From positions 310,001-374,000 of the forward strand of contig NZ_CP119809.1 of NCBI RefSeq assembly GCF_029338395.1: a stretch of DNA of 64,000 nt, in the 5' to 3' direction. The notes beneath the pieces are model-generated. The model was not told the DNA's origin. It saw only the letters and a list, made by a program, of their open reading frames with translations, and searched no databases. This DNA comes from Halorussus caseinilyticus. Lineage in GTDB: Archaea > Halobacteriota > Halobacteria > Halobacteriales > Haladaptataceae. This document shows positions 1 through 64,000 of the stretch, one piece after another. A program made the position numbers and the translations under genes. Every line of letters starts with the position of its first letter. Within the stretch, counting starts at the first letter, position 1.

Positions 1-958
1 TGTCCGCTTCCAGCGGGTCCGTCTCGCCCTCGACTTCTTCGGCGTCGGTCAGGCCGTCGCCGTCGGTGTCCTCGTTTCGTGGGTCGGTCCCGAGTTCTTC
101 CTCGCGGCTGTCGATGAGTCCGTCGCCGTCCAAATCGTTGAGTTCGACCCCGACCTGCTTGGTCTCGGTACTCCCGGACTCGGCCCACGTCGGGACGACT
201 TCCGCCGTGACCGAAACGTCACCCGACTCGTCGGGGGCGAACGTGTACGAGAACTCCACGTCCGTGGACTCGTCTTCGGCGAGCGACACCTGCTTCGTGC
301 CGACGACGCGGGACCCGACTTCGAGGGTGACGGTGGCGTTGTCCCGGAAGTCACCCGCCTTCTCCTCGTTGTAGTCGAGTCCCGCGTTCGTGTTCGACAC
401 CGTGAGTCTCGTTGTGACTTCTTCGCCGACCGTCGGCGACGACGGGAACAGCTCGAAGGTGTCCACCTCGAACTTCTCGGAACTCGACTGCTGGACCTCG
501 AACTGGACGTGGGTGTCCTCGGCGCTGTACCGCCGGTAGAAATCGACGTAGATGTAGTACCATCCCGACTCCTCTACGGTCGGGTAACTCTGTCGTTCGT
601 ACTCCTCGCTGAAGTCGTCCCATCCCCAGATGCCGATGCGCTCGGTTCCGCTCGCCGTCTCTCTGTGCAGGTAGAAGGTGTACGACTCGTCGGTCTTGAT
701 ACACCAGTCCTCGGGGACGATTGCGCTCCCCGGTTTTTCGACGTATATTTTGAACCAGCGTCCCGAGTCGGTGTTCGAACCCAACTCCACGTAGTCGCCG
801 CTCTTTATGGTCTGGGCCGCCGACTGCTCGGTCCCGCCGTCCTCGAACTGGTAGTCCTCCGAAATCTCCTCGCAGTGGGCGCTCGCTGGCGCGGGGGCGA
901 ACGCCAACGCCCCGACCAGTAGTATCACGACCAATAGGAATTCCGTTCGAAATGTCAT
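1..958 (-). CDS. Secreted protein with calcium-binding (thrombospondin type 3-like) repeats, partial
   Basis: The frame is open from an ATG at 958 to the left edge, so only the first ~319 residues are visible and no stop is seen. The N-terminus is a Sec-type signal peptide: MTFRTEF, then a hydrophobic run and an APASA-like cleavage region at about residues 20-28. Residues ~30-165 look like a beta-sandwich similar to pre-peptidase C-terminal domains. Residues ~165-265 resemble a CARDB/Ig-like adhesion module. The visible end has aspartate-rich loops (LDGDGLIDSREEELGTD, then DTDGDGLTDAEE) typical of thrombospondin type 3 calcium-binding repeats. It is probably an exported cell-surface or extracellular protein; its complete form may carry a membrane anchor outside the window. 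A TATA-like stretch on the minus strand lies between the upstream hairpin and the ATG, so it is probably transcribed separately from the giant-protein operon. The function is unknown. Confidence 0.8.
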   Translation of the reverse strand, partial: MTFRTEFLLVVILLVGALAFAPAPASAHCEEISEDYQFEDGGTEQSAAQTIKSGDYVELGSNTDSGRWFKIYVEKPGSAIVPEDWCIKTDESYTFYLHRETASGTERIGIWGWDDFSEEYERQSYPTVEESGWYYIYVDFYRRYSAEDTHVQFEVQQSSSEKFEVDTFELFPSSPTVGEEVTTRLTVSNTNAGLDYNEEKAGDFRDNATVTLEVGSRVVGTKQVSLAEDESTDVEFSYTFAPDESGDVSVTAEVVPTWAESGSTETKQVGVELNDLDGDGLIDSREEELGTDPRNEDTDGDGLTDAEEVEGETDPLEAD

Positions 959-1032
959 TATTCGGTTCTGCGAATGCAGAATATATGAGTGTTGCCGTCT
1001 AAAAAGTTAGAAATATAAACTATCTCGCCGAG

Positions 1033-1080
1033 ACACTGCGAGCGAGTCGGCGGTCTTAACCGCCGACTCGCTCGCAGTGT
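1033..1080 (-). terminator. Perfect 22-bp hairpin after the giant-protein operon
   Basis: Arms at 1033-1054 and 1059-1080 are exact reverse complements with a 4-nt loop (ctta). The hairpin begins 5 nt after the stop of the 816-aa gene. On the minus strand it is followed by a T-rich tract (TTTATATTTC, then CTTTTTAG). Position and shape fit a transcription terminator or 3'-end stabilising element for the five-gene operon, and it insulates the next gene on the same strand. The structure is seen directly; the role is inferred. Confidence 0.7.
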
Positions 1081-1085
1081 GGCGC

Positions 1086-3536
1086 TCAGACGAGCGTCCC
1101 GGCTATCAACACGTCGCGGTCGTCGTAGAGCAACGCCGCGTCGCCGTCGTTGTTCCAGACGGGTTTGTCCGCGCCCCAGTAGAGAACCGGGTCGCTGTCG
1201 GTTCCGTCGCCGGTCACGACGACGCACCAGTCGCTCGCGTCCACGACGAACTCGTCGGGGAACTCGTAGCGCCGACCCGACAGGTCCTCGACGCGCCACC
1301 CGGTGAGGTCCACCGGGTCGTCGCCGACGTTCCGGAAGGCGACGAACTCGCCGGTCAGGTTCTCGAAGTCGTCGCCCGGCGCGTCGGGTTCGACCAGACA
1401 CTCGAACGGCGAGTCGTCCGGAACCGACCCGAGGTCCGGATAGCTCTGGGTCGTGACGGGAGCGCCCTCCTCGTCGTAGACGTGAATCTCGTCCACGGCG
1501 TCGTTCCACACCGGCGCGCCGCTATTCCAGTAGAGGTCCGACTCGTCGTCGTCTCCCTCGCCGGTCCGGAGGCGCACCACGTCGCCCGCGTCGATGGTGA
1601 ACCCCTCGGGGAAGGCGTACTCGTGGCCCGCGCGGTCCGCGACGGTCCACCCGGTGAGGTCGAGCGTCCGCCCGGCGGCGTTCCGGAACGCGACGTACTC
1701 CTCGTCGAGGTTCTCGAAGGTGCCGCCCGCCGACCGTTGGCTGACGACCGCGACCGACAGCGCCCCGGTCTCGCCCGGCGGTCGCTCGGCGATAACGTCG
1801 AACTGGAGGTCACTGGACACCTCACCCGTGCCGACCGTCGCCTCGCGGCTACTCCAGAGGTGGGTCGAACCGTCGGTCCACCGGGCGTGACGGTAGCGGC
1901 GGGTGACGCGCTTGCCGGTTCTGGGCACCTCTTCCTCGGGGATGGACGCGTCTCGCTCGTCCAGAATCGCGCCCTTCGGGTCGGTGTCGTGGTCGCGGTC
2001 CGCGACCAGCATCTCGCCGCGTTCGAGGTCCGTCGCCCGGCGACCCCGCCGGACCGGAACCAGCGGATGCCAGTAGTCGGGCACGCCGGTCGAGAGTCGA
2101 TAGGCCCAGTCCGCGTCGGTCGTCGGTTGGACCGGCGCGTCGGCCGCTTTCCCGGCGGCCTGCTGGCTCTGTTCGTGGCGGTCGAGTCGCGTTCCGAGCG
2201 GTCCTTCGACGGCTTCCTCCAGCGCCCACGCCACGTTCGCGCCCTCGTCGCGGGCGAACGTCACCGTCTCCACCGGGTCGGTCTCCAGCGACTCCGTGAC
2301 GGTCGGCGGCAAAAAGAGGCTTCGCTCCACGTCGTTGCCCGCTTGGAAGGTGAAGTCGAACAGTCGCCACGAGTCGCCGATGCCCGCGGTCGGACGCACC
2401 TCGGTCTCCCGGCCGAAGGTGTCGGTCACGGTCAGGTCCTCGACGGTCGCCAGCGTCCCGACGGGCAACTCGACGGGGACCCGGAACCAGTCGGCACCCG
2501 ACACCAGCGCGTACTCCGCCAGCAGGAGCCGCGAGATGTCCTCCGCGGCGGCATCGACGTTCGGGACGTTGACCTCGCCGTCCTCGAACGCCCACCAGCG
2601 ACGGGCGGGCATCCCGCCGAACCGGACCGGCGTCGGCCGGGTCGCGGTCGTCACCGTCTCGGTCTCGGGGACCGCGGCGTCCTCGGGCGGTTCGGGCGGC
2701 GACCCCTTCCGGGCCGCGAAGTCGTACCAGTCGAGTCCGCCGCCCTCGTAGGCTTCGACCGAGAGACTCCGCCGGTCGCTGTCGCTCCCGGCGGCTACCT
2801 CGAACTCGTACTCCAGTCGTTCGGGGTCCCACGCGTCGGCCTCGCCGTCGGGTTCGGAGTACACCTCGCCGTACCACTCCCGGAACTCGCTCACGGCGTC
2901 GAGGTACGACTGGTCGTAGCCGTCGTCGGTCTCCAGCGACTCGTTGGGGAGCGGAAGCGGCCCGCTCAGGCCCATCTCGGCCTTCGTGAGGACGTGATAG
3001 AGTCGGTCGCCGTCGAGCGCCCGACCCGAGACGACCGCGGCGAACCGCTCGCCCTCGGCGTCCAAGTCCTCGTCGGGTACGTCGAGCAACAGGCTGTCCA
3101 CCTCGTCGTAGGCGTCGAGCGCCGGTGCGTCCGCGAAGTCGGCCGCCGCGTAGTCGAACGACTCGTCGTGGGTCGCCAGCAGGCGCAGGAACTGCGCGCC
3201 CGCGTCGGCGGCGTCCCGGAGGTTCCGGTCGGGGTCGTCGAACCGGCGACTCACTCGCTCGCGCTCGGCCAGCACCTCCAGCGGCGGCGACTCCGGCGTG
3301 TACGCGCCGGAGTCGCGCCCGCGTTCGTCGCCGAAGCCGTAGGCCGTGACCGGCCGTCGGCGGACCGAGAGGTCCACCCGTATCGGCGACCCGGCGTCAA
3401 CGCCGTCGAACTCGCCGAGTTGCCACTGTCTCGCCAGCGACCACGCCGGGTCGTGGACCGACGCCCGGAGGCTACCGGCGAGTCGTTCGTCTCGGGTGCG
3501 AGGCTCCAGTCGTCGCCACGTCGTCGTAGATTCCAT
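1086..3536 (-). CDS. 816-aa protein with two C-terminal lamin-tail domains (giant operon, gene 5)
   Basis: This is the last gene of the five-gene operon. The upstream stop TGA is followed after one base by this ATG, and the upstream coding end supplies an AGGAGGT Shine-Dalgarno about 6 nt before it. There is no signal peptide and no membrane segment. The N-terminal ~600 residues are a conserved-looking unknown region, with SVHDPAWSLARQWQLGEFDG near residue 27 and an acidic middle. I recall similar ARQWQ-GEF N-termini in uncharacterised bacterial proteins. The C-terminus holds two tandem lamin-tail domains at about residues 607-705 and 724-816. Each starts FENL and has the pattern vAFRN, then DLTGW, then a Y-FP segment, and a late LYW motif. 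Lamin-tail domains are Ig-like folds often found in secreted or surface-associated microbial proteins. The function is unknown; a structural or binding subunit is plausible. Confidence 0.85.
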   Translation of the reverse strand: MESTTTWRRLEPRTRDERLAGSLRASVHDPAWSLARQWQLGEFDGVDAGSPIRVDLSVRRRPVTAYGFGDERGRDSGAYTPESPPLEVLAERERVSRRFDDPDRNLRDAADAGAQFLRLLATHDESFDYAAADFADAPALDAYDEVDSLLLDVPDEDLDAEGERFAAVVSGRALDGDRLYHVLTKAEMGLSGPLPLPNESLETDDGYDQSYLDAVSEFREWYGEVYSEPDGEADAWDPERLEYEFEVAAGSDSDRRSLSVEAYEGGGLDWYDFAARKGSPPEPPEDAAVPETETVTTATRPTPVRFGGMPARRWWAFEDGEVNVPNVDAAAEDISRLLLAEYALVSGADWFRVPVELPVGTLATVEDLTVTDTFGRETEVRPTAGIGDSWRLFDFTFQAGNDVERSLFLPPTVTESLETDPVETVTFARDEGANVAWALEEAVEGPLGTRLDRHEQSQQAAGKAADAPVQPTTDADWAYRLSTGVPDYWHPLVPVRRGRRATDLERGEMLVADRDHDTDPKGAILDERDASIPEEEVPRTGKRVTRRYRHARWTDGSTHLWSSREATVGTGEVSSDLQFDVIAERPPGETGALSVAVVSQRSAGGTFENLDEEYVAFRNAAGRTLDLTGWTVADRAGHEYAFPEGFTIDAGDVVRLRTGEGDDDESDLYWNSGAPVWNDAVDEIHVYDEEGAPVTTQSYPDLGSVPDDSPFECLVEPDAPGDDFENLTGEFVAFRNVGDDPVDLTGWRVEDLSGRRYEFPDEFVVDASDWCVVVTGDGTDSDPVLYWGADKPVWNNDGDAALLYDDRDVLIAGTLV

Positions 3537-3537
3537 C

Positions 3538-6500
3538 TCAGTTACCTCCTAGCAGGTCGGTCAGGTCGACCGAAACCGTCCGCGGGTCGGCGGGACCGTC
3601 CACGCCGTCGCGGGCGTAGGTCAGCGCGGGCAGGACGTGCCCGAGGTCCCGCAACGTCGCGGCGTCCACCGCGCGGGACCGCGCCAGCGCCATGGTCTCG
3701 GACACCACGTCGGCGAGCGCGTCCACCGACCATCCGTCGCGGTTCGGCGGTGCCGCCAGTAGCATCGACTGGGGCGCTTGGTTCGTCGGCCGGTCGTGCT
3801 GGAAGGCCACGCCGGTCGTCTCGGACTCGTCGGGCACCGACTCGACCCACTCGTCCACGAACAGTCCGGCCACCGGACGCCCCCCGTGGCCGGTCGCGGC
3901 GTGGGTCACGAGCGACAACCGACCCGCCGGTCGCCGGTCGTCCCACGCCTCGGGCAGGCCCACCCAGTCGTCGTCCTTGACGTAGGGGAGTTGGCCGACC
4001 CGAAGCCGGGAACCGCGCTGTTCGGCGTCGAAAGTGGCCGACGGCCCGGCGAGGGCCTCGGCGCTGGCGAACGCCCGGCCCAGCGTCTCCGGAGCGTCCC
4101 GGACGGTGGCGTTTCGCCGGAACCACGTCTCGACCGCTAGCGGGTTCCGCTCGCGGTTCTGGAGCGAGTCGCTGTGGGACACCGACAGCGCCGACCCGAG
4201 TTCGGTCGGGTTCGTCGGCGCGAACGGCGCGAGGACGGTGAACGACTCCTCGAAGACGGTCTCGATGCGCGCGAGTTCGGTCTCGGCGTCCGGGTCGGCC
4301 GCTCCGCTGTCGGCGGGCGCGTCGGCCAGTCGCGCCGACACCTCGTCGGCCACCGCCGCGGCCTGCCGCGTCAGCGTCTCTCGGGCGTCCTCGCCGTAGC
4401 CGGTGGCGACCTGCGGAACGCTCGCGCCGACGCCGAAGTGCGACGCCGCCATCAGCGCGTCCCGGACGGTCTCGAACGTCCCGAGTCGGAACCCGGAGAC
4501 CGCGGCGCTGGCGGTCCCGGTCAGGGCGTCGAGGTCCCGGAGCGACGACGCCGCACTGCCCAGTGCGGCGTCCAGTGTCTGCTCGACCGCGGCGTCCTCT
4601 CGGTCGGCAACTCGGCCGAGCGCGTCCCCGAGTTCGCTCAGTTCCTCGCTCTCGTAGGCCAGCAGGTCAGTTCCCGCGCCGGACGCGAGCGCTTCGACCG
4701 CATCCAGCAGGTCCCGCCACGCTCCGGCCGAGAGGTCCTCGTGGTCGAACCCCGGCAGTGCGACCGGCGGGAGCGCCAGCAGGTCGTCCACGTCGTCGGT
4801 CAGGTCGGCGGGCCACGCGTCGTCCCAGTCGTCGCGCTGGCGGACCGCCGACCAGTCGATTTCGGCGTCGAGAGTCCGCAGAGGTCCGAAGTCGGTCCGG
4901 GCCAGCGCCTCCCGGAGCGGTCGGGCGGCGTCTCCGACTCGCCGGAGCGTCCGGGCCGTCTCGGCGAACGCCGTCAGCGCCGGGACCGACACCGGGCCGA
5001 CGCCCGGCGCGACCGAGGGCGTCTCTTCGACCGACGAGACGACGGTCCCGGACTGCTGGCCGACGGTCCCGTTCGGGCCGTGGACCGTCACCGAGAACGC
5101 GGTTCCTTCCGGCACCGCGCTCAGGTCGAAGTCGGCGGCGAACCTGCCGCCCCGTTCGACCGTCACGTCCGCCGACAGGAGCAGTGGCTGACTTCCCGAC
5201 GCCCGGAGACGGACGCCCAGTTCGGTGCCCTGCTCGGCCGCGACCACGCCCTCGACGGTGGCGTCGGCGGTCGGTTCGAGTCGGACCTCGCCATCGACCG
5301 TCGCCAGCGAGACCAGTCCGGCCGCCAGCGCGTCGGCGAGGCGACCGACCGCCGCCCGGACCGCCGCCGAGTCCACGCCGTCGAGGTCGGCCGCGAGTCC
5401 GTCGAGGGTCACGTCGCTCGGCGGGAGCGCGGCCACCGCATCGCCGACCGCATCCAACCCGGTCAGGTCGTCGCGGCCGTCCTCGTCCGGTTCGAGGACC
5501 GCCAGCGTCCGCCCGAGGTCGGCGTCCGCCCCGGCGAGTTTCCCGACGACGGCGTTCGCCCGCGTCCGGAGCGCGTCGGCGTCCCGGTTCCGTCCGCCCG
5601 CCGACGCCGGTTCCCGGAGGTCGCGGGCGTCGGCGGGTCGTCCGGTCGAAACGAGGTCGCTCGCGGGTTCGACGGCCGCCAGCACCTCGCCGAAACTCAC
5701 GAGACCGTCGAGCGAAGACAGGCCGTCGAGGGTCCTAACGTCGTGGTCCCACTCCGAGACCGCCCGGAAGGTGAGTTCGACCGTCGCGTTCTCGGGCAGT
5801 CCGCGCTCGCGGGCGAGGTGATAGCGGACGCGCTGTTCGAGTTCCGACTGCTGTGCCTCGACGCCGCCCTCCACGACCGCGAGCAGGTCCAGCGGCGACA
5901 GGCCGAGGTCGGCCAGCGTGACGCCGTATCCGCCCTCCGAGACGACAGCGCCCTCGTCGTCGCGGACCTCGTAGGTGCAGGCACAGGCGACCGTCGCGGG
6001 GTCGGGGAGCAGGTCGGCGACCCACGCGTCCAGATTCGGTTCCGCCGTCGCCCGGACCTGCCGGTGGGTCGTCGGCCACGCCTCGGGCGACTCGGGGTCG
6101 CTGTCGCCGAACAGCACCAGCATTCGGTGGGTGACGCCGGTGGCGCTCCGGGGCGTCTCCACCACGTCTATCTCCGGGGGCGCTTCGCCGCGGGCCAGCG
6201 CGTCGAGCGAGGCCCCCGAGCGCATCGACCGGCCCTGAAGCAACTGGTGGACGCTCTCTGCTGTCAGCAGGTCTTTCACGGCGTCGATGGTGTCGTGGAT
6301 GTCGTCCAGAATTAGCTGGACTGCGTTGTACGCCGCGGGGTCGGACTCCTCGTCGGGAAGCGTCTGACCGGTCGGCGACCCATCGACGCTCCGGCCCCAC
6401 GGAATCCCGTCGTCGCGCCACGTCCGATAGAGCGCGAGTCCGTCCACGACATCTCGGGACGCCGCTTCGGTCGGCGTCCCGCCGTCGCCCTCGCGGGCTT

Positions 6501-9500
6501 GCTTGCCAGCGACCGGAGGTTCGAGTGCCCGGAACTCCCGGAGGTACTTGTCGAGGTCCGGCGGGGAGTCGGTCTCTCGGAGTCGGCGCTCGAAGCGATA
6601 GCCCAGTAGCGTCCCGAGGGGTTCGCCCGCCCGGACCGTCTCGACGACCTCCATCGCGGCCCGGACTCGCTCGGGAGAGAGGTCGAGGTCCAGCAAGTCC
6701 GCGCGCTCGTCCTCGAAGGCCAGACTCCCGTTCCGCAGGACCGCGCCGGTCGTCGCGTGTTCTATCGAGGGCGCGTGGAGGTAACCCTCCGAGTCGGGGT
6801 CGTCGGTCTTGGCGATGTCGGTGACGTACCCCCACCCGCCGACGTAGAGACCGGAGTCGCCCTCGGCGGTCTGGTGGTCGCGAACGTCGTCCAGACGCCG
6901 GGTCGCTATCGAGGTGGCCCACGCGTCGAGTCGGTTGCTCGCCAAGTCCAGCGTCTCGGTCAGCAGTCGCTCGGCGGTCTCCGGGTCGAAGTCGCGCTTT
7001 TGGATGTACCGGAGGCTGTCGGTGTGGGCCTGCAACTGCGGCGAGACGGCGGATTCGGGGTCGCTGGCCCGAACCCGGTCGAGGGCTTCGACGTAGTTAT
7101 CGTCCTCCGACACCGCCGGATGCTCGGCGAGCGTCGAGGGAACCGGGTCGTAGAGTCGCTGGACGATGCCCTCGTCGCCGTGGCCGTAGCGTTCTGGTTC
7201 GGGGACGAGTCTCCAGACCTCGCCCGACAGCAGGCGGTCGATGTCGGTCCGGCCGTCGTCGTAGAGGTGGCCGAGTCGGACCCGAGCGGCCGCGTACTCC
7301 TGTAGCGTGGCGTAGTAGAGCAACGCCTGCAGGAGCGACCCGAACTCCTGCCCGACGAACTCGAACCGGTCGCGGGCGTCGCCGAGCGGCGACTCGTCGA
7401 TAACGTCCACGAGTTCCGGGCCGGGGTCGGCGACGGCGAGCGACTCGAACGACGACCCCAGAAGCGCGTCGAGAAAGGGGTCCAAGTCGTCGCTCACCAG
7501 CGGGTCGATGGGTTCGCTCTCCGGCCCCCACAGCAGAGTCTCGGCGACTCGCGGGACCGTCGTCTGCGACCCGCCGAGCGCCTTCTCCACGTAGTCGATT
7601 CCGACCGACTGCTTCACGCTCCGGATTGCCTTCTCGATGTCGGCGGCGAGTCCGTGGTCCTCGGTGGCGTCGGTGAGCAGTTCGCTCCCGTACTGCGCGC
7701 GGGTCCGGTAGCCGACGCTCGTGGCGTCGAGGCTCAGTATCTCGAGCAGGTCCTCGACGGGAGACCACCCGTCGGCCACGTCGTCCAAGACGGTCACGTC
7801 GTCGCTCGACCGCTCCCACACCGGCCGGAGCGCGCGAACGATGTCCACGAGGTCCGAAAGCACGTCGAGGTCCGGGAAGCGCCGGGAGTCGCCCGCCCCG
7901 AGAAGTTCGTCGTCGCCGTCGCCCGCCAGCGACAGCTCCCGCCAGCGAGACCCGTCGAGGCTCGTCGCCGGGAGGACGCCGTAGGGTTGGTCGCCGACGC
8001 GGAGCGTCGGCAGGGGTCCCCGGCCCCGGACGTACTCCACGAAGTGGTCGCGGTAGGCTCCGAGCCACGTCAGCAGTGCCTCGTAGTCGAGGTTGCCGCC
8101 GTTGCCCTCGGCCACCGCGGGAGCCAGCATGTGCGGGACGTAGTAGCCCCACGTCGCCGACCAGAGCGCCTGATTGAACTGTCTGGCGTCGCGTTGCTCA
8201 ATGGCGTCGGCACCCGGAACGTGACCGAAGACGTGTTCGCGCGACTCGTCGCCGAGTTGCTCGGGGTCGAGTCCGAGCAGTCTGGCGGCCTTCGCGCCGT
8301 CGGTGCCCGGCCGGGCGAGCGACGGGCCACACTCGACGGCCACCCCGTCCGACCGGGTTCCGCTCGCGCTGGGCGAACTCCCGGCGCTCGCTTCGCCCGT
8401 GTTGTTGGTCGCCGTTCCCTGTTCGAGAAACGACAGGCCGTCGGTGAACCGGTGGGCGTCGAGCAGGTCGCCGACCGACTCCGCGGACGCCGCGGCGGTC
8501 ATCGAGGACTTCACGCCGACCACGACGATGGAGTCGATTCCGTCTCGGGCCTCCTGCTCGGAGAGTTCGGTTTCGAGGGCCATGCCGATTCGCTCGGCCG
8601 CCTCGAAGTCCACGGTCCAGTCGGGCGCACCCGTGGCGTCCGCGCCGTCCGTGTCGGTCCTCGGGTCGGGTCCCGGACCGACCGGGAGCGGTTCCCGAAT
8701 GGCCTCTCCCTCGACGGTTCGCACTTCGTCGCCGAGGTCCACGACGGCGACCCAGCGGTCCGGCAGGAGTCGGGCGCGCGGCGGTCTGGTCCACGCCGCG
8801 GGCAGGGTCGGCACGTCGTCGCCGAGCGCCGAGAACGCGACCGAATCGAGGTGCGCCGGGGCTATCGGGCCGCCGAGCAGGTCGTCGGCCTGCGGCGGTG
8901 CTGTCGCTCGCTTCACCCACGCCGCGCGGTTCTCGTCGAACCGCTCGACCAGCGCGTTCCACGCCCGGCGCAGGACCGCCTCGTGTCGGTCGTCGGCGCT
9001 CTCGGGGAGCGACGACAGGTCCACGTCGTCAAGCAGGTCGGACTCGCCGACGTTGCCGAGTTCGGCGTCGAGGAGACTCGTCGGCACATCGTGGGCGGCC
9101 CACCAGACGCGCTCCCAGAATCGCCTGCCCGCCGCGCGTTCGGCCGCCGTGAGACCGCGCTCGTGGGTATCGACGTGAACGTCGTCGGGGTAGACCCGAA
9201 TCTGGAGTCGGCAGTCGCCCCACGAGTCGGCCGGAGTGAATCGCGTTTCCAGTTGCACCGGGAGCATCAACACCGGTTGGAGCGGGTCGGCCAGTGTCGC
9301 GAGCGCAGTCGTCGCGTCGTCGGGGTAGGACTCGACCGTCGCCGAGAGGTCGGCGTTGAGTCGGTAGGTCAGGTCGTCGGCGAGCGACTGGGCGGCCGAC
9401 ACGTCGGCCCGGAACGCCGCGACCTGCTCGCGGGCCGACGAAACGGGACCGTCGTTCAGTCCGGACCCGAGGGTCGCCGCCCGCTCGCCGATGGCCTCGT

Positions 9501-10152
9501 CGTGGTCGCTCTCGAAGGCCGACTCCACCCCTCGGAGTTCGGTCTCGAACGCCTCGCCGTCGTCGGTCTCGAAGGCGTCCTCCAGCGCGGCCACGCCGTC
9601 GGCCGCCCCGTCTCGGTACGTGGTCCCGAACAGTCGCGGCAGGTGGGCGGTGTACTGCTCGATTGCCTCCCGGCGGTCGGCGGGGTAGTCGTCGAGTCGG
9701 TCCACGGCGTCCTCGTAGGCGTCCCGGTCGTCGGCCTCGAACGCGTCCCGGACGGCCGCGGCCGCCTCCCTCGGGTCGGCGTCCCGGACCTGCCAGCGGG
9801 CGTCGAGCGCGGCGTCGAGTCGTCGCTCGACCGTCGCCGCCGCGAGGTCCGCGAAGGGTTTCCGGAGGTCGGCGAGGGCGGCGTCGAACGCCGCCCGGTT
9901 GTAGGTCCCGAAGGCGACCCGCATCTCGGCGCACAGCCAGTCGAACTCCGCGAGCTGGAACTGCTCGAACGTCGCGCGAGCGCGGTCGGCTACGTGGCTC
10001 GGTTGGGGTGCGTCCGCTTCCGGGTCGCTCGCTGACCGTTCTACGGCGTCGGTCAGGTCGGCGAGGACCGCCGCCCCGGACCGGACTTCGGTCTCGACGC
10101 GGGCCAGTCGCTCGCGGGTCTCGGCGAGTCGGGACTGTCGGTCGGTACTCAT
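3538..10152 (-). CDS. Giant 2204-aa conserved protein of unknown function (giant operon, gene 4)
   Basis: This is the largest gene in the window. The ATG at 10152 is preceded by GGAGG and follows the upstream gene after 91 bp. No signal peptide or membrane helix is visible. Residues 1-~290 are mostly charged, alanine-rich helix. From ~295 there is a core containing LPVQLETRF, RIRVYPDDVHVDTHE-like, EQGTATNNT and RVGDQPYGVLPA motifs. Related motifs occur, from memory, in uncharacterised giant bacterial proteins. Around residues 1630-1710 is an Ig-like or carboxypeptidase-regulatory-like beta segment. The C-terminal ~150 residues contain DEWVESVPDESETTGVAFQHD followed by APQSMLLAAPPN. No nuclease, protease or ATPase signature was recognised. 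Size, lack of export signals and coupling to four other large genes suggest a scaffold of a multiprotein assembly. This is inference. Confidence 0.8.
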   Translation of the reverse strand: MSTDRQSRLAETRERLARVETEVRSGAAVLADLTDAVERSASDPEADAPQPSHVADRARATFEQFQLAEFDWLCAEMRVAFGTYNRAAFDAALADLRKPFADLAAATVERRLDAALDARWQVRDADPREAAAAVRDAFEADDRDAYEDAVDRLDDYPADRREAIEQYTAHLPRLFGTTYRDGAADGVAALEDAFETDDGEAFETELRGVESAFESDHDEAIGERAATLGSGLNDGPVSSAREQVAAFRADVSAAQSLADDLTYRLNADLSATVESYPDDATTALATLADPLQPVLMLPVQLETRFTPADSWGDCRLQIRVYPDDVHVDTHERGLTAAERAAGRRFWERVWWAAHDVPTSLLDAELGNVGESDLLDDVDLSSLPESADDRHEAVLRRAWNALVERFDENRAAWVKRATAPPQADDLLGGPIAPAHLDSVAFSALGDDVPTLPAAWTRPPRARLLPDRWVAVVDLGDEVRTVEGEAIREPLPVGPGPDPRTDTDGADATGAPDWTVDFEAAERIGMALETELSEQEARDGIDSIVVVGVKSSMTAAASAESVGDLLDAHRFTDGLSFLEQGTATNNTGEASAGSSPSASGTRSDGVAVECGPSLARPGTDGAKAARLLGLDPEQLGDESREHVFGHVPGADAIEQRDARQFNQALWSATWGYYVPHMLAPAVAEGNGGNLDYEALLTWLGAYRDHFVEYVRGRGPLPTLRVGDQPYGVLPATSLDGSRWRELSLAGDGDDELLGAGDSRRFPDLDVLSDLVDIVRALRPVWERSSDDVTVLDDVADGWSPVEDLLEILSLDATSVGYRTRAQYGSELLTDATEDHGLAADIEKAIRSVKQSVGIDYVEKALGGSQTTVPRVAETLLWGPESEPIDPLVSDDLDPFLDALLGSSFESLAVADPGPELVDVIDESPLGDARDRFEFVGQEFGSLLQALLYYATLQEYAAARVRLGHLYDDGRTDIDRLLSGEVWRLVPEPERYGHGDEGIVQRLYDPVPSTLAEHPAVSEDDNYVEALDRVRASDPESAVSPQLQAHTDSLRYIQKRDFDPETAERLLTETLDLASNRLDAWATSIATRRLDDVRDHQTAEGDSGLYVGGWGYVTDIAKTDDPDSEGYLHAPSIEHATTGAVLRNGSLAFEDERADLLDLDLSPERVRAAMEVVETVRAGEPLGTLLGYRFERRLRETDSPPDLDKYLREFRALEPPVAGKQAREGDGGTPTEAASRDVVDGLALYRTWRDDGIPWGRSVDGSPTGQTLPDEESDPAAYNAVQLILDDIHDTIDAVKDLLTAESVHQLLQGRSMRSGASLDALARGEAPPEIDVVETPRSATGVTHRMLVLFGDSDPESPEAWPTTHRQVRATAEPNLDAWVADLLPDPATVACACTYEVRDDEGAVVSEGGYGVTLADLGLSPLDLLAVVEGGVEAQQSELEQRVRYHLARERGLPENATVELTFRAVSEWDHDVRTLDGLSSLDGLVSFGEVLAAVEPASDLVSTGRPADARDLREPASAGGRNRDADALRTRANAVVGKLAGADADLGRTLAVLEPDEDGRDDLTGLDAVGDAVAALPPSDVTLDGLAADLDGVDSAAVRAAVGRLADALAAGLVSLATVDGEVRLEPTADATVEGVVAAEQGTELGVRLRASGSQPLLLSADVTVERGGRFAADFDLSAVPEGTAFSVTVHGPNGTVGQQSGTVVSSVEETPSVAPGVGPVSVPALTAFAETARTLRRVGDAARPLREALARTDFGPLRTLDAEIDWSAVRQRDDWDDAWPADLTDDVDDLLALPPVALPGFDHEDLSAGAWRDLLDAVEALASGAGTDLLAYESEELSELGDALGRVADREDAAVEQTLDAALGSAASSLRDLDALTGTASAAVSGFRLGTFETVRDALMAASHFGVGASVPQVATGYGEDARETLTRQAAAVADEVSARLADAPADSGAADPDAETELARIETVFEESFTVLAPFAPTNPTELGSALSVSHSDSLQNRERNPLAVETWFRRNATVRDAPETLGRAFASAEALAGPSATFDAEQRGSRLRVGQLPYVKDDDWVGLPEAWDDRRPAGRLSLVTHAATGHGGRPVAGLFVDEWVESVPDESETTGVAFQHDRPTNQAPQSMLLAAPPNRDGWSVDALADVVSETMALARSRAVDAATLRDLGHVLPALTYARDGVDGPADPRTVSVDLTDLLGGN

Positions 10153-10243
10153 CTGCTGTGCCTCCGGCGAAGTGGTGTCTCTGCTGTCATCTGTCGTGTA
10201 GTCGTGGCTGTTCGCGGTTCGTCTCGTCCGGCCGCGAGCGGCG

Positions 10244-13200
10244 TCACGCGGCCCCTCCGTCCTCGTCTGCCGGGAGCATGTCGTCGGCGTGGATGGCGAT
10301 GCGGACCGGTTTCTGCCACGTAATCGCCGCCATGTGCGCGCCGTTCTTGCCCCATTCCGCGGGGTCCTCGGTTGACTCCCACCCGGACGCGCCGGGCACC
10401 GCGGTTTCGGTGTCGATGTAGCGCAACTCCGAGAGGGGGTCCTCGCCCGCGCCCCCGACGACGTGGCCCCACGAGAGCGCGGCCCACCCGGACTCGGCGT
10501 CGATACCGCCCGACCCGCCGCCTCCGGTGGACCCGTCGCCCGTCCGGATGCCGTCGGGGACGGTCCCCACGTCGCCGTCGCTCACGTCGAGTCCGAGTCG
10601 GGGTTCGCCCGGCGCTTCCTCGACGACGAAGAACCAGCCGAGTTCGTCGTCGCTCCCCGGCGTGCCTCTGGCCTCGTCCACGCCGAGGTCGAACCCGAAG
10701 AACGTCACGTCCGAGTCGAGGTGCCCCCGGAACATCGGGAACGCCACGTCGTCGGCCGTCGGGTCGGGGGCCTCGTCGTTCGTCCCGGTCGGGAGGTCGG
10801 GCACGCGCCCGGTCTGGGTCTGGTCGTCGCCGTCGTCGCCCTCCTCCCCGGGCGCGGCTTTCACGGCGTAAATCGTCGTGTTCGGGTATCTCCGGAGGAG
10901 TTCCCCGCGAATCAGCAGGACGACGTTGCCCTCGCCGCCACCCACTCCGTCACTGGACTCGTCGCCGTCCTCGTCGCGCGCAAGCGGTGCGTCGAGTCGC
11001 TTCGGGTCGCTCCCGACGCCCCACGTGTGGATGGCCTCGATGTCGGCGGGGTCGTCCGGGACCGGGACCGCGCCCTCCGCGCCCCAGAACCGGTCGAAGT
11101 AGGTCCCGCGCATGTCGGTGGGGTACTCGCGCCACCGGAACTCGCGGGCCATCTCGTGGTTCAACCCGACCATGTACGACCGGACGAACTCGGGGTTGGT
11201 TTCGAGGACGCCGATGGAGTCTCGGGGCACGTCGCCGACCCCCGGCAGGAGGTAGTCCTGCGAGAGGTCGGCCAGCGGTTCGTACATCGGCTCGTCGAAC
11301 GTCGGTGCCGCCAGAATCTCGTCGAGGGGGTCCTCGCGGCCGCCGGTCGCGCCGCCGAGCCGTCGGCTGATTCGGCGGGGAACCGCCCGCTCGGGGTCGG
11401 TCGCGTCGAGGAGTGCGGCCTTCGCGCGCCCGAGGTCTATCGGTTCGCCCGCAGACGGTTCGTCGTCGTACGGCGGACAGACGGTCTCGGCCACGCGGGA
11501 CCGGACCGCGTTCCGCCCGGAGTGGCCCATCGTCGCCGCGAGCAGGTCGAAGACGGCGTTCACGTCCCGCCAACTCGTCACGGCCGACTCCACGGGCGCA
11601 CCCGACTCGCGGAGTTCGGCGAGTCGGTCGCCGGTCACGGCGACGAGTCGGCGAATCTCCGCCATCACGTCGGTCGCTCGGGCGTGGGACGACTGGCCGA
11701 CCAGCGTCTTCAAGTCCGCTACGAGTCCGCCCGGACTGCTCGCGGACTCCCCACAGACCGCCCGGCACGCGACTCGCACGTCTTCGACTCCGGTTCCGTC
11801 CGCGGGCAGGTCGTCGGGGACGCCGACGACGACGGCGCAGACCGCGCGGAGTTGCCGGAACGCTCGGGCCGCGAGCGCGACTTCGAAGGTTCTGCACGCC
11901 GCCCGGTAGTCGCCGAAGTTGCCCCTGACGACCGCGGCGTCGTCGGGCGACAGGTCGTCGGCCAGTCGCTCCACGCCGTCGGCGGCGTCCGAGACGGTCT
12001 CGAAGGCCCGAGCGACCGCACCCAAGAAGGCGACGACGCGAGTCGCGTCGTCGCCGTCCTCGACAGTCTCGTCCACGCCAGCGAGCAGGTTGTTCGACCC
12101 GTCGAACTCGCCGCCCTCCTCGCGGCCGACGACTGCGAGTTCGGCCGCGAGGTCGGCGAGAATCGCTCGGAGGCGGGGGTCCTCGACCCCTTCGCGGGTC
12201 TTCTGGACTACCCCTCTGGCGTCTTCGAGCGCCGACCAGCACTCCTCGCGGAGTTCGTCGCCGTCGGTCTTCGCCTCGTCGTGGAGGACCGGGCCGGGCG
12301 ACGACGGGCCGGACTGCCCTCCGACGACTTCGCAGAGTTCGGCGAACCCGCCGTACTCGTAGCCGTCGCGCTTCTCGGGCGTCAGCAGTCTCGCGCCGTC
12401 CGGGAACCCCTCGCGCTCGATGCGGACCGGAGAGGTGCCCTCGCTCGCCGGGTCGAAGGCGTCCACTATCTCCGACTGGTCGGGCGCGGCGTCGCCGATT
12501 CGCCCGGCTATCGGGCCGTCGGGCCGGAGCAGTCGCCGGAGTTCCCGCGAGACGGTGGCCGCGGGGAGTTTGCTGTCCTCGATGGCCCGCCGGAACGTCG
12601 TCGCCTTCTCGTTCCAGCGCGCTCGGTCGTGCATCCCGGCCGTCGCCGACACCGCCTCGGCCGGGGACAGGTCGGTCAACTCGTCGTGCGCGCGGTTGCT
12701 GGCTTCGCGGGCGAGTCGCGCCCGCCGGAGCAGTCGGTTGGCGGCCCGAATCTCGCCCACTTGGTCCCACGCCGACCCGAGCAACTGCTCTTGCTGGTCG
12801 CGGACCACCTCGGCACCGAACCCGGCCGCGATGCGGTGGCGCGGGTCCACGTTGAGTTCGCGAACCCACGACGACCCCGAGTCGGGAATCTCGCTCACGT
12901 CGGCGTGGTACTTGCCGTAGGTCGGCGGGCCGAACGTCGGCGTGCCGTCGCCGTCGGGGTCGTCGGCGTTGGCGAGCGCGGTCAGTTCCGCGCGCATCTC
13001 GTCGGGGTAGCGCAGTCGGTCGAGTTCCGCCGACTTGAGCGCGCCTTCGAGTCGAACGTCGGTCGGCGTCCGGCGAGTCGAGAGGGCTTCGACGCCGGGG
13101 TCGCTGGCGTCCACGTCGCGGTAGCCGAGTCCGGCGAGGACCTCGGGTTCGAGTTCCCGGACCAGCGACTCGAAGTCCCCCTCCCGGCCCGTGCTGAACT

Positions 13201-14065
13201 CCCAACTGTGGTACACCGGGAGTTCGATGCGGTCGCCGAGACCGTCGAGGCTCCACGCCATCGCCACGTCGTCCGAGCGACGGGTTCCGTCGCTCTCGCC
13301 GCCGGAGTCGCTTCCGCCCGAGTCATCTCCACTCCCGGAGTCGCTACCTCCCCCGGAGTCGCCGCCCGACTCCGGGTACGGTTCCTCGCCGAGACCCGCG
13401 AGTTTGCCGGGTTCGAACGTCGGTACGACGCAGGCGTGGTAGGACTTCCCCGGTTCGAGTCGCCGCGGCGCGACCAGTCTGGCGACGGTCTTGGTGGAGT
13501 TGGCTTCGAGTTCGTCGCGCACCGGGTCGCCCCCGGAACTCCCCGCGCCGACGACTTGGGCGTGCGCCCACGCCCACGAGTTCGTCGGGTCGGGGAGTTC
13601 CCGCGCGGGGTCGGCCGGACCGCCGATGGTCAGCGTCGGGAGCGGTTTCTCGCCGGACGCCGACAGCTCGACGCCCTCCTGCTGTTCGACCACGACGAGG
13701 CAGAACCACGGCCGGAGTTTCCCCTCGCCGTCGGCCGACACCGGACTGAAAAGCCACGGCAGGTCGGGCCGGTCGAACTCCACCATCGGGAAGTAGTTCG
13801 GCGCGAAGTCGCCGGTGTCGGGTTCGGGTTCCATCCGGACGACCTGTCGGCCGTCGATGCCGACCACGTCTCCGGGACCGTACATGTCAACGTCGAGCGA
13901 GACGGTCTCCTCGCGCGAGTCGCCCTTGCCCTCGCCGCGGAGGGTGAGCGACACCGACAGCGCGCCGGGGTCCGGAATCGGGTCCGCCAGCGTCTCGGCG
14001 TCGGGCGGTTGGTACCCCTCCCGAACCCACGGCAGGAACTCGTAGCGGGCGGCGTCGTCGCTCAC
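10244..14065 (-). CDS. 1273-aa conserved protein of unknown function (giant operon, gene 3)
   Basis: It starts with GTG at 14065, overlapping the upstream stop as GTGA, with a GGGGAGG Shine-Dalgarno inside the upstream gene. No signal peptide or membrane segment is seen. The N-terminal region contains YEFLPWVREGY, then MYGPGDVVGIDGRQVVR and APNYFPMVEFDRPDLPWLFS. This block resembles, from memory, N-termini of uncharacterised bacterial proteins that occur in similar clusters. Residues ~230-267 are a low-complexity Gly/Ser/Asp linker. The middle is alpha-helical and acidic. Near the C-terminus lie YMVGLNHEMAREFRWREYPT and RGTYFDRFWG, followed by a beta-rich end with PMFRGHLDSDVTFFGFDL. No enzymatic motif was recognised. 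It is translated together with the DUF6603-type gene before it, suggesting the two act together. Confidence 0.8.
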   Translation of the reverse strand: MSDDAARYEFLPWVREGYQPPDAETLADPIPDPGALSVSLTLRGEGKGDSREETVSLDVDMYGPGDVVGIDGRQVVRMEPEPDTGDFAPNYFPMVEFDRPDLPWLFSPVSADGEGKLRPWFCLVVVEQQEGVELSASGEKPLPTLTIGGPADPARELPDPTNSWAWAHAQVVGAGSSGGDPVRDELEANSTKTVARLVAPRRLEPGKSYHACVVPTFEPGKLAGLGEEPYPESGGDSGGGSDSGSGDDSGGSDSGGESDGTRRSDDVAMAWSLDGLGDRIELPVYHSWEFSTGREGDFESLVRELEPEVLAGLGYRDVDASDPGVEALSTRRTPTDVRLEGALKSAELDRLRYPDEMRAELTALANADDPDGDGTPTFGPPTYGKYHADVSEIPDSGSSWVRELNVDPRHRIAAGFGAEVVRDQQEQLLGSAWDQVGEIRAANRLLRRARLAREASNRAHDELTDLSPAEAVSATAGMHDRARWNEKATTFRRAIEDSKLPAATVSRELRRLLRPDGPIAGRIGDAAPDQSEIVDAFDPASEGTSPVRIEREGFPDGARLLTPEKRDGYEYGGFAELCEVVGGQSGPSSPGPVLHDEAKTDGDELREECWSALEDARGVVQKTREGVEDPRLRAILADLAAELAVVGREEGGEFDGSNNLLAGVDETVEDGDDATRVVAFLGAVARAFETVSDAADGVERLADDLSPDDAAVVRGNFGDYRAACRTFEVALAARAFRQLRAVCAVVVGVPDDLPADGTGVEDVRVACRAVCGESASSPGGLVADLKTLVGQSSHARATDVMAEIRRLVAVTGDRLAELRESGAPVESAVTSWRDVNAVFDLLAATMGHSGRNAVRSRVAETVCPPYDDEPSAGEPIDLGRAKAALLDATDPERAVPRRISRRLGGATGGREDPLDEILAAPTFDEPMYEPLADLSQDYLLPGVGDVPRDSIGVLETNPEFVRSYMVGLNHEMAREFRWREYPTDMRGTYFDRFWGAEGAVPVPDDPADIEAIHTWGVGSDPKRLDAPLARDEDGDESSDGVGGGEGNVVLLIRGELLRRYPNTTIYAVKAAPGEEGDDGDDQTQTGRVPDLPTGTNDEAPDPTADDVAFPMFRGHLDSDVTFFGFDLGVDEARGTPGSDDELGWFFVVEEAPGEPRLGLDVSDGDVGTVPDGIRTGDGSTGGGGSGGIDAESGWAALSWGHVVGGAGEDPLSELRYIDTETAVPGASGWESTEDPAEWGKNGAHMAAITWQKPVRIAIHADDMLPADEDGGAA

Positions 14066-17000
14066 GCCGACCCTCCCCGACCCGCCGCGTCGAGTTCGTG
14101 GACGCCGACCACCCGGAGCGACCCGGCCTTCCGGGGGTTGGACTCGACGTAGGCCCGCATCGCTTGCTCGGCCTCGACGTAGGTGGTCCCGCCGTCCGGG
14201 ACGCCCTCTACCTGCTCGTTTCGGGTCATGTCGTCGTCGGCGACGACGTACTTCGCGTCCTCGACAGTGACCTGCTGGGCGTTCTCGTCGGCGAACTTGG
14301 CTCGCCCGGTGGTTCTGGCGTCGCTCTTTGCGACCGCGCTCGCGTCGGCTAGTTGCGCTGCTGTGTCGATTGTCATTGTTCCGAGTCCCTGCTCGACGCG
14401 GTAGGCGTCCCGCGAGCGGTCCACGTAGCTACACTCGAAAGTGAGCGTCTGTGTGGCGGACACCGAGTCGTCGGTCGCACCGCCGTAGTCGAGTCGGTCG
14501 TTGGTCACGTCCCGGCCCGCCTCGTACTTCTCGAAGGAGGGTCGCGAGAGCTTCTCGTCTCCGCTCATCTCGAAGTACTGGGCGGGCGCGAACTTCTCGC
14601 GCAGTGGGTCGGGACCGCTCCGGCCCCCGGCCGGTTCGCCGTCCACGCTGACCGCGGTCACGTCGAACCGGGTGAAGTCGGCGGGTTCGTTCTCGCCGAA
14701 CTTCTCGATGGCGACGCCGAGCGGAACGACCTGCTGGCGCACCTGCACGTGACCCAGCGGGTGGGCCAACAGTCGCTTCTCGTCGTCGGGAATCTCGCGC
14801 AGGCCGACCAGCGACTCGCCGCCCTCGGGTATCTGGGTGGCCCAGTTTCGGTTGTCGGCCAGCGCGGACTTCACCTTCGGCATGAGGTTGGCTGGCGGGA
14901 GTTGCGACCCGCTACCGTCGTCGCCGACCGTGATGTCCACCGACACCGACGGCGACAGCAGGCCGAGGTCGAGCGTGACCTTCCCCCAGATGCGCCACGG
15001 CGACGGTCCCGAGAGCGTCCCGTCGAGCGAGACGCCGAGGTCCCCGATGGGCGTCGAGAAGATGAGATGGGCCGCGATGTCGAGGTAGAACTTGAACGGG
15101 TCGAACTGGACCAGTGCGTCGAACCCGAGGTGACCGTCCACGCCGAACCCGCCCGCAGAGGCGTGGAGGTCGATGGCCGCGCCCGCTTGGACCGTGTTCG
15201 AGGTGATGGCGAAGTACGCCGAGGCGCGCAGGGTGGGGTTGTCGCCCTCCACGAGGTCGATGGCGAGACGTTTCACGTCGGGGAACGCGTCCGGCGGGTC
15301 GAACCGCGGGTTGAACCCGCCGACCGACAGCAGGAACGCCGAGTCGTCGCCCCACCGCGACCGCATCGCCATCCCGCCGGTCATCGGGAAGGTGACGACC
15401 CGCGAGTCGTAGAGCGAGGCGTCTAACCCCGCCTTCTTCTCGGTGAAGTTTATCGACCCCAGCACGTTCATCTGGATGAACACCAGCGCGGCCTCCTCGT
15501 CGGGCAACACCGCGCGCAGTCGTCCGAGGAGAATCACCCGGAGCGGGTCGGGCAGTTCCAGAATCACGCCGAGCGAGGCGGTGACGATGGTCGGCGACCC
15601 CCATCCGGCCTTCAGCATCGGGCCGAAGACGTGCTGGCCGCGGGTCGGCGGGAAGATTTCCCGCAGGTCGCTCACGATTCGCTGAGCGTTCGCCACCGGG
15701 TCCTTCGGGAAGAGGACCGAGTTCATCCCGCCGTTCCGGACGCCCTTGCGAAGCACGTCGATTTGGGTCGAGCGGTTGACGCCGAGCAAGCCCCCGACGC
15801 CGTTGAGCGTGAACCCGAACCCGAGTTGGACCGGCGGGAACTCCCCGGAGACGATGAGCAACATAGAGAAGCCGTCGGACCCGTCGGGGAGTTCGGTCGT
15901 GACCAACCCGATTGCGTTCAGCGTGAGTTTGCCGACCTGTAACTGGACGGCCCCCGCGTACCGCTCGTTCTCCGAGTCGAAGTAGAGGTAGCCGCCACCG
16001 GTCACGCCGCCAGCGTCGATGGAGACGCCGATGCCGTCCGGCGGTTTGAACCCGAGACCGAGGTCCACCGGACCGAGGTTGCCCGCCGACCCGCCGGGGA
16101 AGCCAACGTCGGTCTCGATGCCCAACTTCTCGACGTTGCCCGAGATTGGGCCGAGTTCGACGCCCGCGGACGCCGACGCCGACGCGGAGAGTCCGGTCTC
16201 GCCGGGACCGAGCGAGAGGTGGATGGCGTTCAGCACCGCGGGTCCGAGGTCTGCGTGTTGGGCGAGCGACACCTCTAGACTCCCGCCGCGCTCGAAGTAG
16301 AGACCGCTCTTCGAGGACCAACCGACTTCGGTGTCGAAGTCGTAGCTGATGCCGTCCTCGGGCAGGACTTTTCGGAGGAAGCCGTCGCCCTCCTCGGGGT
16401 CGATTGCGAGTCTCCCCCGCGCGGGAAGCCCGATTTCGTAACTGAACGACGGGTCGCCGCCCGACCCGAGTTCCGCGTCTATCCGCGCCCGGACCGCTAT
16501 CGACCCGACAGACACGCGGGTCCCGCCGGGCGCTTCGAGCAAGGTCGTGTCGTCTCCCTCGGCGTTCGACGGCGAGTACTCGATGCCCGCCTCGCCGTGG
16601 AGCGACCCCAACGGGTCGCCGTCGTCTATCGCCTCGAACGACACGTCGTCGGGTCTGAGGACCACTCCCTGATTGTCCACCTTCCCGGACACGTTCGTCT
16701 CGAACGACCACCCGTCGCCAAGGTCGATGGACTCGGAGAGACCCGCCGTGCCGTAGGGGACGACGCCGAGTCCGGGAACGCCGCCTTTCGGGACGGGGAG
16801 GACTCGGACGCCCGCCTCGCTCGTCCCCGAATCGAGTATCAACACCGGGACGCGGAGTTGCGGGAGGTCGGCGTCGTCGCCGCCGAGGGCGGTTCGTGCC
16901 GTCTCGTCCGGGATTTCGAGACCCGCGGGGACGCCCAACCCTTGCAGGAGTCCACGGAACAGTTCGAGCGCCCGCGCCTCGGTGAACTCGCCGTCGCCCC

Positions 17001-17550
17001 AGTTCGCCAGCAGGACGGGGATACTGCCGGGGTCGGCGAACACGTCGCCGACGGCCGAGAAGTCGAGTTCTCGCTCGTCGCCCTCGCCGGTGTACTTCAC
17101 GACGCCGAGCATCGCCAGCACGTTGTGGACGACGGGGTGGTAATCGTCGAGGTACGTCAACAGGAGGTAGTCAAGCAGTCGCTCGCCCGCGTCGGCGGCG
17201 TCCGCGGCGTCGGTGTCCTGTGCCACCTCGCCGAACGCCTCGACGGACTCGACCACCGCGACCAACCCGTCCATCAGGTCGGGCACGTCGCCGATGTCCG
17301 GCGGGCCGTTCTCCACGACCCGTTCGTACAGTTTCGTGGCCGACGAGACGATTTCCTCGACCTCTTTCTCGACCGTCTCGAAGTCGTCGCCGAACAGTTC
17401 CCGACCGACACCGGCCTCCCGCATGAGGAAGGCCACACCGTCGAAGCCCGCCTGCTGGTCTTCGCCCGCTCTCACGAGGGGTTCGACCGTCCGGGTCAGT
17501 TCCGTGAGCAGGACTGCCGCGGTGTCCTGCCGATTTTGCTCGTCGCTCAT
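14062..17550 (-). CDS. DUF6603-type 1162-aa protein (giant operon, gene 2)
   Basis: The ATG at 17550 overlaps the upstream stop as ATGA, and its own stop overlaps the next GTG. Residues 1-~210 are helical and acidic. From ~300 to ~930 the protein is dominated by amphipathic beta-strands and glycine turns, with landmarks PVQLGFGFTLNGVGGLLGVNR, FGPMLKAGWGSPTIV and GHLGFDALVQFDPFKFYLDI. This pattern fits the DUF6603 family as I remember it, found in bacteria and some archaea and not functionally assigned. The C-terminal ~200 residues are a polar extension. No signal peptide was found. The long beta series could form a barrel, a solenoid or a lipid-binding groove; haloarchaea have no outer membrane, so a porin role is unlikely. 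The family call is fairly confident; the role is unknown. Confidence 0.8.
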   Translation of the reverse strand: MSDEQNRQDTAAVLLTELTRTVEPLVRAGEDQQAGFDGVAFLMREAGVGRELFGDDFETVEKEVEEIVSSATKLYERVVENGPPDIGDVPDLMDGLVAVVESVEAFGEVAQDTDAADAADAGERLLDYLLLTYLDDYHPVVHNVLAMLGVVKYTGEGDERELDFSAVGDVFADPGSIPVLLANWGDGEFTEARALELFRGLLQGLGVPAGLEIPDETARTALGGDDADLPQLRVPVLILDSGTSEAGVRVLPVPKGGVPGLGVVPYGTAGLSESIDLGDGWSFETNVSGKVDNQGVVLRPDDVSFEAIDDGDPLGSLHGEAGIEYSPSNAEGDDTTLLEAPGGTRVSVGSIAVRARIDAELGSGGDPSFSYEIGLPARGRLAIDPEEGDGFLRKVLPEDGISYDFDTEVGWSSKSGLYFERGGSLEVSLAQHADLGPAVLNAIHLSLGPGETGLSASASASAGVELGPISGNVEKLGIETDVGFPGGSAGNLGPVDLGLGFKPPDGIGVSIDAGGVTGGGYLYFDSENERYAGAVQLQVGKLTLNAIGLVTTELPDGSDGFSMLLIVSGEFPPVQLGFGFTLNGVGGLLGVNRSTQIDVLRKGVRNGGMNSVLFPKDPVANAQRIVSDLREIFPPTRGQHVFGPMLKAGWGSPTIVTASLGVILELPDPLRVILLGRLRAVLPDEEAALVFIQMNVLGSINFTEKKAGLDASLYDSRVVTFPMTGGMAMRSRWGDDSAFLLSVGGFNPRFDPPDAFPDVKRLAIDLVEGDNPTLRASAYFAITSNTVQAGAAIDLHASAGGFGVDGHLGFDALVQFDPFKFYLDIAAHLIFSTPIGDLGVSLDGTLSGPSPWRIWGKVTLDLGLLSPSVSVDITVGDDGSGSQLPPANLMPKVKSALADNRNWATQIPEGGESLVGLREIPDDEKRLLAHPLGHVQVRQQVVPLGVAIEKFGENEPADFTRFDVTAVSVDGEPAGGRSGPDPLREKFAPAQYFEMSGDEKLSRPSFEKYEAGRDVTNDRLDYGGATDDSVSATQTLTFECSYVDRSRDAYRVEQGLGTMTIDTAAQLADASAVAKSDARTTGRAKFADENAQQVTVEDAKYVVADDDMTRNEQVEGVPDGGTTYVEAEQAMRAYVESNPRKAGSLRVVGVHELDAAGRGGSA

Positions 17551-19757
17551 GGGAAATCTATAACCTTCCTTTCACGAACCATCGTCGGTAGTCGGTTGTA
17601 CGCCCGCGAGTACTGGTCGGCGGTACTCGCACGAATCATCGGACCTATCGAGTCCGACTCGGTGTCTTTCAGCGAACTCGGGACGATTCCAATCTCCAGA
17701 TAGTGTTTCCTGTCTTTTTCGAGCAACGAGCGCTCGATGCCCAGCAGGTCCTTGATACTGAACGGGTTCTCGCTGGGGTCCTCGAAGATTTCGATGGCCC
17801 ACTTCGACGGCTTCGTCGGTGTCGCGTACGCCCCCGGACTCAGTTTCGTACTGAGCGGCGGCGGGTCCGCCGTATTGCTCACGTGGGCGGTGTTCGCGAG
17901 GTGAACGATATGCTGGAACGGCCTGACTTCGTACTCGTTGCCCAAATCGACTATCGGCTGAACGAACACGTCCGTCGCGGAGGCGACGACCACCTCGTCT
18001 AGTGTAATCTTGAGCATCGACGCGATTCCCTCTCCATCTAGCACGTTGATACTGACCACCTTCTCGTCGGACTGAAAGCCGTAGTACGTCCCAGTCATCC
18101 GGGCGTCGGCGGTTTGGTCGTCATCGTCAGCGCTGTCGTACCCGTAGTAGAACTTGGACGGCTCCGGCGAGTCGATGTCGCCGTGGTTCCGACCGAATGC
18201 GGACCGCCGGACCCACTGAAGGAGCGCCGAGTCCGCGGTCAGTGCCGCGACCGACTCCCCGCTGATGAACATGATGGCACTGGTGATACCGGCAATCGTC
18301 CATCCGACGGGGTTCGAGGTCCCGGCTAGCAACACGGTCCCGCTGACGATACCGCCGATTGCCCCTAACCCCGCGATGCCGTGTCCGACTGCCACCGAAA
18401 GGTCGTTACGCTCGTAGGCCTCGACCGACTTGTAGAGGGTCATCCCCGCGTCGTAACAGTCCGCCAAGAGACCGACGACGCCCAGTATCTTGTCCGCTAT
18501 CTCGTTTACGGCGACGCTGAAGACGACCTTTGCGACCGACACCGAATCGACCATCATCTTCCCGAGGGTGACGATGTTCTTCCCGAAGTCCTTCAATTCG
18601 TAGTTACCCGACTGATACTCGGAGACGGTCCCGTAGAAGTGGACTGCGCCACCCATGAGAGTGAACAACCCTTTCAGCGCGACTGCACGGCGTTGGATGA
18701 TGTTTCCCGAGTCCGCCCACTCGGTCTCCTCGCTAATCGTGTGGATGACTTTCGCGTTCTTCCCCACGTACGCAGGGACCAGTCCGCCCACCTCCGACCA
18801 CGGAACGTCGCCCGACGCGAGGTCTCCGAGGACCGCGTTCGGCGACGTGGACGGAAGGTGCTTTTTCACCGCCTCCTCGTCGAATACGTTCTCACTCTCG
18901 AAGAGGGGATAGAAGATGGTTCCGAGGGCTTCGAGCGCCTGATTCCGGGTAGTCTCGCGTTCGTAATCTCGGGTCAGTCTGTGGATTACACCGGGAATCA
19001 ACTGCTGGGCGAGTCGGATGAGGTCGTCGACTACGGGGTCGAACTCCTTTTTCAGCTTTCCGGGGGCGTCCGACTGGACGTAACTTTCGTCCAGCGGTTT
19101 GACGAGACCGAAGTTTTCGCCCGAGAGTTTGTTCGCCGGGTCGTCGAAGAAGTCGAGGAACCGGAACGGCAACGAGAACACGAGTTCGGCCAAGAGTTCC
19201 TTTCCGACTCGCGTGTAGTGGAGACCGTTCGTCAACTGGACCGCAACTCGGAGTTGGCTTCTGTAGCTGAGGTCCCTGAACGCGGTAAAGAACGGTTGGT
19301 CGAGCAGGTTCTTCGCGTCGGCAGGCGTCTCAACGTCCGTGCCGCCGTACAGGACGAACTTCCGGAGGTCGTTGGCCTTCTCCTCCACCCTTCGGCGGCG
19401 ACGGTCCACGTCGCGCCCGTGTTGTACGAACGGCGATTGCGAGTTGCCCTGCCCGCTGGCCAGTATCTTCTCGATGTCGTCGCTCCCCTGAATCTTCAGG
19501 GCCGACCGGAGGTCCGAATTGGTCGGGAGTCCATCCTTGTTCTTCCACTCGTCGGTGCGACTCTGAACGAGCAGGTTCTCGATGATTTTCCACAGTAGGT
19601 TTCGATTCCCCTCGACGGCCTGTTTTCGGTTCCATTCGACTACGCTCCTCGCGTATCTCGTGTAGAAACCGTTAGTCGCTTCGAGACCGGACTTCCGGGC
19701 GACGGACTTCCCGTCGGCTTTCTCCTTCGCCTGCTGGGTCTCCTTTTCGCCGGTCAT
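17547..19757 (-). CDS. 736-aa putative pore-forming effector-like protein (giant operon, gene 1)
   Basis: This is the promoter-proximal gene of the operon. The ATG at 19757 is the only good start, and the stop overlaps the next ATG. The protein is less acidic and more lysine-rich than its neighbours. Residues 1-~390 are helical with no recognised domain. Two hydrophobic regions follow, at about 395-435 (VSVAKVVFSVAVNEIADKI, then LGVVGLLAD) and 455-505 (glycine-zipper-like GLGAIGGIVSG, then NPVGWTIAGITSAIMFISG). After these come ALTADSALLQWVRRSAFGR and a beta-rich tail. A hydrophobic glycine-rich hairpin followed by a short L-W-FG motif recalls, from memory, the C-terminal half of VasX/BTH_I2691-type type VI secretion effectors, which are colicin-like pore formers. 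That resemblance is suggestive only. An alternative is a membrane-anchored scaffold. No immunity gene is evident nearby. Confidence 0.7.
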   Translation of the reverse strand: MTGEKETQQAKEKADGKSVARKSGLEATNGFYTRYARSVVEWNRKQAVEGNRNLLWKIIENLLVQSRTDEWKNKDGLPTNSDLRSALKIQGSDDIEKILASGQGNSQSPFVQHGRDVDRRRRRVEEKANDLRKFVLYGGTDVETPADAKNLLDQPFFTAFRDLSYRSQLRVAVQLTNGLHYTRVGKELLAELVFSLPFRFLDFFDDPANKLSGENFGLVKPLDESYVQSDAPGKLKKEFDPVVDDLIRLAQQLIPGVIHRLTRDYERETTRNQALEALGTIFYPLFESENVFDEEAVKKHLPSTSPNAVLGDLASGDVPWSEVGGLVPAYVGKNAKVIHTISEETEWADSGNIIQRRAVALKGLFTLMGGAVHFYGTVSEYQSGNYELKDFGKNIVTLGKMMVDSVSVAKVVFSVAVNEIADKILGVVGLLADCYDAGMTLYKSVEAYERNDLSVAVGHGIAGLGAIGGIVSGTVLLAGTSNPVGWTIAGITSAIMFISGESVAALTADSALLQWVRRSAFGRNHGDIDSPEPSKFYYGYDSADDDDQTADARMTGTYYGFQSDEKVVSINVLDGEGIASMLKITLDEVVVASATDVFVQPIVDLGNEYEVRPFQHIVHLANTAHVSNTADPPPLSTKLSPGAYATPTKPSKWAIEIFEDPSENPFSIKDLLGIERSLLEKDRKHYLEIGIVPSSLKDTESDSIGPMIRASTADQYSRAYNRLPTMVRERKVIDFP

Positions 19758-19879
19758 CCGGAATCGTCTCCGGCGGATTTGCTCCCGGCTAGCGAACCAC
19801 GACGCCGGTACGGGATTCTCAACCGCGCCACGCGTAAAATTCCTATACCCGGTACCATGATACCAGACAAACCTACCAG

Positions 19880-19890
19880 TTTAAATATTT
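19880..19890 (-). promoter_or_regulatory. TATA-like box of the giant-protein operon
   Basis: Reads AAATATTTAAA on the minus strand, in an AT-rich patch within a GC-rich region. The predicted start of transcription, about 25 bp downstream near 19857, leaves a leader of about 100 nt before the ATG at 19757. The gap 19758-19976 holds no supported gene. The motif is nearly palindromic, but no plus-strand gene starts here. Confidence 0.5.
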
Positions 19891-19976
19891 TACTGACGTT
19901 ACGAGAATGCTCGGTTCCCGTCTTCGACGGCGGTCCGACCGAGACAGCGCCCGGTGGTGTCGCGGGAGCGTCGCAC

Positions 19977-20540
19977 TCACTCGACGCCCTCGACCACCAG
20001 CGTCAGCGCCATCTCCGACTCCTCGCTCACCACCCGAACGTCGAACGCGACGGCGAGGACGTGGGTCCGGCCCGCCCGATTCTGGACGACCACGCCGCGC
20101 CGCGCCTCGCAGGGACCGAACTGCCGGTTCGGTCCGCCGGGACAACTCGAATCGCGCCACGCCTCGGCCGCCGACCGGTTGTACGAGACCTGATAGACCG
20201 TCCCCGATTCGACCCGCGAGGACCGCAGGGCGTCGAGTCTGGGCCGCAGGTCGGCGCGAACGGCGGCCACGGCCGCCGTTCGCTCGCCCCACGCGAAGTC
20301 GGCGGGCACGTCGCGGGTGGCGTCGTGGACCGCCCGCCCGAGGAGTCGCTCGGCGTTCCTGCCGGGGGAGTCGTACTCCGCGCTCGCGGTCACGTCGGCG
20401 TGGTAACCCAACTGGAGGTACGCGACCACGACCGGCGCGAGGGCGACGGCGACCAGCGCCGCCGCCGCGAGGACGAGTTGGGCGCGCTCTCCGGCGGGCG
20501 GGCGGTCGGCCCCCGGCGCACGCCGGGTCACGCGTACCAC
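19977..20540 (-). CDS. Pilin-like protein, DUF7261-type (pilus operon, last gene)
   Basis: A 187-aa protein with one N-terminal membrane segment (residues ~20-42, preceded by GERAQLVLAAAAL) and an extracytoplasmic domain with two cysteines near residues 132 and 143. A short polar N-terminus, one hydrophobic helix and a soluble domain is the shape of archaeal pseudopilins. Haloarchaeal genes in this position downstream of TadC are, from memory, named DUF7261. It overlaps the preceding gene by 13 bp, so it belongs to the same transcript. It is probably a minor pilin or assembly factor of the surface structure built by the TadC platform. The exact DUF number was not checked. Confidence 0.7.
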   Translation of the reverse strand: MVRVTRRAPGADRPPAGERAQLVLAAAALVAVALAPVVVAYLQLGYHADVTASAEYDSPGRNAERLLGRAVHDATRDVPADFAWGERTAAVAAVRADLRPRLDALRSSRVESGTVYQVSYNRSAAEAWRDSSCPGGPNRQFGPCEARRGVVVQNRAGRTHVLAVAFDVRVVSEESEMALTLVVEGVE

Positions 20541-20968
20541 ACCCGAATCGTCACGTCGCCGTGAGCGGTGGTCACGCTGGCCGTCCCAATCGCCACGCCC
20601 GCGGGTTTCCGGAATCCGACCGCGCCGTGGGGCGTCCGGACCCGGAACATGAGGTTGTCGGGCAGGATGCGCGCGACCCGCCGACGCAGGGCCGACCGCT
20701 CGCGGTCGAAGGCGTCGGGCGAGCGCACGACCTCCGAGAGTCGGGTCGCGCCGCCGTGTCGCGGCGGTTCGCCCGCGAGGACGGTGGCGGCGTCCTCGGC
20801 GTAGAGGTCCAACTGGGCGGCCCTGCCGTCGGGCGGCGAGACGCCGAGCGCGAACCCCATCGCCACCGCCAGAATCAGGACGACGCCGATTCCGGCCTCC
20901 ACCACCGACAGCGAGAGTTGGCCACGCGGCGTCCGCGCGCGGACGCCGCGGGCGCGTTCGTCACTCAT
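20528..20968 (-). CDS. Pilin-like protein, DUF7262-type
   Basis: A 146-aa protein with a polar, arginine-rich N-terminus, then RGQLSLSVVEAGIGVVLILAV leading into a single membrane helix (residues ~18-42), and a small soluble domain. The Q-L-S start of the hydrophobic stretch with an E shortly after resembles class III-type prepilin N-termini, where a peptidase cuts just before the helix. It overlaps both neighbours by 8-13 bp. It matches the usual second-from-last gene in haloarchaeal TadC clusters (DUF7262 in my recollection). A minor pilin role is inferred. Confidence 0.65.
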   Translation of the reverse strand: MSDERARGVRARTPRGQLSLSVVEAGIGVVLILAVAMGFALGVSPPDGRAAQLDLYAEDAATVLAGEPPRHGGATRLSEVVRSPDAFDRERSALRRRVARILPDNLMFRVRTPHGAVGFRKPAGVAIGTASVTTAHGDVTIRVWYA

Positions 20969-21635
20969 CCACCGTCACCGCCAGCACCGCCTTGGTCGTC
21001 TCGGCCGGGTAGTAGGTCACTTCGACGCTCCCCGCGGGAAGCGGGCCGTCCGTCTCGAAGGTCAGCGTCGTGGTCTCGAACCGCGAGAGTTCGACCGCGA
21101 ACGTCCCCCGAAGCCCCGACTCGTTCCGCAAAACCACTTTTTCATTTGTTTTAACAATCTTTACGTTTCTTTCGGACGGCGGAGTCAGTGCGAGTTCGAC
21201 CCGCGGCGAGCGCCGCGGCAGGGTCACGGCCGGGTCGCTCGCCGAGAGATTCGGCGTCAACGTCGTTTCCGTCCGGTTCTCGACCAGCACGAGTCGCCGA
21301 ACCGTCGTCCCGCCGGTCGGGTCGCCCGCGGACGCGAGCGTCCGGTCGCCGAGTCGGACCCGCACGTCGTAGCCCTCGGCCACGGGAAACAGCGTTCGGA
21401 GTCGGGGGGCGTTCAGGTCCGCGAGCGCGTCGTCTTCGAGGACGTTCGCCCGAGTCGTGACCGCCGCGTCGGGTGCGACGAGTCGCTCCGAGAGCGCGAC
21501 GGCGACCCGGCGCTGGTCGGCGTCCCGTTCGGCGCTCAGGTACGCGCGGTCGGCCATCCCGAGGCTCACGACCGTCACCGTTGTCACGACCAGAAGCGCG
21601 ACTGCCAGCGCGGGCAGGTTCATCTGGGCGCGCAT
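20961..21635 (-). CDS. Pilin-like protein, DUF7263-type
   Basis: A 224-aa protein. The N-terminus MRAQMNLPALAVALLVVTTV is a membrane helix close to the start, followed by an extracytoplasmic beta-rich domain with many T/V residues and no cysteines. Its ATG overlaps the upstream stop by one base (TGATG), indicating translational coupling. Position and shape fit the DUF7263-type pseudopilin-like proteins of haloarchaeal TadC operons. It may be a structural or tip subunit; nothing in the sequence defines which. Confidence 0.65.
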   Translation of the reverse strand: MRAQMNLPALAVALLVVTTVTVVSLGMADRAYLSAERDADQRRVAVALSERLVAPDAAVTTRANVLEDDALADLNAPRLRTLFPVAEGYDVRVRLGDRTLASAGDPTGGTTVRRLVLVENRTETTLTPNLSASDPAVTLPRRSPRVELALTPPSERNVKIVKTNEKVVLRNESGLRGTFAVELSRFETTTLTFETDGPLPAGSVEVTYYPAETTKAVLAVTVDE

Positions 21636-22135
21636 CAGTCGCCGCCTCCGTCGCCCGACTCCAGTCTGACCGCCAGACCGCCCGCGCCGTCGCTCCGGAC
21701 CGCGACGAACGCGGGGTCCCGACTCGACCAGTTGCCCCGGACCGAATCGACCGTCTCGGGGAGCGCGAGCGTGACTCGGCCGTCTATTCTCTCGTCGGGG
21801 TGGTCCAGCACCAGCGTCCGATTCTCGGTCCGAATCGCGTACGCCCGTCCCCGGAGCGTCCGTGGGAGCGACACCTCCGCTCGGACGCGGACCGCTCGGG
21901 CGTCGGTCGGCACGGCCTGCTGGACGCGTTCGGCGGACTGGGCCAGCACGCGCTCGCCGACCTCAGCGCCCGCCGCGGTCCGGTACTCGGGGACGACGCC
22001 GCCGTAGAGCGTTGCGGTCAGAACCCCGACGTAGAGGACGACGACGCTCGCCTCCATCGCCTTCCCGACGACCGGCGAGACGGCGCGATTTCCGTCCGAA
22101 CGTCCCCCGCAAGCGCAGCGCGGGTGCGCTCGCAC
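21635..22135 (-). CDS. Type IV pilin-like protein, DUF7266-type
   Basis: A 166-aa protein with the haloarchaeal pilin N-terminal signature NRAVSPVVG directly ahead of a hydrophobic helix (KAMEASVVVLYVGVLTATLY). The prepilin peptidase normally cuts near this point in archaeal pilins. A small soluble domain follows. The ATG at 22135 gives a Cys-containing 15-residue prefix before the signature; a shorter N-terminus is possible, but no other ATG lies before the motif. A gap of 18 bp separates it from the upstream pilin gene. It is probably processed by a PibD-type peptidase and inserted by the TadC platform. Confidence 0.7.
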   Translation of the reverse strand: MRAHPRCACGGRSDGNRAVSPVVGKAMEASVVVLYVGVLTATLYGGVVPEYRTAAGAEVGERVLAQSAERVQQAVPTDARAVRVRAEVSLPRTLRGRAYAIRTENRTLVLDHPDERIDGRVTLALPETVDSVRGNWSSRDPAFVAVRSDGAGGLAVRLESGDGGGD

Positions 22136-22153
22136 CCGCGCTGGCCGCGTTCG

Positions 22154-22975
22154 CTACCCACGGCGCACCTCCAGTCGTAGGTCGTGGACCACGAGATAGG
22201 CCACGCGCTCGCCGGGGTAGGCGGCCACGACGCTCGTCACGCCGTCGCCGTCGAAGTCCCGCGTCGTCGCCGTCGCGTTCTGTCGCTCGACGTGTCGCCG
22301 CCACGCCTCGGTGTTCGCGGTCTCGACCGCGACCCGGTAGGTGCCGTTCCCGAGGCGCGTCCGGTGGTGGGACACCGTGGTCCGGAGGACGACCGACCCG
22401 CCGCCGCTCGCCGACACCGAAACGGACCCGTTCAACCTCGGCGCACCGACCACGAGGACGCCGAGGTCGCTCCCGGTGTCTGCGCCGCCTCCACCGGCCC
22501 TCGCGCCGCCGCCCCGCGAGGCCGTAATCGGCGGCGCGGTCCGCATCCGGGCGTTGCCGGGCGGTCCGCGGACGACGGCCCCGGCGAGGAACGCCACCCG
22601 GCGGTCGCCCGCGGTGAACACGAGCGCGTCGGTCCGAATCGTCCGAATCGTCCCCGACTCGTTCAGCACTCGCATCTCTCGCTCGACGGTGCGCAACTCG
22701 CCGTCGGTGAACGAGACCCGACCGCGGCGGGCACCCGTTGCCGCCACGGGGTCGAGCGCCGCGTCGAAGTCGGCGGCCACGCGAGCGGAGTCGGCGGCCG
22801 CGGCGTTCTCCTCGACCACGGTGCCGACGGCGGCGGTCAGCGACCCGAGCGCGACCACGACCACGCCGAGCAGAATGGCGACGCCGACGACGTTCGACTG
22901 GGCGCGCCGCCCGAGGAGTCGCCGCTTCCGTGTCCGGCGCGACTGCGACGCGCCGGAGCGCAACCGCCGACTCAC
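22154..22975 (-). CDS. Type IV pilin N-terminal domain protein, DUF7289-type
   Basis: I place the start at GTG 22975, which overlaps the TadC stop as GTGA. The frame stays open for another 1.7 kb upstream only because it shadows the tadC gene, so the longer version is rejected. The 273-aa product begins with an arginine-rich stretch, then AQSNVVGVAILLGVVVVALG, a pilin-type N-terminus where the peptidase would cut before or near the N-V-V-G helix. The soluble domain contains a glycine/alanine-rich loop near residues 170-185 and ends with a beta-rich region. It is likely the major or a large minor pilin of this operon. The DUF number is from memory. Confidence 0.75.
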   Translation of the reverse strand: MSRRLRSGASQSRRTRKRRLLGRRAQSNVVGVAILLGVVVVALGSLTAAVGTVVEENAAAADSARVAADFDAALDPVAATGARRGRVSFTDGELRTVEREMRVLNESGTIRTIRTDALVFTAGDRRVAFLAGAVVRGPPGNARMRTAPPITASRGGGARAGGGGADTGSDLGVLVVGAPRLNGSVSVSASGGGSVVLRTTVSHHRTRLGNGTYRVAVETANTEAWRRHVERQNATATTRDFDGDGVTSVVAAYPGERVAYLVVHDLRLEVRRG

Positions 22976-24873
22976 ACCATCCCGACCCCCGCGAAGACGA
23001 AGTACGCGACCCCGACCAACGCCGCCGAGTGGAGCAGTGCCTCGTAGCGCCCGCGACTCGCGTACCCGGCGAACCACCCGCAGGCCAGCATCGTCGCCTG
23101 CGTCACGACGTAGAACCGCCGCCGGTCGCGGGCGGGTTGCACGGCGTCGGCGTCGAGCGCGATTCCCGCGTCGGCCGTCGAGATGGACGAGAGTTGCGCG
23201 AAACTGTCGAGGACGTAGCCGTTGACCGCGACCATGATGCCGACCACCAGCAGGGCCGTGGTCCATCCGACGGCGACGTAGACTAACATGTTCGAGCGAA
23301 GCGCCTTCTTCTGGTGGTAGAGCTGTCCGATTTCGACCTGTAGCGTCTCGAAGACGGCTTCGGCGTCCCCTCCCGCGTCGAGTGCGCCCGTGACGAGTCC
23401 GACGGTCTGGTCGGCCAGCGGCGTCCCGACTCGGCTGACGAACTGCGAGAGGGCCGACGCTTGCAGGTCGCCGCCGCGAGTGGTCAGGTTCGCGTTGAAC
23501 GCGAGGTCCGCCACGTCGTCGTTCAGCGCGCCGAGGTCCACGTCGCGGGCGACTCGTTCGACCGCCGCCGAGAACGGGCGGCCGAGGCTGACGTGACCCG
23601 AGACGGCGTGAACGAAGTCCTTGATTTCGCGGTCCTTCGCGTCGTCGATGTTGGCCCGCCGGAGCGCGACCAGTCCGACCGGGAGCGCGAACGCGACGTA
23701 CCCGAGGAGGACGACGTTCGCGGGGTGATAGCCGAGCGCTCGGAGCGCGCCGCCGACGAGGAGACCGACCGGCGCGAAGACGACCAGCGCGCTCGCCGGG
23801 TTCCGGAGCGTGCTGGCGAGCGTGGCGAGCGGGTCGCCCGGACGCCGATAGGTCCGTCCCGACTGGTCTGGCGGGCGGAGCGCGGCGACGACGAGGGCCG
23901 CGCCCGCGCCGACGACGAGGATGAACCCGGCGCTCCCGTAGACCAGCATCGCGCGGGCCGAAATCGGCCCGACCGGCGTCGCAGTCTCGGCGCTCAGACC
24001 GGGCGCGAGGACGCTCATCACGGTCACGACGATGACCAGCAGGGCCGGGAGGACGAGCAGGACGACGAACGTCTCGGCGAGCAGTTCGAGGAAGTCGCTC
24101 GCTTGGTCGCGGCTTCTGGACTGGCGGTTCGAGAGCATCCGACTCTCCATCCGGAGGTACTGGGCCAGCGCGTCGGGTCCCTGCTCGGCGTGTTCGCGGA
24201 ACTTCACGAGGAAAGGCGCGAGCGCGTTCCGCGAGGGCGTGTCGCGGGCTACGATTCGCAGGCCCTCGGCCAAACTTCCGGTCAGGGTCGCCTTGTTCAG
24301 CGCCTTTCGGAACGCCACGGCCGTCTCGCCGTAGGCTTCCTCGCGGTCGGCGACCTTCCGGAGCATGGCCGCGCCGTCCTCGCTTCCCGACGAGAGGGCG
24401 TGGAGATACCGGACCGCACCGGGCAGGGTCGCCTCGATGTTCGACCGGCGGGCGCTCGCGGTCCACTTCAGGTACTGGCCGCCGAGCGCCACCGTCGCGC
24501 GCTTGGCCGCGAGACCGACCGCGAGTCCCGCGGCGGCGGCCACGCCGCCGCGGGAGACGGCCGGGACGCCGACGGTTTCGAGACCCGGAATCCCGCGCCG
24601 GAGGAAGTCGGCCGCCGCCGCGAGGGTGGCGTCGGGGAGCGCGACCACCACGACGAACGTCCACCCAGAGACGACCGCGAACGCGAGCCACGACAGGCCG
24701 TAGGCCCGCGAGAGGTACACGTCGAAACTCGTGGTCACGTCGGTCGCGCGGTAGTGCTTGCGGTCGGCGTCGTGGCGCGAGGCGTCGGCGTGCCGGGAGA
24801 ACAGCGCGTAGAGCGCGCGGTCCAAGACCGAGAGGGTCGGCGTCGCTTGGGTGGCGTTAGCGGACCGGTCCAC
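22972..24873 (-). CDS. tadC: TadC/PilC-type membrane platform protein (type II secretion F family)
   Basis: A 633-aa polytopic membrane protein with two tandem T2SF modules. The first has SNIEATLPGAVRYLHALSSG near residue 145; the second has DAKDREIKDFVHAVSGHV near residue 410. Each is followed by paired hydrophobic helices, and the C-terminus is also membrane-embedded. These proteins form the inner platform on which a hexameric ATPase drives pilin assembly. The start is GTG at 24873 with GGAGG 9 nt upstream, favoured over an out-of-frame ATG at 24901. Five pilin-like genes follow in overlapping order. The partner ATPase, normally directly upstream, is missing here; a candidate lies at 39098-41311. 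Confidence 0.88.
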   Translation of the reverse strand: MDRSANATQATPTLSVLDRALYALFSRHADASRHDADRKHYRATDVTTSFDVYLSRAYGLSWLAFAVVSGWTFVVVVALPDATLAAAADFLRRGIPGLETVGVPAVSRGGVAAAAGLAVGLAAKRATVALGGQYLKWTASARRSNIEATLPGAVRYLHALSSGSEDGAAMLRKVADREEAYGETAVAFRKALNKATLTGSLAEGLRIVARDTPSRNALAPFLVKFREHAEQGPDALAQYLRMESRMLSNRQSRSRDQASDFLELLAETFVVLLVLPALLVIVVTVMSVLAPGLSAETATPVGPISARAMLVYGSAGFILVVGAGAALVVAALRPPDQSGRTYRRPGDPLATLASTLRNPASALVVFAPVGLLVGGALRALGYHPANVVLLGYVAFALPVGLVALRRANIDDAKDREIKDFVHAVSGHVSLGRPFSAAVERVARDVDLGALNDDVADLAFNANLTTRGGDLQASALSQFVSRVGTPLADQTVGLVTGALDAGGDAEAVFETLQVEIGQLYHQKKALRSNMLVYVAVGWTTALLVVGIMVAVNGYVLDSFAQLSSISTADAGIALDADAVQPARDRRRFYVVTQATMLACGWFAGYASRGRYEALLHSAALVGVAYFVFAGVGMV

Positions 24874-24924
24874 TCGGTCGTCCTCCTCGAATCGAGTTCA
24901 TGGCCGTTCTTCTATTCTTTCTGG

Positions 24925-24932
24925 TATTTAAG
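24925..24932 (-). promoter_or_regulatory. TATA-like box of the tadC-pilin operon
   Basis: Reads CTTAAATA on the minus strand. Transcription would begin near 24902 and give a ~29-nt leader carrying the GGAGG site before the GTG at 24873. It shows that tadC can be expressed without an adjacent ATPase gene. Confidence 0.5.
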
Positions 24933-25036
24933 GGCTAGTACTATCGCGCGACCGGTGGCCCTCTCGACGCCCCGACGCCGATTTCGGATTGTTCGTCCGC
25001 TTCACGGTTCTCTTCCGGTGCTCACACCGGAGCGGC

Positions 25037-25041
25037 TATAT
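25037..25041 (+). promoter_or_regulatory. TATA-like element of the E2 gene
   Basis: TATAT, 27-31 bp ahead of GTG 25068, the spacing typical of leaderless haloarchaeal transcripts. It decides in favour of 25068 rather than 25053 as the start. Confidence 0.4.
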
Positions 25042-25067
25042 CGGGGTACTCCGTGTATCACAGTACC

Positions 25068-26666
25068 GTGGCGTACATTGTCAAGATGCCAAAGCTGGGG
25101 TTGGAGATGGACACCGGGACCGTCAACGAGTGGTTCGTGACGGAGGGAGAGGCGGTTTCGGAGGGGAGCGTCATCGCCGAAATCGAGTCGGCGAAGACGA
25201 CCGCCGAGGTCGAGGCGCGCGAGGACGGCGTACTACGACGCGTGTTACTCGACGTGGGCGAGGAGACCGAACCCGGCGGACCGATGGCTATCGTCGCACC
25301 GGCCGACGCCGACATCGCCGACCTCGTGGCCGAGGCTGGCGGTGAGTCCGCCGCATCCGACGCGGAAGAGTCCGAACCGGAGACCGCCGAAGCCGCGACA
25401 GCCACCGCGAGCGCGGGAAGCCAGACGGCGACGGAATCCTCCGGGACCGAGGAGGTCACGGCGTCTCCCCGAGCGAGGAGACGCGCCGAGGAGTTGGGCA
25501 TCGACCTCGCCGTCGCCGAGGGGACCGGGCCGCAGGGTGCAGTCACCGAGGGAGACGTGGAAGCGGCGGCGGACGAACGCGACGACTCGTCCGAACCGGT
25601 CAAGGCCTCGCCGCGCGCCGAAAAGCGCGCCGACGAACTCGACGTTGCGCTCTCGACGGTGGACGGGACGGGACCGCAGGGGGCAGTCACTGAAACGGAC
25701 GTGGAGAGTGCCGCCGAGTCGGTTTCCGAGTCAGCGTCGGCGGGTTCCGAGTCGGAGTCGCCAGCGTCACCCTCGGACGCGGAGTCGGCCGCCGACCCCG
25801 AGACGCCGACCGAGCGCGTCTTCGCCGCGCCGAGCGCGCGCCGACTCGCGCGCGAACTCGGCGTGAACGTCGGCCGAATCTCCGGTAGCGGGCCGGGCGG
25901 TCGAATCACCGAGACTGACGTGCGGGCCGCGACCGACTCGGAGGCCGGGACCGCCGAGGTTCCGGGGACCCGAACGGAGGACCGCCCGCTCTCGGAGATG
26001 CGGCGCACCATCGCCGAGCGACTCGGGCAGAGCTACCGGGAGGCCGTCCACGTCACCGAACACCGCGGGGCGGACGCCGAGGAGTTGCTCGCGGCGGCGT
26101 CGGCGTCCGACGAGGCACTGGACCCGGACGTGTCGGTGACGGACATCTTGTTGGTCGCGCTCTCGGCGGCCCTCGACGAGAACCCGGAGTTCAACGCGAC
26201 CTTCGAGGACGACGTTCACCGTCTCCGGGAGGCACACGACGTTTGCGTCGCCGTGGACATCGACGCGGGGTTGATAGCCCCGGTCGTCCGCGGCATCGAC
26301 TCGCTGTCGCTCTCGGAAATCGCCGCGGAGCGCGCGCGGGTGACTCAGCGCGCGCTCTCGGGGGAGTACTCGATGGAAGACCTCTCGGGCGGGACGATAA
26401 CCGTCTCGAATCTCGGCGTGCTGGGCGTCGAGTCGTTCGACCCAGTTATCAACCCGCCGCAAGTGGCCATCCTCGGCGTCAACGCCATTCGACCCGAGGT
26501 GGTGCCCACCGAGGGCGGTGAGGTCGCCGTCCGCAAGCGAATCTCGTTCTCGCTGTCGTTCGACCACCGGGTCGTGGACGGGGCGGACGCCGCGCGCTTC
26601 CTCGGGTCGCTGGTCGAACACGTCGAAAATCCGTGGCCGCTCGTCGTCGCGGCCGGTGAGCGTTGA
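25068..26666 (+). CDS. 2-oxoacid dehydrogenase E2, dihydrolipoamide acyltransferase, with three E3-binding domains
   Basis: The product (532 aa from this start) has a lipoyl domain at residues 1-~80 with the lipoylated lysine at K43 (ESAKTT). Three peripheral subunit-binding (E3-binding) domains follow at about 132-168, 180-217 and 254-290, each with P-R/S-A-RR/KR, then GTGPQG or GSGPGG. A catalytic acyltransferase domain covers ~305-532 with active-site DHRVVDGAD (H500). Acidic linkers join the modules. The start is GTG 25068 (reads MAYIVKMPKLGLEM), because a TATA-like element at 25037-25041 lies 27-31 bp upstream and predicts a leaderless mRNA. Another in-frame GTG sits at 25053. It converges with the AcoX-like gene and should assemble with the E1 subunits encoded at 27722-29763. 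No E3 gene is in the window. Confidence 0.92.
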   Translation: MAYIVKMPKLGLEMDTGTVNEWFVTEGEAVSEGSVIAEIESAKTTAEVEAREDGVLRRVLLDVGEETEPGGPMAIVAPADADIADLVAEAGGESAASDAEESEPETAEAATATASAGSQTATESSGTEEVTASPRARRRAEELGIDLAVAEGTGPQGAVTEGDVEAAADERDDSSEPVKASPRAEKRADELDVALSTVDGTGPQGAVTETDVESAAESVSESASAGSESESPASPSDAESAADPETPTERVFAAPSARRLARELGVNVGRISGSGPGGRITETDVRAATDSEAGTAEVPGTRTEDRPLSEMRRTIAERLGQSYREAVHVTEHRGADAEELLAAASASDEALDPDVSVTDILLVALSAALDENPEFNATFEDDVHRLREAHDVCVAVDIDAGLIAPVVRGIDSLSLSEIAAERARVTQRALSGEYSMEDLSGGTITVSNLGVLGVESFDPVINPPQVAILGVNAIRPEVVPTEGGEVAVRKRISFSLSFDHRVVDGADAARFLGSLVEHVENPWPLVVAAGER

Positions 26667-26689
26667 GACGGTCGGGGGACGCCCCTCGA

Positions 26690-27721
26690 TTAGTTCGTCC
26701 GAAACGGCTCTTCTCCGCGAAAATACCCGTCGGCCGCGGCGCGTTCGAACGCGTCCTCGACGCGGACGATTCGGGGACCGTCGGCGACCGGACGCACGGA
26801 GACGACGGCGTCTCGCACTTCGAGGTCGCGTTCCCCGTCGGCGCTGACCACGCCCGAGGAGACCTCGAACGCGAACGCCTCGCCGTCGTCGAGGACGCGG
26901 TGTTCGCCGACCGCGACCCGCGAGAGGACGCCGGGCACGGTGACGGCCCGCACGGTCCGGGCGGAGTCGCCGGGACCGAGGCGGAACCCGACGCCGCCGG
27001 GGTCGTCGGGCCGGTGGGTGACGAGACCGCCCGCGATACCGGAGAGACCGATTTCGTCGGACGCGGCCCGCGAGACCACGCCGCCGACGACGTTCGACGG
27101 GTCGAGAATCGCCCGCGTCCCGACGAACGACCGGTCCAGTATCCCGAGGGTTGCGAGTCCGCGAATCCGGCGAGTGCCGGATTCGCGGTCGTCGGTGGCG
27201 TCGCCTTCCACGACCGCTTCGACGGTGCCGTGGCGCGTCGTCACCTCGTCGGCCGGAACTGCGCCGCTCCCGACGAGTGCCGCGGCCATCCCGGCGACGG
27301 TGCCGTCAACCGTCGTCGGAACGACGTTGTTCGTCCCGGTCGAGACGCTGACGACCGGTACGTCGCCGATTGCGTGAGCGACATCGCGGTTCGTCCCGTC
27401 ACCGCCGAGAACGACCGCGATGTCCGTCTCGGCGGCGAAGTGCTTCGCCGCAGTGCGCGTGTCTTCCCCGGACGCCGTCACCGTCATGTCGAGACTGCCG
27501 ACCGAGAGCGCGTCGGGAGCGTCGGCGACGATGCCCTCGGCGAGACCCGTCGCGTCGGGCATGACCAGCACCTCGGCGTCGTCCAGTAGCGTGAGTCCTT
27601 CGAGGACGCACTCGGCGGTGCGGCGCTTCGCGTAGTTGTTACTGACGCTGGCACCGCCGGTGAGGCGTCTGATGTCGCGCCCGGCGGCCGGGTTCACGAC
27701 GAGACCGATTGTCGTCGTCAC
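26690..27721 (-). CDS. acoX: ATP-NAD/AcoX-like kinase family protein
   Basis: A 343-aa protein of the ATP-NAD kinase/AcoX superfamily. The N-terminus GLVVNPAAGRDIRRL and the glycine-rich VVLGGDGTNRDVAHAIGD motif (near residue 105) are the signature of this fold. STGTNNVVP follows. In bacterial acetoin operons AcoX accompanies the E1 genes, and its exact reaction is not settled. Here it starts with GTG directly after the E1-beta stop (TAA then GTG), so it is the third gene of the E1 operon. The context supports AcoX over a housekeeping NAD kinase. The C-terminal half is a beta-rich domain as in NAD kinases. Confidence 0.8.
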   Translation of the reverse strand: MTTTIGLVVNPAAGRDIRRLTGGASVSNNYAKRRTAECVLEGLTLLDDAEVLVMPDATGLAEGIVADAPDALSVGSLDMTVTASGEDTRTAAKHFAAETDIAVVLGGDGTNRDVAHAIGDVPVVSVSTGTNNVVPTTVDGTVAGMAAALVGSGAVPADEVTTRHGTVEAVVEGDATDDRESGTRRIRGLATLGILDRSFVGTRAILDPSNVVGGVVSRAASDEIGLSGIAGGLVTHRPDDPGGVGFRLGPGDSARTVRAVTVPGVLSRVAVGEHRVLDDGEAFAFEVSSGVVSADGERDLEVRDAVVSVRPVADGPRIVRVEDAFERAAADGYFRGEEPFRTN

Positions 27722-28732
27722 TTATACGATGCGGTCGATTGCCGCCTTCACGTCGTCGCCGTGGGGCAACACTTCGTCTTCGAGCGCCGGACTGAAGGGG
27801 ATGTGAACGTCGGCGACCCCGACGCGCTGAATCGGCGCGTCGAGGCTGTAGAATGCGTTCTCCATGACGCGAGAGGCTACTTCGGCGTGGGTCCCGTACG
27901 ACAGGGGACTCTCGTCGGCGACCACGAGGCGTCCCGTCTTGTTCACGCTCTCGACCAGCGTGTCGGTGTCCAGCGGGTAGAGCGACTGGAGGTCGATGAC
28001 TTCGACGCTCGTCTCCCCGGCGAGTTCCTCGGCGAGTTCGAGCGACTCGCCGACCATCCGCTGGGTCGCCACGACGGTCACGTCCTCGCCCTCGCGCTCG
28101 ACGCTCGCCTCGCCGAGCGGAATCGTGAAGTTCTCGTCCAGCGGCACCTCGCCCGTCTGCTCGTACATCATCTTGTTCTCGAACACGAACACCGGGTCGT
28201 CGGACCGAATCGCGGTCTTGAGCAGTCCCTTCGCCGAGGCTGGCGACCCCGGTGCGACCGCCATCACGCCGGGGAAGTGGGCGAACCACGTGTGGAGCGT
28301 GCCCGAGTGTTGGCTGGCGGCACCCATCCCGCCGCCCTCGGTCGTTCTGACGGTGACGGGCATCTCCGTCTTCCCGCCGAACATGTACCGGTTTTTCGCC
28401 ATCTGGTTGATTATCTGCTCGGCGCAGACGCCGAGGAAGTCGGCGAACATGATTTCGACGACCGGCCGCGTTCCGGTCGCCGCCGCGCCGACCGCCGCCC
28501 CCATGAACCCGGCCTCGCTGATGGGGGTGTCGCGGATGCGGTCTTCGCCGAAATCGTCGACCAGTCCGCTCGTCACCTCGAAGACGCCGCCGAACTCGCC
28601 CACGTCCTCGCCGACGACGAACACGTCGTCGTCCTGTTCCAGTTCCTCTCGCATGGCGAGGCGAATCGCCTCGCGGACCGTCATCTCCTCGGTGTCCGCC
28701 GGTCCGGACCCGGCCGCGGTGTCGGTACTCAT
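27722..28732 (-). CDS. 2-oxoacid dehydrogenase E1 component, beta subunit
   Basis: A 336-aa transketolase-like beta subunit. Landmarks are VREAIRLAMREELEQDD, VFVVGEDVGEFGGVF, ISEAGFMGAAVGAAATG and RTTEGGGMGAASQHSGTLHT, all typical of pyruvate/acetoin/branched-chain E1-beta. The C-terminal transketolase domain includes EVIDLQSLYPLDTDTLVESV. The ATG at 28732 overlaps the E1-alpha stop as ATGA. With E1-alpha it forms the thiamine-diphosphate decarboxylase that passes an acyl group to the lipoyl arm of E2. Substrate specificity cannot be read from the sequence; the AcoX neighbour points to acetoin. Confidence 0.92.
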   Translation of the reverse strand: MSTDTAAGSGPADTEEMTVREAIRLAMREELEQDDDVFVVGEDVGEFGGVFEVTSGLVDDFGEDRIRDTPISEAGFMGAAVGAAATGTRPVVEIMFADFLGVCAEQIINQMAKNRYMFGGKTEMPVTVRTTEGGGMGAASQHSGTLHTWFAHFPGVMAVAPGSPASAKGLLKTAIRSDDPVFVFENKMMYEQTGEVPLDENFTIPLGEASVEREGEDVTVVATQRMVGESLELAEELAGETSVEVIDLQSLYPLDTDTLVESVNKTGRLVVADESPLSYGTHAEVASRVMENAFYSLDAPIQRVGVADVHIPFSPALEDEVLPHGDDVKAAIDRIV

Positions 28733-29763
28733 CGGTCCTCACCCCCGTCGGTCCGCATTCGGTCGGCAAACGCACTAATCTCCGGGACGGTCTGGTTGAA
28801 CATGTCGTCGTACGCCTCGCTCGGGTCGGGGTAGTCGGCTTCTTTCGCTTTCGCGGCCGCCGCTTCGATTTCGTCTCGGGCCGTCGCTTCCATCTCGTCG
28901 AACTCCGATTCGGTGAGCGTCCCGGCCTCGACCAGTCGCCCTTTGAACGACTCGATGGCGTCGCGGTCCTGCCAGATTGCGACATCCTCGTCGGTCCGGT
29001 AGGGTTGCTGGTCGCCCTCGAAGTGGCCGCGGTAGCGGTACGTCTCCGCTTCGATAAACGTCGGTCCCTCGCCGTCGGCGGCGCGCTTGCGGGCCTCGCG
29101 TACCGCCTCGTAGACGGCCGTCACGTCCATCCCATCGACCGTGAAGCCGGGGATGTTGTACGCCTCGGCCGTCTCGCTGAGATTCTGGACGTTGTGTTGC
29201 TTCTCGACGGGCGTCCCCTCGCCGAACTGGTTGTTCTCGACCAAGAACACCGCCGGGAGGTCCCACGTCGCGGCGATGTTGATAGCCTCGTGAATCTGGC
29301 CCTGTGCGACGGCCCCGTCGCCGAAGAACGCGAGCGCGACGGTCCCCTCGTCGTTGTATTGGGACGTGAGGGCGGCACCCGTCGCCAGCGGCGGTCCCGC
29401 GCCGACGATGCCGTTCGCGCCCAACATTCCGGCGTCCACGTCCGCGATGTGCATCGACCCGCCCTTCCCGTTGCAGTAGCCGTCGGCTTTGCCGTACAGT
29501 TCCGCCATCATCTCCTCGGGGTCGAGTCCCTTCGCGATGCAGTGGCCGTGACCGCGGTGGGTACTCGTGATGTAGTCGTCGTCTTCCAGCGCGGCACAGG
29601 CCCCGACGCCGACGGCCTCCTCGCCGATGTAGAGGTGGACGAATCCGGGAAGTTCCCCGTCGCCGAACAGTTCCCCCGCTTTGCTGTCGAACGCGCGGAT
29701 GGTCAGCATCCGGCGCATCGCTTCTCTCTGGCCGTCCTCCGTTTCGAGGTCGATTACTACCAT
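28729..29763 (-). CDS. 2-oxoacid dehydrogenase E1 component, alpha subunit
   Basis: A 344-aa thiamine diphosphate enzyme. The start is ATG 29763 (MVVIDLETED); a longer frame would need TTG or GTG. The TPP-binding motif runs from GDGAVAQGQ near residue 147 to VENNQFG near 175. GKGGSMHIAD, near residue 95, is a typical E1-alpha active-site segment. It is the first gene of the E1alpha-E1beta-AcoX operon and is coupled to E1-beta by an ATGA overlap. The AT-rich region at 29815-29935 upstream probably holds its promoter. The product is cytoplasmic and catalyses oxidative decarboxylation or cleavage of a 2-oxoacid or acetoin. Confidence 0.9.
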   Translation of the reverse strand: MVVIDLETEDGQREAMRRMLTIRAFDSKAGELFGDGELPGFVHLYIGEEAVGVGACAALEDDDYITSTHRGHGHCIAKGLDPEEMMAELYGKADGYCNGKGGSMHIADVDAGMLGANGIVGAGPPLATGAALTSQYNDEGTVALAFFGDGAVAQGQIHEAINIAATWDLPAVFLVENNQFGEGTPVEKQHNVQNLSETAEAYNIPGFTVDGMDVTAVYEAVREARKRAADGEGPTFIEAETYRYRGHFEGDQQPYRTDEDVAIWQDRDAIESFKGRLVEAGTLTESEFDEMEATARDEIEAAAAKAKEADYPDPSEAYDDMFNQTVPEISAFADRMRTDGGEDR

Positions 29764-30021
29764 GCGATGCACGTCACTCGGTGCCAATACTCAAAGACTG
29801 TTGCGCAAACTGACGGAAAAATTTGTACAAAATATGGGTTATTCGGCCTGAGACTCGGGAAAATCGCCTCGGAACCCGGACCGATTCGGACATGCGTATA
29901 ATGTCTAAAGCAATGAAAAAATTTGGTAAACGGTGAGAGATAATTGCGACGTTCGAGACCGACGCCGCGAGCGCCTCCGTCGTCGGTCTCCCGCCGGAGA
30001 GCATCCGCCGAACCGCGAGTT

Positions 30022-33003
30022 TCAGTACGTGAGGCTAAACCACTCCGTGTCGTTCGCCCCGCCGTTCTTCTCGTACGTGAAGTAGTACTCGACGTTGTCG
30101 CCCGAACTGAAGTCGCCGACCACGTAGTCCGGACTCGTGTCGAGCGTGTGCGTGTCGCCGCTCGGGTTGTTCATCCGGTAGTTGTACTGCGTGCCTCCGT
30201 TGACGGTGTAGTGAACGTCCACCCAGTCCGAACCGACGTTCGAGACGAACTCGAACAGCAGTTCGTCGATGGCGGTATCGCCGTCGGAGCCGTCGATTCG
30301 GGTGGCACTCTGGCTGTAGTCACTGTTCCCCGACGAGTCGGTGGTGACGCTGACGGTGTTGGACGCGCCGGATTCGTTGCCCGCGCCGTCCACGGCGGTG
30401 ACGTAGAAGTCGTACGTCGTACCGCTGGCGAGACCGGAGACGGTCGTCATGGTCGTCCCCGCCGAGACCTGCTGGCTCCGTGTCCCGTCGACGTAGACGT
30501 TGTAGTGGTCAACGCCCGAACCGCTGTCGCTCGCGGCGTCCCACGCGAGACTGACCGACGAACTGGTGTGACCGGTCGAACTGAGGTTCGACGGCGTGGT
30601 CGGGGCCGTCGTGTCGGATGGGTCGCTGCTGTCGCCCGTACTCGTCGCCATCGAGTTGGCCGGAACCGAGAGCGACGTGCCGTCCGAGAAGGTCACCGTG
30701 ATGGACGCGTCTTCGCCGTTGTAGGCCACGTAGGTCGTCTCGGTTCCGTCGTCGAACGCGTAGGCGAGCGGATAGTCCGCGGTCACCGACGGGTCCGGGT
30801 TCCCCATCGCGTCGATGTTGTAAATCCAGTGGTAGGTGTGGGCCTTCGTCTCGCCAGCCTCCGGCGTGTAGTTTTTCGCCGACTGGAACATGTCCTTGGC
30901 GTCGCTCACGTTCGAGAACGCCCGGTAGTTCCACATGATGTCCGGCCAGTAGTCCCACGCGCCGCCGTTGTCGTCGTTGGCAACCGCTTCGCTGTAGTTG
31001 CGTTCGGCCAAGTCGGCGTCCCACCCGAGGTACAGCGAGTGACCGCCGAACGGCAGGTAGTTGATGCCGTGAATCGCCTCGGAATCGCTGGAGAACCACG
31101 TCCCGTAGGCGTACTTGTCACCCCACACGATGCCCGCGGTGTCGTGGTCCCAGCCGTCGGGTTGGTTCTGGTTGTCCACGTCGAACCAGTATTCCATCGA
31201 GGCGAGCATCTCGTGAGTGTAGAGATACGCCGCCCAGTTCAGCATCTCGTCGTTGCCCGTGAAGACGGCCCACTGGACCATCGCGCCGTAAGCGTGGATG
31301 GCTTCCGAGGACGACTCTTGGTTGTTGCCATCCGCGAACTCCGCGGTGCCCGCGGCCCACGAGTGGCCGCCGAACGGACTGAAGTTCCGCAGGAACGGGA
31401 ACGAGTCGGCGGGGTTGTCCGCCGGTTCTTGGGTATTCGCGCCGTTCGGTCGTTCCCAGTTCGCGTAGTCGCGGACGAGCAGGTCGACCATCCCGCCCCA
31501 GTTGCTGTCCGCGCTCCACGACTCGTCGTTGCGGGCGAGTTCGGCCGCGCCCCGAACGAAGTAGCCGTAGTGGAAGTGGTGGTCGTTGAGACTGCTGGCC
31601 GCGCCGAACGAGTCCGGGTAGCCCAGTAGCGTGCCCCACTGGTCGTTGTAATAGAAGAGGTTCTCGCTCTCGCCGTTGCTGGCGGTGAGCCAGTCCTCCA
31701 GTTCCGTCCGGATGGCGTCGTGCAGGGCGTCTCGCTTGCTCGTGTTGCCGACTTGGTCGGCGATTGGTGCCGCCTCGGCCATCCGACCGTAGTCCTTCCC
31801 GGTCCAGTAGGTTCCGCTTCCTTGACTGTCGTCGTAGCTCGCCGACACCTCGTTGACGTAGCTCGATAGCTCCGAACTGTCGTAAGACCCTTCGTCGGGC
31901 AGGAACGGGAGGATGCCGCGGAAGGGGTGGGTCGTCGTGAACGACGACCCGCTGGTCGTCTTCATCGTACCGCGCGGGCACTCGTAGGTGTAGGCCAGCG
32001 TCGAGTCGTCGAGATACTTGTGTTGGTGGGGATACAGTCCCGTAATCGTTCCGCTGGCCTGACTCTCGGGCTTGGTCGTCGTGTTGAACGAGTAGGTCGT
32101 CCGGACCTCGCCAGCGGCTTGGTCGTAGGTCGGACTGACACGGGTCGCATCGCCCGCGCCAGTGTCGGTGATGAAGTTGTACGCGTACTGCTCGAAGGTG
32201 TCGAGGGTCGAAGACGTGCCGTCGGGGAGGACGGCAATCGTCACGTATCCACCCGTGAGGTCGTTGGTCAGCGTGGCCGACCCGACGCCAGACCAGTCGT
32301 CGCCCGAGGGCGCGAACAGTCCGTAGTGTTTGCCGTCGTGGGTCAGTCCGAGGACGTTCCCCCGGTCGTCCCAGACGGTGGGAGCCGTCCGGAATTCGAG
32401 TTCGGCACCGCCGCCGTCGTACTCACAGAAGATGTACGGTGAACCCTTCGTCAACGAGGCGGTGAGGGTCGTCCCGGTGCCGGTGTCCCACTTCAGCGTC
32501 ACCGACCAGTCGCTGTACCCATCGACTCGCGTATCGGCGAACGTGGTCGCGGTGTGGCCCAGCGTGAAGTCGCGCTCGACGTTCATCTTCGCGTCCGCTC
32601 CGGGGTAGTTCCACGTCGTCGGATGGCCGACCTGCAAACCGGTCCCGTCGGCCAGTGCGAACCCCGGATGGAAGAAGAGGTTCTCCGAGTACCCGGTGAC
32701 GAGCGCAGACGACCACCAGTCGTTGGACGGCATCGGTCCCCCGACGTTTCCGGTCGTGTACAGCGTCGTCGGCGGTTCGTCCTCGCCCGATGGCTTCGCG
32801 TGGGTGTAGCTTCCGTTGCCGACGCTGTGAATTCCGCTCGCGGCCGTGACCGGTTCCGGTATCGACGCCGACCCGGCTAACCCGACGGCACCGAGCGCCT
32901 TGCAGTAGGTTCGCCGCGACAGCGACGGCGTGTCGTTCGATTCGTCTCGTTCGTTCGACTGACTCCGCCAGTCGGATTCCGTTTCGTCGGTGTGTTCGTC
33001 CAT
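30022..33003 (-). CDS. Tat-exported GH81 endo-beta-1,3-glucanase with Fn3 and CBM
   Basis: A 993-aa secreted enzyme. A polar N-terminus leads to a Tat motif, LSRRTYCKALGAVGLAG, around residues 27-45. The catalytic part (~60-770) has GH81 landmarks: NDWWSSALVTGYSENLFFHP, then LNDHHFHYGYF, and GNNQESSSEA at ~555-566, where the acidic residues of the GH81 active site lie. A fibronectin type III domain spans ~795-889. A C-terminal beta module (~900-993, with VDVHYTVNGGTQYNYRM and the ending DTEWFSLTY) resembles CBM56-like glucan-binding modules. GH81 enzymes cut beta-1,3-glucans such as laminarin or fungal wall glucan. The ATG at 33003 is followed directly by the exported-protein signature, and a TATATAAATT box lies ~40 bp upstream. 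It sits tandem with the GH97 gene. Confidence 0.88.
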   Translation of the reverse strand: MDEHTDETESDWRSQSNERDESNDTPSLSRRTYCKALGAVGLAGSASIPEPVTAASGIHSVGNGSYTHAKPSGEDEPPTTLYTTGNVGGPMPSNDWWSSALVTGYSENLFFHPGFALADGTGLQVGHPTTWNYPGADAKMNVERDFTLGHTATTFADTRVDGYSDWSVTLKWDTGTGTTLTASLTKGSPYIFCEYDGGGAELEFRTAPTVWDDRGNVLGLTHDGKHYGLFAPSGDDWSGVGSATLTNDLTGGYVTIAVLPDGTSSTLDTFEQYAYNFITDTGAGDATRVSPTYDQAAGEVRTTYSFNTTTKPESQASGTITGLYPHQHKYLDDSTLAYTYECPRGTMKTTSGSSFTTTHPFRGILPFLPDEGSYDSSELSSYVNEVSASYDDSQGSGTYWTGKDYGRMAEAAPIADQVGNTSKRDALHDAIRTELEDWLTASNGESENLFYYNDQWGTLLGYPDSFGAASSLNDHHFHYGYFVRGAAELARNDESWSADSNWGGMVDLLVRDYANWERPNGANTQEPADNPADSFPFLRNFSPFGGHSWAAGTAEFADGNNQESSSEAIHAYGAMVQWAVFTGNDEMLNWAAYLYTHEMLASMEYWFDVDNQNQPDGWDHDTAGIVWGDKYAYGTWFSSDSEAIHGINYLPFGGHSLYLGWDADLAERNYSEAVANDDNGGAWDYWPDIMWNYRAFSNVSDAKDMFQSAKNYTPEAGETKAHTYHWIYNIDAMGNPDPSVTADYPLAYAFDDGTETTYVAYNGEDASITVTFSDGTSLSVPANSMATSTGDSSDPSDTTAPTTPSNLSSTGHTSSSVSLAWDAASDSGSGVDHYNVYVDGTRSQQVSAGTTMTTVSGLASGTTYDFYVTAVDGAGNESGASNTVSVTTDSSGNSDYSQSATRIDGSDGDTAIDELLFEFVSNVGSDWVDVHYTVNGGTQYNYRMNNPSGDTHTLDTSPDYVVGDFSSGDNVEYYFTYEKNGGANDTEWFSLTY

Positions 33004-33039
33004 CGTGTTCGACCGGAACTACGATTCGAGATGTAGAAA

Positions 33040-33049
33040 TATATAAATT
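33040..33049 (-). promoter_or_regulatory. TATA box of the GH81 gene
   Basis: Reads AATTTATATA on the minus strand in a strongly AT-rich patch (33015-33090). The distance to ATG 33003 predicts a short leader of about 10-15 nt. The gene therefore has its own promoter and is not only read through from the GH97 gene. Confidence 0.55.
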
Positions 33050-33231
33050 ATTTAGAATTAATTTAGTTTTATGTTGTTACTAAATGATTTTTATTGGCTA
33101 TGGCCAGTCTCACCTGATGAAACCGAGGGAACGCATGAGCTGACGGAGCAGAGAGAACTGTTCGCCAACGGTTCCGGCGAACACGGGACCGAAAGACGTG
33201 AGCGAGCGAAGTACCCACGACTCGGAGTCGG

Positions 33232-36200
33232 TCAGTACACCCCGAAGTTGGCGAACTCGGCGATGCCTTCGCCCGAGGCGTGCGAGCAGGTGAACATCGC
33301 GGCGTCCTGCGTACTCGCGGCCGACCCGAGGTCCACGCTCCCGATTTGGGTCCAGTCGCCGTCGGACTTGTCCTTCGTGTAGTAGGCCGTGAACGTCGTG
33401 CCCGACTTCTCGATGGCGAGCCAGACCGGTTGGTAGGTGTTCGACGCGCGGGCGTCGGTGTCGAGGTGGCCGTCGCCGTCGGCGTCCCACGCGAACTGGA
33501 CGCCGTTCTGGGGCGTGGCGTGGAGCGCGACGTAACCGGTGGCGCTCCCCGGGTCCGTCGCGTCGTTGCGAATCATGATGCCGGACTTGGCCCAGCCGTC
33601 GGTGTCCTCTTGGCCCTTGAGCTGGACCTCCACCCAGTCGTCGGTCCCCACGGCGTCGCGGTCCACGAGCGCGCCGTAGGCGTCAGCGCCGGTCCACATG
33701 TCCTCGCCAGCGGCGTTGACGTGGAGGTCGGTGCCGTTCTGGTCGAGACCGAACTCGGCGGCGTTCGTGGCGAACGTCTCGTACTGGCTCGGGACGGGGC
33801 GCGTCATCGGGATGCGGTCGTCCACGCGGAAGTCGGCGAACGTGGCGACGCCGCGAGCGTCGCTGTGCGAGCAGTGGACCATCGCGGCGTCCTGCGCGCT
33901 CGCGGCCGACCCGACCGTACAGGTGCCGACCTGCGTCCACGTCGAACCGCCGTCGGTGCTGTAGTAGCCGGTGAAGTCGCTTCCCGACCGGTCGAGTCGC
34001 AGGCGGACGCCAGCAGAGACGCCGCTCGCTTGGGTCCCGGTGTCGAGGTAGCCGTCGTCGTCGCTGTCCCACGCCAACTGAACGCCGTTGTTCGGCGTGA
34101 CGAACAGGCCGACGTAGCCTGTCGAACTTCCCGCGGCCGTCACGTCGTTGCGGACGACGATGCCGGATTTCGCCCACCCGTCGGTGTCCTCCTGATACGG
34201 GACCTCGACTCGGACGCGGCCGTCGGTGCCGACGGCGTCGGCCTCGTAGACGGCGGTGTAGTCGTCGGCACCGGTCCACACGTCCTGTCCGGTCGAGACG
34301 ATGTTGAACTCGGTCGCGTCGTGGCCGGGTTCGCCGTAGGAGGCCGACGAGTAGGTTTCGTAGTGGCCCGGAACCGGGTCTTCGTTCCCCGTCGCGGGCG
34401 TCAGGTGGACCGCCTGCCCGCCGCCCTCGGGCAGGTCGGCGACCAGCGAGTCGGTGTCCTCGATTTCGAAGTGGCGGACCTCGACGGCCGACTCGTAGCC
34501 GTAGGTCCTCGCTTTGTAGCCGTCCTGATAGACGTGGGCGTCGTAGGTGCCCGAGTCGAGGAAGTCCAGCGGAAGGCGAAGTCGGTCGGGGTCGGCGACG
34601 GCGGAGCCGACCCACCAGTCGTCGCCGTCGCGTCTGGCGATGGAGACGTGCTGGCCGATGTCGCCCGCCAGCACCTTCGTCTCGTCCCAATCGACAGGCA
34701 CGTCTTTGACGAACTGGAAGGCTTCGAGGTCGTAGTCGTAGTTGACGGGCCGGTCCGTCACCATCTGGACGCCGCTGTGGAAGACGACCAGTTGGGCGAG
34801 TTCGCGCGCTCTGGTGTTGTGGACGCGGGTGTCCTTGTACGCGCGGTAGGTCAGGTCGAACAGACCGGTGTTGTAGTCGGTCGGCCCCGCCAGCATCCGG
34901 GTGAACGCCAACTCGGGCGTGTGTTCCGGCGGGTTGCCCTGCCCGCGGAAGTTCTGGTACTCCATGCCCGAGACGCCCTCACGGGACATGAAGTTGGGGT
35001 AGGTCCGGCGCTTGCCCGTCGGCTTGATTGGTTCGTGGGCGTTGACCATAATCCCGTACTCGGCGGCGGTTTCGACCACCTTCTGGTAGTGGTTGACCAT
35101 CGCCTGACAGTGGTGGTTGTACCGGGTCTCGGAGGCGTCCATCAGGACGCCGTTCTCGTTGACGTACCCCGACTTGATGGCCTCGACGCCCGCCGACTGG
35201 TACATCGAGAACGCGTCGTGGAGTTGCCCCTCGTAGGAGTACTGGTCATGGTCTTTGACGTTCGAACCGGTCTCGTTGTGGGCCATGAAGTGGACGCCGT
35301 TGTTCGTCGCGTAGTCCGTGACCTCCTGCCAGTCGAACTGGGAGTGGGTCTCGGTGAAGTTCATATCCTCCCAGTTGAACGGGCCGTCCTCGTCGGCGGG
35401 CGCGTTGTCGCCGTCGCCCCACCCGGTGTTCCACCCCTCGGCCATCACGTTCGGAATCCCGTGTTCGCTGGCGAAGTCGATGTAGTCTTTGACGTTCTCG
35501 GTGTTAGCCCCCACGTCGGGACCGGGTGCCCACGTCGATTTGCCGATGTGCAACTCCCACCAGACGCCGCAGTACTTCTGGGGTTCTATCCACGAGGTGT
35601 CGCTGTACGCGCAGGGGTCGTTGAGGTTCAGCACGATGTCGGATTCGAGCAAGTCGCCGGGCGTCTCGCCGAGCATGAACACCCGCCACGGCGAGGCGTG
35701 GGGTGCCGACCCCTTGACCCGCGTGCCGTCGGGCAGGGGAACCAAGTCCGACTCGAAGCGGGTCGCCCGGCCGTTCCACCGCGTGACGGTCATCCCGGCC
35801 CAGTCGGTGAGGTTGGCCTCGTGGATACTCATGTAGCAGTCGCTCGCTACCCGCATCGTGAACGGCGTGTTCACGCCGTCCACGGTCGATTTCCGGTCGT
35901 GATTGCCGTTCCCGTCGCCCTCGCCGCTGATTTGAGAGAGGGGGTCCTCGTTGTAGAGGTACTCGTAGTTGTTCCAATTGTTGGCAATCCACCAGCTGGT
36001 GTAGTCGCCCGCGAAGTCGAACCCGGTGTTCTCCTGCGTGACGGCGAAGTCGCCGACGCCCGAGTTCTCGGGGATGGTGTACCGGAACGCAACCCCGTCG
36101 TCGTACGCGCGGAAGGTGAGATTGAGGTTTCGGCCGGTCGCGGCGTGGCGCAGTCCGACCGTCAACTCCTCGTAGTTGTCCCGAACCGACGACTGCTCGC

Positions 36201-36567
36201 CCCACACCGGTTGCCACGTCGTGTCCGCGGAGTCGGTGGTGGTGCCGGTCACCTCGAAGCCATCGTCGAGGTTCTCCTGATTGGCGAACTCGAAGCCCAG
36301 CGTCGAGTCGTTCAGGGGTTGGGTCCCCTTGTAGGAGATATTGTAGTAGGGCGTCCCATCGACGAGTTTGAACGTCACTTGCGCGTCCCCGTTCGGAGAG
36401 ACGACCGATTGAGTCGCGTCCGTCGAACCGGCGAGTACCCGCTCCGTCGCCGCGCCCGCCGGGACGGAAATCGCCGCGCCCGCTCCGACGAGTTGCCCAA
36501 GGAACTCCCGCCTGTCGTAGCCTTCGTCTGCTGACGTGTTCACATCTCTCATGTCTCGATTCGGCAT
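33232..36567 (-). CDS. Tat-exported GH97 alpha-glycosidase with two C-terminal repeated beta domains
   Basis: I choose ATG 36567 (MPNRDMRDV), because a TATA-like TTTTATTTATT at 36587-36598 lies 20-31 bp upstream; an in-frame ATG at 36606 precedes that box and is unlikely. The 1111-aa product has a Tat signal (YDRREFLGQLVGAGAAISVP). The GH97 N-terminal beta-sandwich, catalytic barrel and C-terminal part run to about residue 710. The motifs HNETG (~429), NAHEPIKPTG (~511) and SREGVSGMEYQNF (~529) match the glutamates used by SusB-type inverting enzymes. Two similar ~190-residue domains follow (each with DVWTGADDY or DMWTGADAY, then QEDTDGWAKSGI), probably lectin-like jelly rolls. GH97 enzymes act on alpha-glucosides or alpha-galactosides. 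It is likely extracellular or wall-associated. Confidence 0.87.
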   Translation of the reverse strand: MPNRDMRDVNTSADEGYDRREFLGQLVGAGAAISVPAGAATERVLAGSTDATQSVVSPNGDAQVTFKLVDGTPYYNISYKGTQPLNDSTLGFEFANQENLDDGFEVTGTTTDSADTTWQPVWGEQSSVRDNYEELTVGLRHAATGRNLNLTFRAYDDGVAFRYTIPENSGVGDFAVTQENTGFDFAGDYTSWWIANNWNNYEYLYNEDPLSQISGEGDGNGNHDRKSTVDGVNTPFTMRVASDCYMSIHEANLTDWAGMTVTRWNGRATRFESDLVPLPDGTRVKGSAPHASPWRVFMLGETPGDLLESDIVLNLNDPCAYSDTSWIEPQKYCGVWWELHIGKSTWAPGPDVGANTENVKDYIDFASEHGIPNVMAEGWNTGWGDGDNAPADEDGPFNWEDMNFTETHSQFDWQEVTDYATNNGVHFMAHNETGSNVKDHDQYSYEGQLHDAFSMYQSAGVEAIKSGYVNENGVLMDASETRYNHHCQAMVNHYQKVVETAAEYGIMVNAHEPIKPTGKRRTYPNFMSREGVSGMEYQNFRGQGNPPEHTPELAFTRMLAGPTDYNTGLFDLTYRAYKDTRVHNTRARELAQLVVFHSGVQMVTDRPVNYDYDLEAFQFVKDVPVDWDETKVLAGDIGQHVSIARRDGDDWWVGSAVADPDRLRLPLDFLDSGTYDAHVYQDGYKARTYGYESAVEVRHFEIEDTDSLVADLPEGGGQAVHLTPATGNEDPVPGHYETYSSASYGEPGHDATEFNIVSTGQDVWTGADDYTAVYEADAVGTDGRVRVEVPYQEDTDGWAKSGIVVRNDVTAAGSSTGYVGLFVTPNNGVQLAWDSDDDGYLDTGTQASGVSAGVRLRLDRSGSDFTGYYSTDGGSTWTQVGTCTVGSAASAQDAAMVHCSHSDARGVATFADFRVDDRIPMTRPVPSQYETFATNAAEFGLDQNGTDLHVNAAGEDMWTGADAYGALVDRDAVGTDDWVEVQLKGQEDTDGWAKSGIMIRNDATDPGSATGYVALHATPQNGVQFAWDADGDGHLDTDARASNTYQPVWLAIEKSGTTFTAYYTKDKSDGDWTQIGSVDLGSAASTQDAAMFTCSHASGEGIAEFANFGVY

Positions 36568-36705
36568 GGCTTTTAGTGGGAAGAAAAAATAAATAAAAGT
36601 TTTCATTGGAATAAACCCGCGCCGCGTTCGGTCGCCGGTCGGATACCGTCTTGGCCGTTACAGATTTTAATTGTTAGCTCATTGGTGTTTGTGGCAGTGT
36701 GAAAG

Positions 36706-37290
36706 ATGACAGGAAAGCAAACAGACGGCGAGCGACTGAATCGGAGACGGTTCCTCAAAAGCGCGACTGCGACGGCGGCGGGATTCGCGGCGACTGCGGC
36801 GTCGGGAACGGCCGCGGCGGGGGCGGTTCCGGCCGGAGAGCGCACCGCGAGCGTGCGCGAAGCTCGAAGCGCGCTCGACGCCCACGCTGGCGACGTTCTC
36901 GCGACGCTCGAAGACGACGGCGTCTTCGACGCCGCCGACGCGACCCGACTCGCCAGCGCCGGTGACGCCTCGCTTCGCACGTTCGACGGCGACTACTCCG
37001 AGGAACTCCGGGTGAAACTCGACGTGGACGGCGGGTTCCTCGACGTGGCCGTCGAACGCGACGACGGCCGGGCCTACGCGTTCTACTACCCGGACGACGA
37101 GGACACCCGGTACCTCTACCGGACCGACGGCGAGCGATTCGACGTTGGCACCGACAACTGCTGTAAGACCGACTGCTACTGCACTCACACGGTGTGTAGC
37201 GCGGCGTGCTACGAGCGATGCAACGTCTGCTGTCTGTGCGGGCAGGACAACTGCTCGTGGGAGGAGTACTGCGACGAGTGCATCTGCTGA
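36706..37290 (+). CDS. Tat-exported protein with C-terminal cysteine-rich peptide (halocin-like architecture)
   Basis: A 194-aa product. The Tat signal is LNRRRFLKSATATAAGFAAT (residues ~11-35). The middle (~40-150) is an acidic alpha/beta domain. The last 44 residues contain 14 cysteines: NCCKTDCYCTHTVC, then SAACYERCNVCC, and a tail ending DECIC. A Tat leader, a pro-domain and a Cys-dense C-terminal peptide is also the architecture of halocin C8 precursors, though the cysteine spacing differs and I see no sequence match. It could instead bind metal or be a disulfide-stabilised surface peptide. The TATA-like ATTTTAATT at 36664-36672 is divergent from the GH97 promoter. Residues and signal are seen; the role is unknown. 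Confidence 0.85.
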   Translation: MTGKQTDGERLNRRRFLKSATATAAGFAATAASGTAAAGAVPAGERTASVREARSALDAHAGDVLATLEDDGVFDAADATRLASAGDASLRTFDGDYSEELRVKLDVDGGFLDVAVERDDGRAYAFYYPDDEDTRYLYRTDGERFDVGTDNCCKTDCYCTHTVCSAACYERCNVCCLCGQDNCSWEEYCDECIC

Positions 37291-37578
37291 CCTGACGCGT
37301 CTCGAAGTACGTCGATACCGACGGCACCCGACGCCGACGCGCAACTGTCCCGAGAGTCGCGCCACCGGTAAGTACCCCGGCGACATGGGATACGAACCAT
37401 TCGATTCGTGCTGATATTTCAGGCCTCGCGGTGGGATGTGTCTCCGGTGAGGGTGTCGTCCGCGTCCGGCCCTCCCCCGCTGTCGGCTTCCGCACGGAAA
37501 TTACGGGAGACACGTCAGAATTATGTGCAACGTTATCAATAAGCAACCTTTCTACGTGGGGACGCCGAACCCCGTTCC

Positions 37579-38583
37579 ATGACTCACCAGTCCGACGACC
37601 CGAACCGACCGCCCAAGTACGGCGGACCGAGAGACCCCTCCGACGAGCGCGCCGGAGTTCGAATCGGCACCCGGTCGGACCCGAACCACGCGCCGGACGG
37701 CCGTCGATACGGTAGTGCGTTCCGGTCTCTCGGGGACGCCCCCGACGGTCAATCCGCCAGCGCCGCCCCCGGTTCGGAGGTGGGCCAGCGCGAACGGCCG
37801 TCGCCCCCCGATTCGCCGGTTCCCAACGACCTCCTCGAAGCGTTCGCGGCACTCGACTTCGAGACCGACGCCCAGAAGCGCGTCTACCGCTACGTCGAAC
37901 GGCAAGGCGTCGCGTCCGACGAAGAAGTCCACGAGCAAATCGACTTGCCCACCGAGGACCTCGCCATCGCAATCCAGTGGCTCGTCAAGCAGAACTACCT
38001 CGAAGCGGACGACGGGATACTCCGCGCCGTCCGCGGTACGGATGTCGAGATGACGTACGCGATGGGGGGCCTCGACGTGACCATTCGCCCGGCCGGACAG
38101 GAGGACCTCGCGGACCTCGTGACGCTCATCCGCGACGTGACCGACGGGCGGACGTACGTCGTCGCCGAGAGCATCGCCGCGCAACTCGCCTCCCAGGGGA
38201 CCGTCATCCGCCACACGGACACCCGCTCGCGTCTGTTCTTCGTCGCCACGGTGGACGACGCGACGACGGGCGACTCGCAACTCGTCGGGTGGGCGCATCT
38301 CACCCTCCCCGGCATCGAGTACCTCGACCACACCGCCGAACTGACCGTTGGCGTGCGGTCGGACTTGCGTCGGCGGGGTATCGGAAGCCAACTCTCACGG
38401 ACCGCGCTCGCTTGGGCCGCCGCCAACGGCTACCACAAGGTGTACCAGAGCCTCCCCGGTACGAACCGGGCGGCCATCGACTTCCTCGGGAATCACGGGT
38501 GGACAGTCGAGGCGGTTCGTCGGGACCACTACCGCATCGACGGTGAGTTCGTGGACGAGGTGATGATGGCAGTTGGGTTGTAG
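37579..38583 (+). CDS. GNAT-family N-acetyltransferase with N-terminal winged-helix-like region
   Basis: A 334-aa cytoplasmic protein. The first ~85 residues are polar and disordered. Residues ~85-155 (LLEAFAALDFETDAQKRVYRYV, ending AIQWLVKQNYLEADDGILRAV) look like a winged-helix module. Residues ~165-334 are a GNAT domain, with TIRPAGQEDLADLVTLIRDV at its start, GVRSDLRRRGIGSQL as the acetyl-CoA pyrophosphate loop, and FLGNHGWTVEAVRRDHYRID near the end. Family members acetylate small molecules or protein N-termini; the substrate here is unknown. It lies between two exported Cys-rich proteins on the same strand, so a role in modifying or protecting against them is possible but unsupported by motifs. 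Its start is ATG 37579, with no rival. Confidence 0.85.
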   Translation: MTHQSDDPNRPPKYGGPRDPSDERAGVRIGTRSDPNHAPDGRRYGSAFRSLGDAPDGQSASAAPGSEVGQRERPSPPDSPVPNDLLEAFAALDFETDAQKRVYRYVERQGVASDEEVHEQIDLPTEDLAIAIQWLVKQNYLEADDGILRAVRGTDVEMTYAMGGLDVTIRPAGQEDLADLVTLIRDVTDGRTYVVAESIAAQLASQGTVIRHTDTRSRLFFVATVDDATTGDSQLVGWAHLTLPGIEYLDHTAELTVGVRSDLRRRGIGSQLSRTALAWAAANGYHKVYQSLPGTNRAAIDFLGNHGWTVEAVRRDHYRIDGEFVDEVMMAVGL

Positions 38584-38669
38584 GTCGGTCGAGGGACGTG
38601 AGACGACCGAACGGGGTCGGTCGTCCGATTTGTGGCGATTTTCCGGGTACCCGGCTGCGGACGCAAACA

Positions 38670-38676
38670 TATAAAA
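38670..38676 (+). promoter_or_regulatory. TATA box of the small Cys-rich gene
   Basis: TATAAAA in an AT-rich stretch (38665-38698). The predicted transcript starts near 38700 and contains the GAGG site before ATG 38732. Confidence 0.5.
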
Positions 38677-38731
38677 TCAGAACAATGATTAAATTAATGT
38701 GTGTTGGGCGACTATTTTGAGGCGGTCGTTC

Positions 38732-38992
38732 ATGAAACGACGCACCGCACTCAAGCGACTCGCCGCTGGCGCGGGCTCGACCTTCGCGCTGGTCAGCACT
38801 GCAACTGCCGAATCGTACCCCGAACCAGAGAACCTAGACGACGTCACACCCCAGTACCGCGTCACCAAGGCTGGCGTCGAAGAAATCGACTCAGACGAGT
38901 CACTCGACTCCGAAGGCGATTGTACCGTCTACTATTGCTGTAACTGTCCGTACGACTGTTACGACGGTTGCGAGTGCGCGGCGATGTGCTGA
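38732..38992 (+). CDS. Small exported cysteine-rich protein
   Basis: An 86-aa product starting at ATG 38732. The start is supported by GAGG at 38719-38722 and by TATAAAA at 38670-38676, which predicts a short leader; a longer frame from 38699 is rejected. The leader MKRRTALKRLAAGAGSTFAL is a Tat-like signal with weak consensus (A in place of F). A short acidic linker is followed by a C-terminal ~24-residue segment with eight cysteines (DCTVYYCCNCPYDCYDGC, then ECAAMC). Like the 194-aa protein upstream, it has a CC pair and ends on cysteine. It may be a secreted peptide or metal-binding peptide. The shared architecture suggests the two belong to one family of exported Cys-rich products. Confidence 0.75.
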   Translation: MKRRTALKRLAAGAGSTFALVSTATAESYPEPENLDDVTPQYRVTKAGVEEIDSDESLDSEGDCTVYYCCNCPYDCYDGCECAAMC

Positions 38993-39097
38993 ACGCCCCA
39001 TTCGTATTTTTAGTGGCGTGGTCACAACGGTAGCGGCGGTGCGCACTCGTCACCGGTCGAACGACGTCGTGATTATTGACTACTCTCGGTGGACGAA

Positions 39098-41311
39098 CTA
39101 CGCCCCCTCCCGCTTGACCCGTTCGACCGTCGCCGCCTCGTCGTTGCGCAAGTCGGCGAGGAACGCGAACAGTTCTTCGAAGTCGTCCATTCCCTCCTGT
39201 TCGAGATACTGGACGTACCGGTGCTTGCGGTGGAACTCCGCTTCGACTTTTGCGACGGGGCGGTCGGTCCGGTCGGCGAGGCGGTCGAAGAACCGCAGAC
39301 GACGCTCTTCGTTGCTATCACCTAACTGTGGGTGGTCGTAAGCAATAGAAAAGTTGCCGTCAGTGTCCCGGCGGGCGACCGTGTTCCAGTAGACCGTCGC
39401 GTCGTCTTTCTCGATTGCGCCGCACCGCGCCCGCGAGTCGAGTTCCTCGAACGCCGACTGCGAGAGCAGTTCGACCACCTCGCCGACGTACCGGTCGCCG
39501 TCCACCTTCCGGGGGAACACCACGAGGTCCAACTCCCGCAGGAGATAGGGTGGCAGGCCCTGCTCGACGACCCGATTCACCAGTTTCTCCACGTCCTCGG
39601 CGTGTGTGGTGCCGATGATGCCGTGACCGGTGTTCAAACTCTCGGCGAACGTACGGAAACTCGCGGGCGTGTTGATTTCCGCGATGACCTCCACGTCCGG
39701 ATTCAGGTAGTTGCACTCGGTCATCAGGTCGGCCATCGTCACGCGCTTGTAGTCGCTCTCGTGGTCGCGCGTCGTGAGCGAGACGCCCGTCTCGTGGGGC
39801 AGACGGACCTCCCGCGAGCCTTCGTCTATCGAAATCGGCCGGTCGCGGTACGGGATGAACGGCATGTGCGAATTCATCAAGGTCGTCTTTCCCGTGCCGG
39901 TCGGCCCGGAGAACAGCACGACCCCGTGATGCTCGTAGGCCTGCCAGAGCAGGGTCACGATTTCGGTCGAGAGACTGCCCGACTCCAGCAAGTCCACGGG
40001 CGTCATCGCCTCGGGCGCTTGCTTGCGGATGGAGATGTGGGGACCGTCCTCGCTGATGACGCCGAGGGCGACGGCGGCCCGAATCGTGACCGATTCGGGC
40101 ACGCCTTCGGGTCGGAGGTTGACCTTCGCGCTCGGGTTCGAGGCGTTCAACTCCGTGCCGTCGCTGGCGGCCATCTGCGTGACGACGTTGGCGAACGTCT
40201 CTTCGTCCTCGAACGTGAGGTTCGTCGGCGCGCGCTCGCCGTGACCGATTTCCCGGCCCCGCGGCACCACCTTGATGCGCTCGCCGACCCGGTTGGCCTC
40301 GATGTCCTCCAACAGGTCGTCCCGAATCGGGACCGTCAGCTTTCCGTGCCCGACGAAATCGCGCATCACGTAGTACACCAAGTCAGAGAGCCTGTCGGTC
40401 GAGAACCGGTGGTTCACCGGCGGCACGGCCAAGTCGTACTCCGCGAGGGCGGTCCGGACCCGATACTTCGCGGCGTCGAACCATGCTCTGGTGTTTCGCG
40501 CCGTCAATCGCCGCGAGAGGAAGGTCCGGGCGCGCTCGCGGACGAACCCCGCCCGGTCTTCGACCACGCCATCGACGTTGGTCTCCCAAATCCTATCCTT
40601 ACACTCCTGAATCAACTCCTCGTCGCCCGGCAGGAGGTCGGGTTCCAGCACGGCGTACTTGGTCGTAAAGGAGTCGTTGGCGAGCAGATGCTCCCGATAG
40701 ACCACGACCGGCACCCGAAACTCGCGGAAATCGACGGTGTGGGTCTCGACTCGCTCGCTGGCGAACCGCTCCAGATACTCGGCGTCGGCCGGGAACGCGG
40801 TGTCGGCGGGCGCGTAGTCGTCGGTGTGGACCACCAACCGCTCGCCCGCGGTGTCGGCCACGTCGATGCCGTCGTCCAACGCCAGCGGCGTCAGCGCGCC
40901 GAGACACCGCAGGTCGCGGAGCGCGAAGTACTCGACGCGCCGCCGGGCGTCGGGCGGCAGGTCGGTCAGGCGGTCCACGATGCGCCGGTACTTCGGTTCG
41001 AACCCGGCGGCCATGCGCTCGCTCGCGCCCTCGCGGGTCAGCGGACGCGCGAGGTTGGCGTCGGCGAAGTGGTCGGCCACGCGTTCGAGAGCGTCCTCGC
41101 CCGCGGGCGAGAGGCCGGGTTCCCGGACCCGGTAGTCGAACCCCTCGTCGGACTCGGCGATGGTGGCGACGACGCCGGGGTGGAGTTCGTACTGGGTTCG
41201 GACCTCGGGCGCGTACCACGCCTCGGGGTCGTCGGGTGGCTTGGGCGGTGGGACGACCGAAGGGTCCTCGCCCGTCGTCGGGCCTCCGCTCGCGGCCGCG
41301 GTATCGCTCAT
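39098..41311 (-). CDS. Type II/IV secretion system ATPase (TadA/PilB family)
   Basis: A 737-aa hexameric motor ATPase. Walker A is GPTGTGKTTLMNS at about residues 469-481. The Asp box and Walker B region (SIDEGSREVRLPHE, then DVEVIAEINTP) follow, with the His box GHGIIGTTHAED near 560. The long N-terminal region (~1-380) is typical of archaeal pilus ATPases. The start is ATG 41311, since ATTTAAAC at about 41336-41343 places it as a leaderless start; the upstream in-frame ATG overlaps that box. It powers assembly of pilin-like filaments on a TadC platform. No tadC follows; the nearest is 14 kb away at 22972-24873 on the same strand. Confidence 0.9.
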   Translation of the reverse strand: MSDTAAASGGPTTGEDPSVVPPPKPPDDPEAWYAPEVRTQYELHPGVVATIAESDEGFDYRVREPGLSPAGEDALERVADHFADANLARPLTREGASERMAAGFEPKYRRIVDRLTDLPPDARRRVEYFALRDLRCLGALTPLALDDGIDVADTAGERLVVHTDDYAPADTAFPADAEYLERFASERVETHTVDFREFRVPVVVYREHLLANDSFTTKYAVLEPDLLPGDEELIQECKDRIWETNVDGVVEDRAGFVRERARTFLSRRLTARNTRAWFDAAKYRVRTALAEYDLAVPPVNHRFSTDRLSDLVYYVMRDFVGHGKLTVPIRDDLLEDIEANRVGERIKVVPRGREIGHGERAPTNLTFEDEETFANVVTQMAASDGTELNASNPSAKVNLRPEGVPESVTIRAAVALGVISEDGPHISIRKQAPEAMTPVDLLESGSLSTEIVTLLWQAYEHHGVVLFSGPTGTGKTTLMNSHMPFIPYRDRPISIDEGSREVRLPHETGVSLTTRDHESDYKRVTMADLMTECNYLNPDVEVIAEINTPASFRTFAESLNTGHGIIGTTHAEDVEKLVNRVVEQGLPPYLLRELDLVVFPRKVDGDRYVGEVVELLSQSAFEELDSRARCGAIEKDDATVYWNTVARRDTDGNFSIAYDHPQLGDSNEERRLRFFDRLADRTDRPVAKVEAEFHRKHRYVQYLEQEGMDDFEELFAFLADLRNDEAATVERVKREGA

Positions 41312-41498
41312 GGGGACTATTCGTCCCGCCATCGGGTTTAAATTTTGAGATGGAGGTGGAGAGCGGGTCGGACGACGCGAGGAGTTCGACAGTCGCTAAA
41401 ATTATTGATTGGTTTCGGAGGAAGTCACTGGCCGCGTGCGTATCATGAGAGTCACCACCTCGCCAACACTAAAGCGCCGCCGCATCGACTATCGAAGC

Positions 41499-42416
41499 AT
41501 GCCAGCGATACGAACGGACGACCTGACCAAGCGCTTCGGCGACGGCGTGGTCGCCGTTGAGGACCTGAATCTCGTGGTCGAGGAGGGGGAGGTGTTCGGC
41601 TACCTCGGGCCGAACGGCGCGGGCAAGTCCACGACCATCAACGTCCTGCTCGATTACCTCCGACCGACCGAGGGGACCGCCACCGTCCTCGGACACGACG
41701 CCCAAGACGAGACCCAAGCGATTCACCGGCGAATCGGCATCCTGCCCGAGGGCTTCGACCTCTACGACCGACTCACCGGGCGCAAGCACGTCGAGTTCGC
41801 GGTGGACTCGAAGGGGACCAACGACGACCCCGCCGAGATTCTGGAGCGGGTGGGTCTCTCGCCGGAGGCCGCGGACCGGAAGGCCGGGGGCTACTCCACC
41901 GGGATGGCCCAGCGCCTCGCGTTGGGGATGGCGCTGGTCGGCGACCCGGACCTGCTGATTCTGGACGAACCGTCGTCGGGACTCGACCCCAACGGCGCGC
42001 GCCAGATGCGCGAGTTGGTCCGCGAGGAGGCGAGTCGGGGCACCACCGTCTTCTTCTCCAGTCACATCCTCGGGCAGGTCGAGGCGGTGTGCGACCGCGT
42101 GGGCATCATGAACGACGGCCGACTCGTCGCCGAGGACACCATCGAGGGCCTCCGGGAGTCGGTCGGAACGAGTTCGACGCTCGAACTCACGGTGGACCGG
42201 ATGCCCGACGAGTTCGGACTCGACGACCTGCCCGGGGTCACGGAGGCGACGGTGGACGGCAACGTCCTCCGGGTCGCGGTCAGCGACCCCGGCGTCAAGT
42301 CCGAGGTGATAAACCGGGTCGAGGCGCAGGGCGCGACCGTCACCGACATCACGACCCGACAGGCGTCGCTCGAAGACCTGTTCGCGGCCTACACCGCCGA
42401 GGAGGTGACGGCATGA
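41499..42416 (+). CDS. ABC transporter ATP-binding protein
   Basis: A 305-aa cytoplasmic ATPase of the multidrug/export (DrrA/NatA-like) type. It has Walker A GPNGAGKSTT near residue 38, Q-loop region RRIGILPEGFDLYD, signature GGYSTGMAQRL, Walker B LLILDEPSSGLDPNG and the switch His in FFSSHILGQVE. The C-terminal ~80 residues form the regulatory tail seen in this subfamily. The start is ATG 41499 (MPAIRTDDL); a TATA-like CTAAAG lies ~30 bp upstream and the longer open frame has no support. Its stop overlaps the start of the permease gene (ATGA), so the two make one exporter. The substrate is unknown. Confidence 0.9.
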   Translation: MPAIRTDDLTKRFGDGVVAVEDLNLVVEEGEVFGYLGPNGAGKSTTINVLLDYLRPTEGTATVLGHDAQDETQAIHRRIGILPEGFDLYDRLTGRKHVEFAVDSKGTNDDPAEILERVGLSPEAADRKAGGYSTGMAQRLALGMALVGDPDLLILDEPSSGLDPNGARQMRELVREEASRGTTVFFSSHILGQVEAVCDRVGIMNDGRLVAEDTIEGLRESVGTSSTLELTVDRMPDEFGLDDLPGVTEATVDGNVLRVAVSDPGVKSEVINRVEAQGATVTDITTRQASLEDLFAAYTAEEVTA

Positions 42417-43252
42417 GTTGGCTGGTGGTCGCCCGGAAGGACTTCGAGGACGCGGTGCGCTCGCGGATGCTGTGGGCCATCACCGCGGTCTTCCTGCTGT
42501 TCACCGCCGGGGCGGTGTACATCCGGAAGGCCGTCCTCGCCGACGCCCCCGGCCTGCCCGACGCCACCCAGTTTCTGACCGCGCCCTCGGGTCTCATCAT
42601 CCCCCTCACGGCGCTCGTGGTCGCGTACCTCGCCATCGCGGGCGAGCGAGAGTCGGGGAGCATCAAGATTCTGCTCGGCCTGCCCCACACCCGCGGGGAC
42701 GTGGTGTTGGGCAAGTTGGTCGGTCGAACGCTGGTCGTGACCGCGGGCATCCTCGTCGCGTTCGCGGGCGCGGCCCTCACCCTCTTCGCCCTGTTCGGCG
42801 GACTCGCGGTGGTCGATTTCCTGCTGTTGACGCTCCTGACGGTCCTGTTCGGTCTCACGTTCGTCGGCATCGCCATCGGCGCGTCGGCGTTCGCGGCAAC
42901 CCGCTCGCGGGCGATGGCGCTGGCTATCGGCGCGTTCTTCCTGTTTCAGGTCCTCTGGGACTTCGTTCCGCTCGGAGTCTACTACCTCGTGGAGGGTACC
43001 CTACCGGGTCCGGGGACCCTGCTCCCGTCGTGGTTCTACCTCGTGCAGGTTCTCAACCCGCGCAACGCCTACACGCAGGCCTCGGACATCGTGTTCTCGG
43101 GGGCCGGGCCAATCGTCCCCGCCGAGGCGTTGGCGGGGTCGTCGGTGCCCTTCTACGTCCAGAACTGGTTCGGACTCGTGATTCTGGTGGTCTGGCTGGT
43201 CGTGCCGGTCGCGCTGGGCTACTGGCGGTTCGAGCGCGCGGACATCGGGTGA
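42413..43252 (+). CDS. ABC transporter permease (ABC-2 type)
   Basis: A 279-aa membrane protein beginning MSWLVVARKDFEDAVRSRML, the usual N-terminal amphipathic start of ABC-2 permeases, followed by about six hydrophobic segments. ERESGSIKILLGLPHTRGDVV is the conserved cytoplasmic loop that contacts the ATPase. The ATG at 42413 overlaps the ATPase stop, and an earlier in-frame extension would only shadow that gene. Typical haloarchaeal exporters of this kind (NosY-like or multidrug) have one ATPase and one permease, as here. Transport direction and cargo are not evident. Confidence 0.88.
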   Translation: MSWLVVARKDFEDAVRSRMLWAITAVFLLFTAGAVYIRKAVLADAPGLPDATQFLTAPSGLIIPLTALVVAYLAIAGERESGSIKILLGLPHTRGDVVLGKLVGRTLVVTAGILVAFAGAALTLFALFGGLAVVDFLLLTLLTVLFGLTFVGIAIGASAFAATRSRAMALAIGAFFLFQVLWDFVPLGVYYLVEGTLPGPGTLLPSWFYLVQVLNPRNAYTQASDIVFSGAGPIVPAEALAGSSVPFYVQNWFGLVILVVWLVVPVALGYWRFERADIG

Positions 43253-43319
43253 GTCGGTCCGGTCGTCGCCGCCTTCCGCAAGCGCCAACTATTCGGACGT
43301 TCGGCGACACTCGAACCGC

Positions 43320-45347
43320 ATGACCGACGAAATCCGCGTCGGCGCGGACGTGGGCGGCACCTTCACCGATGTCGCTCTCTCGACGCCCGACGGCGAACTC
43401 GTCACCGCGAAAGTTCCCTCGACCGACGACCAGAGCGAGGGCGTGCTGGCGGGCGTCGAGAAGGCCTGCGAGAAGGCCGACCTCGACCCCCGAGAAATCG
43501 ACGCCTTCTCGCACGCGATGACGGTTTCCACGAACGCCCTGCTCGAAGGGACGGGCGCGAGGACCGCGCTCGTCACCACCGAGGGATTCCGCGACGTGCT
43601 GGAAATCGGCCGACAGGACCGGCCCGCGCTCTACGATTTGGACGCCGAGAAACCCGACCCTCTCGTCCCTCGGCACAGGCGCTTCGAGATTGCGGAGCGT
43701 TCGACGCCCTCGGGCGTCGAACGCGAACCCGACCCGGATTCGGTCCGCGAACTCGCGGACCGAATCCGGGACTCCGACGCCGAGAGCGTGGCGGTCTGCC
43801 TGCTTCACGCCTACGCCGACCCCGGAAACGAGCGGACCGTCGCCGAGGTTCTGCGCGAGGAGTTGGACGCGCCCGTCTCGGCGTCCCACGAGGTGCTGGC
43901 GGCGTTCCGGGAGTACGAGCGCACCGCGACGACGGTCGTGGACGCCTACGTGACCCCGAAAATCGACGCCTACCTCGGCCGACTCGTGGAGCGCGCGGAG
44001 GACGCCGGAGTCCCGGCACCGCTGGTGATGCAGTCGAACGGCGGCATCGCCGACGCGGAGACGGTCCGGGACCACGCCGTGACGACCTGCCTGTCCGGTC
44101 CCGCGGCGGGGGTGGTCGGCGCGAGCGCGACCGCCGAGTCCGCGACCGACGCCGCGGGTCTCGTCACCTTCGACATGGGCGGGACCTCCAGCGACGTGAG
44201 CCTCGTCCGGGACGGCGAGGTCGAACGCACCACCGAGGCAGAAATCGGGGGTCGGCCCGTCGGCGTTCCGATGGTGGACGTGACGACCGTCGGCGCTGGC
44301 GGCGGGAGCGTCGCGTGGGTGGACGCCGGGGGTGCGCTCCGCGTGGGTCCGGAGTCGGCGGGCGCGGACCCCGGCCCAGCGTGCTACGGGCGCGGTGGGA
44401 AGCGACCCACCGTCACCGACGCGAACGTCGTCCTCGGCTATCTCGGCGGCGACACGGCCTTGGGCGGCGAACTCTCGTTGGACGTGGGGGCCGCGCGCGA
44501 TGTCCTCGCCGACCTCGCCGACGAAGCGGACCTGTCGGGTCCCGTCGAGGCCGCCCGCGGCGTCTACCGCGTGGCGAACGCTAACATGACTCGCGCGGTC
44601 CGGGCGGTCACGGTCGAGCGCGGCCACGACCCCCGGGAGTTCGCGCTGGCGGCGTTCGGCGGCGCGGGACCGATGCACGCCGCGGCGCTGGCCGACCGCC
44701 TCGGCGTGGGCCGGGTCGTCGTCCCGCGGGCCTGCGGGGTCCTCTCGGCGTTCGGCCTGCTCGCGGCCGACGAGACGAGGGACGCGGTTCGGACCTACCG
44801 CAGGACGCTCGCAGAAGCGGACGCGGAGGAGGTCGAGGCGGTTCTCTCGGACCTCGCCGACGAAGCGCGCGCCGACCTGCGCGACCCGGGGTCCGCCGCG
44901 ATTTCCCGGCAGGCGGACCTTCGATACGCGGGCCAGAGCTACGAGTTGTCGGTCGAAGTCGGCGCGTCGTTCGACCCCGAGGCGGTCGAAGCGCGCTTCC
45001 ACGAGACCCACGAGACGGCATCGGGCTACCGGATGGACGAGGCGGTCGAACTCGTCGGCCTGCGCGCGCAGGCGACCGTCGCGCGCGAGACGCCCGCGGT
45101 CGCATACGAGGGCGCAGGCGAGAGCGCGGACGACGCCCGCGTCGGTGCGCGCGAGGCCACCTTCGGCGGGGAGGTCCGCGAGACGCCGGTCTACCGCAGG
45201 GAGTCGCTCCCGGCGGGCGAGTCGTTCGACGGTCCCGCCGTCTGCGAACAGGCCGACAGCACGCTGGTCGTCCCGCCGGGGTGGTCGGCCGGGGTCGAAC
45301 CCGACGGGACGCTGGTGCTGGAAGGCGACGAGGGAGGGCGACGATGA
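43320..45347 (+). CDS. hyuA: Hydantoinase/oxoprolinase A-type subunit
   Basis: A 675-aa ASKHA-fold ATPase. It has the N-terminal phosphate motif GADVGGTFTDVAL, the segment FSHAMTVSTNALLEGTGAR, a second phosphate region LVTFDMGGTSSDVSLV, and AFGGAGPMHAAALADRLG near residue 445. These are typical of HyuA/N-methylhydantoinase A and 5-oxoprolinase A. It pairs with the HyuB gene that overlaps its stop. Family members use ATP to open hydantoin or 5-oxoproline rings, or to carboxylate ketones. Which reaction applies cannot be deduced. The start ATG 43320 matches the beginning of the conserved N-terminus. It is cytoplasmic. Confidence 0.9.
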   Translation: MTDEIRVGADVGGTFTDVALSTPDGELVTAKVPSTDDQSEGVLAGVEKACEKADLDPREIDAFSHAMTVSTNALLEGTGARTALVTTEGFRDVLEIGRQDRPALYDLDAEKPDPLVPRHRRFEIAERSTPSGVEREPDPDSVRELADRIRDSDAESVAVCLLHAYADPGNERTVAEVLREELDAPVSASHEVLAAFREYERTATTVVDAYVTPKIDAYLGRLVERAEDAGVPAPLVMQSNGGIADAETVRDHAVTTCLSGPAAGVVGASATAESATDAAGLVTFDMGGTSSDVSLVRDGEVERTTEAEIGGRPVGVPMVDVTTVGAGGGSVAWVDAGGALRVGPESAGADPGPACYGRGGKRPTVTDANVVLGYLGGDTALGGELSLDVGAARDVLADLADEADLSGPVEAARGVYRVANANMTRAVRAVTVERGHDPREFALAAFGGAGPMHAAALADRLGVGRVVVPRACGVLSAFGLLAADETRDAVRTYRRTLAEADAEEVEAVLSDLADEARADLRDPGSAAISRQADLRYAGQSYELSVEVGASFDPEAVEARFHETHETASGYRMDEAVELVGLRAQATVARETPAVAYEGAGESADDARVGAREATFGGEVRETPVYRRESLPAGESFDGPAVCEQADSTLVVPPGWSAGVEPDGTLVLEGDEGGRR

Positions 45348-46984
45348 GCGACGACGACATCGACCCGGTGGAACTCGAAATCCTCCGGAACCAACTGGAG
45401 AGCGTGGCCGAGGAGATGGGGCAGGTCCTGATTCGCGGGGCGTACTCGCCGAACATAAAGGAGCGCCGGGACTGCTCGACGGCGCTGTTCGACGCCGAGG
45501 GCCGGATGGTCGCGCAGGCCGAACACATCCCGGTCCACCTCGGCGCGATGCCCGAGGCGGTCCGAGCGGTGCTGGAACGCGACCCCGAACCGGGCGACAC
45601 CTTCGTCGTCAACGACCCCTTCGCTGGCGGGACTCACCTACCGGACGTGACGCTCGTCTCGGCGCTCGCGCCCTCCCCGCCCGCGTCGGCGTCCGCCGAC
45701 GCGGGCGGAGAGGGCGAGATTCTGGGCTACGCGGTCTCTCGCGCCCACCACGCCGACGTAGGGGGGATGAGTCCCGGGAGCATGCCCGCGGGTGCGCGAG
45801 AGATTTATCAGGAGGGCCTGCGCCTGCCGCCGGTCAGACTCGTCGCGGGCGGGGAGGTACGCGAGGACGTGCGCGACCTGTTGCTCGCCAACGTCCGGAC
45901 GCCCGACGAGCGACGGGCCGACCTCCGGGCGCAGATGGCGGCCAACGACCGGGCCGAAGAGCGCCTCGGCGAACTGCTAGCCGACCACGGCGACCGACTG
46001 CTGGCGGCGTTCGACGCCGTGATAGAGTACTCCCGCGAGCGAGTCGAGTCGGAACTGGCCGACCTGCCCGACGGCGAGTACGGCGCGCGGGACTTCTTGG
46101 AGGGCGACGGAATTTCCGACGACGACGTGCCGATAGAGACCACCGTGACCATCGACGGGTCGTCGCTCGCGGTGGACTTCGCGGGCACCGCCGAGCAGGT
46201 GGCGGGCAACCTCAACGCGCCGCTCTCGGTCGCCAAGAGCGCGGTCTACTTCGTCGTTCGGTGCGTGACCGACCCCGAGATTCCACCGAACCACGGGTGT
46301 TACGCGCCGGTCTCGGTCAGCGCGCCCGAGGGGAGTCTGCTGAACCCGAACCCGCCGGCCGCGGTGGTCGGGGGGAACGTCGAGACGAGTCAGCGCGTGA
46401 CGGACGCGGTGTTTCGGGCGCTGGCCGACGCGGTGCCAGACCGGGTGCCCGCCGAGGGGCAGGGCACGATGAACAACCTGATAATCGGGAGCAGAGACGG
46501 CGGGTTCACCTACTACGAGACCATCGGCGGCGGGTTCGGCGCGCGCCCGACCAAGGACGGCATGGACGGCGTGCAGGTCGGGATGACCAACACGCTGAAC
46601 ACGCCGGTCGAAGCGCTGGAAGCGGAGTACCCGCTCCGGGTCGAACGCTACGCGCTCCGCCCGGACAGCGGCGGCGACGGGCGCTACCGCGGCGGTCTCG
46701 GACTGGAGCGAAGCGTCACGGTCGAACGGGACGCGACGGTCTCGCTGTTGACCGAGCGCCGACGCCACGCGCCGAAGGGTCTCGACGGCGGCGAGTCGGG
46801 TACGCTCGGCGAGAACCGCATCGACGGCGAGCGGGTCGGCGCGAAGACGACCCGAGACGTGTCGGCCGGAACGACCGTGACGGTGCTGACGCCCGGTGGC
46901 GGGGGCCACGGCGACCCGACCGACCGGGACGCCGACGCGCGGGAGCGCGACAGAGCGGACGGAAAGGTGAGCGACGGGGAGTGA
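45344..46984 (+). CDS. hyuB: Hydantoinase/oxoprolinase B-type subunit
   Basis: A 546-aa protein starting at ATG 45344 (MSDDDIDPVELEILRNQLES), overlapping the hyuA stop as ATGA. Landmarks are IKERRDCSTALFDAEGRMVAQ, VNDPFAGGTHLPDVTL, RAHHADVGGMSPGSMP, YYETIGGGFGARPTKDGMDG and RTHGG-like later motifs. These are the usual HyuB signatures, including metal-ligand His and Asp residues. It forms the catalytic partner of HyuA in a heteromeric cytoplasmic enzyme. Nothing in the gene pair is unusual. An AT-rich gap follows. Confidence 0.9.
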   Translation: MSDDDIDPVELEILRNQLESVAEEMGQVLIRGAYSPNIKERRDCSTALFDAEGRMVAQAEHIPVHLGAMPEAVRAVLERDPEPGDTFVVNDPFAGGTHLPDVTLVSALAPSPPASASADAGGEGEILGYAVSRAHHADVGGMSPGSMPAGAREIYQEGLRLPPVRLVAGGEVREDVRDLLLANVRTPDERRADLRAQMAANDRAEERLGELLADHGDRLLAAFDAVIEYSRERVESELADLPDGEYGARDFLEGDGISDDDVPIETTVTIDGSSLAVDFAGTAEQVAGNLNAPLSVAKSAVYFVVRCVTDPEIPPNHGCYAPVSVSAPEGSLLNPNPPAAVVGGNVETSQRVTDAVFRALADAVPDRVPAEGQGTMNNLIIGSRDGGFTYYETIGGGFGARPTKDGMDGVQVGMTNTLNTPVEALEAEYPLRVERYALRPDSGGDGRYRGGLGLERSVTVERDATVSLLTERRRHAPKGLDGGESGTLGENRIDGERVGAKTTRDVSAGTTVTVLTPGGGGHGDPTDRDADARERDRADGKVSDGE

Positions 46985-47304
46985 GCTGAGCAATCTCTAA
47001 AATTCTTTCGTATTTATATATCATTAGTGCAGACTTATTTAGATTGTTCATAGAATTGTATACCGTTCCGAGTCGGCGCGCTGGCGTCGTCGGGCGCGGT
47101 GCGGTTGCGGTCCTGATTTGCTCGAGTCTGAAGCTAGCTCTCTGTTTCCTCTCACGTCCACCGCCCTCGCGCTCGAAGCGTCCCTCGCGTCCCCACCGGC
47201 AAAACCGAGAAAATCGTTCTTCCACCGCAAAAACGCAAGCAAGAAACGCCGTGCTTCGCGGACGAGGCAGAACCTCTAAGTTATCAATCCCGCTACCTAC
47301 GTCC
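46985..47304. other. AT-rich intergenic region with dispersed repeat copy A
   Basis: No supported gene. The first ~60 bp are AT-rich (tatttatatatcatt) and may hold 3'-end signals of the hyuAB operon. The remainder is GC-rich and contains repeat copy A (47095-47156). A TATA-like AAGTTATC lies near 47277-47284 upstream of the DUF4129 gene. Confidence 0.5.
47095..47156. repeat. Dispersed repeat, copy A
   Basis: It shares a long block with copy B at 50905-50970: gcggtgcggtkgcggt, a variable part, then GATTkGCTCrAGyCTGAAGC followed by tagctc and a pyrimidine-rich ending with CTCAC. The core of 20+ bases differs at only a few positions. Both copies flank the DUF4129-DUF58 operon. I believe similar stretches recur in other haloarchaeal genomes, often mis-called as short proteins, but this was not checked. 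Confidence 0.6.
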
Positions 47305-48249
47305 GTGGACCGTGATACCGTACGCCCTGTCGCGCTCGCGCTGTTGGCAGTCGTCGCCATCGGGTTCGCCGCCGCGACGTTAGACTCGGCCGTCACGACC
47401 GACTCGTCCGGCGGGTTCGGCATCGGGTCGCCGAGTTCGGACGTGGGCGCGCAGAACGGCAGCCAGCCCAGTCTGGAACTCGGCAACCAGTCGTCGGGTC
47501 CCGCCTCCGGCGCGGTGGACCTGCCCTGCTACCCGTTCCTCGACGAGTGGTGGGCCATCGCGGCCATCCTCGCCGGATTCGCGCTCGGCGGGTACGTCGC
47601 CTACCGTCGCCTCGGCGGACTCGGCGTCATCGCGTACGCCGGGCCGGTGGGAATCCCGCTTCTGTTCGCCCACGCCATGCTCACGATTTGCACCGAACCG
47701 CTCCCCAAAACGCAGTCCTCGCTGTTCGAGCAGGGTAACGTCTCCATCGTGCCCGAGGGCGGGAGCGGCGCGCCCGGCGGCGGTGCCGGGACGAGTTTCA
47801 CCGACCCGTCCTTCCTCCTGATGGCCGGACTCGGCGTCGCGTTGCTGGCGGCCGTCGCCCTCCTGTTCGTCTCCTCCAGCGGCGACGACCCCGAAGACGA
47901 GGAGACCGTCGCGGAACCCGACGACACCGAGGACGTGCGCGCGGTGGGTCGGGCCGCGGGCGAGGCCGCCGACCGCATCGAGGGGACGACCGACGTGGAC
48001 AACGAAGTGTACCGCGCGTGGAGCGAGATGACCGACCACCTCGACGTTGCCAACCCCGCGTCCAGCACGCCCGCGGAGTTCACCGCGGCCGCGGTCGATG
48101 CGGGCATCGACCGCGACGACGTGGCCGAACTCACTTCGCTGTTCGAGGAAGTCCGGTACGGCGGCGAGTCGCCGACCGAAGAGCGCGAACAGCAGGCGGT
48201 TGAGGCGCTCCGGCGCATCGAGCGCGAGTACGCGGGAGGGAAGCGATGA
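47305..48249 (+). CDS. DUF4129 domain membrane protein
   Basis: A 314-aa protein. GTG 47305 (VDRDTVRPVALALLAV) is chosen: a longer frame open upstream runs through the repeat element and is not supported. The N-terminal signal-anchor, a second helix (WWAIAAILAGFALGGYVAYR), a third (VIAYAGPVGIPLLFAHAML) and a fourth (LLMAGLGVALLAAVALLFVSS) precede a cytoplasmic C-terminal DUF4129 domain (VYRAWSEMTDHLDVANPASS, then TPAEFTAAAVDAGID). This domain is usually found with DUF58 and MoxR ATPase genes. It starts an operon in which all stops overlap the next start. The role is unknown; the family is thought to work with MoxR systems on envelope or metal-insertion tasks. Confidence 0.82.
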   Translation: MDRDTVRPVALALLAVVAIGFAAATLDSAVTTDSSGGFGIGSPSSDVGAQNGSQPSLELGNQSSGPASGAVDLPCYPFLDEWWAIAAILAGFALGGYVAYRRLGGLGVIAYAGPVGIPLLFAHAMLTICTEPLPKTQSSLFEQGNVSIVPEGGSGAPGGGAGTSFTDPSFLLMAGLGVALLAAVALLFVSSSGDDPEDEETVAEPDDTEDVRAVGRAAGEAADRIEGTTDVDNEVYRAWSEMTDHLDVANPASSTPAEFTAAAVDAGIDRDDVAELTSLFEEVRYGGESPTEEREQQAVEALRRIEREYAGGKR

Positions 48250-48932
48250 CCGACCGCGGCGACCACCCGATTCTGACCGCTGTCGGCGTCGTCGCGGTCG
48301 CACTCGGTCTCCTGATGGCAGTCCAACCTCGACTCGCGTCGGCCGTCGGCACCGGATACGCCGCGGTGACGGTCGTGGGCCTGCTCGCGCTGGTCCAAGG
48401 AATCCGGGTCGCCCGGTCCCGGCAGGCCACCGACTTGCAGGCCACGACGACCCCCGACGTGGAGACGGTCGAGACGGTGCCGACCCCCGGCGACGAGTTC
48501 GACCGGACCGTCGCCGAACTCCGGTCCGGACCGCGCCGGGTCCTCATCCGCGAGCGGGCCGACCTCCGAGAAACGCTCGAAGCGGCCGCGCTCACTGCCG
48601 TCGCCGACCGAGAGAACTGCTCGCGCCAGCAGGCCCGCGAGCGCATCGACGCCGGGACGTGGACCGACGACGTTCACGCCGCGTCGTTCCTCGGCGGGAC
48701 CGACGCGCCCTCGCCGCCGGTGTTCGACCGACTCAGACTCGCGGTCAGCACCGAGTCGCCCTTCCAGTACCGGATTCGCCGGACCGCCGACGCGGTGGCG
48801 CGGACGGCCGGGGTCGACCCGAGTGACGACGCCGGGGACGAACCGGACGCCATCGGCGACTCGGACGCCCGGAACGACTCCGAGAGCGCCCGGAACGACT
48901 CCGAGAACGACCACCGGGAGGCCGAAGCGTGA
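48246..48932 (+). CDS. DUF7269-type membrane protein
   Basis: A 228-aa protein with two N-terminal helices (HPILTAVGVVAVALGLLMAV and GYAAVTVVGLLALVQGI), then a soluble domain (~70-190) with RTVAELRSGPRRVLIRERAD, and an acidic tail rich in D/E/N/S that repeats ARNDSE. It overlaps the DUF4129 stop by 4 bp. Genes of this kind sit between DUF4129 and DUF58 genes in haloarchaea; the DUF7269 name is from memory. It has no known function and is probably a membrane partner of the DUF58 protein. Confidence 0.7.
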   Translation: MTDRGDHPILTAVGVVAVALGLLMAVQPRLASAVGTGYAAVTVVGLLALVQGIRVARSRQATDLQATTTPDVETVETVPTPGDEFDRTVAELRSGPRRVLIRERADLRETLEAAALTAVADRENCSRQQARERIDAGTWTDDVHAASFLGGTDAPSPPVFDRLRLAVSTESPFQYRIRRTADAVARTAGVDPSDDAGDEPDAIGDSDARNDSESARNDSENDHREAEA

Positions 48933-50206
48933 AGTCGATTCGCCGGACGAACCGATGGCGCGGCGTCAGCGCCGTCGCCCTGCTCGCGGGGTCGCTCGGC
49001 GTGCTGTTCAGTCGCCCGCTGGTCCTGCTGTCGGGCGTCGTCGGGGTCGCGTTCGCGGCCTACGCCCGGACCGCGGGCACGCCCGAAGTCGAACTCGACG
49101 TGACCCGGAGCGTCAGCGACGACGAACCCCTGCCGGGCGACGAAGTTCGGGTCCGCCTCACCGTCGAGAACGTCGGCGACTCGACGCTTGCGGACCTCCG
49201 AGTCGTGGACGGCGTGCCCGACGCCCTGCCCGTGACCGACGGGTCGGCGCGTCTCGGGACCTCGCTCCGACCCGGCAAGTCCGCCACGCTCTCCTACACC
49301 GTCGAGGCAGAGCGCGGCGACCACGAGTTCGACCCCGTGACCGCCATCGTCCGGGACTTCAGCGGCGCGATAGAGGTCGAGAGCGAAATCGAGTGCGAGA
49401 CCATACTCCGGTGCGTGCCCAAACTCGGGACCACCGTGGACGTGCCCCTCCGCGCCCAGACCACCCAGTACACCGGCCGGGTCACGACCGACGTGGGCGG
49501 GTCGGGCGTCGAGTTCCACGCGACCCGCGAGTACCGGCCGGGCGACCCCCTCTCGCGGGTGGACTGGAACCGCCTCGCTCGCACGGGCGAACTCACCACC
49601 ATCGAGTTCCGCGAGGAACGAGCGGCCAGCGTGGTCGTCCTCGTGGACACCCGCGAGAAGGCCTACCTCTCGCGGGGCGACGGCGAGCGCAACGCGGTCC
49701 AGTACGGCGTGGACGCCGCGGGCAAAATCGTCACGAAACTGCTCGACGGCGGCGACCGGGTGGGACTGGCCTCGCTCGGTCCCGAGACCTGCTGGCTCGC
49801 GCCCGGCGCGGGACACGACCATCAGGCCCGCGCTCGGGACCTGCTGGCGACTCACGAGGCGTTCTCGCCGACGCCCTCCGAGGAGATGTTCTACCCGACG
49901 ACCCGACTCAAGCAACTCCGCAAGCGACTCCCCGCCTCCTCGCAGGTCGTGTTCGTCACGCCGCTTTGCGACGACTTCGGGCCGGAAGTCGCCCGGAGAC
50001 TCGACGCCGAGGACCACCTCGTGACCGTCGTCAGCCCCGACCCCACGGCGACGGCCACCGCGGGCCAGCGGTTCGCCCGCACCCAGCGCAAGCACCGCGT
50101 CTCGGAACTCCGCGAGGCCGGGGTTCACGTCGTGGACTGGGACACCGACGAGATGCTCGGGGTCGCGCTCGCTCGGATGGCCCGCGTCGGAGGTGGGTTC
50201 GCGTGA
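48929..50206 (+). CDS. DUF58 domain protein (MoxR-associated)
   Basis: A 425-aa protein starting at GTG 48929 (GTGA overlap with the previous stop). It has two N-terminal hydrophobic segments (VSAVALLAGSLGVLF and LVLLSGVVGVAFAAY), then an extracellular/Ig-like beta domain, and the DUF58 core: EYRPGDPLSRVDWNRLARTG, then TIEFREERAASVVVLVDTRE, and a vWA-like part with DGGDRVGLASLG. DUF58 proteins normally work with a MoxR-type AAA ATPase, acting as a membrane-associated vWA-like client adaptor. No MoxR gene is in this operon or elsewhere in the window. Confidence 0.87.
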   Translation: MKSIRRTNRWRGVSAVALLAGSLGVLFSRPLVLLSGVVGVAFAAYARTAGTPEVELDVTRSVSDDEPLPGDEVRVRLTVENVGDSTLADLRVVDGVPDALPVTDGSARLGTSLRPGKSATLSYTVEAERGDHEFDPVTAIVRDFSGAIEVESEIECETILRCVPKLGTTVDVPLRAQTTQYTGRVTTDVGGSGVEFHATREYRPGDPLSRVDWNRLARTGELTTIEFREERAASVVVLVDTREKAYLSRGDGERNAVQYGVDAAGKIVTKLLDGGDRVGLASLGPETCWLAPGAGHDHQARARDLLATHEAFSPTPSEEMFYPTTRLKQLRKRLPASSQVVFVTPLCDDFGPEVARRLDAEDHLVTVVSPDPTATATAGQRFARTQRKHRVSELREAGVHVVDWDTDEMLGVALARMARVGGGFA

Positions 50207-50703
50207 CCCGCGAAATCGACCGCTCGCCCGCACGCCTCTCGTCTGCGCTCGCGGTGACTGCCGCCGCGCTATCGGCGGGAACGAGCGCACTCGCCTCCAC
50301 GCTCGCGCTCGCGGGCGGCGCGGCGGGCCTGCTTGCGGTCACGCTCGGGGTCGTCCGCGGGTCCCGGCGCGCGGTTACGCTCGGCGCGGCGGCCCTGCTG
50401 GTCGGCGCGCTGGTCGGCGGTCTGCTGTCTGGCGCGCCCCTCCTGCTCCTGCCGGGTGTCATCGCCACGGTGCTGGCGTGGGACCTCGGCGAGCAGGCCA
50501 TCAACGTCGGCGAGCAGTTGGGCCGGGAGGCAGAGACGACCCAACTGGAGGCGACCCACGCCGCCGGGAGTACGGTGGTCGCGGTGGGCGCTGGCGGTCT
50601 GGGCTACGGCATCTTTCTGGTCTCGTCGGGGGGTCAGCCAGTGACCGCGCTGGTGTTCCTGCTGTTGGCCGCGGTGGTCCTCACCTCGGCGCTCCGGAAC
50701 TGA
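50203..50703 (+). CDS. DUF7519-type membrane protein
   Basis: A 166-aa protein from GTG 50203 (GTGA overlap). About five hydrophobic segments alternate with Gly/Ala-rich sequence (ALAVTAAALSAGTSALAS, LLVGALVGGLLSGAPLLLL, TVVAVGAGGLGYGIFLVSS, TALVFLLLAAVVLTSALRN). It contains VLAWDLGEQAINVGEQLGREA, a conserved-looking cytoplasmic segment. It is the last gene of the DUF4129 operon; the DUF7519 name is from memory. It probably forms a membrane complex with the DUF58 and DUF7269 proteins. Function unknown. Confidence 0.7.
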   Translation: MTREIDRSPARLSSALAVTAAALSAGTSALASTLALAGGAAGLLAVTLGVVRGSRRAVTLGAAALLVGALVGGLLSGAPLLLLPGVIATVLAWDLGEQAINVGEQLGREAETTQLEATHAAGSTVVAVGAGGLGYGIFLVSSGGQPVTALVFLLLAAVVLTSALRN

Positions 50704-50904
50704 CTTCTTTCCGAACAGCCGACTTCTTCCCGAACCGACCTTTCCGGCGTGCGCTCGACTCTACTTGAATCCCCGGCGCGCGCGGGCGCGACCGCGGAGC
50801 GTGTCGCGCCCATCCGCGCGAGGGACGAGTATCGCAGGGAGAAGCGACCGGAGGGAGCGACGACCGAGAAACGCAGGAGGTTGGGGAGGTGTGAGGCACG
50901 CGGT

Positions 50905-50970
50905 TGCGGTGCGGTGGCGGTGCTGTGCGGTTTGATTGGCTCAAGCCTGAAGCTAGCTCCTTCTCGTCTC
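50905..50970. repeat. Dispersed repeat, copy B
   Basis: The partner of copy A at 47095-47156, in the same orientation. The best-conserved part is the GATTGGCTCAAGCCTGAAGC core followed by tagctcc. It directly abuts the tandem array. Confidence 0.6.
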
Positions 50971-51115
50971 ACCGACTTCCGCGAGTTCTCGTCTCACCGA
51001 CTTCCGCGAGTTCTCGTCTCACCGACTTCCGCGAGTTCTCGTCTCACCGACTTCCGCGAGTTCTCGTCTCACCGACTTCCGCGAGTTCTCGTCTCACCGA
51101 CTTCCGCGAGTTCTC
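50962..51115. repeat. Six-copy perfect 25-bp tandem repeat
   Basis: The sub-motif accgacttccgcgagt begins at 50971, 50996, 51021, 51046, 51071 and 51096, a strict 25-bp period. The rest of each unit is tctcgtctc. All copies are identical, suggesting recent expansion. There are no spacers and no cas genes, so this is not a CRISPR array. Confidence 0.9.
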
Positions 51116-51180
51116 ACGACACTCCCGACAACGCGAAATCCGAAACTCGAAACCCGAAGAACGACACCCCCAAAATCCCC

Positions 51181-53127
51181 TTACGACGACGCGAGGAAGA
51201 AGATGAGCAGACTCACCGCCATCGCCGCTAGCACCACCGTCGCGGCCAGCGCCGCGCCCATCGAGATGACCGCGTTGGCGTGGCTGGCGAGCGTCTCGGT
51301 CCGGTCGTTACCGAACACCGTCACCTCGGCGCGCTCGCTGGCCATGCCCGCCTCGACGGGTTCGAGGTCCCCGACCGCCTCCGCGACGAGGCGGTCCACG
51401 ACTGCGACGAGTTCGTCCCGGTCGATGGCCTCGCCGACCTGATTCGACGCCTCGACCTGATTGACGACGTGTGTGTCGGTGGTCATGACCTCCGCTTCGT
51501 CGGCGGTCAGCGTCGGCGCGCCGTCGGCGGCCACCGCGTTCGACCCTGTGGTCGCGCCGCCGGACTCCTCGCTCGCGCTCTTGCCCGTCAGTCGAGCGAC
51601 GATGCGGTCGCGCAGGCCCGGTTCCATGTTGTTGCCGTCCACGAGGACGTAGACCGTGCGGTGGTCGCCGACCTCCAGCACCGAGACCCGGACCCCCAGC
51701 GGACCGATGCCGTCGAGGGGTTCCCAGTCGGTCTCGTCCCACGCGACTCCCATCCGGATGGGGGCTTGGTCGGACTCGGCGAGGCGGTCGCCCGCCTCGC
51801 CTGCGGCCTGCATCATGTCGAACGAGCGTTCGCTTCCGGGGTAGACGTGGCCGAGGTCCGGGCCTTCGAGTCCGTTGTTGCAGTTGTGGGCGTCCACGAG
51901 CATCACGTCCTCGACGCCCGCGGACCGGGCTTCCGCCGCCGCGGAGAGACCCACCGCGTACTCCACGTCGTCGGCGAACTCCGGCGAGTAGGTCGCCACC
52001 AGCAGGGCGTCGTCGCCGAACGCCTGCCCGACCATCTTGGCCTCGCCCTCTTGGACCCGGACCGCCGGAGTCCCGGTGTCGTGGTACTCGATGTCCTCGA
52101 AGGCGCTGGCGGCGGTTTCGACCAGCGTCTCCACCTCGCGCTCGGTGACGAGGTTGAAGTCGTGGCCCGCGGTGGCGTGGGGCGGGAACGCGACGCCCTC
52201 GGCCGACTGCGCCACGCGCTTGGGGAGGTTGCCGCCGCCGATTTCGCCCATCGGACCGGGGTGAATCATCGGCAGGACGAACCGGGCCTTCTCGGTGCCG
52301 TCCTCGCGGCGGAACGCCAGCACCGTCACGGGAACGACGGCTTCCTCGCCGATGTCCTCGAAGAAGTCTTCGAGTTCGTTGGTCCCCTCGGCGATGTGTC
52401 CGATGAACCCCCGGAGGAAGTCCAGCACGCTCACGCCGAGACTCCGCTTCCACGGCCGGTCGATGAACTTCACGAACGCCCACACTGCGAGACCGTAGAC
52501 CAGACAGATGAGTCCGAGCAGGGCGAAGTCTTGCGCTTCGACGACGTTGAGCGCGCGCGGGGCCTCCTCGACCCGGTTGAAGAACACGTCGATTATCGGG
52601 CCGCCCCCGACGTAGAGGTACTTCATGGTCCCGCTGTAGATGAAAAACAGCACGGCGGCCGTGCCGGTCTGGAGGCTAGCCGGGATAGCGGCCACGAGGA
52701 CCGACTTGCCCGAGACGGCCATCACGACCAGTAGGCGGAGCGCGAACACCGAGGCCATACCGACGATGAGCGCGTCGAAGACGAACTGCTGGCCCAGTTG
52801 CCGCGAGAGGACGGCCACGGCACCCGCCGCCGCCATGATGGCGACGATGATGGCCTCGCAGGTCAGCGCCAGTAGCGACGACCGGTTGTAGGTCAACTGC
52901 CCCCCTAACCGGCGGTCCACCGGCGTCGTCAGGAGACTGGCGACGACCGTCGGGACGCCGATGAAGAACACGCCCTGCCACGCGTCCTCCAGCACGAATC
53001 CGGCGTCGAACGCGCCGACACCAGCGACTGCGGCGATGAGGAGCGCGAACGTCACGCTGGCGTACCACCGCGGCGCGCGGAAGATGTACCGCGACAGACT
53101 GGCGAGGTCGCCCTGCGTCGCTGTCAT
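51181..53127 (-). CDS. DUF2070 family membrane protein
   Basis: A 648-aa archaeal membrane protein. The N-terminal third has about seven hydrophobic segments (WYASVTFALLIAAVAGVGAF, then GVFFIGVPTVVASLLTTPV and others). A large cytoplasmic part (~220-600) follows with FVLPMIHPGPMGEIGGGNLP, FNLVTEREVETLVE and MLVDAHNCNNGLEGPDLGHV. The last ~25 residues are another helix. The H-P-G-P-M and DAHNC motifs are typical of this family, whose function is not known. It is widely conserved in euryarchaea. It has a single ATG start and an isolated position, with no operon partner on either side. Confidence 0.88.
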   Translation of the reverse strand: MTATQGDLASLSRYIFRAPRWYASVTFALLIAAVAGVGAFDAGFVLEDAWQGVFFIGVPTVVASLLTTPVDRRLGGQLTYNRSSLLALTCEAIIVAIMAAAGAVAVLSRQLGQQFVFDALIVGMASVFALRLLVVMAVSGKSVLVAAIPASLQTGTAAVLFFIYSGTMKYLYVGGGPIIDVFFNRVEEAPRALNVVEAQDFALLGLICLVYGLAVWAFVKFIDRPWKRSLGVSVLDFLRGFIGHIAEGTNELEDFFEDIGEEAVVPVTVLAFRREDGTEKARFVLPMIHPGPMGEIGGGNLPKRVAQSAEGVAFPPHATAGHDFNLVTEREVETLVETAASAFEDIEYHDTGTPAVRVQEGEAKMVGQAFGDDALLVATYSPEFADDVEYAVGLSAAAEARSAGVEDVMLVDAHNCNNGLEGPDLGHVYPGSERSFDMMQAAGEAGDRLAESDQAPIRMGVAWDETDWEPLDGIGPLGVRVSVLEVGDHRTVYVLVDGNNMEPGLRDRIVARLTGKSASEESGGATTGSNAVAADGAPTLTADEAEVMTTDTHVVNQVEASNQVGEAIDRDELVAVVDRLVAEAVGDLEPVEAGMASERAEVTVFGNDRTETLASHANAVISMGAALAATVVLAAMAVSLLIFFLASS

Positions 53128-53391
53128 ACTCGGGAGTTTCGTCCGGGAAGGATAAAAGGTGGTAGTCCGTGCCCGGCGTAATTCGTCGCTGTCTGGCAGG
53201 AACCGCCGGAGAGCGTGGGGTTCGGTGGCATCCCGACGGCGTACGCTCGGTGGAACAGACCACGAGGACGCGCTCGGTGAATCAATGAACCGTGGGGTAG
53301 GATGGAGGGGCCGGGGGCTTCAGACAACACAGTTACACCTTTTCCGCTGTTCGCAGTTGCATCGACAGGAGTTCACCGAAAAGAGCGGAAG

Positions 53392-53943
53392 TTACGCTTC
53401 GCAGATGGCCCGGAAGTTCTCGAACACCTCTTCGCCTTCCTCGGTGTGGGCCACCTCCGGGTGCCACTGGACGCCGTAGAGGTCTCGGTTGGGGTCGGCC
53501 ATCGCCTCGACGCCGCACACGTCGCTGGTCGCGGTGCGCGCGAAGTCCTCGGGGACCTCCTTCACCTCGTCGGCGTGACTCGCCCAGACGCGGGTCTCGG
53601 GCGCGAGCGACCCGACCAGCGGGTCGTCGTCGTCCAGAATATCGACGGTCACGTCGGCGTACCCGCCGTACTCTCCCTCGCCGACTTCGCCGCCGAGGAC
53701 GTGCGCGATGGCCTGCATGCCGAGACAGATGCCGAGGACGGGCACGTCGAGTTCGAGGTAGTCGGCGCAGTTGCCGATGTCGTCCATGCTCGGCCCGCCC
53801 GAGAGAACGAGTCCGTCGGCGTCGATTTCCTCCGGCGGCGTCGTGTTGTCTACGATTTCGGTATCGACGCCCATGTCGCGGAGCGCCCGGTGTTCGAGGT
53901 GCGTGAACTGCCCGTGGTTGTCAACCACGACGATACGAGTCAT
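53392..53943 (-). CDS. guaAA: GMP synthase glutaminase subunit A
   Basis: A 183-aa class I glutamine amidotransferase starting at ATG 53943. The longer frame upstream lacks support, and a TATA-like CTTTAGTA about 25-30 bp before this ATG fits a leaderless start. The nucleophile is C73 in VPVLGICLGMQAIAHVLGG. The catalytic His-x-Glu is in GVQWHPEVAHTEEG near residues 162-166. LSGGPSMDDIGNC forms the oxyanion region. Archaeal GMP synthases are often split, with this subunit supplying ammonia to the separate ATP-pyrophosphatase GuaAB, which is not in the window. It is soluble and cytoplasmic. Confidence 0.93.
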   Translation of the reverse strand: MTRIVVVDNHGQFTHLEHRALRDMGVDTEIVDNTTPPEEIDADGLVLSGGPSMDDIGNCADYLELDVPVLGICLGMQAIAHVLGGEVGEGEYGGYADVTVDILDDDDPLVGSLAPETRVWASHADEVKEVPEDFARTATSDVCGVEAMADPNRDLYGVQWHPEVAHTEEGEEVFENFRAICEA

Positions 53944-54022
53944 TGCCCGAGCGTAGTGAGTTGGCCTACTAAAGGGGTTCGAAGATACGGAGGCGTCGAA
54001 CGGACTCTTCGACTTCCGAGTC

Positions 54023-54328
54023 TCACCCGAAGACTTGCCGAAGCGCGACGACGACGCCGATTCCGGCCAACATAGCGAACAGGATGTTCCCCGTCCGAAT
54101 CGAGACGACCAACGCGGCGAGTGCGGCACCCGCTTCGGCCGGGCCGCCTTTGGCGACGCTGGGTGCGACGAGCGACACTAATACTGCGCCGGGGATGTAC
54201 TCCAGCCACGCGTGAAAGCGGTCCGAGAGGTCGAACTGACCGACCATCCAGAACCCACCGATTCGGGTGACGTAGGTGACTGCCGCCATCCCGACGATGG
54301 TCGCTACGACTAGCGGGTTCTCAAACAT
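54023..54328 (-). CDS. azlD: AzlD-family membrane protein
   Basis: A 101-aa protein with three to four hydrophobic segments (VVATIVGMAAVTYVTRIGGFW, then LEYIPGAVLVSLVAPSV, AAALAALVVSIRTGNILFAM). The Y-VTRIGG-F and PGAVLVSLVAP patterns are typical of AzlD, the small partner of AzlC in branched-chain amino acid export. It overlaps the azlC stop by 8 bp and so forms one transcript. The pair normally acts together in the membrane. Confidence 0.85.
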   Translation of the reverse strand: MFENPLVVATIVGMAAVTYVTRIGGFWMVGQFDLSDRFHAWLEYIPGAVLVSLVAPSVAKGGPAEAGAALAALVVSIRTGNILFAMLAGIGVVVALRQVFG

Positions 54329-55019
54329 AGCTATCCCTCACGACGCCGACGACGCTTCCGACGAGTCCGCCCAAGATGATGTGCCACTCTCCGGGGAGGA
54401 GATACGCGGCCCCGACCGCGACTACGGCCGCAGTCCCGACCGGGAGCGCGTCCCCGCGGTCGTCCCAGACCCCGACGAGCAAGGCGATGTAGACCGCGAT
54501 AAACGCGAAGTCGAGTCCGTAGCGCGCGGGATTCCTGATGAGCGACCCTGCGGTGACGCCGAGCAGACTCGCGCCGACCCACGCGACGAAGACGATGAGA
54601 CCGCTTCCGAGCAGGAACGCGCCGTCTCGCTCGCCGTCGGCGTGTTCGCTCATCGTGATACCCCAACTCTCGTCGTTGAGGAAAAACAGCATCCCGTACA
54701 CTTTCCCCGACGAGAGCCGAGAGAGCCACGGACGTAACGACGCGCCCATCAACAGGTGGCGGAGGTTCACGAGGAACGTCGTCACGACGATAGTGACCGA
54801 CGGAAGGTTGCGTCCCCACAAATCGAGCGCGACGAACTGTGCGGACGCCGCGAAGACAGTCGCGCTCATCAACAAGGTCTCAGCAGGACCAAGCGTCGTC
54901 TGGCGCGCTAGAACCCCGAAGACCAGCCCGTAAGTAGCGACGCTGACGGCGATGGGGAGACTGGATTTTACTCCCGAGGTGACGCCCGCGACGCTGAATC
55001 GAATACGCTCGTCGCTCAT
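54321..55019 (-). CDS. azlC: AzlC-family permease
   Basis: A 232-aa membrane protein with about seven hydrophobic segments. It has LPIAVSVATYGLVFGVLA, then SATVFAASAQFVALDLWG (the A-SAQFVA signature of AzlC), VNLRHLLMGASLRPWL and FFLNDESWGITMSEHAD. AzlCD pairs export branched-chain amino acids or analogues in bacteria and are widespread in haloarchaea. The start is ATG 55019. Together with azlD it forms a two-gene operon. The substrate in haloarchaea has not been defined from sequence. Confidence 0.88.
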   Translation of the reverse strand: MSDERIRFSVAGVTSGVKSSLPIAVSVATYGLVFGVLARQTTLGPAETLLMSATVFAASAQFVALDLWGRNLPSVTIVVTTFLVNLRHLLMGASLRPWLSRLSSGKVYGMLFFLNDESWGITMSEHADGERDGAFLLGSGLIVFVAWVGASLLGVTAGSLIRNPARYGLDFAFIAVYIALLVGVWDDRGDALPVGTAAVVAVGAAYLLPGEWHIILGGLVGSVVGVVRDSYV

Positions 55020-55070
55020 GTTCGTTCCGAACGCATCGGAGTATCAAACACTTTTTATCTCCGGTCGTCC

Positions 55071-55754
55071 TCACGTAGTCTTCCGGGCGTAGACGAGGAC
55101 GTTAGCGTGGTCGTGTTCCTGCATCCGGTAGGGCGGGTGTGGCGGGTCACGCCACTCGTACTCGTCGGTAGCGACGATTTCGAGACCGTAACTCTCCAAG
55201 AGTGTCTCGAAGTCGTCCTCGTCGCCGACGAACGTGTAGACCACTTCGTCGTCGAACTCGTCGTATCGGTACTCCTCGATGACGCCGTGGTCGTGAGTCA
55301 GGCGTCCGACTTCGGCGGCGTCGTCACCCTCGATAGGCATGTTGAACACGACGTATCCGCCGGGTTCGGTGACACGGGCGAGTTCCCGAAGGACGAGTTC
55401 GACTTCCCGGAGGTGGGTCAGGGCGTCGAGCATCACGGTGGTTTCGAAGTCGCCGTCGTCGTAAGGCAGGTCCCGAACGTCGGCGTGACGGGTCGTCATC
55501 GCGTCGCCGCAACGTTCCTCGCAGGTCTCCAAGGCGTCTTCGCTGAGGTCACAGCCTTCGAGGTCCGGGACGACCTCTACGAACCGCTGGCTGTTTCGCC
55601 CTTCGCCGCAGGCGACTTCCAACACTCGTTCGCAGTCTTCTTCGTCGAGGAACTCAACGAGGTCCCCGAGGAACGGTAACGGTTGGTCGGGCATCACGAG
55701 GTCGTCGGACTCCGACGCTGTCTCGTAGAGGTCTGGCCACGTGTTTTCGGACAT
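55071..55754 (-). CDS. Class I SAM-dependent methyltransferase
   Basis: A 227-aa protein with the AdoMet-binding motif I VLEVACGEGRNSQRFVEVV (residues ~38-56), motif II CDLSEDALETCEERCG, and LPYDDGDFETTVMLDALTHL, followed by VTEPGGYVVFNMPIEGDD. Small-molecule or tRNA methylation is possible; the substrate is unclear. The ATG at 55754 follows a TATA-like ATATTAAAT at ~55781-55789, implying a leaderless mRNA. It is transcribed alone. The protein is soluble. Confidence 0.87.
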   Translation of the reverse strand: MSENTWPDLYETASESDDLVMPDQPLPFLGDLVEFLDEEDCERVLEVACGEGRNSQRFVEVVPDLEGCDLSEDALETCEERCGDAMTTRHADVRDLPYDDGDFETTVMLDALTHLREVELVLRELARVTEPGGYVVFNMPIEGDDAAEVGRLTHDHGVIEEYRYDEFDDEVVYTFVGDEDDFETLLESYGLEIVATDEYEWRDPPHPPYRMQEHDHANVLVYARKTT

Positions 55755-55820
55755 TCTCTACCAGTCATTTCATACTACTACAATTTAATATTTTTCAAGT
55801 AATAGATATAACATTATAGT

Positions 55821-56261
55821 CTATGAATTAATCTCGCTCGGGTCGAACCGCTCGCTCTTCCCGCGCCACTCCTCGCGGTCGTTCGCGGCGCGGGTGTCGA
55901 GGTACGCTTCCAGTCCGTTGCCGTCCGGGTCCGCGAAGTACAGGGCCTTGCTGATACCGTGGTCCACCGGCGACACCTCGACCTCGCGGTCTCGGAGTCG
56001 CCGGTAGGTCCCCCGGAGGGCCTCGGCGTCCTCGACTTCGAAGGCGGCGTGGTACATTCCGACCCCACGGCCGGGACCCGGCGCGTCGGGGCCGACGCCC
56101 TGTAGCGCCACGTCGTGGTGGTGTGTGCCATACGAGAGGAAGGCGTAATCGCCGACGCGTTCGGTCACGTCGAGACCGAAAACGTCCCGGTAGAACTCGA
56201 CGGCTCGGTCCACGTCGCGGACCTTGAGGTGGACGTGCCCGAGTTCGGTCGCGTGGTTCAT
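55821..56261 (-). CDS. VOC-family metalloprotein (glyoxalase/dioxygenase-like)
   Basis: A 146-aa protein starting at ATG 56261 (MNHATELGHVHLKVRDVDRA), the natural start of the VOC fold; the upstream extension is not conserved-looking. Two beta-alpha-beta-beta-beta modules are visible. Putative metal ligands are H10 in ELGHVHLKV, the His in GVGMYHAAFEV, and the Glu in DGNGLEAYLD. DPDGNGLE is typical of VOC enzymes. The exact reaction (lactoylglutathione lyase, extradiol dioxygenase or fosfomycin resistance-type) cannot be told. It is transcribed separately on the minus strand. Confidence 0.85.
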   Translation of the reverse strand: MNHATELGHVHLKVRDVDRAVEFYRDVFGLDVTERVGDYAFLSYGTHHHDVALQGVGPDAPGPGRGVGMYHAAFEVEDAEALRGTYRRLRDREVEVSPVDHGISKALYFADPDGNGLEAYLDTRAANDREEWRGKSERFDPSEINS

Positions 56262-56443
56262 GCCAGCGGGTTCGGGCGCGAGGCGGAAATACGCGCGGGG
56301 TCGGCGGACCACGGACCTGCGGTCCGTGGCCGCCTCCGGGGTGCTTGTCCGACGCGGCGAGCGACCGCAGGGGAACGGGGTACCGCCGGTCGTTCGACCC
56401 ACTCCGGACCGCTCTCGCGCCCGAACTCGCGCCAGACGCAATG

Positions 56444-56450
56444 TTTAAAA
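56444..56450 (+). promoter_or_regulatory. TATA box of the PGF-CTERM surface gene
   Basis: TTTAAAA ends 17 bp before ATG 56467, and the box starts 23 bp upstream. A second AT-rich stretch (tattttaaag) abuts the ATG. The spacing predicts a leaderless mRNA and supports this start. Confidence 0.5.
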
Positions 56451-56466
56451 AGTGGTATTTTAAAGA

Positions 56467-58602
56467 ATGAGTAACGTGAGTATGACATCCGCGGGTTCTG
56501 GGAACACGCTCGTCGTGGCGTTGGTCGTCGGGTTGCTACTGCTCTCGGGCAGTGTCCCGTCCGGCGCACTCGCCTCGAACGACCCGGCGCGCCCGTCGTC
56601 TGCGCTCTCGCCCGACGACGGGCAGACGCGGGCGACGGACGCTTCGGCGCTTCAGGCGTCCGGGACGTACACGTACCGACTACCGTTCTCGCTCAGCGAA
56701 CAGAAGTTGTCCGGTGCGATGCACTCGAAACTTCGGGTCACCGCGGCGGAGGCGACCACGGTCCAAATCGACGCGAACGCCGACGGCACCTTCGAGGAGA
56801 CCAAGACCGTCTCGGCGGGCGAGGGATTCGGGGTGACGAAACCGGCGAAGGGAGCGGTCCTGAAGGCCGACAAGCCCCTCGACGCCAGATACAGTTACGG
56901 GTCGGCCGACTTCGGCGCGTACGAGGACGGCCGCTTTCGCTACCGACTCCCGGCCGCGCGGAAACTCGGACAGGAGTACTACGCGCCGCTGGACGCCGGT
57001 TCGCTGTGGATTGGGGCCGCCAGCGACGTGACCGTCCGAATCGACAGGGACGGCGACGGCCAGTTCGACGCCACGAAGTCGCTCGCCGAAAACGAGGTCA
57101 CGAGCGTCTCGGAAGTATCGGCGGGCGCTCACGTCGAAGCGACCGGTCCCGTCCACGTCGTCGCCAAACGCGCACGCTGGAACAACATGGACTACACCTA
57201 CCTCGTGAGTCTGTTGCCCGTCGCCTACGCGAAGTCCAGTTACCAGTTGCCGGGCGAACCCGACTACAACGCCAACAATCCGACGAGCAAGAGCGGCGTC
57301 TACCTCGCGGCGACCACCGACGGGACGGCGGTTTCGCTTGACGTGGGCGGTGACGGCACCGACCGACAGGTGACGCTGAACGCCGGTGAGGTGACGAAGT
57401 TCGAGTTCGCCCGAGCGAGTACGGTGTCCGCCAGCGCGCCCGTGGTTCCGGTCTACACCTACCACGTCCGGGCCACGGACTGGTGGGGGTCCGAGACACG
57501 CGACTACATCGGCGCGTTCACCCCCGGCGGCGACACCGACATCAGTCAGGGCGAGTGGAGCGGCAAGCACTGGGACGGCGGCATCGACGGCCTGAGCGCG
57601 TTCGACTACGAACCCAATCGGGCACCCTCGGCCGCAGTCGCCTACGGGCCGACGGCCCCCGCGGTCGGCCAACAGGTGACGTTCGACGCCTCTCGGTCGA
57701 GTGACGCCGACGGGACCGTCGCGGAGTACCGGTGGGACTTCGGCGGCGGCGCGACCGCCCGCGGCGAACGCGTCTCGCACGCGTTCGCCGCGGCGGGGAC
57801 GCACACGGTGGAGTTGACCGTCGTGGACGACGACGGTGCGACGGTCACGACCACCAAGTCCGTCGCGGTGTCGCCGCCGGTCACGACCACCGTGCCGATT
57901 ACGACCACGACGACCACAGCCACGACCACCACGTCCGTCGGCGCACCGACGACGACTACCACTCCGCCGCCTTCGGGCGGATGTCGGGCCGCACCGCCAA
58001 AGATGCAGGCGGTCCAGTTGCACACCGAGGACACCCGCATCGAGACGGGCGACCCCGGACGCATCTCGGGGTCGATTGCGACCGACATCACCAACGACTG
58101 CCCCATCAAGGTGCAGTTGACGCTGAAAGTCCCCAACGGCGTCCGAATCGAGGGCGGGAGCGACATCCAGAGCGGCGGCGGCGGACTCGTCACCTCGACG
58201 TTCACTGTCGAACCCGGCGAGGTAAAGAGCATCGACGCGGACGTGTACGGGTCGAGCGCCGGGCGGAAGGTCGTCCACTCCTCGATTACGTACTTCCCGG
58301 TCGGACGGAAGGACCTCGCGCGGGAAGCGGACACCGGGTCGTTGCAGTTCGTGATTCGGCCCGACTCGGGCGGGACCACTACCGACGCCGCGATGGGCGA
58401 CTCCTCGGAGAAGAAAACCGAACGGGACACCGACGGCGACGGCATCCCCGACAGCGAGGACTACGCGCCCAAGGACCCCGACGTGCAGGTGAAAAGTGAC
58501 CTCGGCGACGACGGCGACTCGACCAGCGTCCCCGGATTCACGCCGGTCACCACCGTCGCCGCTCTCGTAAGCGCGGCGCTACTCCTGCTCCGTCGCCGGT
58601 AG
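56467..58602 (+). CDS. Surface glycoprotein-type protein with PKD domain and PGF-CTERM tail
   Basis: A 711-aa exported protein. The N-terminal signal runs to about residue 35 (GNTLVVALVVGLLLLSGSV, then SGALA). Residues ~65-380 form beta-rich repeated units (e.g. TVQIDANADGTFEETKTVSA and VTVRIDRDGDGQFDATKSLA). A PKD domain lies at ~390-470 (FDASRSSDADGTVAEYRWDF). A Thr/Pro-rich linker (~475-510), likely O-glycosylated, is followed by another beta domain. The end has TDGDGIPDSEDYAPKDPD, then VPGFTPVTTVAALVSAALL and RRR: a PGF-CTERM sorting signal for archaeosortase A processing and lipid anchoring. It is probably an S-layer-associated adhesin or structural protein. No enzymatic motif. Confidence 0.88.
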   Translation: MSNVSMTSAGSGNTLVVALVVGLLLLSGSVPSGALASNDPARPSSALSPDDGQTRATDASALQASGTYTYRLPFSLSEQKLSGAMHSKLRVTAAEATTVQIDANADGTFEETKTVSAGEGFGVTKPAKGAVLKADKPLDARYSYGSADFGAYEDGRFRYRLPAARKLGQEYYAPLDAGSLWIGAASDVTVRIDRDGDGQFDATKSLAENEVTSVSEVSAGAHVEATGPVHVVAKRARWNNMDYTYLVSLLPVAYAKSSYQLPGEPDYNANNPTSKSGVYLAATTDGTAVSLDVGGDGTDRQVTLNAGEVTKFEFARASTVSASAPVVPVYTYHVRATDWWGSETRDYIGAFTPGGDTDISQGEWSGKHWDGGIDGLSAFDYEPNRAPSAAVAYGPTAPAVGQQVTFDASRSSDADGTVAEYRWDFGGGATARGERVSHAFAAAGTHTVELTVVDDDGATVTTTKSVAVSPPVTTTVPITTTTTTATTTTSVGAPTTTTTPPPSGGCRAAPPKMQAVQLHTEDTRIETGDPGRISGSIATDITNDCPIKVQLTLKVPNGVRIEGGSDIQSGGGGLVTSTFTVEPGEVKSIDADVYGSSAGRKVVHSSITYFPVGRKDLAREADTGSLQFVIRPDSGGTTTDAAMGDSSEKKTERDTDGDGIPDSEDYAPKDPDVQVKSDLGDDGDSTSVPGFTPVTTVAALVSAALLLLRRR

Positions 58603-58636
58603 CGCGGACGGAGACGAACGGATTTCTTTCTCACTC

Positions 58637-59167
58637 TCACTCGTCGTCCAAGTCGAACCGCTCGGCGGCCGACTCGAAACTGGTTTCGGACTGCTCGCGC
58701 GACCGTCGACCCTCCTTCTCGGCGATGGCTTCGGGGTCGGGAGCGGCGTCGTCGTCGATTCGCGCCCACGACTTGTGGACCTTCGCGTGGCACCACCGAC
58801 AGAGGTAGACCGTTATCTCGTGGCTCAGGTTCTCACCCGACCCGGCGTACGAGAGGTGATGCTCTTCGAGCAGAGGTCGCTCGTCGGAGTGGGCCATCCG
58901 GCGCTCTTCGAGTCCGCACCGGACGCACTCGCGGTCCCGATTCCGGCATCGGAAGTGGGGACACGACTTCCAGCCCCAATCTCCTTCCGGATTTGCGACT
59001 GGACACCGCAGGTCGTCGCGCCGACGCTGGCGGGCGAACTCGGGGTCTTGCTCGGGGTTGTCGAAGGCGAACCGGCACTTGCCCTCGTCGGTGAGGTGGT
59101 CGCACACTCCGGCGTGGTCGTAGGGGTCGTCCACGCCGACCGGGGTTCCGGCGGGCGTCTCTTTCAT
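58637..59167 (-). CDS. HNH-like/zinc-finger protein, DUF7097-type
   Basis: A 176-aa soluble protein with many Cys/His: GVCDHLTDEGKCRFAF, then CPVANPEGDWGWKSCPHFRC, then CVRCGLEE, LLEEHHLSYAG and VYLCRWCHAKVHKSWARID. The last block (CxxC, then HH, then CxxC-x2-H) resembles the treble-clef core of HNH endonucleases, with the paired His in the expected place. The N-terminal cysteines may bind additional zinc. The C-terminus is acidic. Whether it cuts DNA is unknown. It matches, from memory, a haloarchaeal family called DUF7097. It converges with the PGF-CTERM gene. Confidence 0.7.
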   Translation of the reverse strand: MKETPAGTPVGVDDPYDHAGVCDHLTDEGKCRFAFDNPEQDPEFARQRRRDDLRCPVANPEGDWGWKSCPHFRCRNRDRECVRCGLEERRMAHSDERPLLEEHHLSYAGSGENLSHEITVYLCRWCHAKVHKSWARIDDDAAPDPEAIAEKEGRRSREQSETSFESAAERFDLDDE

Positions 59168-59285
59168 CGGGCGCTCGTTGGTCGTCGTCGGACAAAAGGC
59201 TACGGCGTGGGACGAGTCGGCGTCGTTTGGTTCCTGCCTCCGGCGGACGAAAACGCTTTTCCCGGCGGTGGGAACACGTCAACTC

Positions 59286-59633
59286 ATGCGACTGGTACAC
59301 GAGTCCGACCGCGAGCGTCGGACCCTCGCCACCGAAGTCGAGACGGCCGACTCGTTCCTCTCGAAGGCCCGCGGCCTGATGTTCCGGCGGTCGATTCCCG
59401 ACGACTACGCGCTGGTCTTCCGGTTCGACGGCGTGGCGACTCGGGACGTTCACATGGTGTTCGTCCCCTTTCCCCTCGACGTGCTGTGGCTTCGGGACGG
59501 CGAAGTCGTCCGGAAAGAACGCCTCTCGCCGTGGACCGGCATCGCGAAGGCCGAGGCCGACCGGCTAATCGAACTCCCGGCGGGGAGCGCCGACGCGGTG
59601 GCGGTCGGCGACGAGGTGCGAGTGGTGGCCTGA
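59286..59633 (+). CDS. DUF192 family protein
   Basis: A 115-aa protein. The start at ATG 59286 (MRLVHESDRERRTLATEVE) is preferred over a longer open frame. Landmarks are ETADSFLSKARGLMFRRSIP, then RDVHMVFVPFPLDVLWLRDG and ERLSPWTGIAKAEADRLIEL, the typical DUF192 fold with the R-G-LMF and H-M-FV patterns. Many family members are exported; this one lacks a signal peptide, as is usual for the short haloarchaeal version. Function unknown. Confidence 0.85.
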   Translation: MRLVHESDRERRTLATEVETADSFLSKARGLMFRRSIPDDYALVFRFDGVATRDVHMVFVPFPLDVLWLRDGEVVRKERLSPWTGIAKAEADRLIELPAGSADAVAVGDEVRVVA

Positions 59634-59735
59634 CCGGAGTGCCGAGACCTCTCTTTTTCACTTCCTGTCGTATTACGATTTACCCGATTCCGTCTTAACA
59701 ATAGGTTTCAGGCGTCGGGCACATCGTCTCGCGTG

Positions 59736-60977
59736 ATGAACGAGGGAGACTCCGGCGGCGTTCCCACCGCCCCGGTTCTCAAGTACTACACCTACAAGGC
59801 CACGAAAGCGGTCGAGTTCTATCGGCCCGTGATGTACCTCTACTTCCTCTCGCAGGGCCTGTCGTTCACCCAAATCGCGGTCCTCGAAGCCGCGTACAAC
59901 GTCACCACGGTTCTGGGCGAGGTGCCGACCGGGTACGTCGGCGACCGAATCGGCCGCCGGAACAGTCTGTTGGTCGGCACGGGTCTCATCGCGGCGACGC
60001 TGGTGGGCATCGGTCTCGCGGGGTCGTTCCTCGCGCTCGTCGCCCTCTACGTCTGCTGGTCGATGGGCTACAACTTCCGGTCGGGGAGCGAAGACGCGTG
60101 GCTCTACGACACCCTCACCGACGACCTGTCGGAAGACCAGTTCTCCCGCGTGCGCGGGCGCGGCGAGTCGGTCTCGCTCCTGACCGGCGTCGTCGCGGCC
60201 GTCGTCGGCGGCTACCTCGGCAACATCGACCTCTCGTATCCCTTCTTCGTCGCCGCTGGCGTCACTGCGCTCGGTCTCGTCGCCCTGCTCTCGTTGTCGG
60301 AACCCGACACCTACGAGTCGGCAGACACCGACGACCTCTCGCTTCGGCGAAGCCTCGGCATCGTCCGGGACGCAGTGACCAACCGCCGGATTCGTGCGTT
60401 CGTCGTCTACTACTACGTCCTGTTCGCCGCGGTCCTCTATCTGGTGTTTATGTTCGTCCAACCGGTCTTCGAGTCGGTCGTCGTGGACCTCGGGGTCTCG
60501 TCGTCTCGCGTGGAGTCGCTTCTGGGGTGGTACTACGCCGCGATAAGCCTCGTCGGGGCGGGATTCAGCTACTACGCCGGGGCCATCAAGGACCGAATCG
60601 GGCTTCGGACGTGGTTCCTCGTCCTCCCGTTCGGGGTCGGCGCGGCGCTGGTCGGGATGTACCTCGTCCCGGTGCTGGCGCTTCCGGTCCTCCTGCTCGC
60701 GCGCGGGACCGCGGACGTGACGCGGGCGCTCGCCAGCCAGTACGTCAACGACCGCATCGAGTCGGTCGGCCGGGCGACCGTTCTGAGCGCGATGGCGATG
60801 GTCAGCGGCCTGACCGTGATTCCGTTCCAACTCGGGAGCGGCGCGGTGTCCGACGTTTCCTCGCCGTTGCTCGCGCTGGCGATAGCCGGTGGCGTCCTGA
60901 TAGCCGGGTCGCTGGCGGTGCTGGCGTGGGAGGTTCCGGTCTCGGCGGGCGAGTCGGCGGCCGAAGTGGGCGAGTAA
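59736..60977 (+). CDS. MFS transporter
   Basis: A 413-aa protein with about twelve hydrophobic segments. ATG 59736 is chosen over the adjacent GTG 59733. The MFS signature GYVGDRIGRRNSLLVGTGL sits between helices 2 and 3, and SGSEDAWLYDTLTDDLSEDQ follows helix 4. The central loop (ESADTDDLSLRRSLGIVRDA) divides the two halves. KYYTYKATKAVEFYRPVMYL and W-MGYNFRSGSEDAWLYD resemble putative drug- or sugar-efflux MFS members with a D-A-W-LYD motif. The substrate is unknown. It converges with a small ribbon-helix-helix gene. Confidence 0.87.
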   Translation: MNEGDSGGVPTAPVLKYYTYKATKAVEFYRPVMYLYFLSQGLSFTQIAVLEAAYNVTTVLGEVPTGYVGDRIGRRNSLLVGTGLIAATLVGIGLAGSFLALVALYVCWSMGYNFRSGSEDAWLYDTLTDDLSEDQFSRVRGRGESVSLLTGVVAAVVGGYLGNIDLSYPFFVAAGVTALGLVALLSLSEPDTYESADTDDLSLRRSLGIVRDAVTNRRIRAFVVYYYVLFAAVLYLVFMFVQPVFESVVVDLGVSSSRVESLLGWYYAAISLVGAGFSYYAGAIKDRIGLRTWFLVLPFGVGAALVGMYLVPVLALPVLLLARGTADVTRALASQYVNDRIESVGRATVLSAMAMVSGLTVIPFQLGSGAVSDVSSPLLALAIAGGVLIAGSLAVLAWEVPVSAGESAAEVGE

Positions 60978-60985
60978 ACTCCGGA

Positions 60986-61177
60986 CTACTCGGCGGTCCC
61001 GCGCATCCCGACCTCGCCGTGCTGGTACTTTTCGAGGGCGACGCGGACGAGTTTCTCGCGCGCTCCGGCCCGAATCGCGGCCCGAATCGCGTCGCTCCGA
61101 CTCCCGTCGTGTTGCTCGGCGAGTCGGTCCACGAGGTCCAACTCCTCGCCGCTCATCCGAGTCGTGACGTTCTCCAT
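60986..61177 (-). CDS. Small ribbon-helix-helix DNA-binding protein
   Basis: A 63-aa protein. The start is ATG 61177 (MENVTTRMSGEELDLVDRLA), because a TATA-like CATATTAC at about 61200-61207 gives a leaderless start there; the longer frame is not preferred. The beta-strand VTTRMS followed by helices ELDLVDRLAEQHDGSRSDAI and RAAIRAGAREKLVRVALEKY is the CopG/RHH fold. Such proteins usually act as dimeric repressors or antitoxins. No toxin gene is adjacent: its neighbours are an MFS transporter (convergent) and the LeuA-like gene (divergent). Confidence 0.8.
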   Translation of the reverse strand: MENVTTRMSGEELDLVDRLAEQHDGSRSDAIRAAIRAGAREKLVRVALEKYQHGEVGMRGTAE

Positions 61178-61295
61178 TCGTCGTGCAACGCAATGCATCG
61201 TAATATGCTTGGCGGGAATTTCGTGGTCCGACAGGCCCACCTGTCACAAAGGCCCGCTTAACTGGGTCGGCGGGAAACGTGTGGTGTGGTCAAGC

Positions 61296-61334
61296 ATGGC
61301 CAGTGAACGATTTATTCGGGGGCTTCCCCGATAA
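61296..61334 (+). promoter_or_regulatory. Possible 12-codon leader ORF with short hairpin before the LeuA-like gene
   Basis: An ATG at 61296 opens a frame of 12 codons (MASERFIRGLPR) ending in TAA at 61332-61334, overlapping the proposed start of the next gene in another frame. Inside it, tcgggg (61316-61321) pairs with ccccga (61326-61331) around the loop gctt. It may be chance, or the overlap may affect start choice. No branched-chain codon run is present, so a classical attenuator is not supported. Confidence 0.25.
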
Positions 61335-62883
61335 CACATCTCCCTCGAACCGCGGCGTACAGCTCTCAGAACGCGACGTAGAACTTCTCGACACCACGCT
61401 CCGCGACGGCGAGCAGGCACCGGGCGTCTCACTCACGCCCGACGAGAAGGCCGGGATAGCCGAGGCGCTAGACCGCGCCGGAGTCGCGGTCGTCGAGGCC
61501 GGGAGCGCCTGCACCGGCGACGGCGAGCGCGAGACCATCGAGCGCGTCACCGACCTCGGACTCGACGCCACGGTGACGAGTTTCGCCCGCGGGGTCCGGG
61601 CCGACGTGGACCTCGCGCTCGACTGCGGCGTGGACGGCGTGAACCTCGTCGTCCCCGCCAGCGACCGCCACGTCGAACAGAAGGTCGGTAGCTCGCGCGA
61701 GGAGGTCGTCGAGACGACCGCCGACCTCGTGGCGCACGCCCGCGACCACGGTCTCTGGGTCGAGGTCATCGGCGAGGACGGCTCTCGGGCCGACTTGGAC
61801 TTCCTCGAACGCCTCGCCGAGACCGCCCACGACGCGGGTGCCGACCGCTTTTGCTTCGCCGACACGGTGGGCCACACCGGACCCGACCGGGCGTACGAGG
61901 CGGTCTCTCGGCTCTCGGAACTCGGGCCGACCAGCACCCACACCCACGACGACCTCGGACTCGCCGTGACCAACGCTCTCGCCAGCGTCGCGGCGGGCGC
62001 GGACCTCGTTCACGCCACCGTCAACGGCGTCGGCGAGCGCGCGGGCAACGTCGCGCTCGAAGAGGTCGCCATCGCGCTCAACCACTGGTACGGCGTCGAG
62101 ACGGTCGAGACGACCGAACTCTACGACCTCGCCCGGACGGTGGCCGACGCGACCGACGTGGCGCTCGCGCCGAACAAAGCGGTGGTCGGCGAGAACGCCT
62201 TCGCCCACGAGTCGGGCATCCACACCGACGGCACCCTGAAGGACGAGCGGATGTACGAACCCTACCCGCCCGAGAAGGTGGGCCGGGAGCGCCGCCTCGT
62301 CCTCGGCAAGCACACCGGGCGGGCGGGCGCGAAGGCCGCGCTCGCCGAACACGGCGTGGACGTGACCGACGACGAACTGGCGGAGGTGGTCGCCAGAGTA
62401 CAGGACCTCGCCGAGCGGAACAAGCGCGTGACCGACGCCGACCTGCTCGCAATCGCCGAGGACGTGCAGGGCCGCGAGCGCGACCGACGCATCGAACTCC
62501 GGGAACTCACCGCCACCAGCGGCGGGGCCATTCCGACCGCGAGCGTCAGACTCGACGTGGACGGCGACGAACGGGTCGCCAGCGGCACCGGCGACGGCCC
62601 GGTGGACGCCGCGGTCAGCGCGGTCCGCGAGGCGGTCTCGGACCCGAACGGGCCGGACGGCGTGGCCGACGCCCAACTCGACTCCTACCACGTGGACGCC
62701 ATCACCGGCGGCACCGACGCCGTGGTGACGGTCGAAGTCGAGATGCGCCGCGACGACCGGTCGGTGACCGTCGCGTCCAGCGACGGCGACATCACCCGCG
62801 CGAGCGTCACCGCGATGGTGGACGCGCTCGACCGCCTGCTGGCCGCCGAGAGCGACCCCGACCCCGCGACCGCGAACGACTGA
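61303..62883 (+). CDS. LeuA/CimA-family alpha-isopropylmalate or citramalate synthase
   Basis: A 526-aa product from GTG 61303, chosen among two GTG options because it lies nearest the predicted transcript start and the conserved N-terminus. The DRE-TIM catalytic barrel begins VELLDTTLRDGEQAPGVSLT. THTHDDLGLAVTNALASVAA carries the metal-binding His pair, and VNGVGERAGNVALEEV and AFAHESGIHTDG follow, with a C-terminal regulatory LeuA-dimer domain (~390-526). Members condense acetyl-CoA with a 2-oxoacid: 2-oxoisovalerate (leucine), pyruvate (isoleucine via citramalate) or 2-oxoglutarate. The sequence alone does not decide. A leucine or isoleucine biosynthetic role is most likely in a haloarchaeon. 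It is cytoplasmic. Confidence 0.85.
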   Translation: MNDLFGGFPDNTSPSNRGVQLSERDVELLDTTLRDGEQAPGVSLTPDEKAGIAEALDRAGVAVVEAGSACTGDGERETIERVTDLGLDATVTSFARGVRADVDLALDCGVDGVNLVVPASDRHVEQKVGSSREEVVETTADLVAHARDHGLWVEVIGEDGSRADLDFLERLAETAHDAGADRFCFADTVGHTGPDRAYEAVSRLSELGPTSTHTHDDLGLAVTNALASVAAGADLVHATVNGVGERAGNVALEEVAIALNHWYGVETVETTELYDLARTVADATDVALAPNKAVVGENAFAHESGIHTDGTLKDERMYEPYPPEKVGRERRLVLGKHTGRAGAKAALAEHGVDVTDDELAEVVARVQDLAERNKRVTDADLLAIAEDVQGRERDRRIELRELTATSGGAIPTASVRLDVDGDERVASGTGDGPVDAAVSAVREAVSDPNGPDGVADAQLDSYHVDAITGGTDAVVTVEVEMRRDDRSVTVASSDGDITRASVTAMVDALDRLLAAESDPDPATAND

Positions 62884-63366
62884 GCCAAAAGCAATCTATC
62901 GGTTTGAGAAAGAAATAATATCACTTCTTTCGGCATTGATTAGTTGTCTCGAACGCCGAGCGACGACGCCGAATCTCCGGTCGCGCCCGGCCGACCAGCC
63001 GCCAGCGAACGCTCGGCGCATCGACCGACAGCGAAAGCTCCGGCCCACCAACCGACAGGAGTGCGCTTGGCTGACCAACCGACAGGGTGGATAAAGGGGC
63101 CGCGCGCTCGGCGAACCCCGGCGACGGAAGGACCGCAGGGAGGAACGCAGTGACGACCGAGGACCGCACCGAGCCGCGGGAGCCGAGCGCGCGGGGGCTT
63201 TTTAAGCGTTCGTCGGGAGAGTTTCTGAGGTTGCGCGTCGAGTTCGTCGGGGTGTGGTCGCGCGTCGAGTTAGTCCGGGTGGTTTCTGTGGTCTCCGACG
63301 ATGGACGACGAGTGACTCACCCCATCGACCCTTCATCTCTTTGCCCGTCGCCGTCTTACTCCCCGT
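62884..63366. other. Gene-free region between the LeuA-like gene and tspO
   Basis: No supported gene. The first ~60 bp are AT-rich. 62990-63110 contains near-repeats of a ccgacca/ccgacag motif (accaaccgacagg occurs at about 63048 and 63077). Around 63234-63268 gcgcgtcgagtt occurs twice. ctttttaagcg near 63199-63209 could be a TATA-like element, but lies ~160 bp before the tspO ATG. Nothing else stands out. Confidence 0.5.
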
Positions 63367-63876
63367 ATGACCGTCCTCGACAGCATCCGTAGCTCCCGCG
63401 GCGAGACCGGTATCGACTGGGCGGTTCTCGTCGGAAGCGTTCTCCTCTGTGAACTCGCGGGAATCGTCCCGTCGATTCTGACCGCCGACGAGGTGGCGAC
63501 GTGGTACCCGACGCTCGCCAAACCCGCGTTCACGCCGCCGAGTTGGGTGTTCGGGCCGGTCTGGACCACCCTCTATCTCCTGATGGGCGTGGCGCTGTAC
63601 CTCGTCTGGCAGAGCGACCGGGGGCGACTCCGGCGGGTCGCGCTGGGGGTCTTCGGCGTCCAGTTGGTCCTCAACGCCGCGTGGACGATGGTCTTCTTCG
63701 GCGCGCAGGCCATCCTCGGCGGGTTGGTCGTCATCCTCGCCCTGCTTGCCACCATTCTCGCAACGATGGCGGCGTTCGCCCGCATCGACCGACGCGCGGT
63801 CGCTCTGCTCGTTCCGTATCTGCTCTGGGTCGGGTTCGCAACCGCGCTCAACGCCGCGATTTGGCAACTCAACTGA
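63367..63876 (+). CDS. tspO: TspO/MBR family protein
   Basis: A 169-aa five-helix membrane protein. TspO signatures are WYPTLAKPAFTPPSWVFGPV, followed by WTTLYLLMGVALYLVWQ, then LVLNAAWTMVFFGAQ and LLVPYLLWVGFATALNAAIW. The P-W-FGPVWT and N-WT-FFG patterns are characteristic. TspO proteins bind porphyrins and related ligands and often respond to light, oxygen or stress in bacteria and archaea. The start is ATG 63367. It is transcribed alone. 63877-64000 holds no recognisable feature. Confidence 0.92.
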   Translation: MTVLDSIRSSRGETGIDWAVLVGSVLLCELAGIVPSILTADEVATWYPTLAKPAFTPPSWVFGPVWTTLYLLMGVALYLVWQSDRGRLRRVALGVFGVQLVLNAAWTMVFFGAQAILGGLVVILALLATILATMAAFARIDRRAVALLVPYLLWVGFATALNAAIWQLN

Positions 63877-64000
63877 GGTCCGGTCGCGCCGAGTCCTCGG
63901 CGCGACCGGACGCCCGAAAGTATTCGGCCGTTACCGGACCGTCGTCCCGGACAACGACCGCCTGAAGTCGGGTTCGACGGTCGTTAACCCCGCTTTGCGG

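Follow-up and report, generated by a model that had tools for sequence, protein, structure and literature searches.

What is encoded by the two short cysteine-rich genes on either side of an acetyltransferase gene in Halorussus caseinilyticus (contig NZ_CP119809.1, positions 310,001 to 374,000)? The window, that is, the whole stretch of DNA analysed, is 64,000 nucleotides long, and coordinates without a prefix refer to it. The sequence-only reading had suggested a possible new peptide system with the architecture of halocin C8. The safest statement is that haloarchaea seem to export two precursor families whose tails are predicted disulfide-paired peptides under purifying selection. At a probability of roughly 0.6, proteins 1 and 2 are secreted precursors of two unrelated families, in which the tail is most likely the working peptide, a signal or an antimicrobial of the halocin or RiPP type. 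Archaeal peptide effectors that have been linked to genes are very few, and the two families would provide hundreds of clear candidates for such effectors in haloarchaea that can be grown in culture.

Two families of exported cysteine-rich precursors

Protein 1 (36706..37290, plus strand, 194 aa) is identified by its open reading frame and by family searches as a Tat-exported precursor with a haloarchaeal pro-domain. The Tat signal region (36706..36831) has the motif NRRRFLK followed by an Ala/Gly-rich stretch, and there is no lipobox cysteine. The pro-domain (36832..37158), outlined by the AlphaFold2 model and the pro-domain profile, is acidic, cysteine-free and about 105 residues long. All 14 cysteines are confined to the tail of 43 aa (37159..37287, residues 152-194), for which the parity of the cysteines predicts seven disulfides. 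In the AlphaFold2 model, residues 45-147 have pLDDT mostly 78-95 and form a predicted alpha+beta fold of three helices followed by a beta meander; the model of the tail is of low confidence (pLDDT below 50). No significant fold match to the pro-domain was found in the PDB (nothing below E 0.6 in Foldseek), and the re-examined matches had Z of at most about 5, which is a weak test of fold novelty.

Protein 2 (38732..38992, plus strand, 86 aa) has a Tat-like N-terminus with KRRTALKRL, a short acidic spacer and a tail of 23 residues (38921..38989, residues 64-86) with eight cysteines, and belongs to a second family. The gross structure given by the sequence-only reading, that is, leader, acidic domain and cysteine tail in the longer protein and Tat-like leader with an eight-cysteine tail in the shorter one, is thus correct at these coordinates; CC pairs and a terminal cysteine are present in both tails, as it had observed. 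Neither protein matches Pfam, NCBIfam, PHROG or PADLOC families, Tat-signal models excepted.

The protein 1 family has matches in 12 of the 18 congeneric genomes. A profile of 15 members was run on 392 Halobacteriales genomes and gave strong matches (best E below 1e-10) in 52, often in several copies, with at least up to eight matches per genome among the best eight candidates scored in each; weaker matches mostly covered the Tat signal alone. Across 295 genomes sampled from the whole phylum, the matches were confined to the same order. No homologues of protein 1 were found in phages or plasmids; close relatives of another member of the family lie on plasmid sequences from Halorussus limi and H. 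aquaticus, where they are annotated as hypothetical. About 120 loci were collected for comparison. A profile of the pro-domain only, with the signal and the tail left out, selected 123 ORFs, and one that looked spurious (L180) was dropped; a cysteine-rich tail is present in almost all of the 122 that were left. Tandem members occur, three in L100 and two each in L072, L079, L083, L108 and L109.

The protein 2 family is a separate, small one. Close relatives (66-67%) were found in two other Halorussus genomes, and the profile, extended by two tandem relatives from the genome G015, matched 27 places, spread over 10 of 15 Halorussus genomes. Two further copies reside in the same genome as the window (C1:1627491 and C1:1627954). 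In several species one to three genes of this family occupy one conserved chromosomal site surrounded by metabolic genes (L305-L311), and no recurrent specialised partner gene was seen at this site.

To judge from these searches, proteins 1 and 2 are not one-offs but represent two unnamed, uncharacterised haloarchaeal families, which appear mutually unrelated and yet share one layout, with a Tat signal first, then a conserved front and last a variable cysteine tail. The suggestion of a new peptide system is supported in this form, as two large families with the cysteine-tail architecture in 122 and 21 relatives, a recurrence beyond chance. The archaeal toxin survey of Makarova et al. (mBio, 2019) reportedly lists candidate families by their features, and some members may already have been flagged there.

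The resemblance to halocin C8 (TIGR04449) is real at the level of architecture. Both are Tat-exported haloarchaeal precursors with a middle domain, a cysteine-rich C-terminus and an even number of cysteines. However, membership in the halocin C8 family was rejected. TIGR04449 matches neither protein 1 nor protein 2 up to E 10, and no member of the wider family set (A2) up to 0.01, whereas the same model is positive elsewhere (L099:11647-12405 and other halocin-type ORFs). Conversely, halocin-type precursors score no better than E 0.1 with the pro-domain profile, versus 4.6e-25 for a family member in the same set. The tails of the protein 1 family are also acidic, with about 22% cysteine, and very diverse, whereas the halocin cores are longer and hydrophobic. 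A protein with a halocin C8-type domain is encoded in the same genome as the window (G000:C1:2712842-2713039, L232).

Compared by architecture, the precursors also resemble large-leader RiPP precursors such as those of the NHLP type, with a conserved leader-like domain, a strongly varied core and paralogous expansion; unlike these, they are Tat-exported, have no dedicated ABC exporter and have disulfide bonding as the main predicted modification. Archaeal lanthipeptides, in which Halorussus is rich, are likewise cysteine-containing haloarchaeal peptides, and are made with LanM enzymes (PMC10105419, PMC12144867). No LanM-type synthetase was recognised among the recurrent neighbours of the family loci.

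Cysteine parity and selection on the tails

The number of cysteines in the mature part is even in all 50 members of the protein 1 family that share less than 50% identity, in 120 of the 122 pro-domain-selected members, in 82 of the 84 with less than 40% identity (p about 4e-22) and in 65 of the 67 with less than 35%; one of the two odd members is a truncated ORF. Parity is also even in all 21 distinct proteins of the protein 2 family that were read. As a control, neighbouring genes with 4-22 cysteines were counted, giving 55 even and 33 odd. Since the number is even in nearly all members, the tails are predicted to be disulfide-paired. In the protein 1 family they have a median length of 48 residues and a median net charge of -5, which argues against cationic membrane peptides. 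The spacing of cysteines differs widely among paralogues.

In most pairs of close orthologues the tail is under stricter selection than the pro-domain. The pN/pS values for the tail and the pro-domain are 0.13 vs 0.45 (L051/L066), 0.03 vs 0.33 (L057/L058), 0.12 vs 0.26 (L097/L101) and 0.20 vs 0.60 (L072/L073); the exceptions are L069/L070/L071, with similar values in both parts, and L061/L077, where the tail is less conserved. As the tail is usually the more constrained part, it is probably the working one. Unlike arms-race toxins, the tails are stable among orthologues. Tail swapping in the manner of polymorphic toxins was considered and rejected: there was no clear case, and no close pro-domain pair with unrelated tails stood out. 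Across the family the identities of pro-domain and tail correlate weakly (r 0.33).

The following scheme is consistent with these data. The conserved front, that is, the folded acidic pro-domain of about 105 residues in protein 1 or the short acidic spacer in protein 2, would precede a C-terminal tail that varies between members and has all its cysteines engaged in disulfides. The tail would fold oxidatively in the cytoplasm, with the pro-domain acting as a chaperone of this folding ahead of Tat export; the pro-domain may also be the leader by which partner proteins specific to each tail recognise the precursor. The tail would then be released and act on some target. Because no cleavage motif is shared at the pro-domain/tail junction in the protein 1 family, this release is a step that we infer.

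The lack of a junction motif speaks for the main rival, a structural role at the cell surface. The tails could be disulfide-stapled surface or matrix domains (in adhesion, the S-layer or a biofilm scaffold) that stay joined to the pro-domain and act intact. Conservation of the tails between orthologues is in line with this, as are the many members that are single genes between housekeeping genes, and the position of the window copies in a pilus locus. However, there is no membrane anchor in the members of the protein 1 family and no lipobox or signal-region cysteine in any complete one; the spacing of cysteines is extremely diverse among paralogues; and one branch is associated with an enzyme tied to a C-terminal tryptophan (see below), which is typical of modified peptides. 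We therefore regard a surface role as unlikely, although it deserves more credit than the other rivals.

Metallothionein-like tails, exported loaded with metal, are improbable. The Tat system exports folded, cofactor-loaded proteins, and CC, CxC and CxxC motifs are common in the tails, as would be expected of metal binders. On the other hand, parity is even without a preference for multiples of four: the counts are split 60:60 between 4n and 4n+2, and this equality disfavours Cys4 sites. Histidine makes up only 1.5% of the tails, and no metal-binding family was matched in the Pfam and NCBIfam profile searches. A secreted precursor with a disulfide-paired working tail remains the preferred reading.

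A candidate tryptophan-modifying enzyme and other genes in sister loci

Most members, including both window proteins, have no evident immunity or modification gene alongside. In seven loci (L100, L144, L146, L148, L152, L153, L157), members of the protein 1 family adjoin a gene for a protein of 265-296 aa, here called P3. Its profile matches nonaprenyl diphosphate synthase in the PDB (E 6e-8), and its AlphaFold2 model (pLDDT 91.6) is similar to isoprenyl diphosphate synthases (Foldseek E 1e-6, TM about 0.7); P3 is thus modelled as an isoprenoid-synthase-fold protein. The first Asp-rich motif (FARM) is invariant, EY[YF]DI.DD..D.D, and KRxRP is kept. The second one (SARM) is degenerate, with Q..LD..Q instead of DDxxD.

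The precursors beside P3 end in tryptophan in eight of nine cases vs three of 113 for the other members (Fisher p 1.5e-9, the link having been spotted and counted in one data set). A semi-independent check is provided by L152, which had been listed as Trp-ending with no P3 known, and where a later search found an adjoining P3. The Trp-ending members without an adjacent P3 are those of L084, L134 and L140. Four further P3 genes were found: one in L195, two in the genus g37 without a Trp-ending precursor as a neighbour, and one fragment near a contig end. In L195 (5148-6853) P3 adjoins an unrelated Tat protein ending in NPNNSWI, and a homologue of the window acetyltransferase is next to P3.

ComQ has the first Asp-rich motif and lacks the second one, and PalQ prenylates a C-terminal tryptophan (PMC10853753). 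The seven sister loci are similar to the ComX/ComQ and PalX/PalQ systems in that they encode a protein of the isoprene-synthase fold whose FARM is present and whose SARM is degenerate, and eight of their nine precursors end in the residue that PalQ modifies. No sequence family match of P3 to ComQ was found. Unlike ComX and PalX, the precursors are archaeal, Tat-exported and disulfide-rich, and the window locus has neither the enzyme nor the terminal residue: P3 has no match in the genome of the window, and both window proteins end in cysteine. By analogy, the occurrence of P3 beside Trp-ending precursors leads us to predict C-terminal tryptophan prenylation in archaea. The broader proposal, somewhat short of an even chance and so tentative, is that haloarchaea may produce, from precursors with shared pro-domains, a large class of peptides that are exported by Tat and have all their cysteines in disulfides; one branch of these peptides would be prenylated at the C-terminal tryptophan by a ComQ/PalQ-like enzyme to give lipidated pheromones or antimicrobials. 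If P3 does modify the terminal tryptophan, lipid signalling of the ComX type would reach archaea. The even-cysteine rule and this one partner enzyme lead to immediate predictions for mass spectrometry.

Genes for an ABC-2 ATPase and permease are near members or directly downstream of them in L055, L065, L090, L095 and L110, and an ATPase gene in L154. By analogy with halocin C8 and modified peptides, and backed by P3 and these ABC-2 genes, a secreted peptide effector appears to be the most likely role of the tails. In L095, a family member and two pairs of ABC-2 transporter genes are next to a Tat protein of 281 aa (7222-8067), which has a ten-cysteine C-terminus of another type.

Two other recurrent neighbours, P1 and P2, were rejected as dedicated partners. 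These are HExxH lipoproteins, some without the motif, in about ten family loci, and a two-TM CxxC protein in seven; both are widespread families, so that their enrichment near the precursors is not specific. Among the HExxH lipoproteins of L093, L125, L141 and L155, three of the four have lost the second histidine, and this loss suggests binding rather than proteolysis. ORFs with a hydrophobic cysteine-rich end (PCGPCLPNLNCW...CDPCTGPAPLC) were observed near a HExxH lipoprotein gene (L273:550-1428, L284:821-2992). L099:5009-5911 and its homologues encode a two-TM protein with EYTGxNRCxPCT...VESCC, which belongs to no Pfam family and is ubiquitous in haloarchaea (330 of 382 genomes).

The pilus locus and the acetyltransferase

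The window genes lie in an insertion hotspot (22972..41332), as follows from comparison with the related loci L222 (in G004), L091 and L092. An archaeal pilus ATPase gene (39098-41332, minus strand) and its partner, a TadC-like gene (22972-24366, minus strand), are direct or almost direct neighbours in relatives but lie 14.7 kb apart in the window, and proteins 1 and 2 are encoded in this interval. The interval between the two pilus genes harbours a protein 2 homologue alone in G009, a protein 2 homologue with other small inserts in G012, and a hydrolase gene with an orthologue of the acetyltransferase gene (69%) in G004. The cargo of the hotspot therefore varies between Halorussus species, and the pilus operon is split in the window. 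As the cargo differs in these three genomes, proteins 1 and 2 and the acetyltransferase are best read as independent cargo.

The acetyltransferase of the GNAT family (37579..38583, plus strand, PF00583 E 7e-10) also contains a winged helix. The proposal that it modifies or protects the cysteine proteins did not stand: it is a diverged paralogue of a ubiquitous haloarchaeal acetyltransferase, which all 18 congeneric genomes encode, and none of the other family members in our set of loci has it as a neighbour; on this distribution it was rejected as a partner. A single halocin-like toxin unit of all three genes, with the acetyltransferase for modification or immunity, would account for their being neighbours on one strand, but is the least likely explanation of all, given this distribution, the 288 and 148 bp that separate the genes, the acetyltransferase of G004 with neither cysteine protein nearby, and protein 2 without the acetyltransferase in G009 and G012.

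The ABC transporter at 41445-43252 was also rejected as a dedicated partner, as it lies beyond the pilus ATPase gene and is also found near that ATPase in L092, which has no protein 1. Beside the pilin genes there are five consecutive very large genes on the minus strand (1086-19757), encoding proteins of 736-2204 aa.
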